A stretch of DNA of 64,000 nt, taken from the NCBI GenBank assembly GCA_017163975.1, contig JAFFSR010000316.1, positions 3,322,001 to 3,386,000 of the forward strand, in the 5' to 3' direction. The notes below the pieces were generated by a model. The model was not told where the DNA came from and made no database searches. It worked only from the letters and a program-made list of their open reading frames with translations. The stretch is from Anastatus disparis. Its lineage: Eukaryota; Arthropoda; Insecta; Hymenoptera; Eupelmidae. The position numbers were made by a program, and so were the translations under genes. Each line of letters opens with the position of its first letter. Positions within the stretch are counted from its first letter, which is position 1. This document shows, one piece after another, positions 1 to 64,000 of the stretch.

Positions 1-528
1 GCATCACGTAAAACTTATAGGTGTCTTAATCTTATCAAATAATAAAAGATATTCGCGATTTGACCTTCAAATGACCTTGATGGAGACTGGTAGGGTTAAG
101 CAGATATCAGATTTGGATTCAGTGACTCGAGTTACCTATCAGTATCTTCATTTTCTTACTAATCAACTTTTATCAATGATTAATTCGAGAAATAACTATT
201 GTATCGCGATATGACCTTCAGATGATATTGTAAAATTTTGTTACCTTGAGTGCAATACTATAATCTCATGTAAAATCGAACGCTAAATTGATTTCTGATA
301 TAGAAAATATGTAGAATCAGATTTGAATAAATTAAAATTAATTTTTGAAAATTTTTTATGAAATTTCTAGGTTTGAGTCGCCATATTAAGGCCGCTATTT
401 TGGATTTTTCAAAATCGCCAAATTGCAAAAGAAAGTAGAGTGTAAGACGAAAATTTTGAGCCCATGCACGACTTTTTTAGTGATCTACAATTTTGGACAG
501 AGCCATTATCCGTTTAACGTGGATTGAC

Positions 529-529
<1 letters not shown>
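1..529. other. AT-rich sequence, no gene seen
   Basis: No credible open reading frame, RNA gene or repeat boundary is visible in this stretch. Confidence 0.5.

Positions 530-624
<95 letters not shown>
530..624. repeat. (AT)n microsatellite
   Basis: About 95 bp of uninterrupted AT dinucleotides. It abuts the left arm of the foldback that follows. Reading frames that translate as alternating Tyr-Ile here and in the other TA runs are not genes. Confidence 0.97.
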
Positions 625-626
<2 letters not shown>

Positions 627-1612
627 GATTTTACACCAACTGGAAGAGCAAAAAAATAAAAATCGCTGAAACTCTGAGAATATATTCTGTCTGTTACTCA
701 AAATGTGTAAAAAAATATTCAAGGATTTAGATTTGAAGGACCAAGAGCCATAGATCTTTGAGATTTAGAAATTTTCAAAATTTTTGGAAAAGTACCAACT
801 TTATGATTTTTTTTTTTAAATCTTGATGTTTTAGAGAGAAATTCATGAGAATTCTTCTTGTTCTAGATAAAGAGGTGAGTTAGCATTATTTTTTACAGAG
901 CTAAATTTTGAAGTTTTCTATTGGTTCTTACATGTATTACATGGTAATTGAAATTACTCATTGTCTGCTACTTCAGAAATTGCTTTTCGAGGGCTTATTT
1001 TCTTCTATTTTTTATCAACTTGAAAATAAATTTTTGACTGTGTAAGAAAGAGCCACCAATAAGAAGTTATAACAGTTTAAAATATATATTTTCATGTCTA
1101 ATTTATTTTCAATATAAAAATTAATCATACATGATAATATATATTTTAAATTGTTTTAACTCCTTATTGATGGCTCTGACTTACATGATCAAAAATTTAT
1201 TTTAAAGTTCACGTGAAATAGAGGTACATAAGCCCCCGAAAAAAAATTTCTGAAGTAGGGAGCAATGAGTAATTTCAATTACCATATAATGCATATAAGA
1301 ACCAATAGAAAACTTCAAAATTCAGGTCTGTAAAGAATCATGCTAACTCAGCTTTTCATTAACAACAAGAAGTATTCTCATGAATTTCTCTCTAAAATAT
1401 TAGGATTTTTAGGAAAAAAAATGATCAAGTTGGGACTTTTCCAAAAATTTTGAAAAATTTCCAAATTTCAAGAATCTATGGCTCTTGATCCTCCCAATCT
1501 AAATCCTTGAAAATTTTTTACACATTTTTAGTAACAGGCAGGATATATTCCCAGAGTTTCAGAGATTTTTATTTTTCTGCTCTTCCAGTTGGTTTGAAAT
1601 GTTCCATATATA
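625..1612. mobile_element. Imperfect foldback (long inverted repeat)
   Basis: The left arm (625-1090) and right arm (about 1140-1612) are imperfect reverse complements. Shared blocks include CCAACTGGAAGAGCA near both outer ends and a block around 730-760 matched at 1465-1500. TA-rich runs lie at both outer edges, so the exact ends and any duplication cannot be read. No coding capacity is seen. It is most likely a non-autonomous hairpin DNA transposon (MITE or foldback). Confidence 0.75.
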
Positions 1613-1774
1613 TATATTTATACATTAAAAAAAGTTTGTTGTAAAAAGAACTAAAATCAAAATTATTTTGAATTATTTTTAATAATTGTATTCTTCAATT
1701 TATTTACAGTTATTTATGGTTATTTGCAGTATCTACATTTAAATAATGTATAAATGATAATAAACAACCCACAA

Positions 1775-1985
1775 AGAGAGAGATAGTGGCATGTTGGGGC
1801 GCGATAAGGGGGGGTAGAGGGGGAGAGGGGCGGTGCCCCCCATTTAAAAGAATTAATATGTAAATAAAAAAAATACAATTCATAAAAATATTATTTTTTT
1901 GCATTGCCAACAACTTTAATCAACAAGCTATCACACGACTGACTCGTACATAGATACTTGTACACGTTCTTGCGTGTTTTGATAC
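1775..1985 (+). repeat. Dispersed repeat fragment, also at 22425-22650
   Basis: A purine-rich block, a G-run, GCCCCC and then an AT-rich tract leading to ACTGACTCGTACATAG and a GCGTGTTTT block. The same order with about 80% similarity by eye recurs at 22425-22650. The last part also recurs near 27335. It is non-coding. Confidence 0.75.
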
Positions 1986-2187
1986 AGTATAAGTAAATAA
2001 GTAAATAAGTAAAAAAATTAAGATTTTGACAGAAATTTTGAATAAATAATGAAATAATGAAATATTTTCATGTTTTTCTCGATACAATATTAACTAATGT
2101 TGTTAAAATATAGTAAAATTTTACAAATTTTCTGATCATTAAAAGATTAAAATTGTTTTATACTAAGATTTTACAGATCACCTGATG

Positions 2188-4159
2188 CCCACACAGCATG
2201 GAATATTTATGGAAACTTCCTGGAATATTGACACGGAAGATTTGTAATATTTTAGAAATCTTCCATGGAATATTCCTGTAATATTCGTATGTCCTTGATT
2301 CTTCCTACATTGGAATATTCCATGGAATATTGCTGGAAGATTCTAAGAATATTTCATTGGAAGATCTAAGACATCTCAGATCTTTTATTGAAATATTTCA
2401 GGAATTTCGCAGGAATATTTCATGAAACATTCCGTTGGAACATTCATTGAAAATTTCCGGAATATGGGAACGGTAGATTTGAAACATTTTATGAACCTTT
2501 CATGGAATATAAACGAAAGATCTAAAGAATCTTTCATGGAATATGTACGAAAGATTTAAAGAATTTTCCATGAAATATTTCATGAAATATTTCTGGAAGA
2601 TTTAAGAAATCTATCGTAAAATATTCCGTGGAATATTTATGGAAGATTCGCAGAATGTTGGCACGGAAGATTTGGAATATTTCAGGAATCTTCCGTGAAA
2701 TATTCCTGTAATATTCGTGTGTCCTTGATTCTTCCTGCATTGGAATAATCCATGGAATATTCTTGAGAGATTTCAAGAATATAAAAATGGAAGGTTTGGG
2801 TAATCTTTCGTCTTTCATGAAATGTTCCTGGAAGATTTTTGGAAAATATGAAATGCTGTGAGGGGATGGTATATATATATTATATAATAACACATTACAC
2901 TTATACATCAATACATATACGCATACATAGACATTTAGTTATAAAATCTCATTTAAATATTCGCTTTGACTGTGCACAGTAAAGTGCTGATACCCTTTCG
3001 CTTTTATAGTAAGTGAGGTATCTTTCAACCGCTTGGGGATAAAACTCCCATTTAACAAACATCCCCTTATCGGCGTCACTGAAAACCTCCCGTAACGTTC
3101 TGCGCAATCTTCCAACGAAAACTTCATGGAATCATTCTAGAATCTTTTAAGCAATATTCCACTGGAAAATTACTGTAATCTCTGCGGAAAATATTTCGTG
3201 GAATATTTACGGAAGATTTATGTAATATTTCGCTGTACGATTTAAACGTTTTTAGGAATCTTCCAGTGAAATGTTGCTGGAATCTTTCTGAAATCTTTAA
3301 TGAAATATTCTACTGGAAGATTACTTAAATCTTTTTGTGGAATATTTCGTTGACTATTTATGGAAGATTTATGTTATATTCCACTGTACGATTTGGAAGT
3401 TTTTTGGAATCTTCCAGTGAAATGTTTATGGAATCTTTCTGAAATCTTTCATAAAATATTCCACTGGAAGGTTACTTAAATATTTCTGTGAAACATTTCA
3501 TGGAATATTTATGGAAGATTTATGTAATATTCCGCTGTACGATTTTAATGTTTATCGGAATCTTCCTGAAATCTTTCATGAAATATTTCATCGGAAGATT
3601 ACTTTAATCTTCCTGTGAAATGTTTCGTGGAATATTTATAGAAGATTTATCTAATATTTCGCTGTACGATTTTAAAGTTTTTTGAAATCTTCCAGTGAAA
3701 TGTTTATGGAATCTTTCTGAAATCTTTCATGAAATATTCCACTGGAAGATTACTTAAATCTTTCTGTGGAATATTTAGTTGACTAGTTCTGAAAGATTTA
3801 TGTAATTATCCGCTGTACGATTTTAAAGTTTATCGGAATCTTCCAGCGAAATGTTTATGGAATCTTTCTGGAATCTTCCATGAAATATTTTACCAGAATA
3901 TTCATAAACATGACATGGAATATTTTATGAAATATTATAGAAATCTTTCGTGAATATTACATGGAATATTTCGAAAAAGTTTTCGAACATTCCTTTGAAA
4001 TATTCCTGAAATATTCCTGGAAGCTTTCAATGGAAAATTCCAGTAGAATATTCTGAAATATTCCGTGAATACTTTCAATAATCTGCATGAAAGGTTCCAT
4101 TGAAATATTCCAGTGGAATAATTCGAAATATTTCAGTGAAATCTTCCATGCTATGTGAG
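2188..4159. mobile_element. Palindrome-array element E1 (CCCACACAGCATG ends)
   Basis: The left end reads CCCACACAGCATGGAA. The right end, read inward on the other strand, is CTCACATAGCATGGAA. Between them are degenerate arrays built on TTCCATGGAA and GGAATATTCC, in a left block (2188-2860) and a right block (3115-4159). A non-repetitive core lies at about 2870-3110. The two flanks do not show a matching short duplication, and the ends differ at two positions, so this is an older copy. The core has a 62-codon minus-strand frame (2939-3127) with no recognisable domain. It is in the same family as the elements at 16807 and 48037. Confidence 0.8.
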
Positions 4160-4807
4160 AACCATTATTTATTTCTAGCCTAACGCTTTTTTATTGTTAT
4201 TTACAGTTTTTAATATTTTCTTATAATCATTTGTTTATTCGCAGCATTATTCTACTTTTACAAAATAATTTTCATACAAGGTGATAAAATATTTTACTAT
4301 AAGATAATATATATATATATATATATATATGTTTCATTTCACAAAAAAATTTCAACATCAAAACTAATTCTCTAACGTAAAGAATAAATAATTAAATTGG
4401 TATAATTTTGAAATTTTGATATGAGAATACTTTTTATAAATAACTTTTTAATAATTTTGAATAATGGTAAATTTCTTAAATAACTTGTGGTATTGAATGC
4501 TAATTAAATTTAGTTTTAACATGAAGTTAATTATTTAGTTTGGAAATGTATTCAATAAAATAATATAACAATTTATAGGTTATCACTTAATTTTTTAAAC
4601 TTTTCATCCATAGTTGACAATTATATTGAATATATGATTTTCATTTTAATAGTTTTTATATGATATTATGTGAATTTTATAAATATAAATTAAGGAGATA
4701 TAAAATGGACAGCACACTTCCACCCATAAATATTGATTATATTTCCATTGTATTTTAAAATTTTGAATAAATAGATGCATTAACATACAGTATGTATCAC
4801 GAAGATT
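4160..4807. other. AT-rich spacer, no gene seen
   Basis: Contains a short (TA)n run at about 4307-4331. Nothing else is supported. Confidence 0.5.
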
Positions 4808-5962
4808 CCCGAGTAACCTTTTTATTACGGCAACCAACTTCTCTCAGTTGGGCCACCTTCGGCTGCCGAAGTCGGGCCACCGAATGGGTGAGGCGTGGTG
4901 GCGAGCGTGGTCCTATGATGGCCAGCCGAAAATCGTATAGATTTTGTCATAATATCGATGTGTATCTTACATAACCTCGAAATATTCTTTATTGTATTTT
5001 CATGCTATGGTAAAACTTTTTTTTAATTGAAAATTAAAAATGAGTGATTGAATTAATAAAAATGATTTTCTTTGGACTCGACCTGAACTCGTTAATAATT
5101 AATTTCGAAATTCCGCCCGAATACACGGACAAATACAACCTAAAACCAAATGATAAAAACATAATAAAAAACTGATTATTCTCGTGGAAATGAGAACTAA
5201 TTACCACAGATAATATAATTGATAAATTAATTTGTTATTCGAGTAACTCAAGTTCTTCATATTTTGTCGAGTAATTTATATTTTCTCGAGTACTCGAGTA
5301 ATTCATATTTTTTCGAATACTCAAGTAATTTATATTTTTTCGAATACTCGATTTATTCGATTAATTCATATTTTTCGAGTACTCAAGTGAATTGAGAAAT
5401 TCAAATTTTTTTCGAGTACTCGAGTAATTCGAGTAATTTATATTTTTTCGAGTACTTGGAACGAAAACTTGAGTACGCCTTCAAGTGCGAGTACTCAATT
5501 GTCGAGTACTCGCGAGTAATTTTTTCTTCCAGTTTGAGTTAAGTACTCGAAACTATCAGTACTCGACAAAAATATGAACTCGAATAACTAGTATTACTCG
5601 AATAATTCGAATCACTTGAATAACTCGAGTTACTCTAACAACTCGAATAACTCAAGTTACTTAAATTTTTTCACTAATGAAAACTATATTAAAAAATAGA
5701 CAGCTGCTTGAACAATCAATCGATCGGTTACCATTGGAAATCAGCTGTTTTTTATATAAATAATTGTACATAAATTATACGTTCAATTCTATGATTTTAT
5801 AAGCTAGATTCGGCTGCCCTCTCAGGGCCCCGTTTCGCCGCCACGCCTCACGCCGATGTGGTGCCACTGTGGCGACAGTTCGGTAAGAGTTTCGGTGCCA
5901 CTGAGGGTGATTCGGCACCGACTTCGGGCCCTCTGCACGCCGAAGTGAAAAGGTTACTCGGG
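4808..5962. mobile_element. Palindrome-array element E4 (CCCGAGTAACC ends)
   Basis: Perfect 15-bp inverted ends CCCGAGTAACCTTTT are flanked on both sides by TT, consistent with a 2-bp target duplication. GC-rich segments lie just inside each end (4845-4920 and 5810-5947) and are partly inverted copies of each other. The centre (about 5230-5660) is a degenerate array of ACTCGAGT-type palindromes separated by AT-rich spacers. The array motif CGAGTAA matches the element's own terminus. No transposase is seen. The layout is the same as E1, E2, E3 and E5, but the motif differs. Confidence 0.85.
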
Positions 5963-6348
5963 TTATTCAGTTAAATTTTTACATAAATCTATTCATTAGT
6001 TATTGAGAAGTTTGGGTTCCAATATTATTTAATAAAATTTTTTCATTTGGAATCAGAAATTTAAATATCTTGAAAACTAATGATTGGAATAATTTAAAAA
6101 TTCAAATAAATAATCATCACGAGACATACTACAAGTTAATACATTCCTTTTATGGAAATTCAGCAATAGAATGGAAAGACAGTTAATTTTTACATCTTCT
6201 TATAGTATAATATAATTAAACTTTGACAACAAATTTAACATAATGAAATAATTGTACTTTCAATGATTTGTATCATATTTAATACAAATTATATAGTAAT
6301 ATTACAGAATATTATTTTTTTCCGCATTCATAATAAATGTTTCGCAAA
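5963..6348. other. AT-rich spacer, no gene seen
   Basis: Nothing is recognisable until the 8-bp target duplication TTCGCAAA at 6341-6348. Confidence 0.5.
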
Positions 6349-6489
6349 CAGGGTTGCAAATATTTAAATCATTTTGGGCTTTAAATAAATTTTAATTCAC
6401 AAATCCTTTTTGAATTCGTAATTAGAGTTTTATTTAATTAACAATTCCTTTTAAATTAATAATTAAAAATATTTTAATTAACAAATCAA

Positions 6490-7010
6490 AATCTAATCGT
6501 GAATTGAAAAGGCTTTAATTAAAAAATCAAAAGGAATTCTTAATTAAATAAATTTCAATTAAGAAATCAAAATGTAATCGTGAATTGAAAGGGCTTTAAT
6601 TCCAAAATCAAAAGGAATCCTTAATTAAATAAATTTCAATTAAGAAATCAAAATGTAATCGTGAATTGAAAGGGCCTTAATTCCAAAATCAAAAGGAATT
6701 CTTAATTAAATAAATTTCAATTAAGAAATCAAAATTTAATCGTGAATTGAAAGGGCTTTAATTCCAAAATCAAAAGGAATCCTTAATTAAATAAATTTCA
6801 ATTAAGAAATCAAAATGTAATCGTGAATTGAAAGGGCTTTAATTCCAAAATCAAAAGGAATTCTTAATTAAATAAATTTCAATTAAGAAATCAAAATTTA
6901 ATCGTGAATTGAAAGGGCTTTAATTCCAAAATCAAAAGGAATCCTTAATTAAATAAATTTCAATTAAGAAATCAAAATGTAATCGTGAATTGAAAGAGCG
7001 TCAGTTATGA
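6490..7010. repeat. 81-bp tandem satellite, left arm
   Basis: GAATTGAAAGGG recurs near 6501, 6582, 6663, 6744, 6825 and 6906, giving an 81-bp period. Neighbouring units alternate between two variants (GGAATCC or GGAATTC; AATGTAATC or AATTTAATC), so a 162-bp dimer is the higher-order unit. The array is full of TTAATTAA-type palindromes. The inverted counterpart is at 21070-21530. Confidence 0.92.
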
Positions 7011-7099
7011 TTATGATTTGTGAATTCGAGGGCTTTAATTAAAAATTCCATAATTCCTTTTTAATTAAACGTTTTAAAGGAATTTTCATCATATATATG

Positions 7100-7198
7100 T
7101 ATATAGAAAAACAGATGTGGACGCGCACGTACATACGCACCTGGGCTCATATATATGCAACATTTCGTGTCGACCCAAACGCGCACATACAGACAAGT

Positions 7199-7257
<59 letters not shown>

Positions 7258-7366
7258 CATACATACATACATACGTGGGACATTCCACGTCAATTAGAAC
7301 GCAAACACAGACAGGTTTATATATATAGGACATTTCATGCCAATCGCATGCACACACACAGGATTA

Positions 7367-7447
<81 letters not shown>

Positions 7448-8268
7448 GGGACATTTCAGGTCAACTCGTACGTACTCATGATCACAGGCTTCTCTATATA
7501 TATGCAACATTTCATGACAACTCTCACATACCTATCCGAGTTCCTTCAGGTTCGCATATATGAGACGTTTCATGTCAATTTTCATTCATGCACACACACG
7601 TTAATATACATGGGATTTTTTTATGTAAATTTCAACGCACACACATACAGGTTTATATATATGGGACATTTCATGCCAATGCGCACGCACACATACACAC
7701 ACAGCATTATATATATATATATATATATGGGACATTTCATGTCAAATTGTACATACTCATAATCACAGGCTTATCTATATATATGGAACATTTTATGACA
7801 ACTGTCACACACCTATCCGAGTTCTCAGGTTTTCATACATGGGACGTTTCGTGTCAATTTTCATTCATGCACACACACGTTGATATACATGGGATTTTTT
7901 TCTGTAAATTTCAACGCACGCACATACAGGTTTATATATATGGGACATTTCATGCCAATGCGCATGCACACACACAGGATTATATATATATATATATATA
8001 TATGGGACATTTCATGTCAACTCGTATGTACTCATAATCACAGGCTTTTCTATATATATGGAACATTTCATGACAACTCTCACACACCTATCCGAGTTCC
8101 TTCAGGTTTACATATATGCGACGTTTCATGTCAATTTGCATTCATGCATACACGCTTTTATATACATGTGACTCTTCATGTCAACTCATGTACGACCTTA
8201 CTGACAGGTTTTTGCATATGTATATATGGTCCATTTCATATCAAATTGCTCACGTTCACCCGCAATTT

Positions 8269-8348
<80 letters not shown>

Positions 8349-8690
8349 GACATTTCATGTCAACTTGCACGTACTCATAAGCACAGGTTTTTCTATATAT
8401 ATATATATGGGACATTTCATGACAACTTGTACACACCTATCTAAGTACCCTTAGGTTTATATATATGAGACGTTTCATGTCAATTCGCATGCATGCACAC
8501 ACGCGTTCATGTACGTGGGACTTTTCATGTCGACTTACAAGCATGATATAAACATATATATATATATATACATAAGGGACATTTCATGTAGAATCGCACG
8601 TACACACACAGGTTTATTCAAGTTTATATGGAACATTTAATTTCAACTCATACGCACACGCACACGCTCACACATACAAACACATATTTA

Positions 8691-8730
<40 letters not shown>
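7100..8730 (-). repeat. TA-rich minisatellite with GACATGAAATGTC core, left arm
   Basis: Roughly 50- to 80-bp units carry a near-palindrome (GACATGAAATGTC or a close variant) followed by TA runs and GCACACACA or CATGCA blocks. Long pure (TA)n tracts lie at 7200-7250, 7377-7444 and 8279-8346, with a CATA run at 7252-7276. Unit boundaries vary. Several 100- to 166-codon frames run through it, but they translate the repeat and are not genes. Confidence 0.9.
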
Positions 8731-8732
<2 letters not shown>

Positions 8733-9735
8733 CTTTACCTTATCGATGTAGACAATATTTAAAAAATAGTTATTTATTATGCTGTGGTACCCACGATCGC
8801 CGTCTTTGGATACCTAGGTGTTAATGACAACTTAAACATCATCTACAGCTAAAACTTTTGAAATTCAACTTATAGTTTAATAACTACTTCGAAGTTGTTT
8901 CAAATGTTATCTAGCCAAACATGGATGTTCCGAGTAAGATAAACATTGTCTACAAGAATATCTTTTGAAATTTAGCCATTATTTATTAATAACATGTACG
9001 TTTCCCGAGATGACATCTCACAATATCCAGGTGATCCTGGCTACCTAGAAATCGTCTATATGAATGAATTTTGAAATTTTCCATACCGATTATGAAGTTT
9101 ACAGATATTTGCAGGGACTATGTCAAATGAAACTTGGAGATTCTTTTAGATTTCGATTCTAAGGTTGTTTGATTAGGTCGGAGAATACTCGGAAATAAAA
9201 AGATTTTAAAAGAACAATTGTTTAAGATTCATGCAAGTTCCATGAAATATGTTGATTTACTCGTAGTCGATACCCATATATAAAGATCATTCATACAAAT
9301 CATGTCGCATATAAATTTGCGGTAGTATCCCTACTAATTTATGAATTTTTCGTTCGAATAATGCCTGCGAAATTTAACTTCGAGAAAGCATATTACTATT
9401 GTAATTAGTGAATAATTTTAACATTTTTTCATCAAACATCATTCCGATATACAGGTAATAAGCGCTATTATTTAAAAAATTTAAAAAAAGTTAATTTATT
9501 TATTTTATACTTTTTAGTCTATTTATTTAATTATTGTATTTTATTTTTAAAGCATGTTTTTAAAATTTTGTATTTTCTATTTTTAAGTTAAAATTGTTTT
9601 TATTATCATTTAGAGTTACATTGCAACCAGACTTTTCGAAGATTACACTCAGGTACATCCGTTATCTGCGACTTGGTACTCCAGTTCGACCTCTTCATCC
9701 TAAATCATTATTATGCATTATAGATTCACTTTCAA
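8731..9735. other. Inner region of the giant element, no gene seen
   Basis: AT-rich, with no recognisable coding, RNA or repeat feature. Confidence 0.5.
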
Positions 9736-9737
9736 AC

Positions 9738-10145
9738 CTTGAATTAGGTTTTAGCAGCCCTGAAATCCCCGGGGAACCCACCTCGACCCAGAGAAAGCCT
9801 CCCCACTTGTACTTCCTCGGAGACGACGTCCATGCGTATTCTGGACAACGTGCATCACTTTGTGGCAATTGTTTGATCTCAAATTCGGTTTTAGCAACCC
9901 TGAAAACCCCCGAGAAACTCGCCTTGACCCAAAGAAAGCCTCCCCATTTATACTTCCTCGGAGATGACTTTTCACACCCATTATCATCGACCTGGATGTC
10001 CAGGTACCAAAATGACAACTGATTATTGTATTGTCATCCAAGACCAAAGTCTATGCCAATTGTCAGAATTTATATCTGTCAAAAAGTGCCTGAAATCGAG
10101 CGCGCAAGATTTGATTACAGACAGACAAACATGCAAACAGACATG
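9738..10145. repeat. Direct duplication with 141-bp spacing; GC-richer remnant
   Basis: The block from TTTTAGCA through CTTCCTCGGAG is present twice (about 9748-9833 and 9889-9974) at about 85% similarity. It is distinctly GC-richer than its surroundings. Further on, 10085-10145 carries GCGCGCAAGATTTGATTACA and then GACAGACAAAC repeats, a type of tail common at the ends of insect retroelements. Frames through it (for example 9594-10022) do not match a family I recognise. It is probably a decayed retroelement fragment. Confidence 0.55.
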
Positions 10146-10711
10146 AAGGCGAATATAAGAAAAGCGTATATAAAAAATAATATTTACCTACGTTAAGTCT
10201 GCTTTGAGACTAATTATCTTTCGTTTTTTATGACAAAAACAAGTAAATTGAATTTGAGAAAATTTCTATAAGTTACTTAAATTTATGAAAAAGTCAATAT
10301 AAATCGTCATTTTTGCAGAATTATGAAGATTATGATTATTTTCGCGGAAATTATAAAGTTATGGAAATTATTTATGGAAACGTTTTCGATTAGAAAATTT
10401 GTGATTATTGCAGTTGAATTTTGTTACATCATCATCAGTTATATCCTCGTTAAAATGACCCGAAAATTTCTAAAAGAATCGGAACAAATATTTTTCCGGT
10501 CTTTAAAGAATGTTTAAGAACTATTATGAAATGAAAATTGATAAATGTTTCAAGTTTTCCGAATCGTTCCGACATTGAAATTTCAATTATAAGCCGTTAC
10601 TCATAAAATTTGGAAAAGTCTATTGTATGCAACTATTTTTCCAGTGATTCAGTTGTAATTTATAAAATTGTGAATTTGGGTGATTCATTATGTTTCTTTC
10701 CGTAATATTTA

Positions 10712-11670
10712 TCTGATGTTGGAGCTACAGTAATCAAGTTTTGCTTTTTTTATTTCATTAATATCATTTTAAATTCGTAAATTAATAGTATGTTGTGTAA
10801 CGAGTAAGATTTAGTTGACTATTGCGCACGAGGGCAAGTTGGCGCACGAGCGTAGCGAATAGCGCCATTGCCCGAGACTCTCTCTCTCTCATATCTGCCG
10901 TACGACTGACTCGCAATAGTATATTTCAATACTTTTTGGTACTATTATTTGTAATTAAATTACATACTTTTAGTTCACCAATTTTACGTTTATACGGAAT
11001 AATTACGATTTCGTTAATGTAAAAATAATACAAGAATAGATGATACGATTTACTTTGTCAGAGGTTAAAGCGAGATAGAGTATAAAATTCATCATATGGT
11101 CGATGAGATACAGTATGAGGGCGCTGCGCTTGTATAAACCTTTGCGATTTTACATTAATTAACGCTTTTGCGTGACATTATTTTACAGAATGTAACGTAT
11201 TTACGTGATTTAATATAAAATAATATTATACATAGCTGTGAAACACACGTCCTCAAAAAACAACACACGCAGCGCGCGCTATTAGCTACTTACTACCCCG
11301 AAAACGCATGCGCTATAGGCCGCTTACTCAGCACGGATGAGAAAAACAAATATAATGACTTGTCCGCACTAAAGCTATGTTAATACAATAATTTTTGTTA
11401 AAATAAAAAATCATTTAAACTTGTAAATTTTTTATGAACTTGGATTGGAAATTATATCAAGCTCGACAAACCTAATCTTAAAATACGTTACATTGAAAGT
11501 TTGTATTATTACTTTTTATGTAGTATTTTCGTGGGTTTCTTGAGTTGTCCGCACTCGAGTTGAATCTTACAAATTTTTTCTTTGTCGCAAAAAAATGTTA
11601 TTAAACGCATTGTTTATTCATAACTTGGGATTGGAAATATTATTAGAAGACTGGAAGCTTCGTCATGCTC
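10712..11670 (+). mobile_element. TTAA-type element family B, interrupted copy
   Basis: This is the same family as 29943-30344 and 62023-62425 (402-403 bp). The left part is 10712-10786 and the right part about 11346-11670. Its right end ...CGTCATGCTC is followed by TTAA, while the left flank is TTTA. The internal landmark ACTTGTCCGCACTAAAG is shared with the other copies. About 557 bp of a different repeat (10787-11345) is inserted inside. Confidence 0.8.
10787..11345. mobile_element. Dispersed GC-hairpin repeat inserted in a TTAA element
   Basis: It starts at TAGTATGTTGTGTAACGAG. It contains GACTATTGCGCACGAGGGCA and CGCACGAGCGTAGCG, then CTGCCGTACGACTGACTCG. It ends near ACGCATGCGCTATAGGCC and TTACTCAGC...GATGAG. 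The same blocks in the same order occur at 22262-27530, where a LINE separates them. The limits come from comparison with the uninterrupted family-B copies. Confidence 0.7.
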
Positions 11671-11800
11671 TTAAAAATAAAAATAATGTTATCTAATTTT
11701 AAAAATAATATTAATCTGAATAATATATCCTCATCAGAAAAGTTATTGTAATTTATATATTTTTAGAACCTTTCCAATTTCATGTGTACCACTATGGTAT

Positions 11801-12185
11801 TATATGGGGATATCCATCCAACTTTAAATTCTCTAGTAACAGGTCATTATTTTAACTAGGTTATAATCTTTTGTGCTATCCTGTAACTCTATTTCTGATG
11901 TATTTTGTAAATGTGCCACAAACGGCGCAGCAGATAATTCTATAAAAAGTAAATTTACACATAAGATAAATTACGGTAATTTTTTATGTGTAAAAATGAA
12001 TGTTTCATAGAAATATCTACTGCGTCGTTTGTTAAACATTTACAAAATACATCAGAAATAGAGTTACAGGATAGCACAAAAGATTTGAACCTAGTTTAAA
12101 CAATGTGCATCATGCGGTAACCCAGTAACAGCTGTAATATGACCTGTTACTAGACAATTAAAAGTTTTGTGGATATCCCCATATA
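11801..12185. mobile_element. 385-bp hairpin MITE (TATATGGGGATATCC ends)
   Basis: The ends TATATGGGGATATCCA and TGGATATCCCCATATA are inverted. Inner blocks also pair (11877-11940 with 12010-12076, including CTGTAACTCTATTTCTGATG and its complement). TA or TATA at the ends is compatible with a TA duplication, but the ends are themselves TA-rich, so this is not certain. No coding capacity. Confidence 0.82.
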
Positions 12186-12519
12186 TCAAAAAATATGATT
12201 ATGACTTCTTTAGATTCTTTATGAATTTCTAATATATTGAATAGTGATTTTTGAAGGGCATATCATAGTATTAATTAAATTAACTTATTAATAAACTGAA
12301 AAATTGCCTAGTATTAATAAATAAGTGCGATTTATTGTATTTATTCACAAAAAAAATTTATAGCTTAGTCGTGTAAAATGGCTTAATTTCCACTATCAAA
12401 CAATTCCATGGTATGCTTAACTATTTCAAGAGTTAAAAAAATTTAATAATATGTATATTTTTTTATAACTTCAAGATCGTTACTGAGAATCATAAATAAT
12501 TTTCACGGTATTTTATTAA

Positions 12520-12892
12520 TAGCAGGTCATACATCTCTATCCTTTTATAATAAAAAAATTCAATTTTCTGCAAAACCTTATGATTGTAGCAAAAATAAGA
12601 AGAAAGCCCCATCTCGTATACTAAAAGCAATATTTTCTCTTATGAGAAAAAATTATTTTTATCACTTCGTTTCAAAGAAAACTTTGAAAAACTGAATTGT
12701 CCATCCAAGCCTCGATATTTTATGTTTTTCAAGGTTTTTTTCAAAAGGAATCGATAAAAAAATTTTTCCTAATCAAAGAAAATATTGCTTTTATGATACA
12801 AGATGGGGCTTTCTTTTTTTTGCTAAAATTATTAGTTTTTGTAAAAAAATCAATTTTTTGATTACAATAGGACATATATACTCGACCTCCTC
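12520..12892. mobile_element. TTAA-type hairpin element family A
   Basis: 373 bp flanked by TTAA at 12516-12519 and 12893-12896. The ends pair AGCAGGTCATA with a right end of CTCGACCTCCTC. The interior has inverted blocks around AAAGCAATATTTTCT and AGAAAATATTGCTTTTA. The same family occurs at 22861-23241 and, more diverged, at about 61626-62000. TTAA targets are typical of piggyBac and Kolobok transposons. No ORF is seen. Confidence 0.88.
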
Positions 12893-13041
12893 TTAAGGAT
12901 CTTTAATAGCTATTAAACTCTTTACAAGATTGTAATAATTCATCTCGATTTACTTCCACAGAGTTCGTGAAGTTTCATTAACCTTTCAATCAAAATACAG
13001 AAAATATAAAGATTCATCCGTATTCTTAAATGATCTCATAG

Positions 13042-13250
13042 GAGTCGGTCTGTGGCTCATTCGGTAGAGCGTTGGATTCGTAATCTCGAGGTTCCGAGTT
13101 CGAATCCCGCTCTTGGCCGATTGATACAAGCACCACTGTACGTTACATGTGCTTTGTTCACAAACACACTTACGAGCTCCGTCGCTGATTAGCATAGCAA
13201 TAATAGCATAGCATAAATATAGCGACGTTAAAAAAAAAAAAAAAAAAAAA
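13042..13250 (+). mobile_element. tRNA-derived SINE
   Basis: A tRNA-like head (about 13049-13120) contains an A box TGGCTCATTCGG and a B box GTTCGAATCCC, the split RNA polymerase III promoter. The anticodon-loop-like TTCGTAA would read CGT (Thr-like). The arms do not pair well enough for a working tRNA, and an unrelated body of about 110 bp plus a 21-base A tail follows. The insertion is flanked by a perfect duplication ATGATCTCATAG (13030-13041 and 13251-13262), the mark of LINE-driven retroposition. It lies inside the giant hAT-like element. Confidence 0.95.
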
Positions 13251-13262
13251 ATGATCTCATAG

Positions 13263-15325
13263 ATTGTAATCATTTATTGACTAATAATTTAATAAATATA
13301 TTCATACGATGATAAAACGTGAAAAATATTTCTGAAGAATTTTTTAAAATACAATCTAGAAGGATTCTCCTGAAAACTTTACAGTGCTGTTCAATTCTAA
13401 AGCGATCTTAATTGTTCATTAATTGTGAATACGATAAAATTAAGGTTACTATTCCTTAGTAAAACTTAATGAATCAAAAAAGTTCAGAAGGTATCAACGA
13501 AAATCATGACAATTTTTTTCATAAGAGTTCACAAAGTTGTATTATGGACTGGTACCAAAAACCGCAAAAAATTAGAAAGGTTCTTTTACATCAGAATCTT
13601 TCCAAACCTTAATGTACATGTTCACGGGGTATTTCAACTGAATACGGAGGATATTTATAACTAATATAGGTAGCTAGGAGAGTTTCCGTAGCCGATGGAG
13701 ATCCACGGCTCCACCAAAGATTTTCCTATGTATTTTGGTGCCTTGAACACGAATTTTGAGGGTGGATAACTGGAAAATAGTTAGGAAAATCTCTAAAGTA
13801 AATTTTCTGGTTGTTAATTCTTCGCAGAAAAACATAATTTTTCGTGTTTTTCATCAAATATTAAGTCGAAAATATTCTTATCAATTTTGCCGTACATTGC
13901 ACCATTTCTCTGTAAAAACATCATAAATATAAAAAAACTCATTTTGCCATTTTTAATGATTTTTTTTATTTTATTGCACTAATCATTGGTGACCAATATA
14001 ATTAAGAATTTTAACATTTTAATTAGCTAAAATTATTCTTTAATCCACCAACTGTTGATAAAAAAAGAATGGTTTAGGCTGGTTGCGGTCTTCCTTTAAT
14101 TTTTCACGAATAATTGAACCGCTTATTCAGAAAGTACCGCGCAACGGTGCTCACATGAAAAAGTCAGGTCGGAAAATAGGGGAGATTGCTATAGTAGCAT
14201 TAAAGTCCACGGTTCCAAAAATTTTTTTTATATATTTTGTCACTAAACATTAATTTAAAGGGGGTAAAGTCGGAAAATGTCCAGGAAAATTTGTATGATA
14301 TAATTTCCAAAAATTTGAAAAGTCTATTTTTCAAATAAAAAACATTTTGTCGCTTATTTCATGCAATTTTCATGCCAAAGTTATAAAAAAGAATAAGTTT
14401 TATAATTTTTTCAATTTTTCATATTAGAATGAGACTATTGTTACAGTGCAGCAGAGATTAGAATAGGATTTCCTAAAATTTTATTTCATTAGCTAAATTT
14501 ATGTTATAATTTATAAATACGTTTAATTAATTGTTATTTGTATTTTAATCTTATTACATTTTTTACATGTAGAATTTTTGCTACAAAAACAATATGTACA
14601 GTACGCTATTCATTATTTTATGAAGTTTAAAAAACTTGTGTTTTTATAATTTATAAAATTTTTTAACGAAGTACAATTTTTTTCTGTGAACTACTCTTTT
14701 ACTGTTACATATTTTGTAAAAATATATCTTTTTAATAAAAAAAATAGGTATATGATTGATTGAAAATATTAATTTTAATTAATTTAATTTATGTATAACC
14801 CTGTTAAAAAAACTCACTGACATGGTAACATTTTTATTTAACTACTAATAATTGAATTTATTGATTTGTTGATTGTAATTCTTTAATCATTTATTTTATT
14901 TCCGCAATTCAATCCAAAATATCCTTAATTTATAATCCTTCAGTTGAAAATTTAGGCAGCACACTAATTATAACACATCCAAAATAATTTATAGCAGCAT
15001 CACCAGTGTCACAACCAAATTTTAAAATTGCTAAGCATAAACTTTCAAAACGAATGTCAGGAAAAAGTAATTAACATTGTAAAAGAATTTTTTTATTACA
15101 GATAACTATTATGAGAAATACTTTTTTGAAAATAAAATCATATAATCAAATTATCCATCAAAAAGTAAAACTATTCCTTAAAAATCTTTAAGATTTTTAT
15201 CAGTATTATTATTAGCAATTTTTCCTAAATTAGAATTTTTTTTATTTTAAGTCACATAGAAAAAATAACCTGTTTATGTAACTGATTAAAAACTGCTCAC
15301 TTGTTTAAAAAAAAATCTGGTGGCA

Positions 15326-15327
<2 letters not shown>
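13263..15327. other. Inner region of the giant element, diverged direct duplication only
   Basis: Segments around 13650-13900 and 14165-14420 appear to be an old direct duplication: TCCACGGCTCCA and TCCACGGTTCCA, each followed by a similar AT-rich run and GGAAAAT. No gene, RNA or transposase remnant is visible. Confidence 0.45.
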
Positions 15328-15364
<37 letters not shown>

Positions 15365-15478
15365 GTGTGTGTGTGTGTGTGCGCGCATGTGAATTGACAT
15401 AAAATATCCCATGTATATGTATATACATATATTCATAAGCCCATGTGTGTGCGTGCATGTGCCTTGACAGGAACAGCC

Positions 15479-15530
<52 letters not shown>

Positions 15531-15678
15531 AAAAATATATACAAACTCAAGTACGTGTGTCATGCATGTAAATTGACATGAAACGTCCCGTGTATATAAA
15601 CCTGTGTGTATGTGCGCGTGTGAATTAACATTGAATATTCCATGTATATGTGTACACAGATATACACACATATACATG

Positions 15679-15749
<71 letters not shown>

Positions 15750-16268
15750 TAAGCCCATGTGTGTGCGTACATGCGAATTGACAGAAACGGTCCCATATAT
15801 ATAAATACAAATTTCAAATACATGTTTAGATGTGTTTGCGTGTTCGAGTTGACAAGATATGTCAAATATATGAAAACCGGTGCGTGCGTGTTGACATGAT
15901 ACGTCCCATATATGTGAACCTAAGGGCGCTTGGATAGGTGTGTTAGAGTTGTCATGAAATGTCCCATATATATAAACCTTTATAGGCGTGGGTAATAATT
16001 GACGTGAAAAATCCTATGTATATTATCGTGTGTGCATGCATGCAAATCGATATGAAATGTACCATATGTATAAACCTGTGTGTGTGTGCGTGCGTTCGAA
16101 TTGACATGGAAAATCCCATGTATATTAACGTACGTGTGCATGCATGCGAATCGACATGAAATGTCCAATATATATAAACCTGTGTGTTTGTATGCGTTTG
16201 AATTGACATTGAAAATCCCATGTATATTAACGTGTGTGTGCATGCATGCGCAACGACATGTACTGTCC

Positions 16269-16312
<44 letters not shown>

Positions 16313-16804
16313 TGTAAACGACATGAAATATCTCATATATATATATATACCTGTATGTGCGTACGTTCCAATTGACGTGAAAAATCCAATATTTATTAAA
16401 GTTTGTGTGCATGCATGCGAATTGACATGAAATGTCCCATATATATATAAACCTGTGTGTGTGCGTTCGAATTGACGTGAAAAATCCTATATATATTAAC
16501 GTGCGTGTGCATGCATGCGAATCGACATGAAATGTCCCATATATATATATATAAACCTAAGGTTACTAGGATGGGTGTGTGCGTGTTGTCATAAAATGTC
16601 CCACATATATAAAAAAGCCTGTCATTATGAGTATGTACGAGTTGACATGAAATGTCCCATATATAATCCTGTGTGTGTGTGTGTGTGTGTGCGTGCGCAT
16701 TGGCATGAAATGTCCCATATATCTAAACCTGTAAGTGCGTGCGTTCCAATTAACGTGAAAAATCCCATGTTTATTAAAGTCTGTGTGCATGCATGCGAAT
16801 AGAC
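15328..16804 (+). repeat. TA-rich minisatellite, right arm (first part)
   Basis: Units contain CCTGTGTGTG, a CATGCATGCGAAT block, GACATGAAATGTCCCATATA and then a TA run. Odd and even units differ (ATGAAATGTCCC versus GTGAAAAATCCC), giving a dimer of about 104 bp in 16000-16800. It is the inverted counterpart of 7100-8730. Pure TA tracts lie at 15481-15527, 15680-15746 and 16270-16308. It continues at 20549 after the inserted E2 element. Confidence 0.9.
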
Positions 16805-16806
16805 AT

Positions 16807-19800
16807 CCCATACAGCATGAAAGGACTTTGAAAGGATTCTGAAAGGATTCATGAAAGGACTACAATCTTTCAGAAATATTTCACTGAAAGGATTCTGAAA
16901 TAATTCTATGTCCGAGGTATTATTCTTTTAAAAATAATACATAAAAATATTTCATAAAGAATTGACAAGTCATTTCAAAATCCTTTCAATGGAAGAATTC
17001 TGTAAGGATCCATGAATTCTTTTGGTAATAATTCGTAAATCTTTTCATACATCTTCCATTGAAAGGATTCTGTAAGAATAATATGAAATATTTTTAAAAT
17101 ATTTCATTGTATTATTTCTAAAAGGAATATACCTCGGACATAGAATTATTACAGAATCCTTTCAATAAAAGAATTCTGTAAGGATCCATGAATTCTTTTG
17201 GTAATAATTCTTAAATCTTTTCATACATCTTTCATTGAAAGTATTCTGTAAGAATGATATAAAATATTTTAAAAATATTTCATTGTATTATTTCTGAAAG
17301 AAATATACCTCGGACATAGAATTATTACAGAATCCTTTCAATGAAAGAATTCTGTAAAGATCCATGAATTCTTTTAGTAACAATGCATTAATCTTTTCAT
17401 CTATCTTTAGTTGAGAGACGTGTAAAGTTCTAGAAATTTTATTCTTTCCTGTATTATTTAAGAATCAATTTAGAATTAATACACACACACACGCACACGC
17501 ACACGCACACACACACACACATAACGGATATATGATGATATAATTATTCATAAGATTACGAATTACGAATAGTTTTACAGCGGTTAAAATCGAAGTTATC
17601 ATAACACAGACATCGCACGCATAACAATTTATAGTTTCAATTTAAAATTCTTATTTTCCTTATATATGAAACGGGAAGCACTCTTACCGCTTGCGAGAGT
17701 AAGAGATACCGCCATCAAGCGGATAAATTATAAACTAATCCCGAAAATATTTCTAAATGATTCTGTTATCTTTCACGTTTTCTTTCATAAAGTCCTTTCA
17801 AAGTCAATTCAGTAAGGATTTATGTAATAACTTTTATTCTCGTCATAAGTTATTTCATGAAATATCTCAAAGATTTCAAAATTATTTCATGTATGATTTC
17901 TTGAGACTTTACCAAAATGTTACATAAATTATTTCATAAGAGCTTCATGGAAGAATCTTGAAATTATTCGGTGAAAGAATAACTTAAATTATTCCAAAAA
18001 TCTTTCTAAATTATTTTACGACTGAAACCTTCGAAAGATTTCTGAGTTCTTTCTTGTTTCCTTTCGAGTAGTCTTTTCAAAATCCTTTCAGTAAGGATTC
18101 ATGTAATAACTTTTATTCTTATCATAAGTTATTTCATGAAATATTTCAAAAGATTTCAAAATTATTTCATGTAAGATTTCTTGAGACTTTACCAAAACAT
18201 TGCATGAATTATTTCATGACAGCTTTTTGAACGAATCTTGAAATTATTCGGTGAAAGAATAACTTAGATTATTCCAAAAATCTTTCTAAATTATTTTACG
18301 ACTGAAACCTTCGAAAGATTTCTGAGTTCTTTCTTGTTTCCTTTCAAGAAGTCTTTTCAAAGTCCTTTCAGTAAGGATTCATGTAGTAACTTTTATTCTT
18401 ATCATAAGTTATTTCATGAAATATTTCAAAAAGATTTCAAAATTATTTCATGTAAGATTTCTTGAGACTTTACCAAAACATTGCATGAATTATTTCATGA
18501 CAGCTTTTTGAACGAATCTTGAAATTATTCGGTGAAAGAATAACTTAGATTATTCCAAAAATCTTTCTAAATTATTTTACACTGAAACCTTCGAAAGATT
18601 TCTGAGTTCTTTCTTGTTTCCTTTCAAGAAGTCTTTTCAAAGTCCTTTCAGTAAGGATTCATGTAGTAACTTTTATTCTTATCATAAGTTATTTCATGAA
18701 ATATTTCAAAAAGATTTCAAAATTATTTCATGTAAGATTTCTTGAGACTTTACCAAAACATTGCATGAATTATTTCATGACAGCTTTTTGAACGAATCTT
18801 GAAATTATTCGGTGAAAGAATAACTTAGATTATTCCAAAAATCTTTCTAAATTATTTTACGACTGAAACCTTCGAAAGATTTCTGAGTTCTTTCTTGTTT
18901 CCTTTCAAGAAGTCTTTTCAAAATCCTTTCAGTAAGGATTCATGTAGTAACTTTTATTCTTATCATAAGTTATTTCATGAAATATTTCAAAAAGATTTCA
19001 AAATTATTTCATGTAAGATTTCTTGAGACTTTACCAAAACATTGCATGAATTATTTCATGACAGCTTTTTGAACGAATCTTGAAATTATTCGGTGAAAGA
19101 ATAACTTAGATTATTCCAAAAATCTTTCTAAATTATTTTACGACTGAAACCTTCGAAAGATTTCTGAGTTCTTTCTTGTTTCCTTTCAAGAAGTCTTTTC
19201 AAAGTCCTTTCAGTAAGGATTCATGTAATAACTTTTATTCTTATCATAAGTTATTTCATGAAATATTTCAAAAAGATTTCAAAATTATTTCATGTAAGAT
19301 TTCTTGAGACTTTACCAAAACATTGCATGAATTATTTCATGACAGCTTTTTGAACGAATCTTGAAATTATTCGGTGAAAGAATAACTTAGATTATTCCAA
19401 AAATCTTTCTAAATTATTTTACGACTGAAACCTTCGAAAGATTTCTGAGTTCTTTCTTGTTTCCTTTCAAGAAGTCTTTTCAAAGTCCTTTCAGTAAGGA
19501 TTCATGTAGTAACTTTTATTCTTATCATAAGTTATTTCATGAAATATTTCAAAAAGATTTCAAAATTATTTCATGTAAGATTTCTTGAGACTTTACCAAA
19601 ACATTGCATGAATTATTTCATGACAGCTTTTTGAACGAATCTTGAAATTATTCGGTGAAAGAATAACTTAGATTATTCCAAAAATCTTTCTAAATTATTT
19701 TACGACTGAAACCTTCGAAAGATTTCTGAGTTCTTTCTTGTTTCCTTTCAAGAAGTCTTTTCAAAGTCCTTTCAGTAAGGATTCATGTAGTAACTTTTAT

Positions 19801-20546
19801 TCTTATCATAAGTTATTTCATGAAATATTTCAAAAAGATTTCAAAATTATTTCATGTAAGATTTCTTGAGACTTTACCAAAACATTGCATGAATTATTTC
19901 ATGACAGCTTTTTGAACGAATCTTGAAATTATTCGGTGAAAGAATAACTTAGATTATTCCAAAAATCTTTCTAAATTATTTTACGACTGAAACCTTCGAA
20001 AGATTTCTGAGTTCTTTCTTGTTTCCTTTCAAGAAGTCTTTTCAAAGTCCTTTCAGTAAGGATTCATGTAGTAACTTTTATTCTTATCATAAGTTATTTC
20101 ATGAAATATTTTAAAAAGATTTCAAAATTATTTCATGTAAGATTTCTTAAGGCTTTACCAAAATATTGCATGAATCATTTCATGAAAGCTTTTTGAATGA
20201 ATCTTGAAATGATTCGGTGAAAGAATACCTTAGATCATTCCGAAAATCTTTCTAAATTATTTTCTGATTTTAATCGTTGGAAGATTTCTGAGTTCTTTCT
20301 TGTTTCCTTTCAAAAAGTCTTTTCAAAGTCCTTTCAGTAAGGAATCGTGTAATATTTCATGTCTTAACTTTCGTTTCCTTTTTGGTAATATTTTTGCAAA
20401 GACTTTGTAATCTTCCTGTGTATTATTTCATAAATTCTTTTCAAAAGAATATATTTATCTTTTTAAGTTCTTTTTAAATGCTTTCAACGTATTATTACTT
20501 GTAATATTTCATGAAATTATTTCAAAATTCTTTCATGCTGTGTGGG
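16807..20546. mobile_element. Palindrome-array element E2 (CCCAYACAGCATGAAA ends)
   Basis: The left end is CCCATACAGCATGAAA and the right end, inverted, is CCCACACAGCATGAAA. Both are flanked by AT (16805-16806 and 20547-20548). Removing the element and one AT restores the GACATGAAAYGTCCC core of the surrounding minisatellite, so the boundary and the 2-bp duplication are firm. The left array (16810-17420) has a unit of about 180 bp. A non-repetitive core lies at 17440-17740. The right array (17760-20350) has a 281-bp unit. Both arrays are dense in TTTCATGAAA. No transposase is seen. Confidence 0.93.
17800..20345. repeat. 281-bp tandem array inside E2
   Basis: CCTTTCAGTAAGGATTCATG recurs near 18084, 18365, 18645, 18926, 19207, 19488, 19769 and 20050, with diverged edge copies near 17804 and 20333. 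The central copies are nearly identical and the outer ones have clearly drifted. This is the pattern left by recent amplification or homogenisation in the middle of an array. Each unit holds several TTTCATGAAA-like palindromes. Confidence 0.95.
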
Positions 20547-20548
20547 AT

Positions 20549-21010
20549 GAAACGTCCCATATATATAAACCTGTGTGTGTGCTTTCGAATTGACGTGAAA
20601 AATCCTATGTTTATTAACGTGCGTGTGCATGCATGCAAATCGACATGAAATGTCCCATGTATGTAAATCTAAGGGTACACGAATGGGTGTGTGCGTGTTG
20701 TCATGAAATGTACCACATATAAAGAAAACCTGTACTTATGAGTACGTGCTAATCGACATGAAATATCCCATGTATGTATGTATGTATGTATGTATGTATA
20801 TATATATACATATAATAAACCAAAATATATACGGGTCAACGGGTGCAAGTTGACATGAAACGGACCATGTATATATATATACATATATCAACTTGTCCGT
20901 ATGTGTGCGTGTGGGTCGACATGAAATGTTGCATGTATATGAGCCTAGGTGCGTATGTATGTGCGCGTCCACATATGTTTTTCTATATACATATATATGA
21001 TACAAATTCC
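20549..21010 (+). repeat. TA-rich minisatellite, right arm (second part)
   Basis: Continues the array interrupted by E2. It includes a TATG run at 20770-20798 and the block GGGTCGACATGAAATGTTGC, which matches the inverse of the left arm near 7160-7180. Confidence 0.9.
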
Positions 21011-21069
21011 TTAGTACGTTTAATTAAAAAGGAATTGTGGAATTTTTAATTAAAGCCCTCGAATTCACA

Positions 21070-21530
21070 AATCATAATCATAACTGACGCTCTTTCAATT
21101 CACGATTACATTTTGATTTCTTAATTGAAATTTATTTAATTAAGGATTCCTTTTGATTTTGGAATTAAAGCCCTTTCAATTCACGATTAAATTTTGATTT
21201 CTTAATTGAAATTTATTTAATTAAGAATTCCTTTTGATTTTGGAATTAAAGCCCTTTCAATTCACGATTACATTTTGATTTCTTAATTGAAATTTATTTA
21301 ATTAAGGATTCCTTTTGATTTTGGAATTAAAGCCCTTTCAATTCACGATTACATTTTGATTTCTTAATTGAAATTTATTTAATTAAGAATTCCTTTTGAT
21401 TTTGTAATTAAAGCCCTTTCAATTCACGATTACATTTTGATTTCTTAATTGAAATTTATTTAATTGAGAATTCCTTTTGATTTTTTAATTAAAGCCTTTT
21501 CAATTCACGATTAGATTTTGATTTGTTAAT
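21070..21530. repeat. 81-bp tandem satellite, right arm
   Basis: Inverted counterpart of 6490-7010. CCCTTTCAATTCACGATT recurs every 81 bp. Fewer units are preserved than in the left arm. Confidence 0.92.
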
Positions 21531-21654
21531 TAAAATATTTTCAATTATTAATTTAAAAGGAATTGTTAATTAAATAAAACTTTAATTACAAATTCAAAAA
21601 TGATTCGTGATTCAAATAATTTTTAATTACTTTTTTCGCAACCCTGTTCGCAAA

Positions 21655-22261
21655 TAATAAGTAAATTTCCTTTTAAAATGTTTACTTTTTTAGGGGGAAT
21701 TCTACTTCTATCTAGACAGTTCATACATATAAATGCATAATTATAGACATAATCAGAAACATTTATTTATATTTTATATATTGTCCTATCTTTATAATTG
21801 ACTATTAAAAAAATTTAATATCTAATAAATAATTTTGTTAAATTGGTTTTCATAAAATTTATGTTCAAACGATATTAAAAAAAATATTTTTATATCATGT
21901 AATTATAATTTTTCAAATGAGGTAATTTGATATTTTTTAAAAATTAATGTTTCTCTTATTAAAAATATTATTGCTTCAATGAAATGAATTGCTAACAATT
22001 TTCACATAAATCACAATTCATTTAAATATAAACACGTGTACAAATGAAAATGTAATTAAGGTTAAATGTATGTTATTTATAAAAAATTGTTAACAAGTAA
22101 CTTTTTAAATAATATATTTTCATGAAAACTAATTTAAATACCTCATTCTCTGAATGATAACTGAATACAATTTTAATTTAATAAATTTAGTTATACAATT
22201 ATAAATATATAATATTTATATAACTGTTCATCAAATAAAATTATTATTTTTTTAATACATA
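21655..22261. other. AT-rich spacer, no gene seen
   Basis: Nothing recognisable between the end of the giant element and the next repeat. Confidence 0.5.
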
Positions 22262-22732
22262 TATATTAAAATGGTATATTGTGTAACGAGTAAGGTTTAG
22301 TTGACTATTGCGCACGAGGGCATGCTGGCGCACGAGCGTAGCAAGTAGCGCCATTGCCCGAGTGGCGCAATAATCAACTAAACCGAACGAGATTCACATA
22401 CTATTTTTTCTCATAAGTGCTGGGTGTAAGAGAGAGAGAGTGACATGTTAGGGCGCGGAAAGGGGGGGTTGGGGGGGCAAAGCCCCCATCATTTAAAAAA
22501 ATTAATATGTTAATAAAAAAAAAACATTTCATATAAATATTATTTTTTACATCGCCAACAACTTTCATCAAGAAGCTAGCACACAAATGACTCGTACATA
22601 GAAACTCGTGCACGTTCTAGCGTGTTTTTTTTCCTTTCGGTATAGCATTCTCTTACTCTCTCTCTCTCTCTCATAGTGAATCTCTCTCTCTAAGTGAGTA
22701 TAGTCAGTTGTGCTGTGTAGTGTTCTCTTTTC
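22262..22732. repeat. Dispersed GC-hairpin repeat, left portion
   Basis: GTGTAACGAGTAAGGTTTAG opens a strong hairpin: TTAGTTGACTATTGCGC pairs with GCGCAATAATCAACTAA at 22363-22379, around CGCACGAGCGTAGC. A purine/G-rich block and the AT-rich ACTCGTACATAG segment (also at 1775-1985) follow. The likely continuation is at 27324-27530, beyond the LINE, since those blocks are contiguous at 10787-11345. Confidence 0.7.
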
Positions 22733-23735
22733 GGGCGTTTTTGTTGCAGGTAACTTGCGCGAAAAAATGCAAGGCATAAGCTGATATAATAGACTCAGTT
22801 TTTATCTAGCCTTGCACATAAATTCATTCATTTTGTACAGTCTGCACTTTTGGAGGTTAAGAGCAGGTCGAATATATCTGTCCTTTTCTAATCAAAGAAT
22901 TAAGTTATTTTCAATAACTAATAACTTCAGCAAAAAATAAAGAGATAGCCCCATCTCGTATTACAAAAAGCAATATTTTCTTTGATGAGAGAGAATTGAT
23001 TTTATCAATTCGTTTTCAAGAAAACCTTGAAAAACTTAAAACATAGAGGTTACGGTAAACAATTTGGTTTTTCAAGGTTTTCTTGAAAACGAATAGATAA
23101 AATCAATTATTTCTCATCAAAGAAAATATTGCTTTTCGTAATACGAGATGGGGATATCTCTTTATTTGTTGCTAAAGTTATTAGTTATTGCAAAAAAAAT
23201 AATCCTTTGATTAGAAAAGGACGGAGATACGTGACCTCCTCTTAAGTGGAAAAGGAGAGAAGAGTATTCTTATTTGATATCAGCGCCTCTATTTCTCGCC
23301 AACAGCGATACACATACGATATCTACTCCTCAACGACTGCTAACGTGGGAATCTGCTTTATCATCTGAAGCTGTTTAATATTCTACATCAACGAGTGCGC
23401 TTATTCTCTTTCCATCTGATACTTTTTACTGCTTAATTCTGCCTACGGGCGTTTTTGTTGCAGGTAACTTGCGCGCAAAACTGCAAGGCATAAGCTGATA
23501 TAATAGACTTCAGTTTTTATCTAGCCTTGGTCATAAATTCATTCATTTTGTACAGTCTGCACTATTGGAGGTTAAGTGGAAAAGGAGGGAAGAGTATTCT
23601 TATTTGATATCAGCGCTTCTATTTCTCGCTAACAGCGATACACATACGATATCTACTCCTCAACGACTGCTAACGTGGGAATCTGCTTTATCATCTGAAG
23701 CTGTTTAATATTCTACATCAACGAGTGCGCTTATT
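22733..23735 (+). promoter_or_regulatory. Tandem 5' UTR monomers of the LINE
   Basis: Monomer 1 spans 22733-23405 and monomer 2 spans 23447-23735, both from GGGCGTTTTTGTTGCAGG to CGAGTGCGCTTATT. Without the TTAA element at 22861-23241 and one TTAA, monomer 1 is 288 bp against 289 for monomer 2. A 41-bp linker separates them. Tandem 5' monomers act as promoters in some other LINEs; that role here is inference. Confidence 0.85.
22861..23241. mobile_element. TTAA-type hairpin element family A inside a LINE monomer
   Basis: 381 bp flanked by TTAA at 22857-22860 and 23242-23245. The ends GAGCAGGTCG and CGTGACCTCCTC pair, and TCTAATCAAAG pairs with CTTTGATTAGA. The second LINE monomer carries the empty site (GGAGGTTAAGTGGAAAAGG near 23570), which proves both the exact ends and the TTAA duplication. 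Confidence 0.96.
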
Positions 23736-23810
23736 AATACATCTTTGTAGTGGCTTGTATTTCTTTAGCTGTGTTACGAGGTTTGTGCTTTTTACTTTGT
23801 TGTCACATGT

Positions 23811-26780
23811 GTGTGTGTGATGGTTGTATGTGTAGTGTGTTCATTTGAGATAAACCGCTCTGATCTCTCTCTGCAGTGTGTAAACTGCAGCACACTTTAT
23901 CATTATTCTTGCTGCAAATCAGAGTGGTTTCTAGACGAAAAAAAGGTTGCTTGCTGCACTTGTCATACACGTGCATACAAGCCACGTGATTCTTGCTTTG
24001 AAAATTTCTCTTTAGAAGTTGAACAAGTGTGTGTGCCTGTGTCTACTGCTTCTAAGCTTCAGACTAGTGGTAGGAGGGGCGTGGCTTCGCCTAATACTTC
24101 TCTCGAGCCTTTAACTCGTAGGCGCTGTCCCATTGTGAATGACAGCTCTCCCCACTCAAATCTCTCTTCACAGCCAGGTGAGGCGTCTACTCCTACTCGT
24201 ATCGCCTCTAGGATGGATAATCTTGAAATTTCCATAAATGAAGCCAGAGTTGAATGTGCTGCAAATGCGCGTCGGCTTGAAGGGCGCATTGATCGTACTG
24301 AGGCCCTGATCTCATGTCCTTATAAGGACCCTTGTGAAATTTTGGTTTCTGGTTTGCCAGCAGAGGTTGACTCCCTCAACATCGACACTTTCATGAAGAT
24401 CCTAGTACCGATGGGTCTTAATATTGATAAGTCTCATTTTCTAAGCACCCGCAAGTGGTCTCCTAAGACACCGAGGACTAAGATTGTTGATGGTGTCGAG
24501 ATAGAGGTTGAACATGGGAATGCAGTTGTTATACAGTGCTCTTCCGGTCACATTCGTGATCGTATTGCAGGAGTGTCTTCCAGATTAAAGGAATTTCCCT
24601 GTCAATGTATTTTTGGGTGTGGTGGCCCTTCAAAGATATTTGTTAGAGCATTATGGCCCAAGGAGGTCTATTCTCTTTTAGCTAAAGCTAAAGCAGCTTC
24701 CAGGGAACTGAACTGCGAATGGCCTGGTATAGTTAAGGCTTTTGACAAGTTTGCGCCAGAAAAGGTAATAAAGATTACCAGTAAACATAAGCCATGGGTT
24801 AATCACGATATCAGGTTGCTTAGGAAAAATCGTGATAAGTTTTATAAACTGGCTATGAGAACCGGGTCAGATGACGCTTATGCTCGTTTTAAGCTACTTA
24901 GAAACGAGGTCTCAAATTCTCTTTGTAAACTAAAAAATGACTACATAGCTAATAAAGTTTCATCGGCTTCTACAGTCAAGAGCAAATGGTCTGAATTACG
25001 TAAGCTTGGCTTGGCTTGTAGTGTTCTGCCTTCTCCTCTTAAGTACTTCTCTTCATCTGTGCTCCTAAAGCATTATACTTCTGTTTCCTCTCAGAGCCCA
25101 GCTTTGACCGATGCTGATGTTGATCGAGTTCTGGCTCTACCGCTAAGGTCAGATCTTCCGGTATTTAACTTTATTTCAGTTGACCCCTCTAATCTTGTGA
25201 ATCTTCTTCGTGCATCTAGCTCCAAGGCGGTTGGTCCTGATCGAATATCAGCTGATATGCTAAGGATGATTGGTGGTTCTGTGTCTATTAGTTTGGCTTC
25301 TATCGTGAATGCCTCCTTATCTCTTGGCTATTTTCCTGAGTCCCGGAAAAGTGCATTTCTTCTACCTCTGGCGAAACAAACTAAGATGGATGATCCTTCC
25401 CAAACTCGTCCTATAGCAAAGTTATGTGAAGTCTCTAAGGTTCTAGAGAGGGTTGTACACACACAGTTGATGACTCATCTTGAGTCTAATTCTTTATTGG
25501 ATCCTCACCAGGCTGGTTTTAGAAAGGGTCATAGTACACAGACTGCCCTTCTACATCTACTTGATGACTGTAGGTCTGCCATTGATCGTAGAATGATCAC
25601 CTTATTGCTTCTCTTTGACTTCTCTAAGGCTTTTGATAGAGTCCCACATAATAGACTGCTCATTAAACTTCGATCAATGAATTGCTCAGATATTGTCATT
25701 AGATGGTTTGCGTCGTACTTGAGAGGCCGGACCTACTCTGTTATAGATGAAAGTAATCAATCATTTGTTTGGTCTCAGGTGACGGCTGGTGTTCCGCAAG
25801 GCAGTGTGCTTGGCCCACTCTTGTTTTTAGTCTACATAAATGATGTTCCGCTTGCCTTATCAACGTCAAAGCATATTCTCTTTGCTGATGACCTTCAGAT
25901 CTATAAATCTTTTTTGCCTGCTAAACTGGAAGATGAGATTAATCTTTTTAACTATGAAGTTGAATCAGTTATTAAATGGGCAGAAGAAAACGGGCTTCTT
26001 TTGAATGCAGGTAAAACTCAGGCCATTTTCATCGGCAGTGAGAAATTTATTTCTCGCTTAAATGACGCTGCATCTATTCCATCTATATACGTTGGGAACA
26101 CCATTGTCCCATACTCCTCTGTTGTTAAAAACCTTGGTTTGTGGATTTCTTCTACATTAGATTGGAGCAAACATGTTTCTTTTACCGTGCGAAAGATTCA
26201 TGGCACTCTGAGATCTCTTAAGTTCTACAAGCATGCATTGGCTTTGGACACGAGAAAGCAACTAGTAGAGTCCCTTATTTTTTCAATTCTTGATTATGCA
26301 TCAGTTGCCTATGATGATCTGCCTCAAACGCTGAATTTACGTCTGCATAGAGCCTTCAATGCCTGTATCAAATTTGTGCATAGCCACATTGGTTGGCGAA
26401 ACAGAGTTACACCTTTTAGACTTGATTACCGATGGTTGTCTGTTCAAAATAGACGTCTATACCTTAAGATGTCTCTTGCTTTTAATGTGATTTCACACAA
26501 TTCCCCATCTTATCTAGCCTCAAGATTCGTAAGGCAACATGTTGATGCATCAGTGCGTTCATCAACGAGACTACCTCCCAGGCTGTTCATTTGTCCAAAT
26601 GTACGTACTGCTGCTTTTCAACACTCATTTGCCTTCTCGGCAGCTGAGTATTTTAATAAGGAGTTATCCTCTTTGGAGTATTTTTCTCCTGAGGCTTCAC
26701 TTTCTTTTAAGCGTTTCTTGTATGATAGACTTTTATTGAGCGAATGTGAGTCGTGGCAACGAGAGATTGGTACAGGCTGA
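23811..26780 (+). CDS. Fused ORF1-type PHD finger and LINE reverse transcriptase
   Basis: A 989-residue frame without internal stops. Residues 7-51 form a PHD-like zinc finger (C7-x2-C10-x12-C23-x2-C26-x4-H31-x2-C34, then C48 and C51), typical of an ORF1 product that binds RNA or DNA. At about residues 305-311 (FDKFAP) the protein switches to sequence normally found between the endonuclease and RT of ORF2. The RT follows: QAGFRKGHST, the FDFSKAFDRV catalytic Asp motif, GVPQGSVLGPLLF and FADD at 691-694 (YADD position). No apurinic endonuclease domain lies between the two parts. It looks like an internal deletion that kept frame. Possible priming without its own nuclease is speculation. The start is the first Met before the finger. 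Confidence 0.88.
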   Translation: MCVMVVCVVCSFEINRSDLSLQCVNCSTLYHYSCCKSEWFLDEKKVACCTCHTRAYKPRDSCFENFSLEVEQVCVPVSTASKLQTSGRRGVASPNTSLEPLTRRRCPIVNDSSPHSNLSSQPGEASTPTRIASRMDNLEISINEARVECAANARRLEGRIDRTEALISCPYKDPCEILVSGLPAEVDSLNIDTFMKILVPMGLNIDKSHFLSTRKWSPKTPRTKIVDGVEIEVEHGNAVVIQCSSGHIRDRIAGVSSRLKEFPCQCIFGCGGPSKIFVRALWPKEVYSLLAKAKAASRELNCEWPGIVKAFDKFAPEKVIKITSKHKPWVNHDIRLLRKNRDKFYKLAMRTGSDDAYARFKLLRNEVSNSLCKLKNDYIANKVSSASTVKSKWSELRKLGLACSVLPSPLKYFSSSVLLKHYTSVSSQSPALTDADVDRVLALPLRSDLPVFNFISVDPSNLVNLLRASSSKAVGPDRISADMLRMIGGSVSISLASIVNASLSLGYFPESRKSAFLLPLAKQTKMDDPSQTRPIAKLCEVSKVLERVVHTQLMTHLESNSLLDPHQAGFRKGHSTQTALLHLLDDCRSAIDRRMITLLLLFDFSKAFDRVPHNRLLIKLRSMNCSDIVIRWFASYLRGRTYSVIDESNQSFVWSQVTAGVPQGSVLGPLLFLVYINDVPLALSTSKHILFADDLQIYKSFLPAKLEDEINLFNYEVESVIKWAEENGLLLNAGKTQAIFIGSEKFISRLNDAASIPSIYVGNTIVPYSSVVKNLGLWISSTLDWSKHVSFTVRKIHGTLRSLKFYKHALALDTRKQLVESLIFSILDYASVAYDDLPQTLNLRLHRAFNACIKFVHSHIGWRNRVTPFRLDYRWLSVQNRRLYLKMSLAFNVISHNSPSYLASRFVRQHVDASVRSSTRLPPRLFICPNVRTAAFQHSFAFSAAEYFNKELSSLEYFSPEASLSFKRFLYDRLLLSECESWQREIGTG

Positions 26781-27323
26781 GTTTCATTGTAGTTAAATTT
26801 AGTTAAACTTAATTTCCAATTTCTTAATTTTTGATATACAAACGCATTAAACTTAATTTACTTTGAGCATGAGATAATTTCGCAATGACTATACTTGCTT
26901 AAATTAATTATTAATTGTTATTGCAAACGAAACTAATATTGATATTGGCAAAATAATTATTTATTTTCTTATGTTCTACTAGAAATATTACTATTTGATC
27001 TGCGTTTGAACTACTTTTTAAGACTACTTTTTGAAATCTTATTGTTTTGTTTTCTTACTTAGATACTATATTGTAATAATTATGCAATGTTGATATTGTT
27101 ACTTTATACATAAGATATTTTATTTGATTTTCTATATGTCTATTACCTTTATTATTGTTGTTATTCTTACTTTGAATATCATTAGAAAAATGTATTTTAT
27201 ATTTTCAATTGGAATTCTTATTTGATATTATTATTAAAAATTGTAATACGTCGTTGTAACTGATTCTTTAGTGCCAGACAGGGTTCTACCCCGAGGCCAA
27301 ATAAATAAGTCTAAGTCTAAGTC
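26781..27323 (+). other. 3' UTR and TAAGTC tail of the LINE
   Basis: AT-rich, non-coding, ending in GGTTCTACCCCGAGGCC, then AATAAATAAGTC and further TAAGTC copies. LINEs of this group often end in short tandem repeats recognised by their own RT. Confidence 0.8.
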
Positions 27324-27530
27324 ATATCTGCCGTACGACTGACTCGTAAACACGTTCTGGCGTGTCTTGTTTTCTTTCGATAAAGCATTTTCTTTTTCTC
27401 TCTCTCTCCTATCATCTTCGCCCGCGCGACGCTACTTATGCATATACAAAACAAAATCGTGGTTTTCTTTTTTTCATTAATTAACGCATGCGCTATAGGC
27501 CACTTACTCAGCAAGTATGAGAAAAAAATA
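27324..27530. repeat. Dispersed GC-hairpin repeat, right portion
   Basis: Starts with ATCTGCCGTACGACTGACTC, as at 10895. It ends with ACGCATGCGCTATAGGCC and TTACTCAGCAAGTATGAG, as at 11305-11345. Confidence 0.7.
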
Positions 27531-28427
27531 ATTATTACAATAGATTGTAGTTAAATAAAATTGTTTATTTTAATAATTATAGCGTTGAAATTTATTTTGA
27601 TGAAAATGTTATTTGATTGACATTTACGGTATTATTTTAACTATTTTTGAAAATTTAATTGTCATCAATACAAAAATATTCAATTTTCCAAATTAATAAT
27701 CTATTAATATCAAGAATTTTCTAAAAATTATAATATTTATGATATGCAAACCTTACTTGTGATGCATACACTATGTAATATTTGTATCTCATTAAATTTT
27801 TATATTAGATGCAAAAAGGATTGTTAAGTAATTGCAAATAGTTATTTTTTATTCCGAAATATTCGAATTTAAAATTAACTAAAATGTTGTATTTTAATCT
27901 TATGATTTTTTCTATTTAAATTTCGTATTTCATATATATAAAATACATTTGTGAAGATATTTTTATTAGAAATCAACACGAATTTCTTTTAAGCATGTTT
28001 CACTTATGAATTAATTTCATAATTCAAATTCATGGTCATATATTGAGATCTGGAAATTATAGTTGTAACTCAGTACCCAGTTCTCAGTTTATTTACATCA
28101 AATATCGTACTATCTTTGTTTTTCTAATGGAAGTAGAGTGAGAAATAGTCATTTGAAATAAATTATACGCTTTTTTACTTTAAGCACATGTGTACATATA
28201 TTTTTATATTATGTTTCATCAAATTATTCTCAATTTTATTCAGTACTCAAAATTCAATTAATTAATTCTTACTTACTTAAAATTAATCATTTACACATAA
28301 TAATATAATAAAAGAAAATTCAACTAAGCGACGTTAGGAGCGAAAAACTTCAATATAATTAATACCTGTTAACATAAAACCCAATAAATTGTGTAACGAT
28401 TTTCAACAGTTGATAAATATAATGTAA

Positions 28428-28488
<61 letters not shown>

Positions 28489-29417
28489 ATTTTAAATTTC
28501 TAATCATTAATTTAAAACTCAAAAGTAACTATTTTAAAACGGAATATGGAAGATAAACATGTATCGTTTTAATCCTTGAATATCACGAATTTAAATATTA
28601 ATTATTAGTAATTTTAAAGAGTTATATATTATATAAATAATTCTATATTTAATAATTTTCAATTTTAGTAACAGGAAAAGCCGCACGAGAAGAGATTATC
28701 AATTACACTTTCTGTGAAATATTGCTCTTGAATCGAGTAGGTGAAAGATCAGTATTATACCAAAAAAAAAGGCAGTAAGCATTGCAAATTTATGCTCTTA
28801 CTTCATAATATAATAGAACCAACATTGATCCCTCAAATTCAAGCTATAGTACTAATTGAAATTATATCGTCACTCTTTTTTTAAGTACCTTAATACATAA
28901 ATTAGATATACTTGATTTAGAACCTATTTTAACAAGACTTTCTTTTCTCCGTGCAGTTGTTAGTTCTAGTAAACGTCAAATACTGTTTTCGATTATTTCA
29001 TGGTTCGTGATTGAAACACGTGATTGAAAAGAAAAAATTCCTATTATATTATTTCATTGATTCAAATGCAATTTAGTAGAACAAATTCTTAATTCATCAT
29101 GATATAATTTGTATTTAAACAATTTTTATGCACATTGTAACTTTAAATAATCTTTCTTATAAAAATAGAAAAATTTAATTTAGTACGAAACTACAATATC
29201 ACAATTCATAAGTTGCATCGATTCTTTTTATTTTAAAATTGGCTAATTTATACATAATAATATAATATATGAAAATTCAACCGAGCGACGTTAGGAGCGA
29301 GGTATTTTTTGCTAGTAAAGTATTATCAAGAAAACGTATTTTTCCATTTATCATTATACATTTTGATTAAAATATTCTTTTTAGGTCATATGATTTGTTT
29401 ACTTTTTAATTTTTTCA
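27531..29417. other. AT-rich region with a TA run and a short direct repeat
   Basis: (TA)n at 28433-28486. A block of about 70 bp ending AAAATTCAACYRAGCGACGT occurs at 28275-28345 and again at 29233-29303, 958 bp apart in the same orientation. These could be the ends of a decayed element or solo repeats. No gene is seen. Confidence 0.5.
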
Positions 29418-29597
29418 ACTACACTGAAAAAAAAGCCGATTGCACACGCTGCGGAGTCGATTGTTGTGAATGATTCAGACAACATTCGCAGCTATTAATA
29501 ACGGGAAATCGCAATATAAGAGTGCGTAACAATATCGCAGCCAATCATTCCAACTTTCTGTATAAAAGATTACATTGATCGGAGCAGAGCGCTGCGA

Positions 29598-29753
29598 CTA
29601 AGCTGCGTTGTGGCTCGCTACGGCTCTCCGTAGTCTACGGCACAGAAAGCTGAATCCAAGCCCAGCGACTAAACTGCTTTGTTGCTCGCTACGGCTCTCC
29701 GTAGTCTACGGCACAGAAAGCTGAATCCGAACACAGCGATTTATTGTGTGGTC
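29598..29753 (+). repeat. 80-bp tandem duplication in the left arm
   Basis: CTACGGCTCTCCGTAGTCTA followed by CGGCACAGAAAGCTGAATCC occurs twice in the left arm but once in the right arm (near 38490-38530). One copy was therefore gained or lost after the arms formed. A TATAAAAG sequence at about 29562 and its mirror near 38575 could be a promoter element. Confidence 0.85.
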
Positions 29754-29942
29754 GCTCGCTTTGAATGCCGATCTCAAGCATTGCGACAACGCTTTAAACA
29801 CACTTGCTTGATCAATAAATAACATTGAAAAAATGATAATTTTTACTTCCTTTTATATTTTTTTTTAATGTTCATGTAATTATGTAAATTCATAATTTTG
29901 AACTATTTTTAAAAATTTATAATTTATAAATACAGTTATTAA

Positions 29943-30344
29943 CGGGATGTCGTAGTTGTTGGAATCGATTTTTGCTTTTTTTATCTTACTGATATCTTTT
30001 TAAATTTACTATTTGGACAAATATAATAACTTGTCCGCGGTAAAACTATATTAATACAATAATTTTTGTTAAATTAAAAATTCAATTTAGCTTCATATTT
30101 TTTTATGAACTTTGAATGAAAATTAGATATCAAGCTCGATGAACCTAACCTCAAAATAGTATAAATCGAAAGTTTGTTTATAACTTTTTATGTATATTAT
30201 TTTAGTAAATTTCTTGACTTGTCCGCGCTAAGGATTAATCTTACGAATTTTCTTACTGAAGTGAAAGAATTTGATTTGACGCACTGTTTACTCATGAACT
30301 TTGAATAAAAATACTATCAGGAGGAGCAGAACTACGATATCCTC
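29943..30344. mobile_element. TTAA-type element family B in the left arm
   Basis: 402 bp flanked by TTAA at 29939-29942 and 30345-30348. The ends GGGATGTCGTAGTT and AACTACGATATCC are inverted. The opposite arm near 38262-38280 retains the uninterrupted site with a single TTAA, confirming the ends and the 4-bp duplication. Copies occur at 10712-11670 and 62023-62425. Confidence 0.94.
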
Positions 30345-31304
30345 TTAATACTTTAATATCTTTGATTATTTTTTTTATTTTTAGATTTATTAGAACATAT
30401 TTAAGGTTAAATAGTTAAAAAACTATACTAATAAATCTATTAACAAATCTAAAAATAAAACAAATAAAAAATTGAGAAAGAAAATAAATTTATTTGACAA
30501 ACAATTTATGTGATTATGGATAATATCATTTATTGAGTTATTATTAAACATTAGATTACCTTAATTATATTGTTCAAAATTTCATACGCAAGTTGTATTC
30601 ACTTGCCGTAAAAGGGAAAATATTTACAGATGATTTTTATGCTATTTTAAATTCTTAATTAATTTAGGTACATAATAAATAATTGATAAATATTTCCAAG
30701 TAAAAAATACTCAAAGCCTGGTAGAACTAAGATTTATTGGTAATATCGTCACTACATATTTATGGATGATATCTGATAAAAATGTATTTGTACGTTTTCT
30801 TCAAAACAAAGTGCGTTTGAAGAAAGAAAATCTTATGATTGATTAAAAATGACTGTTTTAAATATTTTTCCGCAAATCCAGGTGTTTTTAGAAATTTTCT
30901 TCGTTATCGCTGAAATTTATTCGTTCTTTATAAAAAAATATTAAGTCAAGTCATTAAATATCAAATCAACTTAGGCAGTTTTTGTGTATATTCAATAGTG
31001 ATTTTTCACCTAACAGGTAAGTTAAAAAGTCTAAATATTGTCATTTAAAAAAATTCAATCATATTGTACACGTTATTTCCAACAAAAAAAGTTCTATTAA
31101 GTTTTTACAATAGTTTGATACTTTTTAATAGAAAATTTATTAAAACATTAATTTAACCAAAAAATTTGAGTAAATAAAAATATTCTATTACTTTGAATTT
31201 TTAACCACAAAATTTTTTATTTTTATTTTTGAAACCAAATGGAACATATTCCCAGACTCATTGATTTTTATTATTTAGCTGTGCAAATTGATGTGAAATT
31301 TTTC

Positions 31305-31305
31305 G

Positions 31306-31354
<49 letters not shown>
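31305..31354. repeat. (TA)n microsatellite, left arm
   Basis: Pure TA run. In the right arm the equivalent site is split into two TA runs (35041-35081 and 37315-37361) by an insertion. Confidence 0.95.
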
Positions 31355-31356
<2 letters not shown>

Positions 31357-31432
31357 ACAAGTTATATGGATTTAATGTTATAACTAAGAGTATTATTTTA
31401 TTATAATTTCATAAAATGGAATAAAATAATAT

Positions 31433-32252
31433 CCCTATTGAAAAAAAACACGTGTTTTTTACACGTGCAAAATACACGTGTTTTTTACATGTAAAATTTG
31501 CGTGTTTTTTCAAGCATTTTTTTCACGTGCTTTTTTCACGTGTTTTTGTTGACGTGAAATATTGTGAAAATTGAAAAAAAACACGTGTTTTTTGTATATT
31601 TTTTCATATTAAAAACTACGCATTTTTCATTAACGGACAATGAGAATGTTTTGTAAAGAGTATTTATAATACTTTATTTTGACCCTTTTGAAAAAAATAC
31701 GTTCTATCTTCATATATCTTGTGTCTTCGAAATTTGTATAGGGGATGACAAAACTGAGAAAAACGCCACCTAGTGACTTAGAGTCAGACTGACATAATCG
31801 ATCATCAATAGCGATTTTAAATCACTAGGTGGCGTTTTTCTCAGTTTTGTCATCCCCTATACAAATTTCGAAGACACAAGATATATGAAGCCAGACACTC
31901 TGGGTCTTAGAAGCTCTTCGATCTTCGAAGAGTTATAAAAAATACGTGTAGATAGAACGTATTTTTTTCAAAAGGGTCAAAATAAAGTATTATAAATACT
32001 CTTTACAAAACATTCTCATTGTTCGTTAATGAAAAATGCGTAGTTTTTAATATGAAAAAATATACAAAAAACACGTGTTTTTTTTCAATTTTCACAATAT
32101 TTCACGTCAACAAAAACCCGTGAAAAAAAGACGTGAAAAAAACACGTGAAAAAAGCACGTGAAAAAAATGCTTGAAAAAACACGCAAATTTTACATGTAA
32201 AAAACACGTGTAAAAAACACGTGTATTTTGCACGTGTTTTTTTTCAATAGGG
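31433..32252. mobile_element. Palindrome-array foldback element E5 (CCCTATTGAAAA ends)
   Basis: An 820-bp, almost fully self-complementary element. The arms run from CCCTATTGAAAA inward and consist of repeated CACGTG cores in A/T runs, followed by a longer paired block (31600-31790 with 31830-32040). The flanks are AT on both sides. The matching site in the opposite arm (near 34959-34972) is empty with a single AT, so the 2-bp duplication and the ends are certain. No ORF. Confidence 0.96.
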
Positions 32253-32504
32253 ATATGAACGAAAATTATTTTATATAAATTTCAAAGATATATTGGTATA
32301 TTTTTAAAAGTTTAAACTTTATATATCACTTTTTTCAAACAATTTTTAAACAGTGACTATTCTATTACATTAAAAAATACACAACCGTTTGCGAATAAAT
32401 TATTCTTTTTTGAAACTGTTAAACAAAATTTATTTTTCAAAAAGCTATATTGCACGGTACCTTAAAAATTTCATTAATAGTATCAAATATTTTCTAAAAA
32501 TGAT

Positions 32505-33412
32505 ATGAATGGTTTTTGCATAAATGGTATGGAAAAAAGCAAATTTTCGAAGGTTCTTTCATTAAATATAATTTCAACCACGAGAGAGGTTGAGATTTGA
32601 GACCTTGAGACACCTTGAGATTTGTTTTATTGAAGGAAATGTATCTGCCTGAACCTTAAAGGAACGGTAACTGGTCATTCGACCGTATGTTTTGCTAAAC
32701 GAAATATAGAAAGCATTTAATTAAAAATATATGTTGTTGTACAGTACTAAATATTTATGTTGTTTGAACAAATAATATAAATAATTATAAGACATAGGTT
32801 TTAATTAAAAAATCTAATCTAAAATTTTTGAATATAAATGTAATTACATTCATAAAATAAAGTTTTAATAAATTATTTGTTTGAAATTGAGAAAGAATTT
32901 TTACATAATGTTATACAATGAGAAAATAAATTAACTGTTAAGTTATACTGACTTCGATACTGCGAAATGCGCACGTCTTAACAGTTAAAATCACAATAAT
33001 TAAACAATTTTCATTTATTTAAATTTAAACATTCAGTATATAAATGAAATATGAGAAATAAGAAATAAAATATATTTTGTGTCTTTTTTTTGTGTCATTT
33101 TTTAATTAAAATATGTCTTATAATTATTTATATTATTTGTTCAAACAACATAAATATTTAGTACTGTACAACAACATATATTTTTAATTAAATGCTTTCT
33201 ATATTTCGTTTAGCAAAACATACGGTCGAATGACCAGTTACCGTTCCTTTAAGGTTCGGGCAGATACATTTCCTTCAATAAAACAAATCTCAAGGTGTCT
33301 CAAGGTCTCAAATCTCAACCTCTCTTGTGGTTGAAATTATATTTAATGGAAGAACCTTCGAAAATTTGCCTTTTCCATACCATTTATGCAAAAACCATTC
33401 ATGTCATTTTAC
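32505..33412. repeat. Inverted repeat in the centre of the giant element
   Basis: 32505-32812 pairs with 33108-33412 at high identity. Shared blocks include GACCAGTTACCGTTCCTTTA and its complement. About 300 bp of AT-rich loop lies between. Possibly a nested hairpin transposon. Confidence 0.85.
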
Positions 33413-33419
33413 TATTACT

Positions 33420-33442
33420 ACGTTTTTATTAACTCGCTTTGG

Positions 33443-33477
<35 letters not shown>

Positions 33478-34140
33478 TCGGTACGAATTTTGCAACCGAT
33501 TGTAAACTAACTTCCTGATGAGCTAGAGACTTGAAATTTTAAATATAGCTCGGAACTGGATGACAATGCAATATTATAAAAAAAATATATATATCTACCG
33601 AACAATATATTAATATATTCAATCATATACGGAGATGTTGGCAAAATTGAAGATTTGAAGATTTTATATATAGATACACTTTTAACATTAGTGTCTAAAC
33701 ATCTTCGAAAATTTAAAAAATCTTCTTTTGATATATTAATATATTAATATATTAATATATTAATATATCAAATATAGTAATATATTAATATAGTAATATA
33801 TTAATATATTAATATATCAAATATATTAATATATTAATATATCAAATATATTAATATATTAATATATTAATATATCAAATATATTAATATATTAATATAT
33901 TCAATATTATATTTTTGCATGCATTGTTGGATAATATAATTAAATATATATTCCCACCGAAAAATATATTAATACAATTATATACGGAGATATTGGAAAA
34001 ATTGAAATTTTGAAGATTTTATATATAGATATACTTTTAACATTAGTGTCTAACCATCTTCGAAAATTTTTAAAATTCTTTAACTTGTCATGTATTGCAA
34101 TTAGACATAAATTACAGCATTTTCTATTATACATATAAAA
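33420..34140. repeat. CTGT and TATTAA satellites with a direct duplication
   Basis: (CTGT)n at 33442-33478. (ATATTA)n-type repeats at 33733-33903. A block of about 110 bp containing ATATACGGAGATRTTGG and TTTTAACATTAGTGTCTAAC is present at 33605-33720 and again at 33965-34080. Confidence 0.85.
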
Positions 34141-34459
34141 TTGGAGACTGTATTTTATTCATTTTATGGTCTAACAATGCATAAAACAATAAATCTTGGT
34201 TAAATTTCTAATGGCGTCATTATCGTCAAAATGGCGGGAAACTCACCATGTGATTACGTGTTCTCTAAAAAAAATAGATGAAACACGTTTTAGTCCCTTG
34301 ACAACAATATATATGCTATATAATATGCACTGTTGGACAACACGATAAATAATATTATTAATAATAATAATAATACCAAAATGTATAAGATAATATTTAA
34401 ATAAAAAAATTTTCAATCTACCACGTTTTTTAATTGAACTGAAAAGTATAAAATAATAT

Positions 34460-34722
34460 TAAAAATAAAAAAAAAACTTTTTAATGTACCACGTTTTTAT
34501 AATGAACCAAAAGTATAAAATAATGTGTAATAAAATGAAAAATGAATAATGATTTTGAAATAAAAAAAACGTGGGGCGCATACAATACATAATAATAAAC
34601 ATGCGCCCCACGTTTTTTTTATTTCAAATCATTATTCATTTTTCATTTTATTACACATTATTTTATACTTTTTGGTTCATTATAAAAACGTGGTACATTA
34701 AAAAGTTTTTTTTTTATTTTTT
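34460..34722. repeat. Hairpin in the centre of the giant element
   Basis: Near-perfect inverted arms around a 20-bp centre: TACCACGTTTTTATAATGAA pairs with its complement near 34675. GCGCCCCACGTTTTTTTTAT near 34605 pairs with 34555-34575. Confidence 0.88.
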
Positions 34723-35039
34723 AGAAAATATTTGATACTATTAATGAAATTTTCAAGGTACCGTGCAATATAGCTTTTAAAAAAATGAGTTTTGTTTAAT
34801 AGTTTCAAAAAAGAATAATTTGTCCGCTAACAGTTGTGTATTTTTTAATGTAATAGAATAGTCACTGTTTAAAAATTGTTTGAAAAAAGTGATATTTAAA
34901 GTTTAAACTTTTAAAGATGTACCAATATATCTTTGAAATCTATTTAAAATAATTTTTGTTCATATATTATTTTATTCCATTTTATGAAATCATAATAAAA
35001 TAATACTCTTAGTTATAACATCAAATCCATAGAACTTGT

Positions 35040-35084
<45 letters not shown>

Positions 35085-35086
<2 letters not shown>

Positions 35087-37311
35087 GCATCCCTTGTCTC
35101 GGCTTCGCCCGCGCAATAGTTGGGCAGAAGTCGGTAGGTATAGAAATAGAATCTCAAAAACTATTATTTATTAAATCGTACTCTTACAAAACTTTGGAAT
35201 ACAATTTTTAATAAAAAAATCGTAAGTTATTAAAATGAAAGTGACATGAAAAAAGTACAAAATAATTTAATTTTTATCTTTAAAAATGACCAAAAATGAA
35301 ATCAATTAAAAAAATTTTGAAAAATAATTACATCAAAAAAAAATTTTTTTTTTCCATAATTATGTCGATTTTAGTAAACATAAACTAAAAATGACAATTC
35401 AAACTTTAGCACTTATTTATTGAAAAATGGCAAAAATATGAAATCAAAATAAAAAAATTTTTGAAAAAATGATTTCATTGAAAAAAATTTTTTTTCTTGA
35501 ATATGTAAATTTTTGTTCAAACTAAAAATGACAATTCAACCTTGAGCATTTTTTCTTGAATAAAATCGGTAAATATATCGGTAAATCTGGGAAACTTCAA
35601 ATTTGACCTCAAATAAAAACGGAAATAAAATTTTAAAGCAGACCGTTTAAAATGTTTTTTTGTTGTAGTAAATATTATAAAAGTTAAAACTAAATTTGTG
35701 TGCGTCATTATTGTTAAAAAAATATTATTTATACATCGTTTTGCTATAAATGCATCATTGAATAAAAAAGTATAAAATTTTTTTTCAAGTATGCAGAACC
35801 TTTTTTGGCTGTATGTATTTTTTATTCAATTTAATAACGGAATTTTTACATTAATTATAACTCAATTCAACGATCACACCACAAAAAATATACTTTAAAA
35901 TAATTGTGGTGATGTGAAAGCCAATTATCACTATTTTGAAAACCATGCACGTTTTAGTAAGTAATTTTCAAAATCATTTAAGCTTTAATCTACAAAAGGC
36001 ACAGTTACCATTGACGAATTATTTGATTCAATATGAAAAACTATTTAATTTAATACGTATAAAGTTGTGATAAATAAATAGTCATTTTTGAAAAGTCGCT
36101 AACTTTTAATAAAATCGAAAATTACAAAATATCAGTACCCTTTCTACTTTACTTCAAAATACTTATCTCAAAAAAGGCACACTTTTTTACCCTTCATTTT
36201 TCGAAAATATAGACATAAGAGAAAGTTTTCTATGAATTTCAAGACTGTAAAGTAATAGTCTTTTTTTTAATAAAGCTAAATACTTTTTTTTCGTAGCGTG
36301 GTACCCTTTGCAGTTAACAAAAAAATCATTATATATCTTGATTTTCTTCGGATGACGTATCACATAATTGCTTTATTATGAAGTACAAAGTCTTTTACAA
36401 TATTACTTACAATTTGCCACCTGTCAGGATGGTGTGCTACTCTCTAGGCCTGAGCTACGCAGCAGTAACCTAAATTTGAAAAGTTTCCCAGATCAACCTA
36501 TATATAATATTGAAAAAATGTATTTTTTCCGAAAATTTGCTGAAATATTTGTTTGAAAATATCACAGGATGATAAAATCAACGTTATTTGCAATTGTGTT
36601 AATAAATGAAAAAAAAAATTTTTTTTTTGAATAAAATTAACGTGTTTTGAAAGTGGGTCAAATATCTTATATTTTTTGTTAATATATTTTGAATGAAATT
36701 TTTAGAAAAAATCGCAAATCATACATAATTATTTGTTATTTTTAAAATTATTTTATTAACCATGAAGGGTTAAATTCTCATGTATGAGCCAATAAATATT
36801 TGAGGAATAAAAAATTTCCTTGAAATAAGATATAAAATCTTTTCTAAAGTTAAAAAAATTGTCAAATTTTTGATTCTGGCTAATGGAAAAAGAAAATATT
36901 TCATTAAATAATCCGAGGTAATATTACTCTGTGATTAGAGAATATGCAATAAAAATTTATTGTGTTGAAGTTACGGAATATCATAGGTATATAAGTATTT
37001 CTACCGTACCAGTTTAATAAAGGAAAAGACAAAATCGGTCGCCACCTATTGGGCAACCAAGGAAAGTAGCAAGGATAAAGCATGTTGACCGCAGAACGCC
37101 GAAAAAAAGTAGTCCCTATTCCCTACGCGTTAAGATCTAGGTCTATAATCATTTTATTACAATTATTGATTAAAAAAGTAATTATTTATATAGCCTATGA
37201 CACTCGTCACATTATAAAGAATTTAAATTTAAAATTTGAAATCGATCGGTTCTGTAGTTTTTGAGATAATTGAGAACATTCAAACAAACGCTGTCCTTTT
37301 ATATAATAGTA

Positions 37312-37316
<5 letters not shown>
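35085..37316. mobile_element. 2.2-kb insertion in a TA run of the right arm
   Basis: Absent from the left arm, where one TA run sits at the same place. It starts CATCCCTTGTCTCGGCTTCG with GCCCGCGCAA. It ends with CGATCGGTTCTGTAGTTTTT, CAAACAAACGCTGTCC and ATAATAGTAAGAT. This pair of end sequences is widespread in insect repeats and is usually linked to RTE-type LINE or derived elements. The middle is AT-rich with no recognisable ORF, so it is non-autonomous or decayed. Confidence 0.7.
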
Positions 37317-37364
<48 letters not shown>

Positions 37365-38727
37365 CGAAAAATTTCACATCAATTTGCACGGCTAAATAAT
37401 AAAAATCAATGAGTCTGGGAATATGTTCCATTTGGTTTCCAAAATAAAAATAAAAAATTTTGTGGTTAAAAATTCTAAGTAATGGAATATTTTTATTCAC
37501 TCAAATTTTTTGGTTAAATTAATGTTTTCATAAGATTTCTATTAAAAAGTATCAAACTATTGTAAAAACTTAAATGACAAAATGTAGACTTTTTACCTTA
37601 CCTGTTAGGTGAAAAATCACTATTGAATATACACAAAAACTGCCAAAGTTGATTTGATATTTAATGACTTGACTTAATATTTTTTTATAAAGAACGAATA
37701 AATTTCAGCGATAATGAAGAAAATTTCTAAAAACACCTGGATTTGCGGAAAAATATTTAAAACAGTCATTTTTAATCAATCATAAGATTTTCTTTCTTCA
37801 AACGCACTTTGTTTTGAAGAAAACGCACAAATACATTTTTATCAGATATCATCCATAAATATGTAGTGACGATATTACCAATAAACCTTAGTTCTACCAG
37901 GCTTTGAGTATTTTTTACTTGGAAATATTTATCAATTATTTATTATGTACCTAAATTAATTAAGAATTTAAAATAGCATAAAAATCATCTGTAAATATTT
38001 TCCCTTTTACGGCAAGTGAATACAACTTGCGTATGAAATTTTGAACAATATAATTAAGGTAATCTAATGTTTAATAATAACTCAATAAATGATATTATCC
38101 ATAATCACATAAATTGTTTGTCAAATAAATTTATTTTCTTTCTCAATTTTTTATTTGTTTTATTTTTAGATTTGTTAATAGATTTATTAGTATAGTTTTT
38201 TAACTATTTAACCTTAAATATGTTCTAATAAATCTAAAAATAAAAAAAAATAATCAAAGATATTAAAGCATTAATAACTGTATTTATAAATTATAAATTT
38301 TTAAAAATAGTTCAAAATTATGAATTCACATAATTACATGAACATTAAAAAAAATATATAAAAGGAAGTAAAAATTATCTTTTTTTCAATGTTATTATTC
38401 ATTAAGCAAGTGTGTTCAAAGCGTTGTCGCAATGCTTGAGATCGGCATTCAAAGCGAGCGACCACGCAATAAATCGCTGTATTCGGATTCAGCTTTCTGT
38501 GCCGTAGACTACGGAGAGCCGTAGCGAGCCACAATGCAGCTTAGTCGCAGCGCTCTGCTCCGATCAATGTAATCTTTTATACAGAAAGTTGGAATGATTG
38601 GCTGCGATATTGTTACGCACTCTTATATTGCGATTTTCCGTTATTAATAGCTGCGAATGTTGTCTGAATCATTCACAACAATCGACTCCGCAGCGTGTGC
38701 AATCGGCTTTTTTTTCAGTGTACTGTG

Positions 38728-39507
38728 CTGAGATACAGGGAATCAGAATGCGGAGGAACGAAACTGTAATAGAATATTACAGTCGCATTAAAAGGCTTAT
38801 GGAAGGAGCCACGGCCTCGCTCAAGGAAAAATTTCAAGCTGTGCAGGTACCCCATATGACCGTAATGCTCGAAGGATTCGCACTAGAATCCTTCAAGAGA
38901 GGGCTTTCGGATGACTTACTGTATGCAGTAAGTGTTCAGGAACCAGATACTTTAATTGCAGCTCTAAGAATTGCCAAACGAATCGAGAAAGATATGGAAG
39001 GGTTCCTTTCACGTCATCGAAGCAGACCGACCTCTACGACAAGTAAAGTTCCACGACAACGACAGCAAACCACCCTGGAGATCACAATCACCAGCGAGAG
39101 ACGAGTATAACTACAGAACATACAATCGTGAAAACTTTCCAGCACATGACGATCGAGGACGATATGGTCAAGAATCTTACATATGAGCCAGCTCGAGGTC
39201 ACAAAGCCCCATAGATTACACCTCCAGGAAATACCCAAACAGGAATAATGCATATTCCTCTGAACGATACAATTACCCCAACATGAACTTCAACGACAAT
39301 AAAAGGGACTCCAGGGGATATAACCCTAGACCTCCCAATCTAGAGGTCAGAACACGTTCACCGAACCCCACTGGACATACGCTTCCACCTCACTATCCCT
39401 ATATGCATCCTATGCCTCCTATGGCCCCCATGCCATATCCATACCCGTACCAGTACCCATATATGGCACCATATCAACCACAATACCAACGACCAAGGCC
39501 TCAGTAG
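38728..39507 (+). pseudogene. gag: gag, 5'-truncated
   Basis: The first frame (to 39110) encodes an alpha-helical capsid-like segment (EYYSRIKRLMEG; LEGFALESFKRGL). The frame then changes near 38990-39050 and continues, with one TGA at 39184, to a Tyr/Pro/Met-rich tail (PHYPYMHPMPPMAPMPYPYP) ending at 39507. No CCHC zinc knuckle is visible, as is common in errantiviral Gag. The N-terminal part is absent because the sequence begins at the inverted-repeat boundary. In intact relatives the protein would form the particle shell. Confidence 0.8.
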
Positions 39508-39605
39508 GTTTTAAACTCATTACCTACTCGTCAGACGGACGCCTTAACGAGCAAGCCCCCTCAGGAGCGTCCACTTGCAGTGAAATTCATAACTGCAACA
39601 GACTT

Positions 39606-40034
39606 ACAAGAAGAACCAGTCATCGAGGAACAGGACCAGTAATCAAACTACAAGCTCCAGAATTAAAAGGACCAACAAAATTCTTGATAGATACAGGAGC
39701 AGAAATAAATCTCATCCATGTGAGAGCTCTGCAACCTAGAACCATCATAGCAGCCCATGAGGCAATGACCATAATAGGAATAATCACAGATTCTTTTAAT
39801 ACTGCTGGTTCTACGAAAATAACCCTCTTCGATAAGCCTATAAGATTTCAAGTTATAACTGGAAATCTCCCTATACCAGCAGCAGGCATACTAGGAGTCG
39901 ACTTCTTAAGGTCTGAATCAGCGGAAATCTCCATCCACCATAACGCTCTGGTAACATCGTCACAACCTATCCGCCCCGTAAGATTCGTTAACTACGAATA
40001 TAGATCACCGAAACTCACAAAATATATTTTATAG
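39606..40034 (+). pseudogene. Retroviral aspartic protease
   Basis: The frame contains IDTGAEINLI, the active-site DTG of a retropepsin, at about 39684-39713, and a later ILGVDFL that fits the family's second conserved segment. Such enzymes cut Gag and Pol and act as dimers. It is the first part of pol. The frame closes at 40034 and pol continues in another frame from about 40045, so at least one indel separates protease from RT. Confidence 0.85.
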
Positions 40035-40044
40035 CTCGATCCAA

Positions 40045-41431
40045 AACACCCATTGCAATAAACCTGCATAAAACCGATTTAAAAACCGTATATATCCCTA
40101 GACTGAAGACCCCCGACAACATATTCATAGGAGAAGCCATAGTAAAGAACGACAACCACAAATGCATCGTTATGACAATCAACTCCTATGAAGAGAATGC
40201 CGAAATTGAAATTCCACCACAGGAATTACAAGCATACGATGAATTTGAGGAGTCAGAAGATTTCTTTGACAGCGACGGTTCAGAAATAGACTTTTCTGCA
40301 GATGAAAGACTCCAAAAGATCCTAGACAGCTTACGCTTGGAACATCTAAACGAAAAAGAAAGGAAACATGTTCAAAAAATAGTCGCCGATTTTTCACAAT
40401 TATTTCACCTGCCTGGAGACAAATTACCAGCTACAAACGTCTTGAAACATTGCATCCCCACAAAAGACGGCGCACCTTATTAAACAGTACAGATACCCTA
40501 CGATCCACAGAGAAGAAATACAGCATCAAGTAACGAAGCTACTGAATGATGGAATAATCGAAAATTCAAAGTCACCATACAATTCACCTTTGTGGATTGT
40601 ACCAAAGAAGAACGACTCAAAGGGGAGTAAAAGATGGCGGATGGTAATCGACTACAGAGCCCTCAACGAAAAGACGGTCGGTGACGCGCACCCCCTCTCA
40701 AACATAACAGAAATCCTGGATCGTCTCGGTGGAGCAAAATACTTTTCTATCTTCGATCTAGCTTCAGGCTTCCACCAAATTGAAGTTAACGAAGCAGACC
40801 GGCACAAAACTGCTTTTAGCTCTGCAACAGGGCACTAGCATTACGTGCGTATGCCTTTTGGCCTTCGCTCGGCTCCCGCGACCTTCCAAAGGCTCATGAA
40901 CCTAGTTTTGCTAGGTTTACAGGACTCAGAACTATTAGATTACCTGGATGACGCGTTATCATCTTTGCCTCAAACTTGGTAGAACACGAAAAAAAGGTAC
41001 GACGCCTCTTTAATCGACTCCTCGACAATAAGCTTTCATTACAACCAGAAAAATGCGAATTTTTACGCACAGAAGTCGAATACCTAGGTCACATTATCTC
41101 AGAAGAAGGAGTTAAACCCGATCCAAAAAAGACGATGGCTGTTAGGAATTTTCCAAAGCTCAAAAATCAAACAAACATAAGGCAATTTTTGGGACTTGCT
41201 GGATATTACAGACGATTCATAGAAGGATTCTCAGCAAGGGCAAGACCGCTCTCGGACCTCCTAAAGAAAACTGTTCCTTTCGAATGGACAGAGAAACATG
41301 AAAAAAGCTTCGAGGACCTGAAAAATGCATTATGCATTGCACCAGTCCTTCAACACCCGGATTTAAAAAAACCTTTTATACTTACCACTGACGCATCTGA
41401 TTATGCCGTGGGTGCAGTATTGAGCCGATAG
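40045..41431 (+). pseudogene. pol: Reverse transcriptase and start of RNase H
   Basis: Frames at 40045-40483, 40500-40838 and 40976-41431 are successive parts of one pol gene. Visible motifs are WRMVIDYRALNE, FDLASGFHQI (first catalytic Asp), [14 protein letters not shown] and YLDD (about 40938-40952), followed by LGHIISEEGVKPDP and FLGLAGYYRRFI. RNase H starts with LTTDASDYAVGAVL. Breaks are an indel near 40480, a TAG at 40836 just before the RMPFGL block, an indel right after YLDD, and an indel near 41430. The enzyme copies the RNA genome into DNA; this copy cannot make it intact. Confidence 0.9.
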
Positions 41432-41436
41432 CATAC

Positions 41437-42990
41437 ATGTCGCTAGTGATGAAACCAGCAGAAAGGAATTATACAACAACCAAAAAGGAATGTTTGGCCA
41501 TAATATACGCTGTTTTACATTTTCGTCCATACCTCTACGGACGACAATTCACGCTCGTAAGCGACCACAAACCACTCAAACGGATAGATTCAGTAAAACC
41601 ACCAATTCAACGGTTAATAAGATGGAGAACTCGATTAAGAGAGTACGAATACAAGTTTCTCCACAAACCTGGTAGACTAAATGTCAATGCTGATGCATTA
41701 TCTAGGAACCCGATACCAGAAGAAGCAATAGCATTACCCACGAGTTCGTCTACCAAATTCGAGGCCCCAGCGCCCCCGAAACCACGAGATCGACCACCTG
41801 GAGTTAAGAATAAGCCTCCAGATCAATTATCGACATCAACCACAACAGGTGCAACCATCGCTGATCGAGTTAGGAACCGACGTGCACGCGAGGAACCAAT
41901 TCCTGCTCGAGCTTCACGTCCAAACGAAAAACGAAGTCGTTCAGAGCCACCCCCAACAAAACCAGCTCCGCAAAAACCTGCCGAACCAGTTCCAAAGGTT
42001 ACCGATTTGAACCATAAACAGCTAGTAAGTTCGGGCTCGCTCCCACAGAACAACGTTCCCTCTGTCCCTATACCATCCACTTCCTCAAACGATAATGTAC
42101 TCAAACCAATAAGACCAATAAAATATACAAAAAAGGTAACGTTCGAGACTAACGAAGAATCAGACTCGAATAATGCACCCCCAGTGCCACGTAAACGATT
42201 TAGCGGATTCTCAAGTTTGGTACCGCAAGGACCACCCATAACCAAACAGACCTTATCACAAGACGAACAAACAAATGACGAAGAAGAAACCATGCCAACA
42301 AAACAAAACATAATCGAGTCAGCCCCTTGGAAGAGCTCGAACTCCGAAGAGTCTGCATTAGTCGACGAGTACTGGTGGGACGAAACAAGCTATAGGCCTC
42401 GACCCATAGCTCGCTGTACTCCAGTGGACCATGAACCAAGCAACTCCAATAACCAATCACGTCTCAGAAATGGGTTACACCCTATCATAGAAGATAGTAG
42501 TACCGACGATTCCTCAACGGAAGAAAATGAAGAAATTCACTATACCCCTTCCAAGATATCTGATACCATATCTCCAGAATTATTCTATCCTGAATTCATA
42601 AAAACACCAAATAGTGTGCTACAAATCAGGCTGATAAATGAGAGCCTCACACATAAAAAGGATAATTTACTCCACTTTATATCTGCGGATTGCGAATTCA
42701 CCACACCAGTAGCAAAATTATTAATAGACCTAAACCAGTTGGACAAGCATGAAATGAAGAAATTAAAACCAAAACAAGGACAAGTATTAGTAACACCAAG
42801 AACCAAGACATATTTACTAAACGCCGTTCTCACCAACAGAAACTTCGAAATCTTTTCAGAACAAGAACTCCGAAATACACTCAAAAACCTAGCAGAGTGC
42901 ATAAAGGAGTACGACATCAAAACTTTACGTATCTCTAAACAGAACAACTTAATTACAAAATATCATTTTCAACTTTTCTGCAAATACTAA
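41437..42990 (+). pseudogene. pol: RNase H C-terminus and long pol linker
   Basis: An uninterrupted 517-codon frame. Residues 1-90 complete RNase H (YTTTKKECLAIIYAV, LVSDHKPL, NADALSR). Residues about 95-360 form a low-complexity region rich in Pro, Ser, Asn and acidic residues, with RPPG, PPPTKPAPQKP and DSSTDDSSTEENEE stretches. Residues 370-517 are a more ordered segment (FISADCEFTTPVAKLLIDL; GQVLVTPRTKTYLLNAV) that I recall from other gypsy-type Pol proteins upstream of integrase. The linker is long for this group. Its function is unknown to me. The frame changes near 42970-42990 before integrase. Confidence 0.85.
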
Positions 42991-44086
42991 AGGAATCATT
43001 AAACCACTGCGACTGCAAAATTTTTATTTGCTACGGATCAACCACTACACCCCCAGACGACATGAGAAAACGAATTATTGAAGAATTTCACTCAAGTATG
43101 TTAGGAGGCCATAAAGGAGTAACAAAAACATACAGGAGAATCAGAGAAAAATTCTTTTGGAATGGAATGAAAGAAGACGTAACAGAGTACGTCAGGACCT
43201 GCCAACAGTGTCAGAAACTAAAATTAGTACGAGTCAAAAATAGAGAACCAATGATTATCACGGATACACACATTGACCCATTCGACAAGATATCGATCGA
43301 CACTGTAGGACCTCTACCAATCACCCCAGATGGTAACCGACACATATTAACTATACAGGACAATTTAACCAAGTATTGCATAGCTGTTCCTGTTAAGAAC
43401 ACCCAAGCCGAAACCATTGCAGATGCCTTAGCCAGACACGTAATATCCCTTTATGGCTCACCACGCGTCATTTTATCCGACAAAGCACCGGCTCTCATCG
43501 GAAACGTTATGCACCAACTAGCAAAAATATTCAAGATTCAACAAATCACGACTTCCGGATATCATCCCCAATCAAATGGATCACTTGAAAGAAGCCATAT
43601 TGTACTGACAGAATACATCCGACAATACATAGAAAAATACGAGGACTGGGACAAGGTAGTACCATTTGCCATGTTCTCATACAATATAAGCGTACACGAA
43701 TCAACCGGATTTACACCTTTCGAACTAATCTTTGGTAAACCAGCAAGAACACCAAGTTCACTGCCCATGGACAAGTTTGACACTTACTCTTCCTATATGG
43801 TAGAACTTATCAACAGATTACACGATTCTAGGAAAATGGCGTCAGAATCTCTGGTATCCTCAAAACACAGAAACAAACAATATTACGACGGAAGGACTAA
43901 AGCACACCCTTAGGCGACCTGGTATACGCAATTGAAGAACTTCGACAAAACAAACTTGATAAGACATACAAAGGTCCTTACAAAATAACAGATCTTTTAG
44001 AAAAACACAATGTTGTCCTAGAAGACGAGACTGGGAAACGTCTATTAAAACACTTAGACAAGATTAAACCTGCTCACCACCAATAG
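42990..44086 (+). pseudogene. Integrase
   Basis: The main frame is 43062-43913. An HHCC zinc finger (FHSSMLGGHKG, CQQC) is followed by a catalytic core with Asp in SIDTVGP, Asp in LSDKAP and Glu in SNGSLERSH. The last two are separated by 35 residues, the DD35E signature. After a one-frame slip at about 43908 the C-terminal part continues to 44086 with YKGPYKI, a GPY/F module. Integrase inserts the viral DNA into the host genome. The first codons before 43062 lie in a frame offset from the preceding linker. Confidence 0.92.
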
Positions 44087-44097
44087 AACGTTTCGTT

Positions 44098-44101
44098 TCA
44101 G
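44098..44101 (+). promoter_or_regulatory. Splice acceptor-like site at env1 start
   Basis: CGTTTCGTTTCAG ends one base before the ATG at 44102. A pyrimidine-rich stretch and CAG match a 3' splice site, as expected if env is expressed from a spliced RNA. Inference from sequence only. Confidence 0.6.
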
Positions 44102-46029
44102 ATGTGGATTCCTGTTTTAGCCTTAGCCTCAGTTGCATCTGCCATCGACAACAACTACGCTATACAACAATTGACAAATAACCCAGGAATATATTATGAA
44201 AAGCTACAGGACATACGATATACTGAAGCAAATTGGAAAATAGTAGTCTTTATAAATATGAAATCATTACATTATAATGCAACCTTTATAGAAGACACGC
44301 TTCAAGGACTTATACACCAATGTTCCCACGAAAAAAAAATACCCTGAACTTTGTGATCCAATGGTGAAGAGAATGTACGTTTTAAAAATAGAAAACAAGC
44401 TAATAACCCAAATCCATGACGACCTAATTGATGCGATGAACGAAGTGGAACCCATGGAAATTGAGTCACCCAACAATCCTACCATGAAGAAAAGGAGTGT
44501 TCCCTTTGGATTCATAGGCAGCATCAGCAGATCACTCATCGGAACTCTTTCCACGGATGACGGAGAAATATATGAAAAACAAATTAACGAATTATTTAAT
44601 GGACAAAAAGAAATAGCCAAAATCGCAAAGGAAGGAACACACATAGTCCAACATAAGTTAGCATCAATGGCTAACCAAATCAACGAAAATAAGGATTACA
44701 TTTATAAAACCTATGGATTTTATTTAAAAGCAATCAAAGATTTCGAAAGAATAAACGAACTAGCTAATTACGCTAAAATTATGGAAAACTTCTCAGGTAC
44801 GATAAACTACATAGAAACCGCGCTCAACCAATACAAAGAGACTTTTAGAACACTAAAGGATATCGTACACGCCGCAAGAATTGGTCATGTGCACCCATCA
44901 TCAATGACTACTGTTAACCTACAACAAGTCATTAGGCAAATAACCGATTTACACTCTGAACACGAATTTCCTATCCCTATCACTCACGCACGAATGGAAA
45001 AATTAACAGAAATAGCGACCATTCGACTAGGATTTAGAAATACCAAATTCCTGATAGAGATCAGTGTACCTATGTTAAATAAATTTCCTACCGAATTGTA
45101 CAAAACACATCCGGTACCAATCGCACAACAACAAGATGACCACCTAGTCACAGCATTTATCACTCCCCAAGCTCAATATATCTCATTGAGTAATGATAAA
45201 AGATCCTACAGTCTCTTATCCGACTCAGATCTAAAATCATACAAACCCGCATTACATTATAGAATATGCACTAATAACGCACCGATATTCGACGCAAACA
45301 ACGATCCAGCGTGTGAATACTTACTTCTAAATTAACCAAGTAACAAGGTCTTCGATGAATGTCCAGTGGATGGATGGCTTTACTCAGTTCACAGCCGAAA
45401 CATATACTACAGTACAAATACTATGTCCAGGACAAGGGCACGAGATCATAAAAATATCAGCAGTCGGAATAATACAGTTAAGACCCAGATGTTCAGCCAG
45501 GCACAACCACGTAACACTCACAGGACTCAAAACATTAGGAACATCTTTAGAATTTCTATACCCACCACAAATCCATTTAAATATCACGAAAATAGACGGA
45601 AATATCTTCAGAAAAATATCCACACTCAACGAGTCCCTACCATTTCTACCACTAAGGCGTGCCGTTGGACAACTAGAGCCAGATTTGAAACTAGACGAGA
45701 TACAAAATAAATATGATAAGATTATAACGAAAACAAACAATGAAAAATTCACAAACTACGTTTCGTACGGAACAATAGGATTAAATACGTTAATAGTAAT
45801 AGTAGTAATTATACTACTAATCATAGGCTGCCTTAGATGTAACAAAAATCGTCTTCACGAACAGAATCCACAACAAAATTCCGACGATTATACTTTCAAT
45901 GTTCTACGACCCACAAACGTAATAGAAAATCCACCCCATATTTACCACGTGCCCAGAGCTTCACCACGAGCACATCATAACTCACTATCATCAAATGAAC
46001 CAGAAACTTATACAGACGATGAGAATTAA
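44102..46029 (+). pseudogene. env: env1, F-type envelope glycoprotein
   Basis: Three frames: 44102-44347, 44361-45335 and 45355-46029. The start has a hydrophobic signal peptide (WIPVLALASVASA) followed by a conserved NPGIYYEKLQ block. A basic KKRS precedes a glycine/hydrophobic GFIGSISRSLIGTL stretch, the arrangement of a furin-type site and fusion peptide in errantiviral and baculoviral F proteins. A helical segment, a YKTHPVP block and a Cys-containing ectodomain follow. A membrane anchor is near 45790-45845 (TLIVIVVIILLIIG) and then a cytoplasmic tail of about 60 residues. Breaks lie near 44345 and 45335. It would mediate membrane fusion in an intact virus. Confidence 0.88.
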
Positions 46030-46057
46030 CTTTGAAACTCTCCCCCTCAACTATTAC

Positions 46058-46059
46058 AG
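46058..46059 (+). promoter_or_regulatory. Splice acceptor-like site upstream of env2
   Basis: TCCCCCTCAACTATTACAG ends 21 bases before the ATG at 46081. Consistent with a spliced env2 message. Inference only. Confidence 0.5.
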
Positions 46060-46080
46060 GAAGGAACTTAGAAGACCAAA

Positions 46081-47555
46081 ATGACCACCTTAGTAAAAAT
46101 TTGGATGACAGCAATTATGATACACATAGCGTATTCCAGGATTAACAAAGTCTCAATAACCTACCTAACAACGAACCCAGGCATATACTTCCAATACATT
46201 GGACCTGTATTACACCAAAACGACCAGTGGACAAAACATGCAACAGAACCATTCCAATATGTCAACTATATTATTCACAAACAAGAGATATCGTAAGACT
46301 TCTCGATCAAGCTAATATATTGCTATCAACCATAAGTCAATTAGCCCTACCAAGTGCAGCTGATGAAACTCCTACAACAGTCACCAACAACATAGACACG
46401 GAACTTACGAGATCTCGAAAAATAGCAAAGGAACTCCAAGATATTCAAAACTCCGTCAAGTTCAGAAGGAACGATGCCCTTGCTTACACAATCCCTGATT
46501 ATGTACTCTTAATCCAGCCGAAGCTAGACAAAATAAGAGAGTTCTTAATATTACATATCGATCTATATAAACTAATACTGGAAATTATAGAATCAGCGCG
46601 AACAAACAAACTAAACCAAAACCTATTTACAACTCAAACGATAAACAATATATTTCAATACATAAAATTGAAACCAAACACCACGCTCTCTATGCCCCAA
46701 CCATTCTCAATCAACGCTTATAAAACGATATCATGTATAGCGAAAAGGTCAAACGATGACGTGTACATCGGAATTAACGTCCCACTCTACGCAGAAGTCA
46801 ATTTCACGCTCTATCGTACATATCCTGTCCCTGTACCAGCTACCTCTACAGTTATAATACCACAAGAAAAATACATAACAATATCGATTGACGGAAAAAA
46901 CCCACATATTTTACTCAGAAGAGGAAATAACCAGCTGTGTGAGAATGAAAGAAGCAACATATTACAATACTCCTAGGAAGACTAACTCGGAAACAATATG
47001 CGAAACCCAGCTCCTTCTTAACAAACCTGCGAAGGAGTGTGACACAAAAACAATACGAAACTTTAACAACACGTGGAGACACCTACAGAACACAAATGCT
47101 TGGATCTTTTCAGTCTCAGACAGGGAAAAACTCTGTATAGTTTGTGATAATCATCAAGAAGAAAACATCGAAATGACAGGAATAGGTAAAATCGAACTCC
47201 CGTTCGGATGTCAAGCTTCAACAAGAGACACATTACTAACAGCATCAGCAAGCACAAATAAAATCAAACAATATTTCCGCTACACCAAGGCCGTGACCAT
47301 GGCAATAGAAAAGGACACTATAATAACCACAAACAAATTTGATAACCTAATATACAAAATCATCTCTATAATATCTCTTCTATTAACCACTAGCATTAGA
47401 ATAACGTGGATCATCAAAAAGAATAAAAAGTACATACTACAAAGGAACAATGTGGAAATCCAGAAAGAAATACCATCAGTACTCACCCAAGAACAAGAAA
47501 AACTGTACATAAACTCCATCAATATTTACGACACAGTTCCCCACCACAGGGAAAT
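46081..47555 (+). pseudogene. env: env2, second envelope paralogue
   Basis: Frames 46081-46296, 46227-46976 and 46888-47555 together have the layout of env1: a hydrophobic start (TLVKIWMTAIMIHIAYS), a TTNPGIYFQYIGP block like NPGIYYEK, a helical middle, an LYRTYPVPVP block like YKTHPVP, Cys residues, and a membrane segment (IISIISLLLTTSIRITWII, about 47365-47420) with a basic tail. A furin-like site and fusion peptide equivalent to env1 are not evident. Two frame changes near 46290 and 46920 disable it. A run of 20 A follows an AATAAA at 47553-47575. It is a paralogue of env1 by architecture and motifs; overall identity is low by eye. Confidence 0.8.
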
Positions 47556-47714
47556 AAAAAAAAAAAAAAAAAAAATTGGTATAGAGAGGAAGCTACATAA
47601 GGTCAATCGATTTCCCTTACTACAGACTCCAGCCTTATACTCTTACCATCACTATTTTTCCTTACACCAACCTATCACTAATATTTTCCACCCAAACCTT
47701 GTAGTCTCTATTTT

Positions 47715-47729
47715 CTTTCCTTTCCACAG
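47715..47729 (+). promoter_or_regulatory. Splice acceptor-like site at env3 start
   Basis: TTTCTTTCCTTTCCACAG ends immediately before the ATG at 47730. This is the best acceptor match of the set: an uninterrupted pyrimidine tract and CAG. Confidence 0.65.
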
Positions 47730-50700
47730 ATGCAAGTTCTGATACTACTCGCCCTACTTACCTCCCCCTTAACCTACTCCACGGGAAGCAATCTACCCTA
47801 CTTCATCATTGATATTGAACATCCATCAGGGCTTTACTTCAAAAACATAGGAAAATTTGCCTATAAAAACTCAAACTGGACCTTAACGACAACTATAGAC
47901 CTAGATCTAATCAATCCAGAAAGAAAAAACGTTGGACAAAAATTTGAAGATATCTACGCCAATTGTCCAAAAATACTTAAAATATGCCAAGCAATACTCA
48001 ATCAAACCAACCATTTTTATAGTAGCATCTCTACAGCCCACACAGCATGAAATATTGCAATGAAACTTTCACTGAAATATTGTGCTGAAATATTGTCACA
48101 AGATTGCAGCAATCTTGTCTTAACATTGCTAAGAGGTTTCATGAAACATTTCAGTGTGATATTGCTGCAAACTTGCTACAAGGTTACAGAAAATAATTCA
48201 AGCAATATTGCAAGGAACCTTTCATGAAAGGTTGCAGCGAGGTTTTTGCAAGGTTTTATAAAACATTTCATGAAATATTGCGAGAAACCTTTCATGAAAG
48301 GTTGCAGCGAGGTTTCTGCAAGATTTTAAAAACAATTCATGAAATATTGCAAGAAAACTTTCATGACATGTTTCAGCGAGGTTTCCAGCAAGATTTAGAA
48401 AACATTTCATAGAATATTGCAAGAAACCTTTCATGAAAGGTTGCAGTGAGGTTTCTGAAAGATTTTAGGAATATTTCATGAAATATTGCAAGAAACCTTT
48501 TATGAAAGGTTGCATAGAGGTTTCCAGCAAAATTTAGAAAACATTTTATAAAATATTGCAAGGAACCTTTCATGAAAGGTTGCAGCAAGGTTTCTGCAAT
48601 ATTTTAGAAATATTTCATGAAATTTCGCAAGAAACCTTTCATGAAAGATTGCAGCGAGGTTTCTGTAAGATTTTAGAAATATTTCATGAAATATTGCAAG
48701 AAAACTTTCACGAAAGGTTGCAGCGAGGTTTTCAGCACGATTTAGAAATTATTTCATGGAATATTGCAAGGAACCTTTCATGAAAGGTTGCAGCGAGGTT
48801 TCTGCAAGATTTTAGAAATATTTCATGGAATATTGCAAGAAAACTTTCACGAAAGGTTGCAACGAGGTTTCTGCAAGATTTTAGAAACATTTCATGAAAT
48901 ATTGGACGAAAACTTTCACGACATGTTTCAGCGAGGTTTTCAGCAAAATTTAGAAAACATTTCATGGAATATTGCAAGAAACCTTTCATGGAAGGTTGCA
49001 GCAAGTTTTCTGCAAGATTTTAGAAATATTTCATGAAATATTGCAAGAAACCTTTCATGAAAGGTTGCAGCGCGGTTTCTGTAAGACTCTAAACACATTT
49101 CATGAAATATTGCAAGAAAATTTTTATTATATGTTTCAGCGGGATTTTCAGCAAGATTTAAACAACATTTTGATGGAATATTGCATCGAACTTTCTATGA
49201 AAGATTGCAGCGAGCTTTCTGCAAGATTTTAGAAACATTTTATAAAATATTGCAAGAAACCTTTCACAAAAGGTTGCAGCGAGGTTTCTGCAAGATTCTA
49301 AAAACATTTCATGAAATATTGCAAGAAACCTTTCACGAAAGGTTTCAGCGAGTTTTCCAGCAAGATTTGGGGAACTTTTCATGGAATATTGCATCGAACT
49401 TTCTATGAAAAATTGCAGTGAGGTTCCTGCAAGATTTTAGAAACATTTTATGAAATATTGCAAGAAACCTTTCATGAAAGGTTTCAGTGAGGTTCCTAGC
49501 AAGATTTGGGGAACATTTTACGAAATATCGCAAGAGACCTTTGATGAAAGGTTGCAGCAAGGTTCGTGCAAGATTTTAGAAACATTTTACGAAATATTGC
49601 AAGATACCTTTTATGAAAGGTTTCAACGAGGTTTCCAGCAAAATTTGATGAATATTTTATGAAATATTACGAGGTATCTTTTGTTAAAAGTTGCAGTAAG
49701 ATTTCTGCAAGGTTTTTGACAAGATTTCTAAGATATCACAAAAAATATTGCTATGTAGATTTCGCCAATGGTTATTACCATATTTTTGGCAATCTTTATA
49801 AAATATTCCAGAAAAGCGTTTCACAAAAAGTATCAGCAAAGTTTCATGAATAATTTCAAAATGAAATTGCAGCAAACCTTTCATAAACAGTTTCAGCAAT
49901 AATTCCGCAAGTTTTTATAAAAGATTCTAAGAGCAGTCCAGATTCGCTGTTCTTGCCTTATATTTGGTTTCCTGTTATTTACTCAAGTATTTATTGCTGT
50001 AGTTTTATTGTAAACGGGAAGTTGTGCGCAATAAGTATGCTATTATTATAAATATTTATGCGTAGGGTAAAAAAATCCATCGAATTGTTATTGAAAGAAG
50101 TAAAGAACGCATAAATATTAGAAACAAAACCTTTTATTTCAATATTCTCTACTTTTCTCAAAAACGATGCTGAGGAATTTTTTCTTCTTGTGCACAAATA
50201 TTGATAATAATACTATTGCGCTCAACTAGTAATTCATAGATACAACGATTGATACTTAAGCAAATAAGAAAAACTTTATCACACAAGGATAGAAAATCCT
50301 GCCTACTATTAAATATTACTGCAGCAAGCTTTTGGCGAGATTTAAGAAATATTTTACAAAATATTGCAGGAAACCATACGGAAAGGTATGAGCATTGTTC
50401 GCAGCAAAATTTGGGAAAAATTTCATGAAATATTACGAGAAACCTTTCATGAAAGATTGCTGCAAGATTTCTTGAAATGTTGCTGCGAGGTTTTTAGAAA
50501 TATTTCAACCGGGTTCTAGCGCGGACATATAAATGTTGCTGCAATATCTCATAAAAAGTTGCTACGAGGTTTTCTGCAAGGTTACGGTGAGATTTTCTGA
50601 AAAATTGCTGTGTGGTTGCTTGAAATGTTTTTGATATTTTTCCCGCAAGATTTCTGTGAGGTTTCTTGAAATGTTTCTGTTACATTTCCTGAAAGATTGC

Positions 50701-52304
50701 TGCGAGGTTTCCTGCAAGGTTGCGGCGAAGTGTTCTAAAAGATTGTTGCAAGGTTTCTTGAAATGTTTCTGTTACATTTCCTGAAATATTGCTGTGAGGT
50801 TTTCATGAAAGGTTACTGTGAGGTTTTCTGAAAGATTGCTGCGAGGTTTTTAGGAAAATTTCAACCGGGTTCTAGCGCGGACATATAAATGTTGCTGCAA
50901 TCTTTTATGAAAGGTTGCTGCGAAGTTTCGAAACTTTCATGAAACCTTGCAGCAACCTTGCAGCAATCTTTCATGCTGTGTGGGAGCTGAAGGAATATTT
51001 AACGATATTAAACACAGCTTATTACAACAAACCTACTTCAAGAAAAAGCGAAAAGACTAAACAACACATTTAGACAGCTGAACTATGCATACTTCACTCA
51101 TATCTCAGAAGCTCAATTTATGGACAATAAATACCTCGCGAAACTTGGAAATTGGTCTGAAACAATGGAGAATAACATAAAGCAATACATGGGATTATGT
51201 TACAATACTTTCAGTACCCTGAATGCAATTATCAATGGTACCCTCGGAACACACCTATTTACTCAAGAAACCATTACCCGGATAATCAGAGAAAATAATA
51301 ACGGATCAACGAAATCTAGTTTTCCGCAGGTCGACCCATTTTTAACAGGATTACGAGGCTTTCTTCACATCCAGCTCAGCAATACAAACGCAACCATATA
51401 CATCACAGCCACCTTCACCACGTACACCCAAGGAAGATACAATCTATACCAGATGCATCCATTCCCAGTACCACGGGAATTCGGACTCTCTATTGATGTA
51501 GAACCTACATTCGTCTTCCTCGTAACCAAAGAAAGGACAATGACGCATTCATTCATGAACCCCAATCACCTGAGGAAATGCACGGAAATTGAAGGAACTT
51601 TTTACTGTCCCCAACCACAGAAATCATATGGTCGTAGCTGCCAAATGTCTTTACTAACGGACTCTGAAAATAAAGAACCAGAAGATTGCAGGATACGCAC
51701 GACCAGACAAAACACCACAAGATGGGTTCCGCTATCAAGTGGTAACCAATGGATATACTTCGCCGTTCATCAGGAATTCGTCACTATTTTTTGTCCAAAC
51801 GACCAACACGCGGCGATATTACACGGAGTAGGACTTTTTCAACTGGATAAATCATGTGTGGGTAAAACTGAATATTACGACATCAAACCACGGCTTAAGA
51901 CTGAAACTGATGCTCCATTGTATATCTACGATTATCAACCCAACACACCGGCTGTTGCACTTTTCAACCCTTTTGGATCGATCAGCATACTACAGAGCAA
52001 ACATATCCTAATCAAAATAATATATGTACTGATCACCGGATATTCAATCTTGATTATTATTATGATGACCGCATTATTACGCACAAGGCGACGAAACAGA
52101 TCTCGTAATATACTGCCATTACCACCTCCAAATATTATATCTCGAGACATGGCCATGGAACTCTGCGTAACTCCTCGAACATACAACCGGGAATACACAT
52201 CGATATTGGATGAAGAATACAAACCAAACGCGCATTTTTCACCCGTCAACTGCGACTACGAAGAACCACTATCGCCACCACCAAATACTCAAACCATCGA
52301 TTAA
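47730..52304 (+). pseudogene. env: env3, third envelope paralogue, split by element E3
   Basis: The first part is 47730-48036: signal-like MQVLILLALLTSPLTYS, then a HPSGLYFKNIGKF block corresponding to NPGIYYEK of env1. It is cut at 48036 by a 2.9-kb transposable element (48037-50984) and resumes at 50985. The second part has one frame change near 51040 and a long frame to 52304. That frame contains a YQMHPFPVP block, several Cys residues in an ectodomain, a membrane segment (about 52000-52070, IIYVLITGYSILIIIMMTALL), an RTRRRNR basic stop-transfer and a cytoplasmic tail of about 65 residues. It follows env2 closely and is the third copy of the same module. Confidence 0.88.
48037..50984. mobile_element. 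Palindrome-array element E3 (CCCACACAGCATGAAA ends), inside env3
   Basis: Perfect inverted ends CCCACACAGCATGAAA (with a mismatch just inside) are flanked by AG on both sides (48035-48036 and 50985-50986), a 2-bp duplication. The left array (48060-49920) has a unit of about 68-70 bp built from CCTTTCATGAAAGG, TTGCAGCGAGGTTT and ATTTCATGAAATATTG. A non-repetitive core lies at about 49925-50310. The right array (50320-50980) has diverged units, including a repeated CAACCGGGTTCTAGCGCGGA block (50508 and 50868). Many frames of 60-90 codons run through the arrays on both strands; they are repeat translations. Confidence 0.95.
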
Positions 52305-52424
52305 CTTAAAACTCGTTCTTTTTTTTAACCATAGTTTTTAAGGATCCACCTTCATACTAAATGATATTGTATTCATTTTCTCACTCTTTTATCCTTGTCT
52401 GAATAATAACTAACCTCCTAGTTT

Positions 52425-52451
52425 CCATTCTTTTCTTTTTTTTTCTCACAG
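52425..52451 (+). promoter_or_regulatory. Splice acceptor-like site before the small ORFs
   Basis: A 24-base pyrimidine-rich tract ends in CACAG at 52451. A second TTTACAG ends at 52469. Both lie upstream of the ATG at 52500. Consistent with another spliced viral message. Confidence 0.55.
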
Positions 52452-52499
52452 CTACTCTTGCGTTTACAGCTGATATCTGAACCGAAACACCATACCACC

Positions 52500-52973
52500 A
52501 TGATTAAAGGAATCTGTGCCACTCAAGACCCCAAAATCAAGGCCGTTTATTACAACACAGTGAGCCGCAGAATTTTGTGAAGCATTTGTTTCAGCACCAC
52601 CGAACATACTGGGCGCTACGAAAAACAAACCTGGTTCCACAGATTCTCCCAATTCACCGAACCTCTCTATTGTAAATGTTACAATTGTAGCAAATACCTA
52701 CTAACATTAAAAACGGCCTGCAAATGTATAGCTTGCATTATGACGGCCCTACAACACTTGGAAGAAATCAACGCCATAGGAGGGAAACAGATTTATGATA
52801 CCTACGGGAGAATTAATACAAAAGAAAGAGGACCGGCCATGTGTCGTCAAAAGACCCCTCCCCCGAAGGGATTACCAAATCTCTACTCGGAATCGAAGCC
52901 CGAAAAAAAACATCAACAGTGCATACTGCACGAAAGCTCAACTACCGGCGCACTACAGCAAGATGAGCCGTAA
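52500..52973 (+). pseudogene. Small Cys-rich ORF x1 with internal TGA
   Basis: The frame opens at ATG 52500, has a TGA at 52578-52580, then stays open to 52973. After the TGA it reads SICFSTTEHTGRYEK and later CKCYNC and CKCIAC, pairs of Cys suited to binding zinc. It is similar to the next ORF at CFSTT, the Tyr/Lys and FH residues, the C-x2-C pairs and a final Q-H-x-x-x-IN. Alignment to that ORF places a Cys where this one has TGA. The second half (52800-52973) has no counterpart and is Lys/Pro rich. I do not recognise the family; a nucleic-acid-binding accessory protein is one possibility. Confidence 0.65.
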
Positions 52974-53217
52974 GGTCATTTGCGAGAAATGTTTTTCGAC
53001 AACCACGAAATACAAAAAACACTACAAGCGTTATACTCGCTTCCACAGTATTTGCCTGCCCGGAGTCCAAGAGCGACGCTGTGACTACTGTCAAGTTTTA
53101 CTACTGTACACTAGAAGAGCCAACTCCTGTAAGACTTGTAAAAAAGCCGCACATCAACACCGATTTCAAATCAACGATGAAGGTGGCACCCTCGTCAACT
53201 CCCATGATATAACCTAA
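52963..53217 (+). CDS. Small Cys-rich ORF x2, paralogue of x1
   Basis: 84 residues from ATG 52963, which overlaps the stop region of the preceding ORF by a few bases in a different frame. Cys pairs occur at VICEKC, RRCDYC and CKTCKK, with His residues between (KKHYKRYTRFHS and AAHQH). This looks like two zinc-binding knuckles. The Lys/Arg-rich composition suggests RNA or DNA binding. A longer frame beginning at 52795 reads into it, but its extra N-terminus is the shadow of x1. It is intact, unlike most of the virus. Function unknown. Confidence 0.6.
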   Translation: MSRKVICEKCFSTTTKYKKHYKRYTRFHSICLPGVQERRCDYCQVLLLYTRRANSCKTCKKAAHQHRFQINDEGGTLVNSHDIT

Positions 53218-53459
53218 TAAACCCCTCTCCCCCCCCCCTTCTACCCCTCTCGCAATCATTAAAGCATACCTTTATACAGCCATATCGCATACCTTTGTAA
53301 AATCATCGTTCATACCTTTGTAATAGCCATTTCACGACCACCTACCCACCTCTCTCTATTCTACTATCTTTCATATTACTCACCTACCTACACATATTTT
53401 TCCGTTTTTATATATATTAATCAAAAATATTTGCTATATTTTCTTTTGTCTCAATATAC

Positions 53460-53795
53460 ATGGAATTCGTCCACAAAATAAACGTGCTTTTGAGGTTTGG
53501 GTTCTACCCCAAAACGGAGCCATGTCACAGCTACGACATAAACGATATTGATGTCAACGATCAATGTAGACACTGCAACCAACCATATGAGGCACGGCCG
53601 ATTATTCGGATGATATACCACGATCTGATTTCAATTCTCATAATAACACAAGAACAAGAAAACCGCCTCTTTTCCCCTCCAGAGATGGTTGCTCTAAGAG
53701 AATTCTACATGGTGGGGATACGAAGACCCAGACCAAGACGTCCTCCTCCGGATAGCGACGACGACGATGGCTACCATTCCGAACCTCCTAGATAA
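53460..53795 (+). CDS. Small ORF x3 with CxxC and acidic tail
   Basis: 111 residues, intact. A CRHC pair and an upstream Cys (PCHSYDINDID) may bind zinc. The C-terminus is arginine/proline rich (RRPRPRRPPPDSDDDDGYH). It lies between x2 and the LTR, where extra genes are uncommon in errantiviruses. An ATTTTCTTTTGTCTC pyrimidine tract lies just upstream, without a clear AG. No family recognised. Confidence 0.5.
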   Translation: MEFVHKINVLLRFGFYPKTEPCHSYDINDIDVNDQCRHCNQPYEARPIIRMIYHDLISILIITQEQENRLFSPPEMVALREFYMVGIRRPRPRRPPPDSDDDDGYHSEPPR

Positions 53796-53927
53796 TTACA
53801 CTCTTTGCATTTTATTTCATTTTTTTTTCTCTCCTCTCTCTTTTCATACATACCTTTTTGCGTTTCATTGTTATAGTCTTAAGAATAGAACGAGTTATAA
53901 GTTCATTTCACCAATCATAGCTTTAGT

Positions 53928-53962
53928 TCATCGAGGACGATGAACCTTCCTAACCAGGGAGG
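53928..53962 (+). promoter_or_regulatory. Hairpin and polypurine tract
   Basis: GTTCATCG-AGGA-CGATGAAC forms a perfect 8-bp stem with a 4-base loop. It is followed by AGGGAGG directly before the LTR. Such a tract primes plus-strand DNA synthesis in Ty3/gypsy elements. Confidence 0.7.
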
Positions 53963-54802
53963 TGTAACAAACTCAGATCCTCGTTTATTAATAATTATTT
54001 AAAATTGTACTGTTTTTTTCTCTTTTTCTTTCGCTAAGATTAAAGAAATGAACTTGTCGCTCTTCACATCTGTGAGCCACACGCACGGGTCACGTCGCTT
54101 ATCTCTAATGACCCGCTGTGACCTATGACGCATCTACTAGCTTCTCTAGTAGTAACGAAACACTTTTTTTTCTCTCACCTCATAAATTCAATACTTTATG
54201 GGGCCATTAATTAGACTAGACTCATAAATTAACACTATCTGAAGATTTCTTCAAAATCTCAGATATATATATAAGCTTATAGGTCCATACAAAAAAGTTT
54301 CATATTATAGTAGTCATTTAATAACTGTACGTCGCTAAGACCAAGGGTCAATAATTGTTAAAAAGCCATCGAAGGCACAGACTAAAAGTCAACCAATAGA
54401 AAAAATCCAAGTTTGTTTTAAAATATATGTATTCTGTAGTAAATCGCAATTGTGTACAAAAAAAACGAACAATATAAAGAAATTCAAAATATACAAAATA
54501 ATAAACTTAAACTGTGTATAATTATCAAGAAAATTAAACCATATATATTCCATACATATATAATTAAGAAGCGAGGATTAATATCCAAGACCAGCTACAA
54601 GGTGAGTCTCAATTAAATTACAATTCATTTGCTTATTTCTAATTCTAAAAACTGGCTCTCGAGCCTGCTTAATAAACTTACCCGCTACTCTAACCCTCTG
54701 CCACGCAAAAGCTTTCTATTGTGTAACCGCTCGATGCAGTAGGAACTGTAACGCGCGAATAAATTAATAATAATAAAAATTTATTAACGTTCGGACGTTA
54801 CA
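53963..54802 (+). repeat. 3' LTR, 840 bp
   Basis: It begins TGTAAC and ends GTTACA, an inverted hexamer with the usual TG...CA ends, immediately after the polypurine tract. A TATATATATAAGC element near 54263 may be the promoter, and AATAAA near 54757 may be the polyadenylation signal. No matching 5' LTR exists in this window, so the element is truncated on that side. Confidence 0.8.
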
Positions 54803-55331
54803 TACCTATACACCGGGTGCATGTGTGAGTGTAAGTGTACATCTGACAGCGCAGTGGCATGAACGTCGTCATCAAGGACATAAGATGGCGACGCACAAGA
54901 GCACTGTTATAGGTTATGTTTACATGTGTGTTTTCTTCTTTTTATATAATGTGTGCACTAGTATTATAAAGTTGCAGTCTTCATCGTAGCTTAACTTCTA
55001 GTACACCATGATAAAACCGATGGTGAGTGTGATTTCCCCTTCACCACGTGTTTTGATTTGAGGTCAAGTTCCCCTTTAGCTGTGTCTCTCTCTACCGGTA
55101 ATTCGTCTGCTGTCAATAATTCGCGTGTTTCTCAAAACAAACAACAAGAATAAAAAGATTAATTCATTTAATTATTTTAAATAACAATCGGTTTTGTGAG
55201 TGCATCTCGGCTTATCCTTTTCTCTTATTCTCTCGAATAGATTGATTGTTGAGATGCAATAAATGCATCACATAAATAAAGATAACTTCAAAGTAATTGA
55301 AAAATCTTACGTGAAATATAATTATAATGAA
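54803..55331. other. Spacer, no gene seen
   Basis: Ordinary-composition flank of the LTR followed by AT-rich DNA. No supported feature. Confidence 0.5.
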
Positions 55332-55504
55332 TTCTCACGGCGTGCTTTAGGCAAGTCCTACTTCGATCAAATTGTCAACAGAAAAACTCAACAAGGTTCC
55401 ATTTTTTATGATTTGCGCCATAAAATCCCGTTAAAATTAAAATCCTATATGCTCCCCTTTTCCACAAATCTCGAAAAAAGTTTTAAAAAAATTGTTTTAT
55501 CACC

Positions 55505-56310
55505 ACTGGTAGAATTTTAAAACAGTTTATTGCTAGATATGAGCTAGCATTAAACAAAATAACTTAATATTAGCTAACCTCTTAGCCAGAAGCCTCGCCA
55601 ATATTCTCACGTTCTTAGCTATATTTAAGCTAAAGATTAAGTAATAACATATTGTATAAAGGACGGCGATTTATACCTATACTGTATGTCAGTATACTTC
55701 TGTCACTTTCCTTGTCGTGAGTCGCACAGTATGTTAGTAAGCTTCTACGCTCACTTTGCATATATGCGTATTGTGAAAGAAGTAGGGATTCGGTTGTTTT
55801 GGAATAGCGATTTGTTTTTTTTGCTGTGAGAGAGAATGCGCCCAACGCATCATGGGAAAAATCGGGACATAACTATAAGAGAGTTGACGCGTCGTTAGAT
55901 AAATCGTTATCAGATATTTATAGCACTTTTTCGAGTAAATCTTTTTGGGTATATTAATAAACACTTAACCTTTAAATTCGACATTCAGCTGAGCACGTTT
56001 TAGCCAATCTATATATACCTTGATACCAAGTCGTAGATGTGTATGAAAAATTCTGTTTTTGCGACAAACATAATCAATTTAGTAAATAATTAAAATAATA
56101 AGTTTAATTGAGTATTATTATATATTTTATAATTTGTATCAGTATCAACTATATATATTTAATGTATTCAAAATTGAAAACATTAATTTCCCCCTTTTGT
56201 TTTAAAAAATAAGTTTTCAGCTGTAAGTTAATGATGAACTACTTATTAGTTAATAAATCTAGCTAATTGTTTATAAGCTAACTAGCCGAGCTGGTTAATT
56301 TTTTACCAGA
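55505..56310. mobile_element. 806-bp element in the left arm (ACTGGTA ends, ACC duplication)
   Basis: The ends ACTGGTAGAA and, inverted, TCTGGTAAAA are flanked by ACC (55502-55504 and 56311-56313). The opposite arm near 60640-60650 has one ACC and no insert. Subterminal sequence is rich in AGCTAGC and TTAGCTAA. No gene is seen. Confidence 0.75.
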
Positions 56311-56514
56311 ACCTGAGATGTACTACTCTTAGCTTTTACCCCAGAACCAGCGACGAAACCGTGGTAGTACCCATGGTTCTATATTTTTGTGATTTGAAAA
56401 AAACTCTTAGAACTTATTTTTATCTGTTTTTCAATATCACTATTATATTAATAATATAATATTATATACCAAACTAATAATAACTTTTTCAACACTATAT
56501 GAATTTTTTTTAGT

Positions 56515-57760
56515 AAATATTTTTATAACATAGACTCTATAAAAAATCAATTTTTTGTTAAAGATTAGTTGAAAATTCAACGATGGCTGATTTAGGCTTT
56601 TTTCCATATTTAACGTCATCAATAAAATTCATTTTCTATTAATCCTATCTTTTCGAAAATTCTCGGTGCACGCTCTCACCCGCCTGTTCTGGCCATATTC
56701 CTAATCCTTCACCTTCATTCAAAAAACTTAAGCCTTTCTTAAGAGGGTTAAATGAAATATGAACCCTACTAAAAAATCTCAGGTGATAAATCAGATGATT
56801 TCCCATGCCAAAATCTCATGTGACAATTTTATTCGTTTTTTAGGTATTGCAAATCATTTTTAATCGATTGTGGACTATTCTTCAAAATTTTGAGTATCAG
56901 ACCTCCGGATCATGGATTTTGCTCAAACTTTGGAATAAGTTTTCAGATGTCAAAATATGAAAGGAAACATAATTTTAGACTCCAATGCCCAATATATCCT
57001 CAGTTATAGGTAATCAAAGAAAATCACTAAAAAAGTTACTAGATTTTCAAACGCTTATAGTTCTTTGGCATTGATACTTAGAAGCATGAAACTTGTTTTT
57101 AAATGAAAGCTGAGCTTAAATCATTTCGAAATAGCACTTGTAAAATATGAAAACATTATTTTTCCCAAAATTATAACGTAATAAAGATTGGGCCTGAGTT
57201 TTATTTTCAAAACATTAATTAATAATAAAAGCTGAAATTCGGTCCAATCTTTATTACGCTATAATTTTGGGAAAAATGATGTTTTTGTATTCTATAAGTG
57301 CTGTTTCGAAAGGATTTGAGCTCAGCTTTCATTTTTGGAAAAATTCATGCTTCTAAGTATCAATGCTAAAGAACTATAAGCGTTTGCAAATCTAATAACT
57401 TTTTTAGTGATTTTCTTTGAATACCTGTACAATCAAAGTTTGAGCAAAAGTCCAGAGGTCTGATACTCTTCTAGTCAGTACAATTTTTTTAAATAATTAA
57501 TTTGAATAAAAAATTTATTGTTTTAGTTGAAAAATAATGAATTTTTTCCAGTGAAGACTCAAATCAATTATTTAAAATAGGTCATATACTGAGTACTTAA
57601 CTTTAAAACTTCATATTCATAATATAAAATGAATTTTATTGATGATGTTAAATATGAAGAAAATTTTAATCAACCGTTGTTGAATTCTCATCAACTCGTC
57701 TTTAATGAAATGTAAATTTTTTTTATAAAGTCTACATTTTAAAAATATTTTGTGACGCAT
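56515..57760. mobile_element. Long hairpin in the centre of the 5.45-kb element
   Basis: Inverted arms centred near 57220. Examples: GAAAATCACTAAAAAAGTTA (57018) with its complement near 57395; CCCAAAATTATAACGTAATA (57167) with its complement near 57250; outer blocks 56565-56640 with 57620-57690. Non-coding. Confidence 0.85.
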
Positions 57761-58946
57761 TGCTTTAATCGGTATTCAGTCGAGAACCGAACGCGCGTTC
57801 ACAGCGTGCAGCTACGCCCATGATTCGTACAATTATCTATGTGTTTTACATGTAATATCCCTTCTCTAGCGTAATAGCGGTGAATCGAGCGTCGGCGGCT
57901 CGAATGCGAGCTTACGAGAAGAAGAAAAATGTAGAGAAGAATCACTCTTCTGCCTGCCTTTGGTTAAATAAAGTTCTAAAACTAAAATCCGAGTTAATAA
58001 TTGTATTTTTTTCAAATTGAATAAAATACGGCGAAGTAGATCGACGCATGTTTGGTCTACAAACCCGTTTATTGAATTTTAAATTAAGTGCTTCATTGTT
58101 GTTCGCGAAATAGTGAATCATTGGTGCATTAATAAGTTTTAAAATCAAAGTCACGTAATTCATTTTACTTAATTGAGTACTTGCAAATATTTGTATAGGA
58201 GAAATATCCTTTAAATATTTGCAAGTCTGTTAAAATCGAGAGTCATAAAATAATTTGATAAATCCTAAAAGGCAACAAGAGGCCCAAGCATATCAACCAG
58301 CACTTTTCCTTTTTCCTAGTCTCCTTCCTACACGAGCAAGTGATCCCGAAGTAGTCGGACATGACGTACCGGCTACATACGGATTAGCTCAGCACATACA
58401 AGTCCCTCACTAAATTTGAAATAAACACATTACAAACTACAATTTAATATATTATAAATTTAAGACACGTGGTTACGCCCGTGTTATAATTAATGATAGA
58501 CAAATTTTTTAAGTGGCTTTACCACGAAAATTAAGTATATATTTATTCGTGGATCGATGGTATTCCTCATTTAAACCGATTAAAATCTTTTTTCTTTCTT
58601 TAAATTGCATTAGCGCGAAAGGGACATAAGTTTCGTTATTTCCATAAATGAAAGAAACGATACTTTTCCTCATAAATTAAAGTTAACTAAGGTTCGTTTA
58701 ATGTTCTAATCTTGGCATTAAGCCTCGCATTAAGCAACCTTACCGTTAATACATATACATCTGGCTACGGCCAAAATACAAAGAAATTATCTTAGGTAAA
58801 AAATAAATCATCGAAATTATATTTAGTTGATGTGTGTTTGATGAGACATACGAATCGTAAAATGAAAATATATTTCACGAATATTAAATTAAATAAACAT
58901 AGTGCTTAACACTGGCTTAGCACATGTAGACATGAGCGATTATTTA
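57761..58946. other. No gene seen
   Basis: Mixed-composition DNA including a GC-richer patch at 57775-57930 and another at 58310-58400. No feature I can name. Confidence 0.4.
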
Positions 58947-59006
58947 CCCTACTGAAAAATATATATGAGATCTCATATGAGATCTCATATATATTTTTCA
59001 GTAGGG
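58947..59006. mobile_element. E6: 60-bp perfect palindrome with TA duplication
   Basis: All 60 bases form one perfect palindrome from CCCTACTGAAAAATATAT inward, with two AGATCT cores and CATATG at the centre. Both flanks are TA. The end sequence resembles E5 (CCCTATTGAAAA). It looks like the smallest possible member of the CCC-ended palindromic elements. Confidence 0.85.
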
Positions 59007-59475
59007 TAGTATAAATTCGAAGTCTCGAAAAAGAGAGAGATAGAAGCAAGGGGTACCCCTATGTTTCTTAAGTTCAACGTTAGTAGCACGAAACGAATAT
59101 TCTCGAGTTAAACTCAACGAAGTTTGTGTGTGCTCTTATCGGCCTAATAATATTCTGTTCGCGGCTACAAAATCATAAAAAATATCGCGCGAAATAATAA
59201 AGAAACCCATCGTATTATAAATTCTTGTCTCTACGCTGTTTGTTTACTAGGCTTTATTAAATTATAAATTCCTTTGCTCGGTAGAACCCGAATAAAGGTA
59301 CACATAGGCTTCTCTGGGTTTAGATTATTGTACGTTGAGTCAATTTATACTGTAATCATTATTATCTTATTGACTTGAATTTAAATAAAATCTAAGAGAA
59401 TCTTACAATTTATTGAAAAAATTCATATAGTGTTGAAAAAGTTATTATTAGTTTTGTATATATTATTATATTATG

Positions 59476-60424
59476 AATATAAGAATTCAGTCAATTTATA
59501 GCGACGTTAATAGTCCTAGAGGTTCTGTAGTTGACTTAATGCGTTCAATATAATTGCTTCTGTTATTTAAACATATTCAGTACCTTGCAGTACATCGCAG
59601 AGAAAAAGCGTGTGACGTAGCGACTTTTTTTACAGAAACAAGAAAATTTTTTGTTCTTGATTTCATTCAATGTAATTAATAGAATTAAAATTATTCTATG
59701 TTAATCTACTCTAAGAATAATTTTAATAATCGCCTTAACAATTTAAGATTTATTATTAAAAATTTTTTTAACGATATTTTTAAAAAAATGTGTCCGCTGC
59801 GTGGCAAATATTAACAAGTCTGCTGGGGCAATTATTAACAAGTTTTCGGGGCAAATATTAATAATAATACAAACAATACCGTTAATAAGTAAAGATAGCT
59901 AAAAATAACGAAATGCGATTGATAAAATTTAATTTAATAAAGATTTTTTTTATAACATTATATGATGTTTCTAGTTATAATTTTTTTACAAGACAAAAAT
60001 TGATGTTATCTTTACTTTTAAAAAAGATAAAAAGATCATTTTTTCATATTTTGTTAAAATTTTTTTTTTATCATTTATTTGCTATCTGGATATACATTAA
60101 AAAGTATATAGTTTTCGTGTAGATTAATTAAATACTTGTATTTATTATTAAATTGCATTTTTGTGATAAAAAAATGTTATGTTAATACTTATTTGGAACG
60201 CAGGGCAAATAATAACAGAAAATTTTTTAATAAATTTTCTCCTAAAAAAATTCTATTGATGATTTTATTTTATTCTTGCACTAAATTATAGCTGAAGTAA
60301 ATCACAAGCATATACGATAAGCGGGATACTCAAAAAATACGTGGATTAAAAAAATTGGGATACTTTTTACAAAAGTGTTAATATTACTACCTAGTCCCGG
60401 TCTCCCCTAATACTGATATTGACA
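59476..60424. mobile_element. Insertion of about 950 bp in the right arm
   Basis: Inferred because the left arm is continuous here (56432-56440). One edge is marked by TAGTCCCGGTCTCCCC. It contains three copies of GGCAAATATTAAYAA or close variants at 59800-59875 and one near 60205. Ends are approximate and no coding sequence is seen. Confidence 0.5.
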
Positions 60425-60790
60425 TAAAGATAAAAATAAGTTCTAAAAGTGTTTGTTATGTTACATCATTTATTTAGAATTCACAAAAATATGAAACCAT
60501 GGGCACCACCACGGCCTTGTCGTTGGTTCTGGGGTAAAAACTAAGAATGATACACACATTCACTCGCTTATATGCAATCATATTACACAAATATACTAAA
60601 CTAACCAATCTTAAGACTATTTTTTAATCTCAGGTGATAAAAGAATTTTCTTGGAATCTTATTTTTGAGATTTATGGAAAAGGGGAGCAGACGGGATTTT
60701 ATAGTGCAAACCATACGAAATGAAACATTGTTGAGTTTTTCCGTTGACATTTAAGTCGAAGTAGGGTTTGTCTAAAGCACGCCGTGTTCT

Positions 60791-61625
60791 TTAAATAGTA
60801 TTATATGTATAATTTAAATAATAATATAATAATATACTATATTTTAAAAACACAAATTTTTAAAAATATCAATATACAAAATTGACAAATTGTTTGAATC
60901 TTATAAATAAATTACTAAAAGTTACTGTGAAAGATTATGATTTAAAAAAATTATTATTAAATTATCATTATAATTGTTAATTTAATTTTTATTAATCAAT
61001 TTATGATTGGATTTAATTATTAATTATTAATTAAATTAATAATGATTTAATTTTTCTTATATTAGTTCTGCGTTTTCAGTGATTACTTCATTATTATTTT
61101 GCTACTCCATTTTTATTTTCAAATTCAACACCTAGTCTAATATAACCTTTAAAGTTATAAAGTTACGGATACTCAATACCTTTAAAACATTTTTCTTTTA
61201 TGAAACGTTTTTTCCTTTCATCATGGCTCGATTTCTTAAATATTTATTAAATCAAATATATGGAAAATGGTCACAGAAAAAAAACAATGAGGTTGGAATT
61301 TGAAAAAATTTTTAAAATGGCTATAAATAAAGAGGTTTTATTTTTAGGATGAAAATAATAACATAAGACTCATTATAATTGAACGAAGCGTATCTCCATC
61401 TTCTTGTGATATAAAAATGGGATCAAAGACAGTTTTAATTTTACGTGAATATACACTTCCTAAAAGGCTAAAGTCTAGATGTTCATCTGCAACCAAATAT
61501 AAGGAACAAATGTGTGCTAATTACTATTGTTGAACAAAGCATTAAAATCTTTAACAAGTTTAGTACTTAGTTCTAATTTTGCAGCAATATATTAAGAAAA
61601 GAATCGTACATTAACTCGTAATTAA
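60791..61625. other. AT-rich spacer, no gene seen
   Basis: No supported feature. Confidence 0.45.
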
Positions 61626-62000
61626 GATCACGTTTTGTATTTTGGTCTTTTTCTAATCAAAGAACCTATTTTTTGTGAAAACTAGGAATTGCGACAAAAG
61701 GAAGGAGAAAGACGCATTTTACATCATATAAAGCAATATTTTCTTAGGTATGGAAAAATTAATTTTATGGTTTGTAAGAAACCCTTGAAAATTATTCAAA
61801 CGAAAGTAAGGGTGAACTATTTGATTTTTTAAGATTTTCTTATCAACGAAATTATAAAAGTAGTTGCTTCTTATCAAAGAAAATATCACTTTTTATGATA
61901 TGAGATCCAGCTTTCTTTTTATTTTTTGCGGCTATAATTAATTTTTACAAAAAGAATAATTTCTTTGATTATGAAAGAATAGAGATATCCAATGTACTCT
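61626..62000. mobile_element. TTAA-type hairpin element family A, diverged copy
   Basis: TTAA at 61622-61625 precedes it; the right TTAA is lost. It keeps TCTAATCAAAG, AAAGCAATATTTTCT, ATCAAAGAAAATATCACTTTT and TTTGATTATGAAAG in family order. Confidence 0.75.
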
Positions 62001-62022
62001 TCAAAATGCTTATGATTATTAA

Positions 62023-62425
62023 GAGCATGACGAAACTGATCGCCTTCTAATAATATTTCCAATCTTAACTTATGAATAAACGATGCGTTTAATTGAGTTT
62101 TTTTGCTATAAAGAAAAAGTTTGTAAGATTAAACTCTAGTGCGGACAACTCAAGAAAACCACCAAAATATTATACATACAAAGTCATAATAAAAACTTTC
62201 AATATATCGTATTTTAAGGTTAGGTTTGTCGAGTTTGATATCTAATTTCCAATCCAAGTTCATAAAAAAATATCAAGTCCAAATGATTTTTTATTTTAAC
62301 AAAAATTATTGTACTAATATAACTTTAGTGCGGACAAGTCATTATATTTGTTTAATTTAAGAATTTAAAAAGATATCGATAAAATAAAAAAAGCAAAACT
62401 CGATTGCTGCAGCTCCGACATGCCG
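62023..62425 (-). mobile_element. TTAA-type element family B
   Basis: 403 bp flanked by TTAA at 62019-62022 and 62426-62429. It is inverted relative to 29943-30344. The ends GAGCATGACGAAACTG and CAGCTCCGACATGCCG pair imperfectly. The landmark CTTTAGTGCGGACAAGTCAT is shared. No ORF. Confidence 0.92.
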
Positions 62426-62458
62426 TTAAACGTGATAATATTGAACAAACTATGCATA

Positions 62459-62561
<103 letters not shown>

Positions 62562-62724
62562 TAACTCGATTAAAAATATGATACTTTGTTTCTACAAGGC
62601 TATAATATTTTAAAATGAAATATGTATTTGTTTTACTTCAAAAAATAAATGTTAAATAACCTATTAGCATATCGAAGTCACTAACGGACCTTTTTAGGTA
62701 ATATTTTGATAATAACAAAATAGT

Positions 62725-63480
62725 ATATTATGCGTCAAGGCCGCAAAACGTATCATCTTGGCGAGTGCATGCTGAGGGGCCGAGCGTAGCGGGGCCGCTC
62801 GAGCTGCACGAGCAAGAATGATACGTTTGTGGCCGTGACTGCATATACTATTTTTTGTCCGAAGGCCGTTAAGCGGAAGCTAGGGCGGAGCCCCCATCTA
62901 TAAAAAAATAATTTATAATTCTTAAAATATAAAAAAATTTATTAAAAAAATACAATTATAAACAATAAATAACTAATAATTCTTAAAATGCAATAAAAAG
63001 ATACAATAAAAAAAATTCTATTATAAAAACCACTAATAACTGTTAAAATATAATATAAAAATTAAACAAAAATACAACAAAATATAAAGCGAAGATAAAC
63101 TATAAAAATTATAATTGAAAAATACTATCTAAAAAAGAAAAAAAAGTTTTATTACGCGAAACTTGTAACTATGTCTTTTCCTCGCTCTCTCCTTTTCTTT
63201 CATAATATACATGTATTGAGTCCACGTTATTCGTTAACGCATATTCAGTATAGTATATGTAAGAAAAGAATAGCGATATTAAGGAAAGCGAGCAGTTCAT
63301 TTAGTTCAATTCCAAGAATCAGCAACGTCGAGAACGTTTTTCTGCGAACTTTTATTAAAATAATACATTAAATATGCACATTTTTCTTTTGCGGCCTAGG
63401 ACAATAATACACTATTTTCTGCTCCGTATAGAGGACACAAAAATTTATTTTGCGGCCTGAGGACAAAAAATTAATTTTTT
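62725..63480. mobile_element. GC-hairpin repeat related to the 10787 and 22262 family
   Basis: It starts TAGTATATTATGCGTCAAGG, similar to TAGTATGTTGTGTAACGAG at 10787. GCCGCAAAACGTATCAT pairs with ATGATACGTTTGTGGC around CGAGCGTAGCGGGG. GGGCGGAGCCCCC and an AT-rich body follow. TTGCGGCCTAGGAC and TTGCGGCCTGAGGAC near 63390 and 63452 close it. A 66-codon frame at 63171 has no recognisable domain. Confidence 0.6.
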
Positions 63481-64000
63481 TAGTTGAATGCAAAAAAAAA
63501 TTAAAGAATCCAATCGGTTATCTTCAAAATATGAAAAGATAAGAGTTGAATTCTCAGTTGGATTCTTGAGTCGAACAGCTATATGAAAGTAAACTAAAAT
63601 GTTTGACAATAATAAAATTAAAAAAAATGCCGTATTTTTATCAAACCTTGTATAATAAAAATCGTATCATTTCTGAAAAACATTGTGAACAGCAACAAAA
63701 TTCATTAGTGTTTGAATTGTGCAATAAAATTAATTGAAGGAAACGTTTTTATGATGAACAAATTTCTGAAATAAATTTAATTTAATGCTGGAAATTAAAA
63801 TAGAGTTTAATTAAAAAATTCACAATTTACACAAATAAAATCTTACAGAAGAAATTACAAAAGCTGTTGCTGTTTTGTGTATTGATTATGTTTATAAAAC
63901 TTATAGTAATGAACTTTTAACGCAAAAATTAACAAAAAAGATTTGAAATAATTTAAAAAGTCTAAAAGTGATACCTATATTAAATTAACAACAGTATGAC
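63481..64000. other. AT-rich, no gene seen
   Basis: Nothing supported to the end of the window. Confidence 0.5.

What the first reader, a model, noticed from the sequence alone, without database searches (positions are those of the whole stretch)
44102..52304. Three tandem envelope paralogues in one gypsy-type endogenous retrovirus
Three successive genes share a module: signal-like hydrophobic start, (N/H)P-(x)-G-(I/L)-Y block, helical middle, LY-x-(T/M)-(H/Y)P-x-P block, Cys-bearing ectodomain, single membrane anchor, cytoplasmic tail. Only env1 has an obvious basic cleavage site plus fusion-peptide-like segment. Errantiviruses normally have one env. Divergence between the copies suggests division of roles (for example fusion versus attachment, or different receptors) rather than a recent duplication.
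Basis: partly seen in the sequence, partly recalled or inferred. Interest (0 to 1): 0.92.

Follow-up and report, generated by a model that had tools for sequence, protein, structure and literature searches.

The report
Retrovirus lineage with three envelope genes
A decayed retrovirus-like element in this animal genome carries three related envelope genes in a row instead of the usual one, an arrangement found in the same order at 60 other places in the genome; only the first gene keeps the membrane-fusion motif, so the other two likely do a separate job such as attachment.

Summary
Confirmed and extended. Window 44102-52304 holds three tandem paralogous F-type (Baculo_F, PF12259) envelope genes between integrase and the 3' LTR of one decayed Ty3/gypsy provirus. 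It is not a local artefact: of 104 env1 clusters found in the 939-Mb host assembly, 60 have env1-env2-env3, always in that order; 23 have env1+env3 (14 of them a distinct two-env lineage); 7 have env1+env2 (this window among them, because an insert splits env3); 14 showed env1 alone (capped searches). A basic site plus fusion-peptide motif was found only in env1, across diverged families. Env2 and env3 form one clan apart from env1 and its outside relatives. All three show purifying selection between families. Env1 and env3 start at a splice-acceptor-like YAG|ATG (16/16 and 18/20 starts found); env2 has one at or near its start. A two-domain Cys-rich accessory gene and a second small gene follow. 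Best reading: env1 is the fusogen, env2/env3 are non-fusing companion glycoproteins, likely for attachment (inferred). The element lacks two markers of Drosophila errantiviruses. The most relevant survey (eLife 108449) could not be read, so novelty is provisional.

The parts
43062..43913 (+). integrase of the same provirus (H2C2 zinc domain and rve core)
   Evidence: Pfam PF17921 E 2e-24, PF00665 E 8e-10
43901..44086 (+). integrase C-terminal piece with a KGPYK (GPY-type) motif, next frame
44091..44101 (+). splice-acceptor-like TTTCGTTTCAG directly before the env1 ATG (weak pyrimidine tract)
   Evidence: YAG|ATG at env1 in 16 of 16 starts found; low pyrimidine score
44102..46029 (+). env1: signal-like start, F2-like part, basic site, fusion-peptide-like segment, helical middle, ectodomain, anchor (KD19 peak 2.99), tail; in three frames (44087-44347, 44292-45335, 45331-46029)
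44487..44555 (+). KKR basic site followed by VPFGFIGSISRSLIGTL fusion-peptide-like motif, in env1 only
46040..46059 (+). splice-acceptor-like tract ending ACAG, 21 nt before the env2 ATG
   Evidence: rank 5, 10 and 5 of 349 AG sites under three scores; same distance in 11 of 11 window-family loci with an env2 start, window included
46081..47556 (+). env2: same module without cleavage/fusion motif; frames 46072-46296, 46146-46976, 46879-47742; 3' end uncertain at a poly-A run
47709..47729 (+). splice-acceptor-like polypyrimidine tract, CAG abutting the env3 ATG
   Evidence: rank 3, 2 and 3 of 349 AG sites; YAG|ATG in 18 of 20 starts found
47730..48036 (+). env3, N-terminal piece
48037..50984 (.). 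foreign insert inside env3: 69-70-nt minisatellite units, ends CCCACACAGCATGAAA / TTTCATGCTGTGTGGG
   Evidence: env3 pieces lie close together in sibling copies
51012..52304 (+). env3, C-terminal piece (430 aa open) with anchor (KD19 peak 2.51) and tail
52500..53217 (+). acc1: Cys-rich accessory gene with two homologous CxxC-type domains; one in-frame stop and one frame change here
   Evidence: halves alike, z 8.8; 150 match rows in the host genome, the scoring cap; alignment A4
53460..53795 (+). acc2: small open frame (111 aa), conserved in siblings and other families
53956..53962 (+). polypurine tract AGGGAGG next to the LTR
   Evidence: GGGAGG|TGTA also in siblings and in L030, L032, L033, L034, L035
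53963..54802 (+). 3' LTR, TGTAAC...GTTACA; no second copy in the window

Best explanation
This locus is a decayed Ty3/gypsy provirus of a lineage that carries three tandem F-type envelope genes, in which env1 is predicted to be the membrane fusogen and env2 and env3 are likely non-fusing companion glycoproteins, each predicted to come from its own spliced mRNA, that would serve attachment. Shown: the three genes, their order, their repetition at 60 further places, the restriction of the cleavage/fusion motif to env1, the conserved acceptor-like sites, and purifying selection. Inferred: splicing itself, presence of env2/env3 on particles, and their role in attachment or receptor choice. History (inferred): an env1-like gene was duplicated, the copy lost the cleavage/fusion segment, and that copy was duplicated or diversified again before the present families split; env genes may since have been exchanged between lineages.
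For: Homology of all three; in a related copy with three open frames all match PF12259 (E 2e-48, 5e-16, 2e-14). Array at 60 of 104 env1 clusters, 60 of 60 in the same order. Cleavage/fusion motif found in 12 of 22 loci examined, always in env1, never in env2/env3. Tree: env2+env3 one clan (SH-aLRT 99.9, UFBoot 100) apart from env1 and outside relatives P0001/P0003/P0004. dN/dS between L036 and L039: integrase 0.27, env1 0.17, env2 0.30, env3 0.22, acc1 0.21; between families, where dS is finite (though high, 1.1-2.8) and at least 200 codons align, env2 0.15-0.27 and env3 0.14-0.23. YAG|ATG at env1 in 16/16 starts and env3 in 18/20, at env2 in 3/17 plus a pyrimidine-rich YAG 16-33 nt upstream in the other 14, against 6.0% of 3020 ATGs in the same loci (2.05% pyrimidine-rich). 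Precedent: the F-like protein of group I baculoviruses lacks the furin site, has lost fusion, yet sits on virus membranes (PMC4864199, passages).
Against: No transcript, particle or binding data. AlphaFold of the env3 piece failed (pLDDT 42), and neither the env3 piece nor env2/env3 of L039 matches a solved structure by sequence beyond chance, so their fold is not confirmed. Env3 of different families do not form one supported clade, so position 3 may not be one orthologue; env1 of L032/L033 falls nearer the env2/env3 clan than the other env1 (98.2/99). Env1's acceptor has a weak pyrimidine tract and ranked low; acc2 has no acceptor within 60 nt. Close pairs give higher env3 dN/dS (0.42 window v L031, 0.45 L033 v L032), and within the window family medians are 0.48-0.86 for integrase and env, env1's C-terminal piece highest. 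A two-env lineage exists, so three is not obligatory. L029 has an open env1 that lacks the cleavage/fusion segment; L039 has FRFIG in place of FGFIG.
Confidence: 0.52

Rival explanations
1. Env2 and env3 are membrane or secreted glycoproteins that are not part of the entry machinery: they block superinfection, act as decoys or blunt host defence, as the ephemerovirus GNS copy of G or the non-fusing baculovirus F-like protein may do.
For: They lack the cleavage/fusion motif but keep the leader, Cys pattern and anchor; they change fast between families. Duplicated G/GNS is a precedent (PMC4334499, passages); deleting the AcMNPV F-like gene changes larval kill time but not titre in culture (PMC4864199, passages).
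Against: The conserved anchor and cytoplasmic tail suit a particle protein equally well; no data separate the two readings.
Confidence: 0.3
2. Env2 and env3 form mixed complexes with env1 and regulate its folding or triggering rather than bind receptors.
For: All three share part of the middle region and the Cys block, so mixed assembly is conceivable.
Against: Strong divergence; no direct evidence.
Confidence: 0.1
3. Env2 and env3 are passengers: duplicated copies without function that decay with the provirus.
For: All three are broken in the window; dN/dS within the window family is raised (medians 0.57-0.63 for env2/env3 pieces), and 0.42-0.45 for env3 in two close pairs.
Against: Other families keep long open frames (env2 510-544 aa, env3 516-609 aa) and env2/env3 dN/dS of 0.14-0.30 in the longer comparisons between families and in L036 v L039; acceptor-like start sites are kept across families.
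Confidence: 0.04
4. The array is a local artefact: nested insertions of several proviruses, or an assembly error.
For: The locus holds nested inserts (48037-50984 and 29420-38722).
Against: 60 clusters on 55 contigs with the same order, median spacings 2237 and 1714.5 nt in an earlier pass over 56 of them; no further LTR copy in the window; one PPT and LTR after the genes.
Confidence: 0.01

Closest known systems
Drosophila errantiviruses / insect ERVs (gypsy, ZAM, Idefix, springer)
   Same: Ty3/gypsy pol followed by an F-type env with signal, cleavage site, fusion peptide, anchor; env made from a spliced mRNA (PMC12992720, passages)
   Different: They are described with one env-F. Here there are three, plus two further genes; the integrase has a GPY motif and LTR ends are TGT...ACA, whereas errantiviruses lack GPY/F and have AGT/AnT ends (PMC5408687, passages)
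Baculovirus F protein and the non-fusing F-like protein of group I NPVs (Ac23)
   Same: Env1 matches F (PF12259; solved chains 9w4c/9w4d at E 3e-13, and E 7e-21 for a related copy). Env2/env3 resemble F-like protein in lacking the cleavage site (PMC4864199, passages)
   Different: In group I baculoviruses the non-fusing copy accompanies another fusogen (GP64); here it accompanies its own paralogue
Ephemerovirus G and GNS
   Same: Duplication of a surface glycoprotein gene with a diverged second copy (PMC4334499, passages)
   Different: Unrelated virus and protein (recalled); one extra copy
Bdelloid rotifer LTR retrotransposons with captured ORF3 genes
   Same: Extra genes downstream of pol, expressed from spliced messages (PMC5408684, passages)
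   Different: No tandem env paralogues in the passages seen; env of TelKA is paramyxovirus-like
Complex retroviruses (lentiviruses, spumaviruses; recalled)
   Same: Several genes after pol, probably reached by alternative splicing, including small non-structural ones
   Different: One env each; no homology with acc1/acc2 was tested directly

Membership tests
F-type envelope superfamily (Baculo_F, PF12259) | profile match above Pfam's cut-off | tested here: met
   At least one piece each of env1, env2 and env3 in the window and three full frames in L039
F-type envelope superfamily (Baculo_F, PF12259) | basic cleavage site followed by fusion peptide | tested here: inconclusive
   Env1 has KKR + FGFIGSISRSL, but not canonical R-X-X-R; env2 and env3 have neither. 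Met in part for env1, not met for env2/env3
F-type envelope superfamily (Baculo_F, PF12259) | class I fusion fold | tested here: inconclusive
   Model of the env3 piece pLDDT 42, unusable; env1 matches solved F chains by sequence, env2/env3 do not
Errantivirus (genus, strict sense) | integrase without GPY/F motif | tested here: not met
   GPY motif in the integrase C-terminal part of the window and of 15 of 21 fetched loci; rule from PMC5408687 passage
Errantivirus (genus, strict sense) | LTR ends AGT/AnT | tested here: not met
   3' LTR begins TGTAAC and ends GTTACA
Errantivirus (genus, strict sense) | single spliced env-F gene | tested here: not met
   three env genes
Env-carrying Ty3/gypsy retrotransposon (broad sense) | protease-RT-RNase H-integrase order, then env, then LTR with PPT | tested here: met
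   RNase H and integrase above cut-off; protease (E 0.006), the RT piece (E 8e-5) and gag (E 0.1) below cut-off, in broken pieces, in the expected order; PPT and LTR; 5' LTR and full gag are missing in the window
Complex retrovirus-like organisation | several subgenomic spliced mRNAs | tested here: inconclusive
   Conserved acceptor-like sites only; no RNA data available

The most novel reading that the evidence does not exclude
A retrovirus lineage split its entry machinery between three paralogous glycoproteins: a conserved fusogen and two fast-changing, non-fusing partners that choose the cell or receptor, each on its own spliced mRNA, with a zinc-ribbon-like accessory protein to manage the resulting complex splicing. 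It would be the retroviral counterpart of the separate fusion and attachment proteins of paramyxoviruses, built entirely by duplicating one gene.
Probability: 0.35. Interest if true: 0.92.

Novelty: new variant of a known kind. Interest (0 to 1): 0.82.

Why it matters
Retroviruses and env-carrying retrotransposons are normally described with one envelope gene that does both binding and fusion. A lineage that keeps two or three env paralogues under selection, at scores of places in one genome, makes it possible to ask how binding and fusion can be separated by gene duplication, and whether env modules are exchanged between elements. The conserved accessory gene suggests that complex, multi-gene organisation may have arisen in Ty3/gypsy elements independently of vertebrate complex retroviruses.

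Tried and rejected
Nested or tandem insertion of several proviruses: rejected by the census and by the lack of a further LTR copy in the window.

Structure prediction: env3 piece pLDDT 42 and the macro-like pol segment pLDDT 34; neither was used for a fold search.

Outside relatives of env2/env3: protein searches with the env3 piece (1721 candidates, none) and with an env2/env3 alignment (4471 candidates, none) found nothing; env1 found 7 proteins. Viral-contig scans with env1, integrase, acc1 and a second env1 gave no relative.

Families for acc1/acc2: no Pfam match reaching its cut-off, no NCBIfam match for the one acc1 and one acc2 frame tried, no PDB match for the acc1 profile.

Dating by LTR pairs: not done. 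The window has only a 3' LTR, and the LTR search of the genome did not complete.

Splice test used 44104 as env1 start; the ATG is at 44102. One search uses the right place.

Full report
OBSERVATION. Downstream of a Ty3/gypsy integrase (43062-43913) and before a polypurine tract and a 3' LTR (53956-54802) lie three env modules: env1 44102-46029, env2 46081-~47556, env3 47730-52304. All are broken here: env1 and env2 each occupy three frames, and env3 is split by a 2.9-kb insert with 69-70-nt repeat units and inverted ends. The 5' end of the provirus is missing: no second LTR copy is in the window, and gag begins at ~38723, next to a 9.3-kb element with long inverted ends (29420-38722).

HOMOLOGY. 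Pieces of all three match Baculo_F (PF12259): env1 E 4e-22 and 2e-7; env2 E 1e-9; env3 E 4e-10, with its N-terminal piece at 2e-4, below the curated cut-off; three other pieces alone do not match. Env1 also matches solved F proteins 9w4c/9w4d (E 3e-13); env2 and env3 have no solved relative by sequence. A profile from seven outside env1 relatives (P0001-P0007) against 343 six-frame ORFs gives the eight env pieces as the eight best hits; the two weakest are E 0.002 and 0.019 and the best non-env ORF E 0.13. Shuffle tests: N-terminal pieces z 6.0-7.6, middle pieces 6.9-8.8, env2/env3 C-terminal 16.4; env1's C-terminal piece against env2 and env3 only 2.8 and 2.2. So env2 and env3 are closer to each other.

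SIBLINGS. Searching the host genome with the small Cys-rich gene acc1 gave 150 match rows, the scoring limit. Twenty stretches around matches were fetched, and one more later (L039). Of the 11 closest (L019-L029), 10 keep at least part of all three env genes and acc1 in the window's order; in L020, L022, L024 and L027 only part of env1 remains; L023 has lost env2 and most of env1 (part of that output, within L027, was cut on screen, the rest of L027 being visible there and). More distant families (L034, L035, L036, L039) also have three env modules followed by acc1, with long open frames: env2 544 aa and env3 516 aa in L035; env1 675, env2 510 and env3 609 aa in L039, all three matching PF12259. 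L037 and L038 hold env1, env3 and parts of a further module, with extra DNA between. L032 and L033 have an env1 (36-37% identical to the window's) and an env3 (54-55%) and no detectable env2; L030 and L031 show env3 but no clear env1 or env2.

CENSUS. Coordinates from six genome searches were clustered (gap 4500 nt): env1 rows 124 of 124, env2 84 of 84, env3 103 of 103 + 85 of 93 (8 cross-matches of 29% identity or less dropped) + 35 of 74 (the rows of 54% identity or more), acc1 112 of 150 (the 38 left out were mostly second matches in a place already entered). Env3 rows within 350 nt of an env2 row were treated as env2 cross-matches. Of 104 clusters with env1: 60 have env1+env2+env3 (60 of 60 in that order, 47 with acc1, on 55 contigs), 7 env1+env2, 23 env1+env3, 14 env1 alone. 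With gaps of 3500 and 6000 the three-env count is 57 and 61. These are matches at E 1e-5 or better, not intact genes. The window itself falls among env1+env2 because the insert puts env3 too far away. By my reading of the table, 14 of the 23 env1+env3 clusters have the 34-39% type of env1, that is, the L032/L033 lineage; some of the other nine have room for an env2 that was not detected. The searches score only the best candidates, and the L039-type env2 query did not complete, so counts are lower bounds and env1-alone clusters are not proof of single-env elements. An earlier pass without one search gave 56, 11, 21 and 16, and median spacings of 2237 nt (env1-env2) and 1714.5 nt (env2-env3).

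DIVISION OF FEATURES. Two patterns for a basic pair and an F.F[IVL]G-type motif match in 12 of 22 loci (21 fetched and the window), each time at one place, in env1, and never in env2 or env3; in the other ten that part of env1 is deleted, frameshifted, changed or absent. The site is K-K-R with M or I before it in 11 loci and F-K-R in L033, so not a canonical furin site; L039 has FRFIG. By eye, env3 of L039 keeps a degenerate segment at that place without the basic site. Each env has a signal-like start by eye and one strong C-terminal hydrophobic stretch.

EXPRESSION SIGNALS. Where a start could be placed (16, 20 and 17 of 22 loci), env1 starts at YAG|ATG in 16 of 16 and env3 in 18 of 20 (L038's assigned by position); env2 does so in 3 of 17 (one, L037, could be env3), and the other 14 have a pyrimidine-rich YAG 16-33 nt upstream of the predicted start. 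Background in the same loci: 180 of 3020 ATGs follow YAG, 62 of 3020 with a pyrimidine-rich tract. Loci within a family are not independent, but env1 and env3 show it in each of the families sampled. Within the window alone, with ad hoc scores, acceptors of acc1, env3 and env2 rank 1, 2-3 and 5-10 of 349 AGs, and random ATGs do as well in 0.4-1.5% of 20000 draws; env1's is weak and acc2 has none. Drosophila ERVs make env from a spliced mRNA (PMC12992720, passages), so splicing here is plausible but not shown.

EVOLUTION. In a tree of 26 sequences over 144 columns, all env2 and env3 form one clan (SH-aLRT 99.9, UFBoot 100) apart from env1 and the outside proteins (one of 27 rows was dropped for coverage). 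Env1 of L032/L033 lies nearer that clan than the other env1 (98.2/99). Env2 of the window family and of L034/L035 group together (90/74); env3 does not form one supported group. Most env1 branches are short, env2/env3 long. dN/dS (Nei-Gojobori): L036 v L039 integrase 0.27, env1 0.17, env2 0.30, env3 0.22, acc1 0.21; L035 v L037 env1 0.10, env3 0.14, acc1 0.20; L035 v L034 env2 0.22, env3 0.21. Many other between-family pairs have saturated dS. Higher values: env3 0.42 (window v L031) and 0.45 (L033 v L032), env2 0.49 over 69 codons (L039 v L034). Within the window family medians are 0.48 (integrase), 0.57-0.86 (env pieces), 0.24-0.49 (acc genes), as expected for decaying copies. So env2 and env3 were maintained much like env1. 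The window's env3 is 54-55% identical to that of L032/L033 while env1 is only 36-37% and integrase 81-84%, which suggests exchange of env modules.

MECHANISM. I commit to env1 as fusogen and env2/env3 as non-fusing companion glycoproteins, most likely for attachment or receptor choice (about 0.5), with the decoy or interference reading next (0.3). Shown: genes, order, recurrence, motif restriction, acceptor-like sites, selection. Inferred: splicing, particle location, attachment. The non-fusing F-like protein of group I baculoviruses (PMC4864199, passages) and G/GNS of ephemeroviruses (PMC4334499, passages) are precedents for what env2/env3 could work like.

KNOWN OR NEW. In the literature held, insect ERVs are described with one env-F (PMC12992720, passages). 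Searches for multi-env insect elements showed none in the rows listed (20 of 64, 15 of 43, all in the others). The most relevant survey, Chary and Hayashi 2025 (eLife 108449), is not held; its 289 representative metazoan errantiviruses are mentioned in PMC13172572 (passages) and may include such elements. By two markers, a GPY motif in the integrase and TGT...ACA LTR ends, the element is not an errantivirus in the strict sense of PMC5408687 (passages). I therefore call it a new variant of a known kind: an env-carrying Ty3/gypsy lineage with tandem env paralogues and accessory genes.

Noticed in passing
52500-53217; L033, L034, L035, L036 and others: Accessory gene acc1 with two homologous CxxC-rich domains, conserved across families of the element (150 match rows in the genome, the cap); no Pfam match above cut-off and no PDB relative. 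Could be a zinc-ribbon RNA- or DNA-binding regulator.
   Followed up: partly
53460-53795; L031, L036 and others: Second small gene acc2 with an acidic tail and low dN/dS among siblings (median 0.24); no known family. L031 and L036 show two acc2-like matches in a row.
   Followed up: partly
42541-42987: Domain between RNase H and integrase, found in 12 of 21 fetched loci (most others do not reach that far), whose only PDB matches are the macro domain TARG1/C6orf130 (single sequence E 0.4, profile E 0.036; 5 of 5 hits, not significant alone). The AlphaFold model failed.
   Followed up: partly
48037-50984: Insert in env3 made largely of 69-70-nt repeat units with 16-bp inverted ends; looks like a minisatellite-bearing non-autonomous DNA element.
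   Followed up: partly
29420-38722: About 9.3-kb element with long inverted ends (29420-31354 / 37316-38722, 93-95% alike), next to the truncated gag; its ends look TA-flanked by eye.
   Followed up: partly
L029 (env1, 1813-3711 in env orientation): One sibling has an open env1 frame that lacks just the cleavage and fusion-peptide segment.
   Followed up: no
L032, L033: Two-env lineage: env3 is 54-55% identical to the window's but env1 only 36-37%, while integrase is 81-84%; suggests that env modules move between elements.
   Followed up: partly
17761-20366: Tandem array with a period of about 280 nt (about 97% alike at one period's shift) seen in the window self-comparison.
   Followed up: no
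23769-26780: 1003-aa open frame with reverse-transcriptase-like motifs by eye (LINE-like).
   Followed up: no
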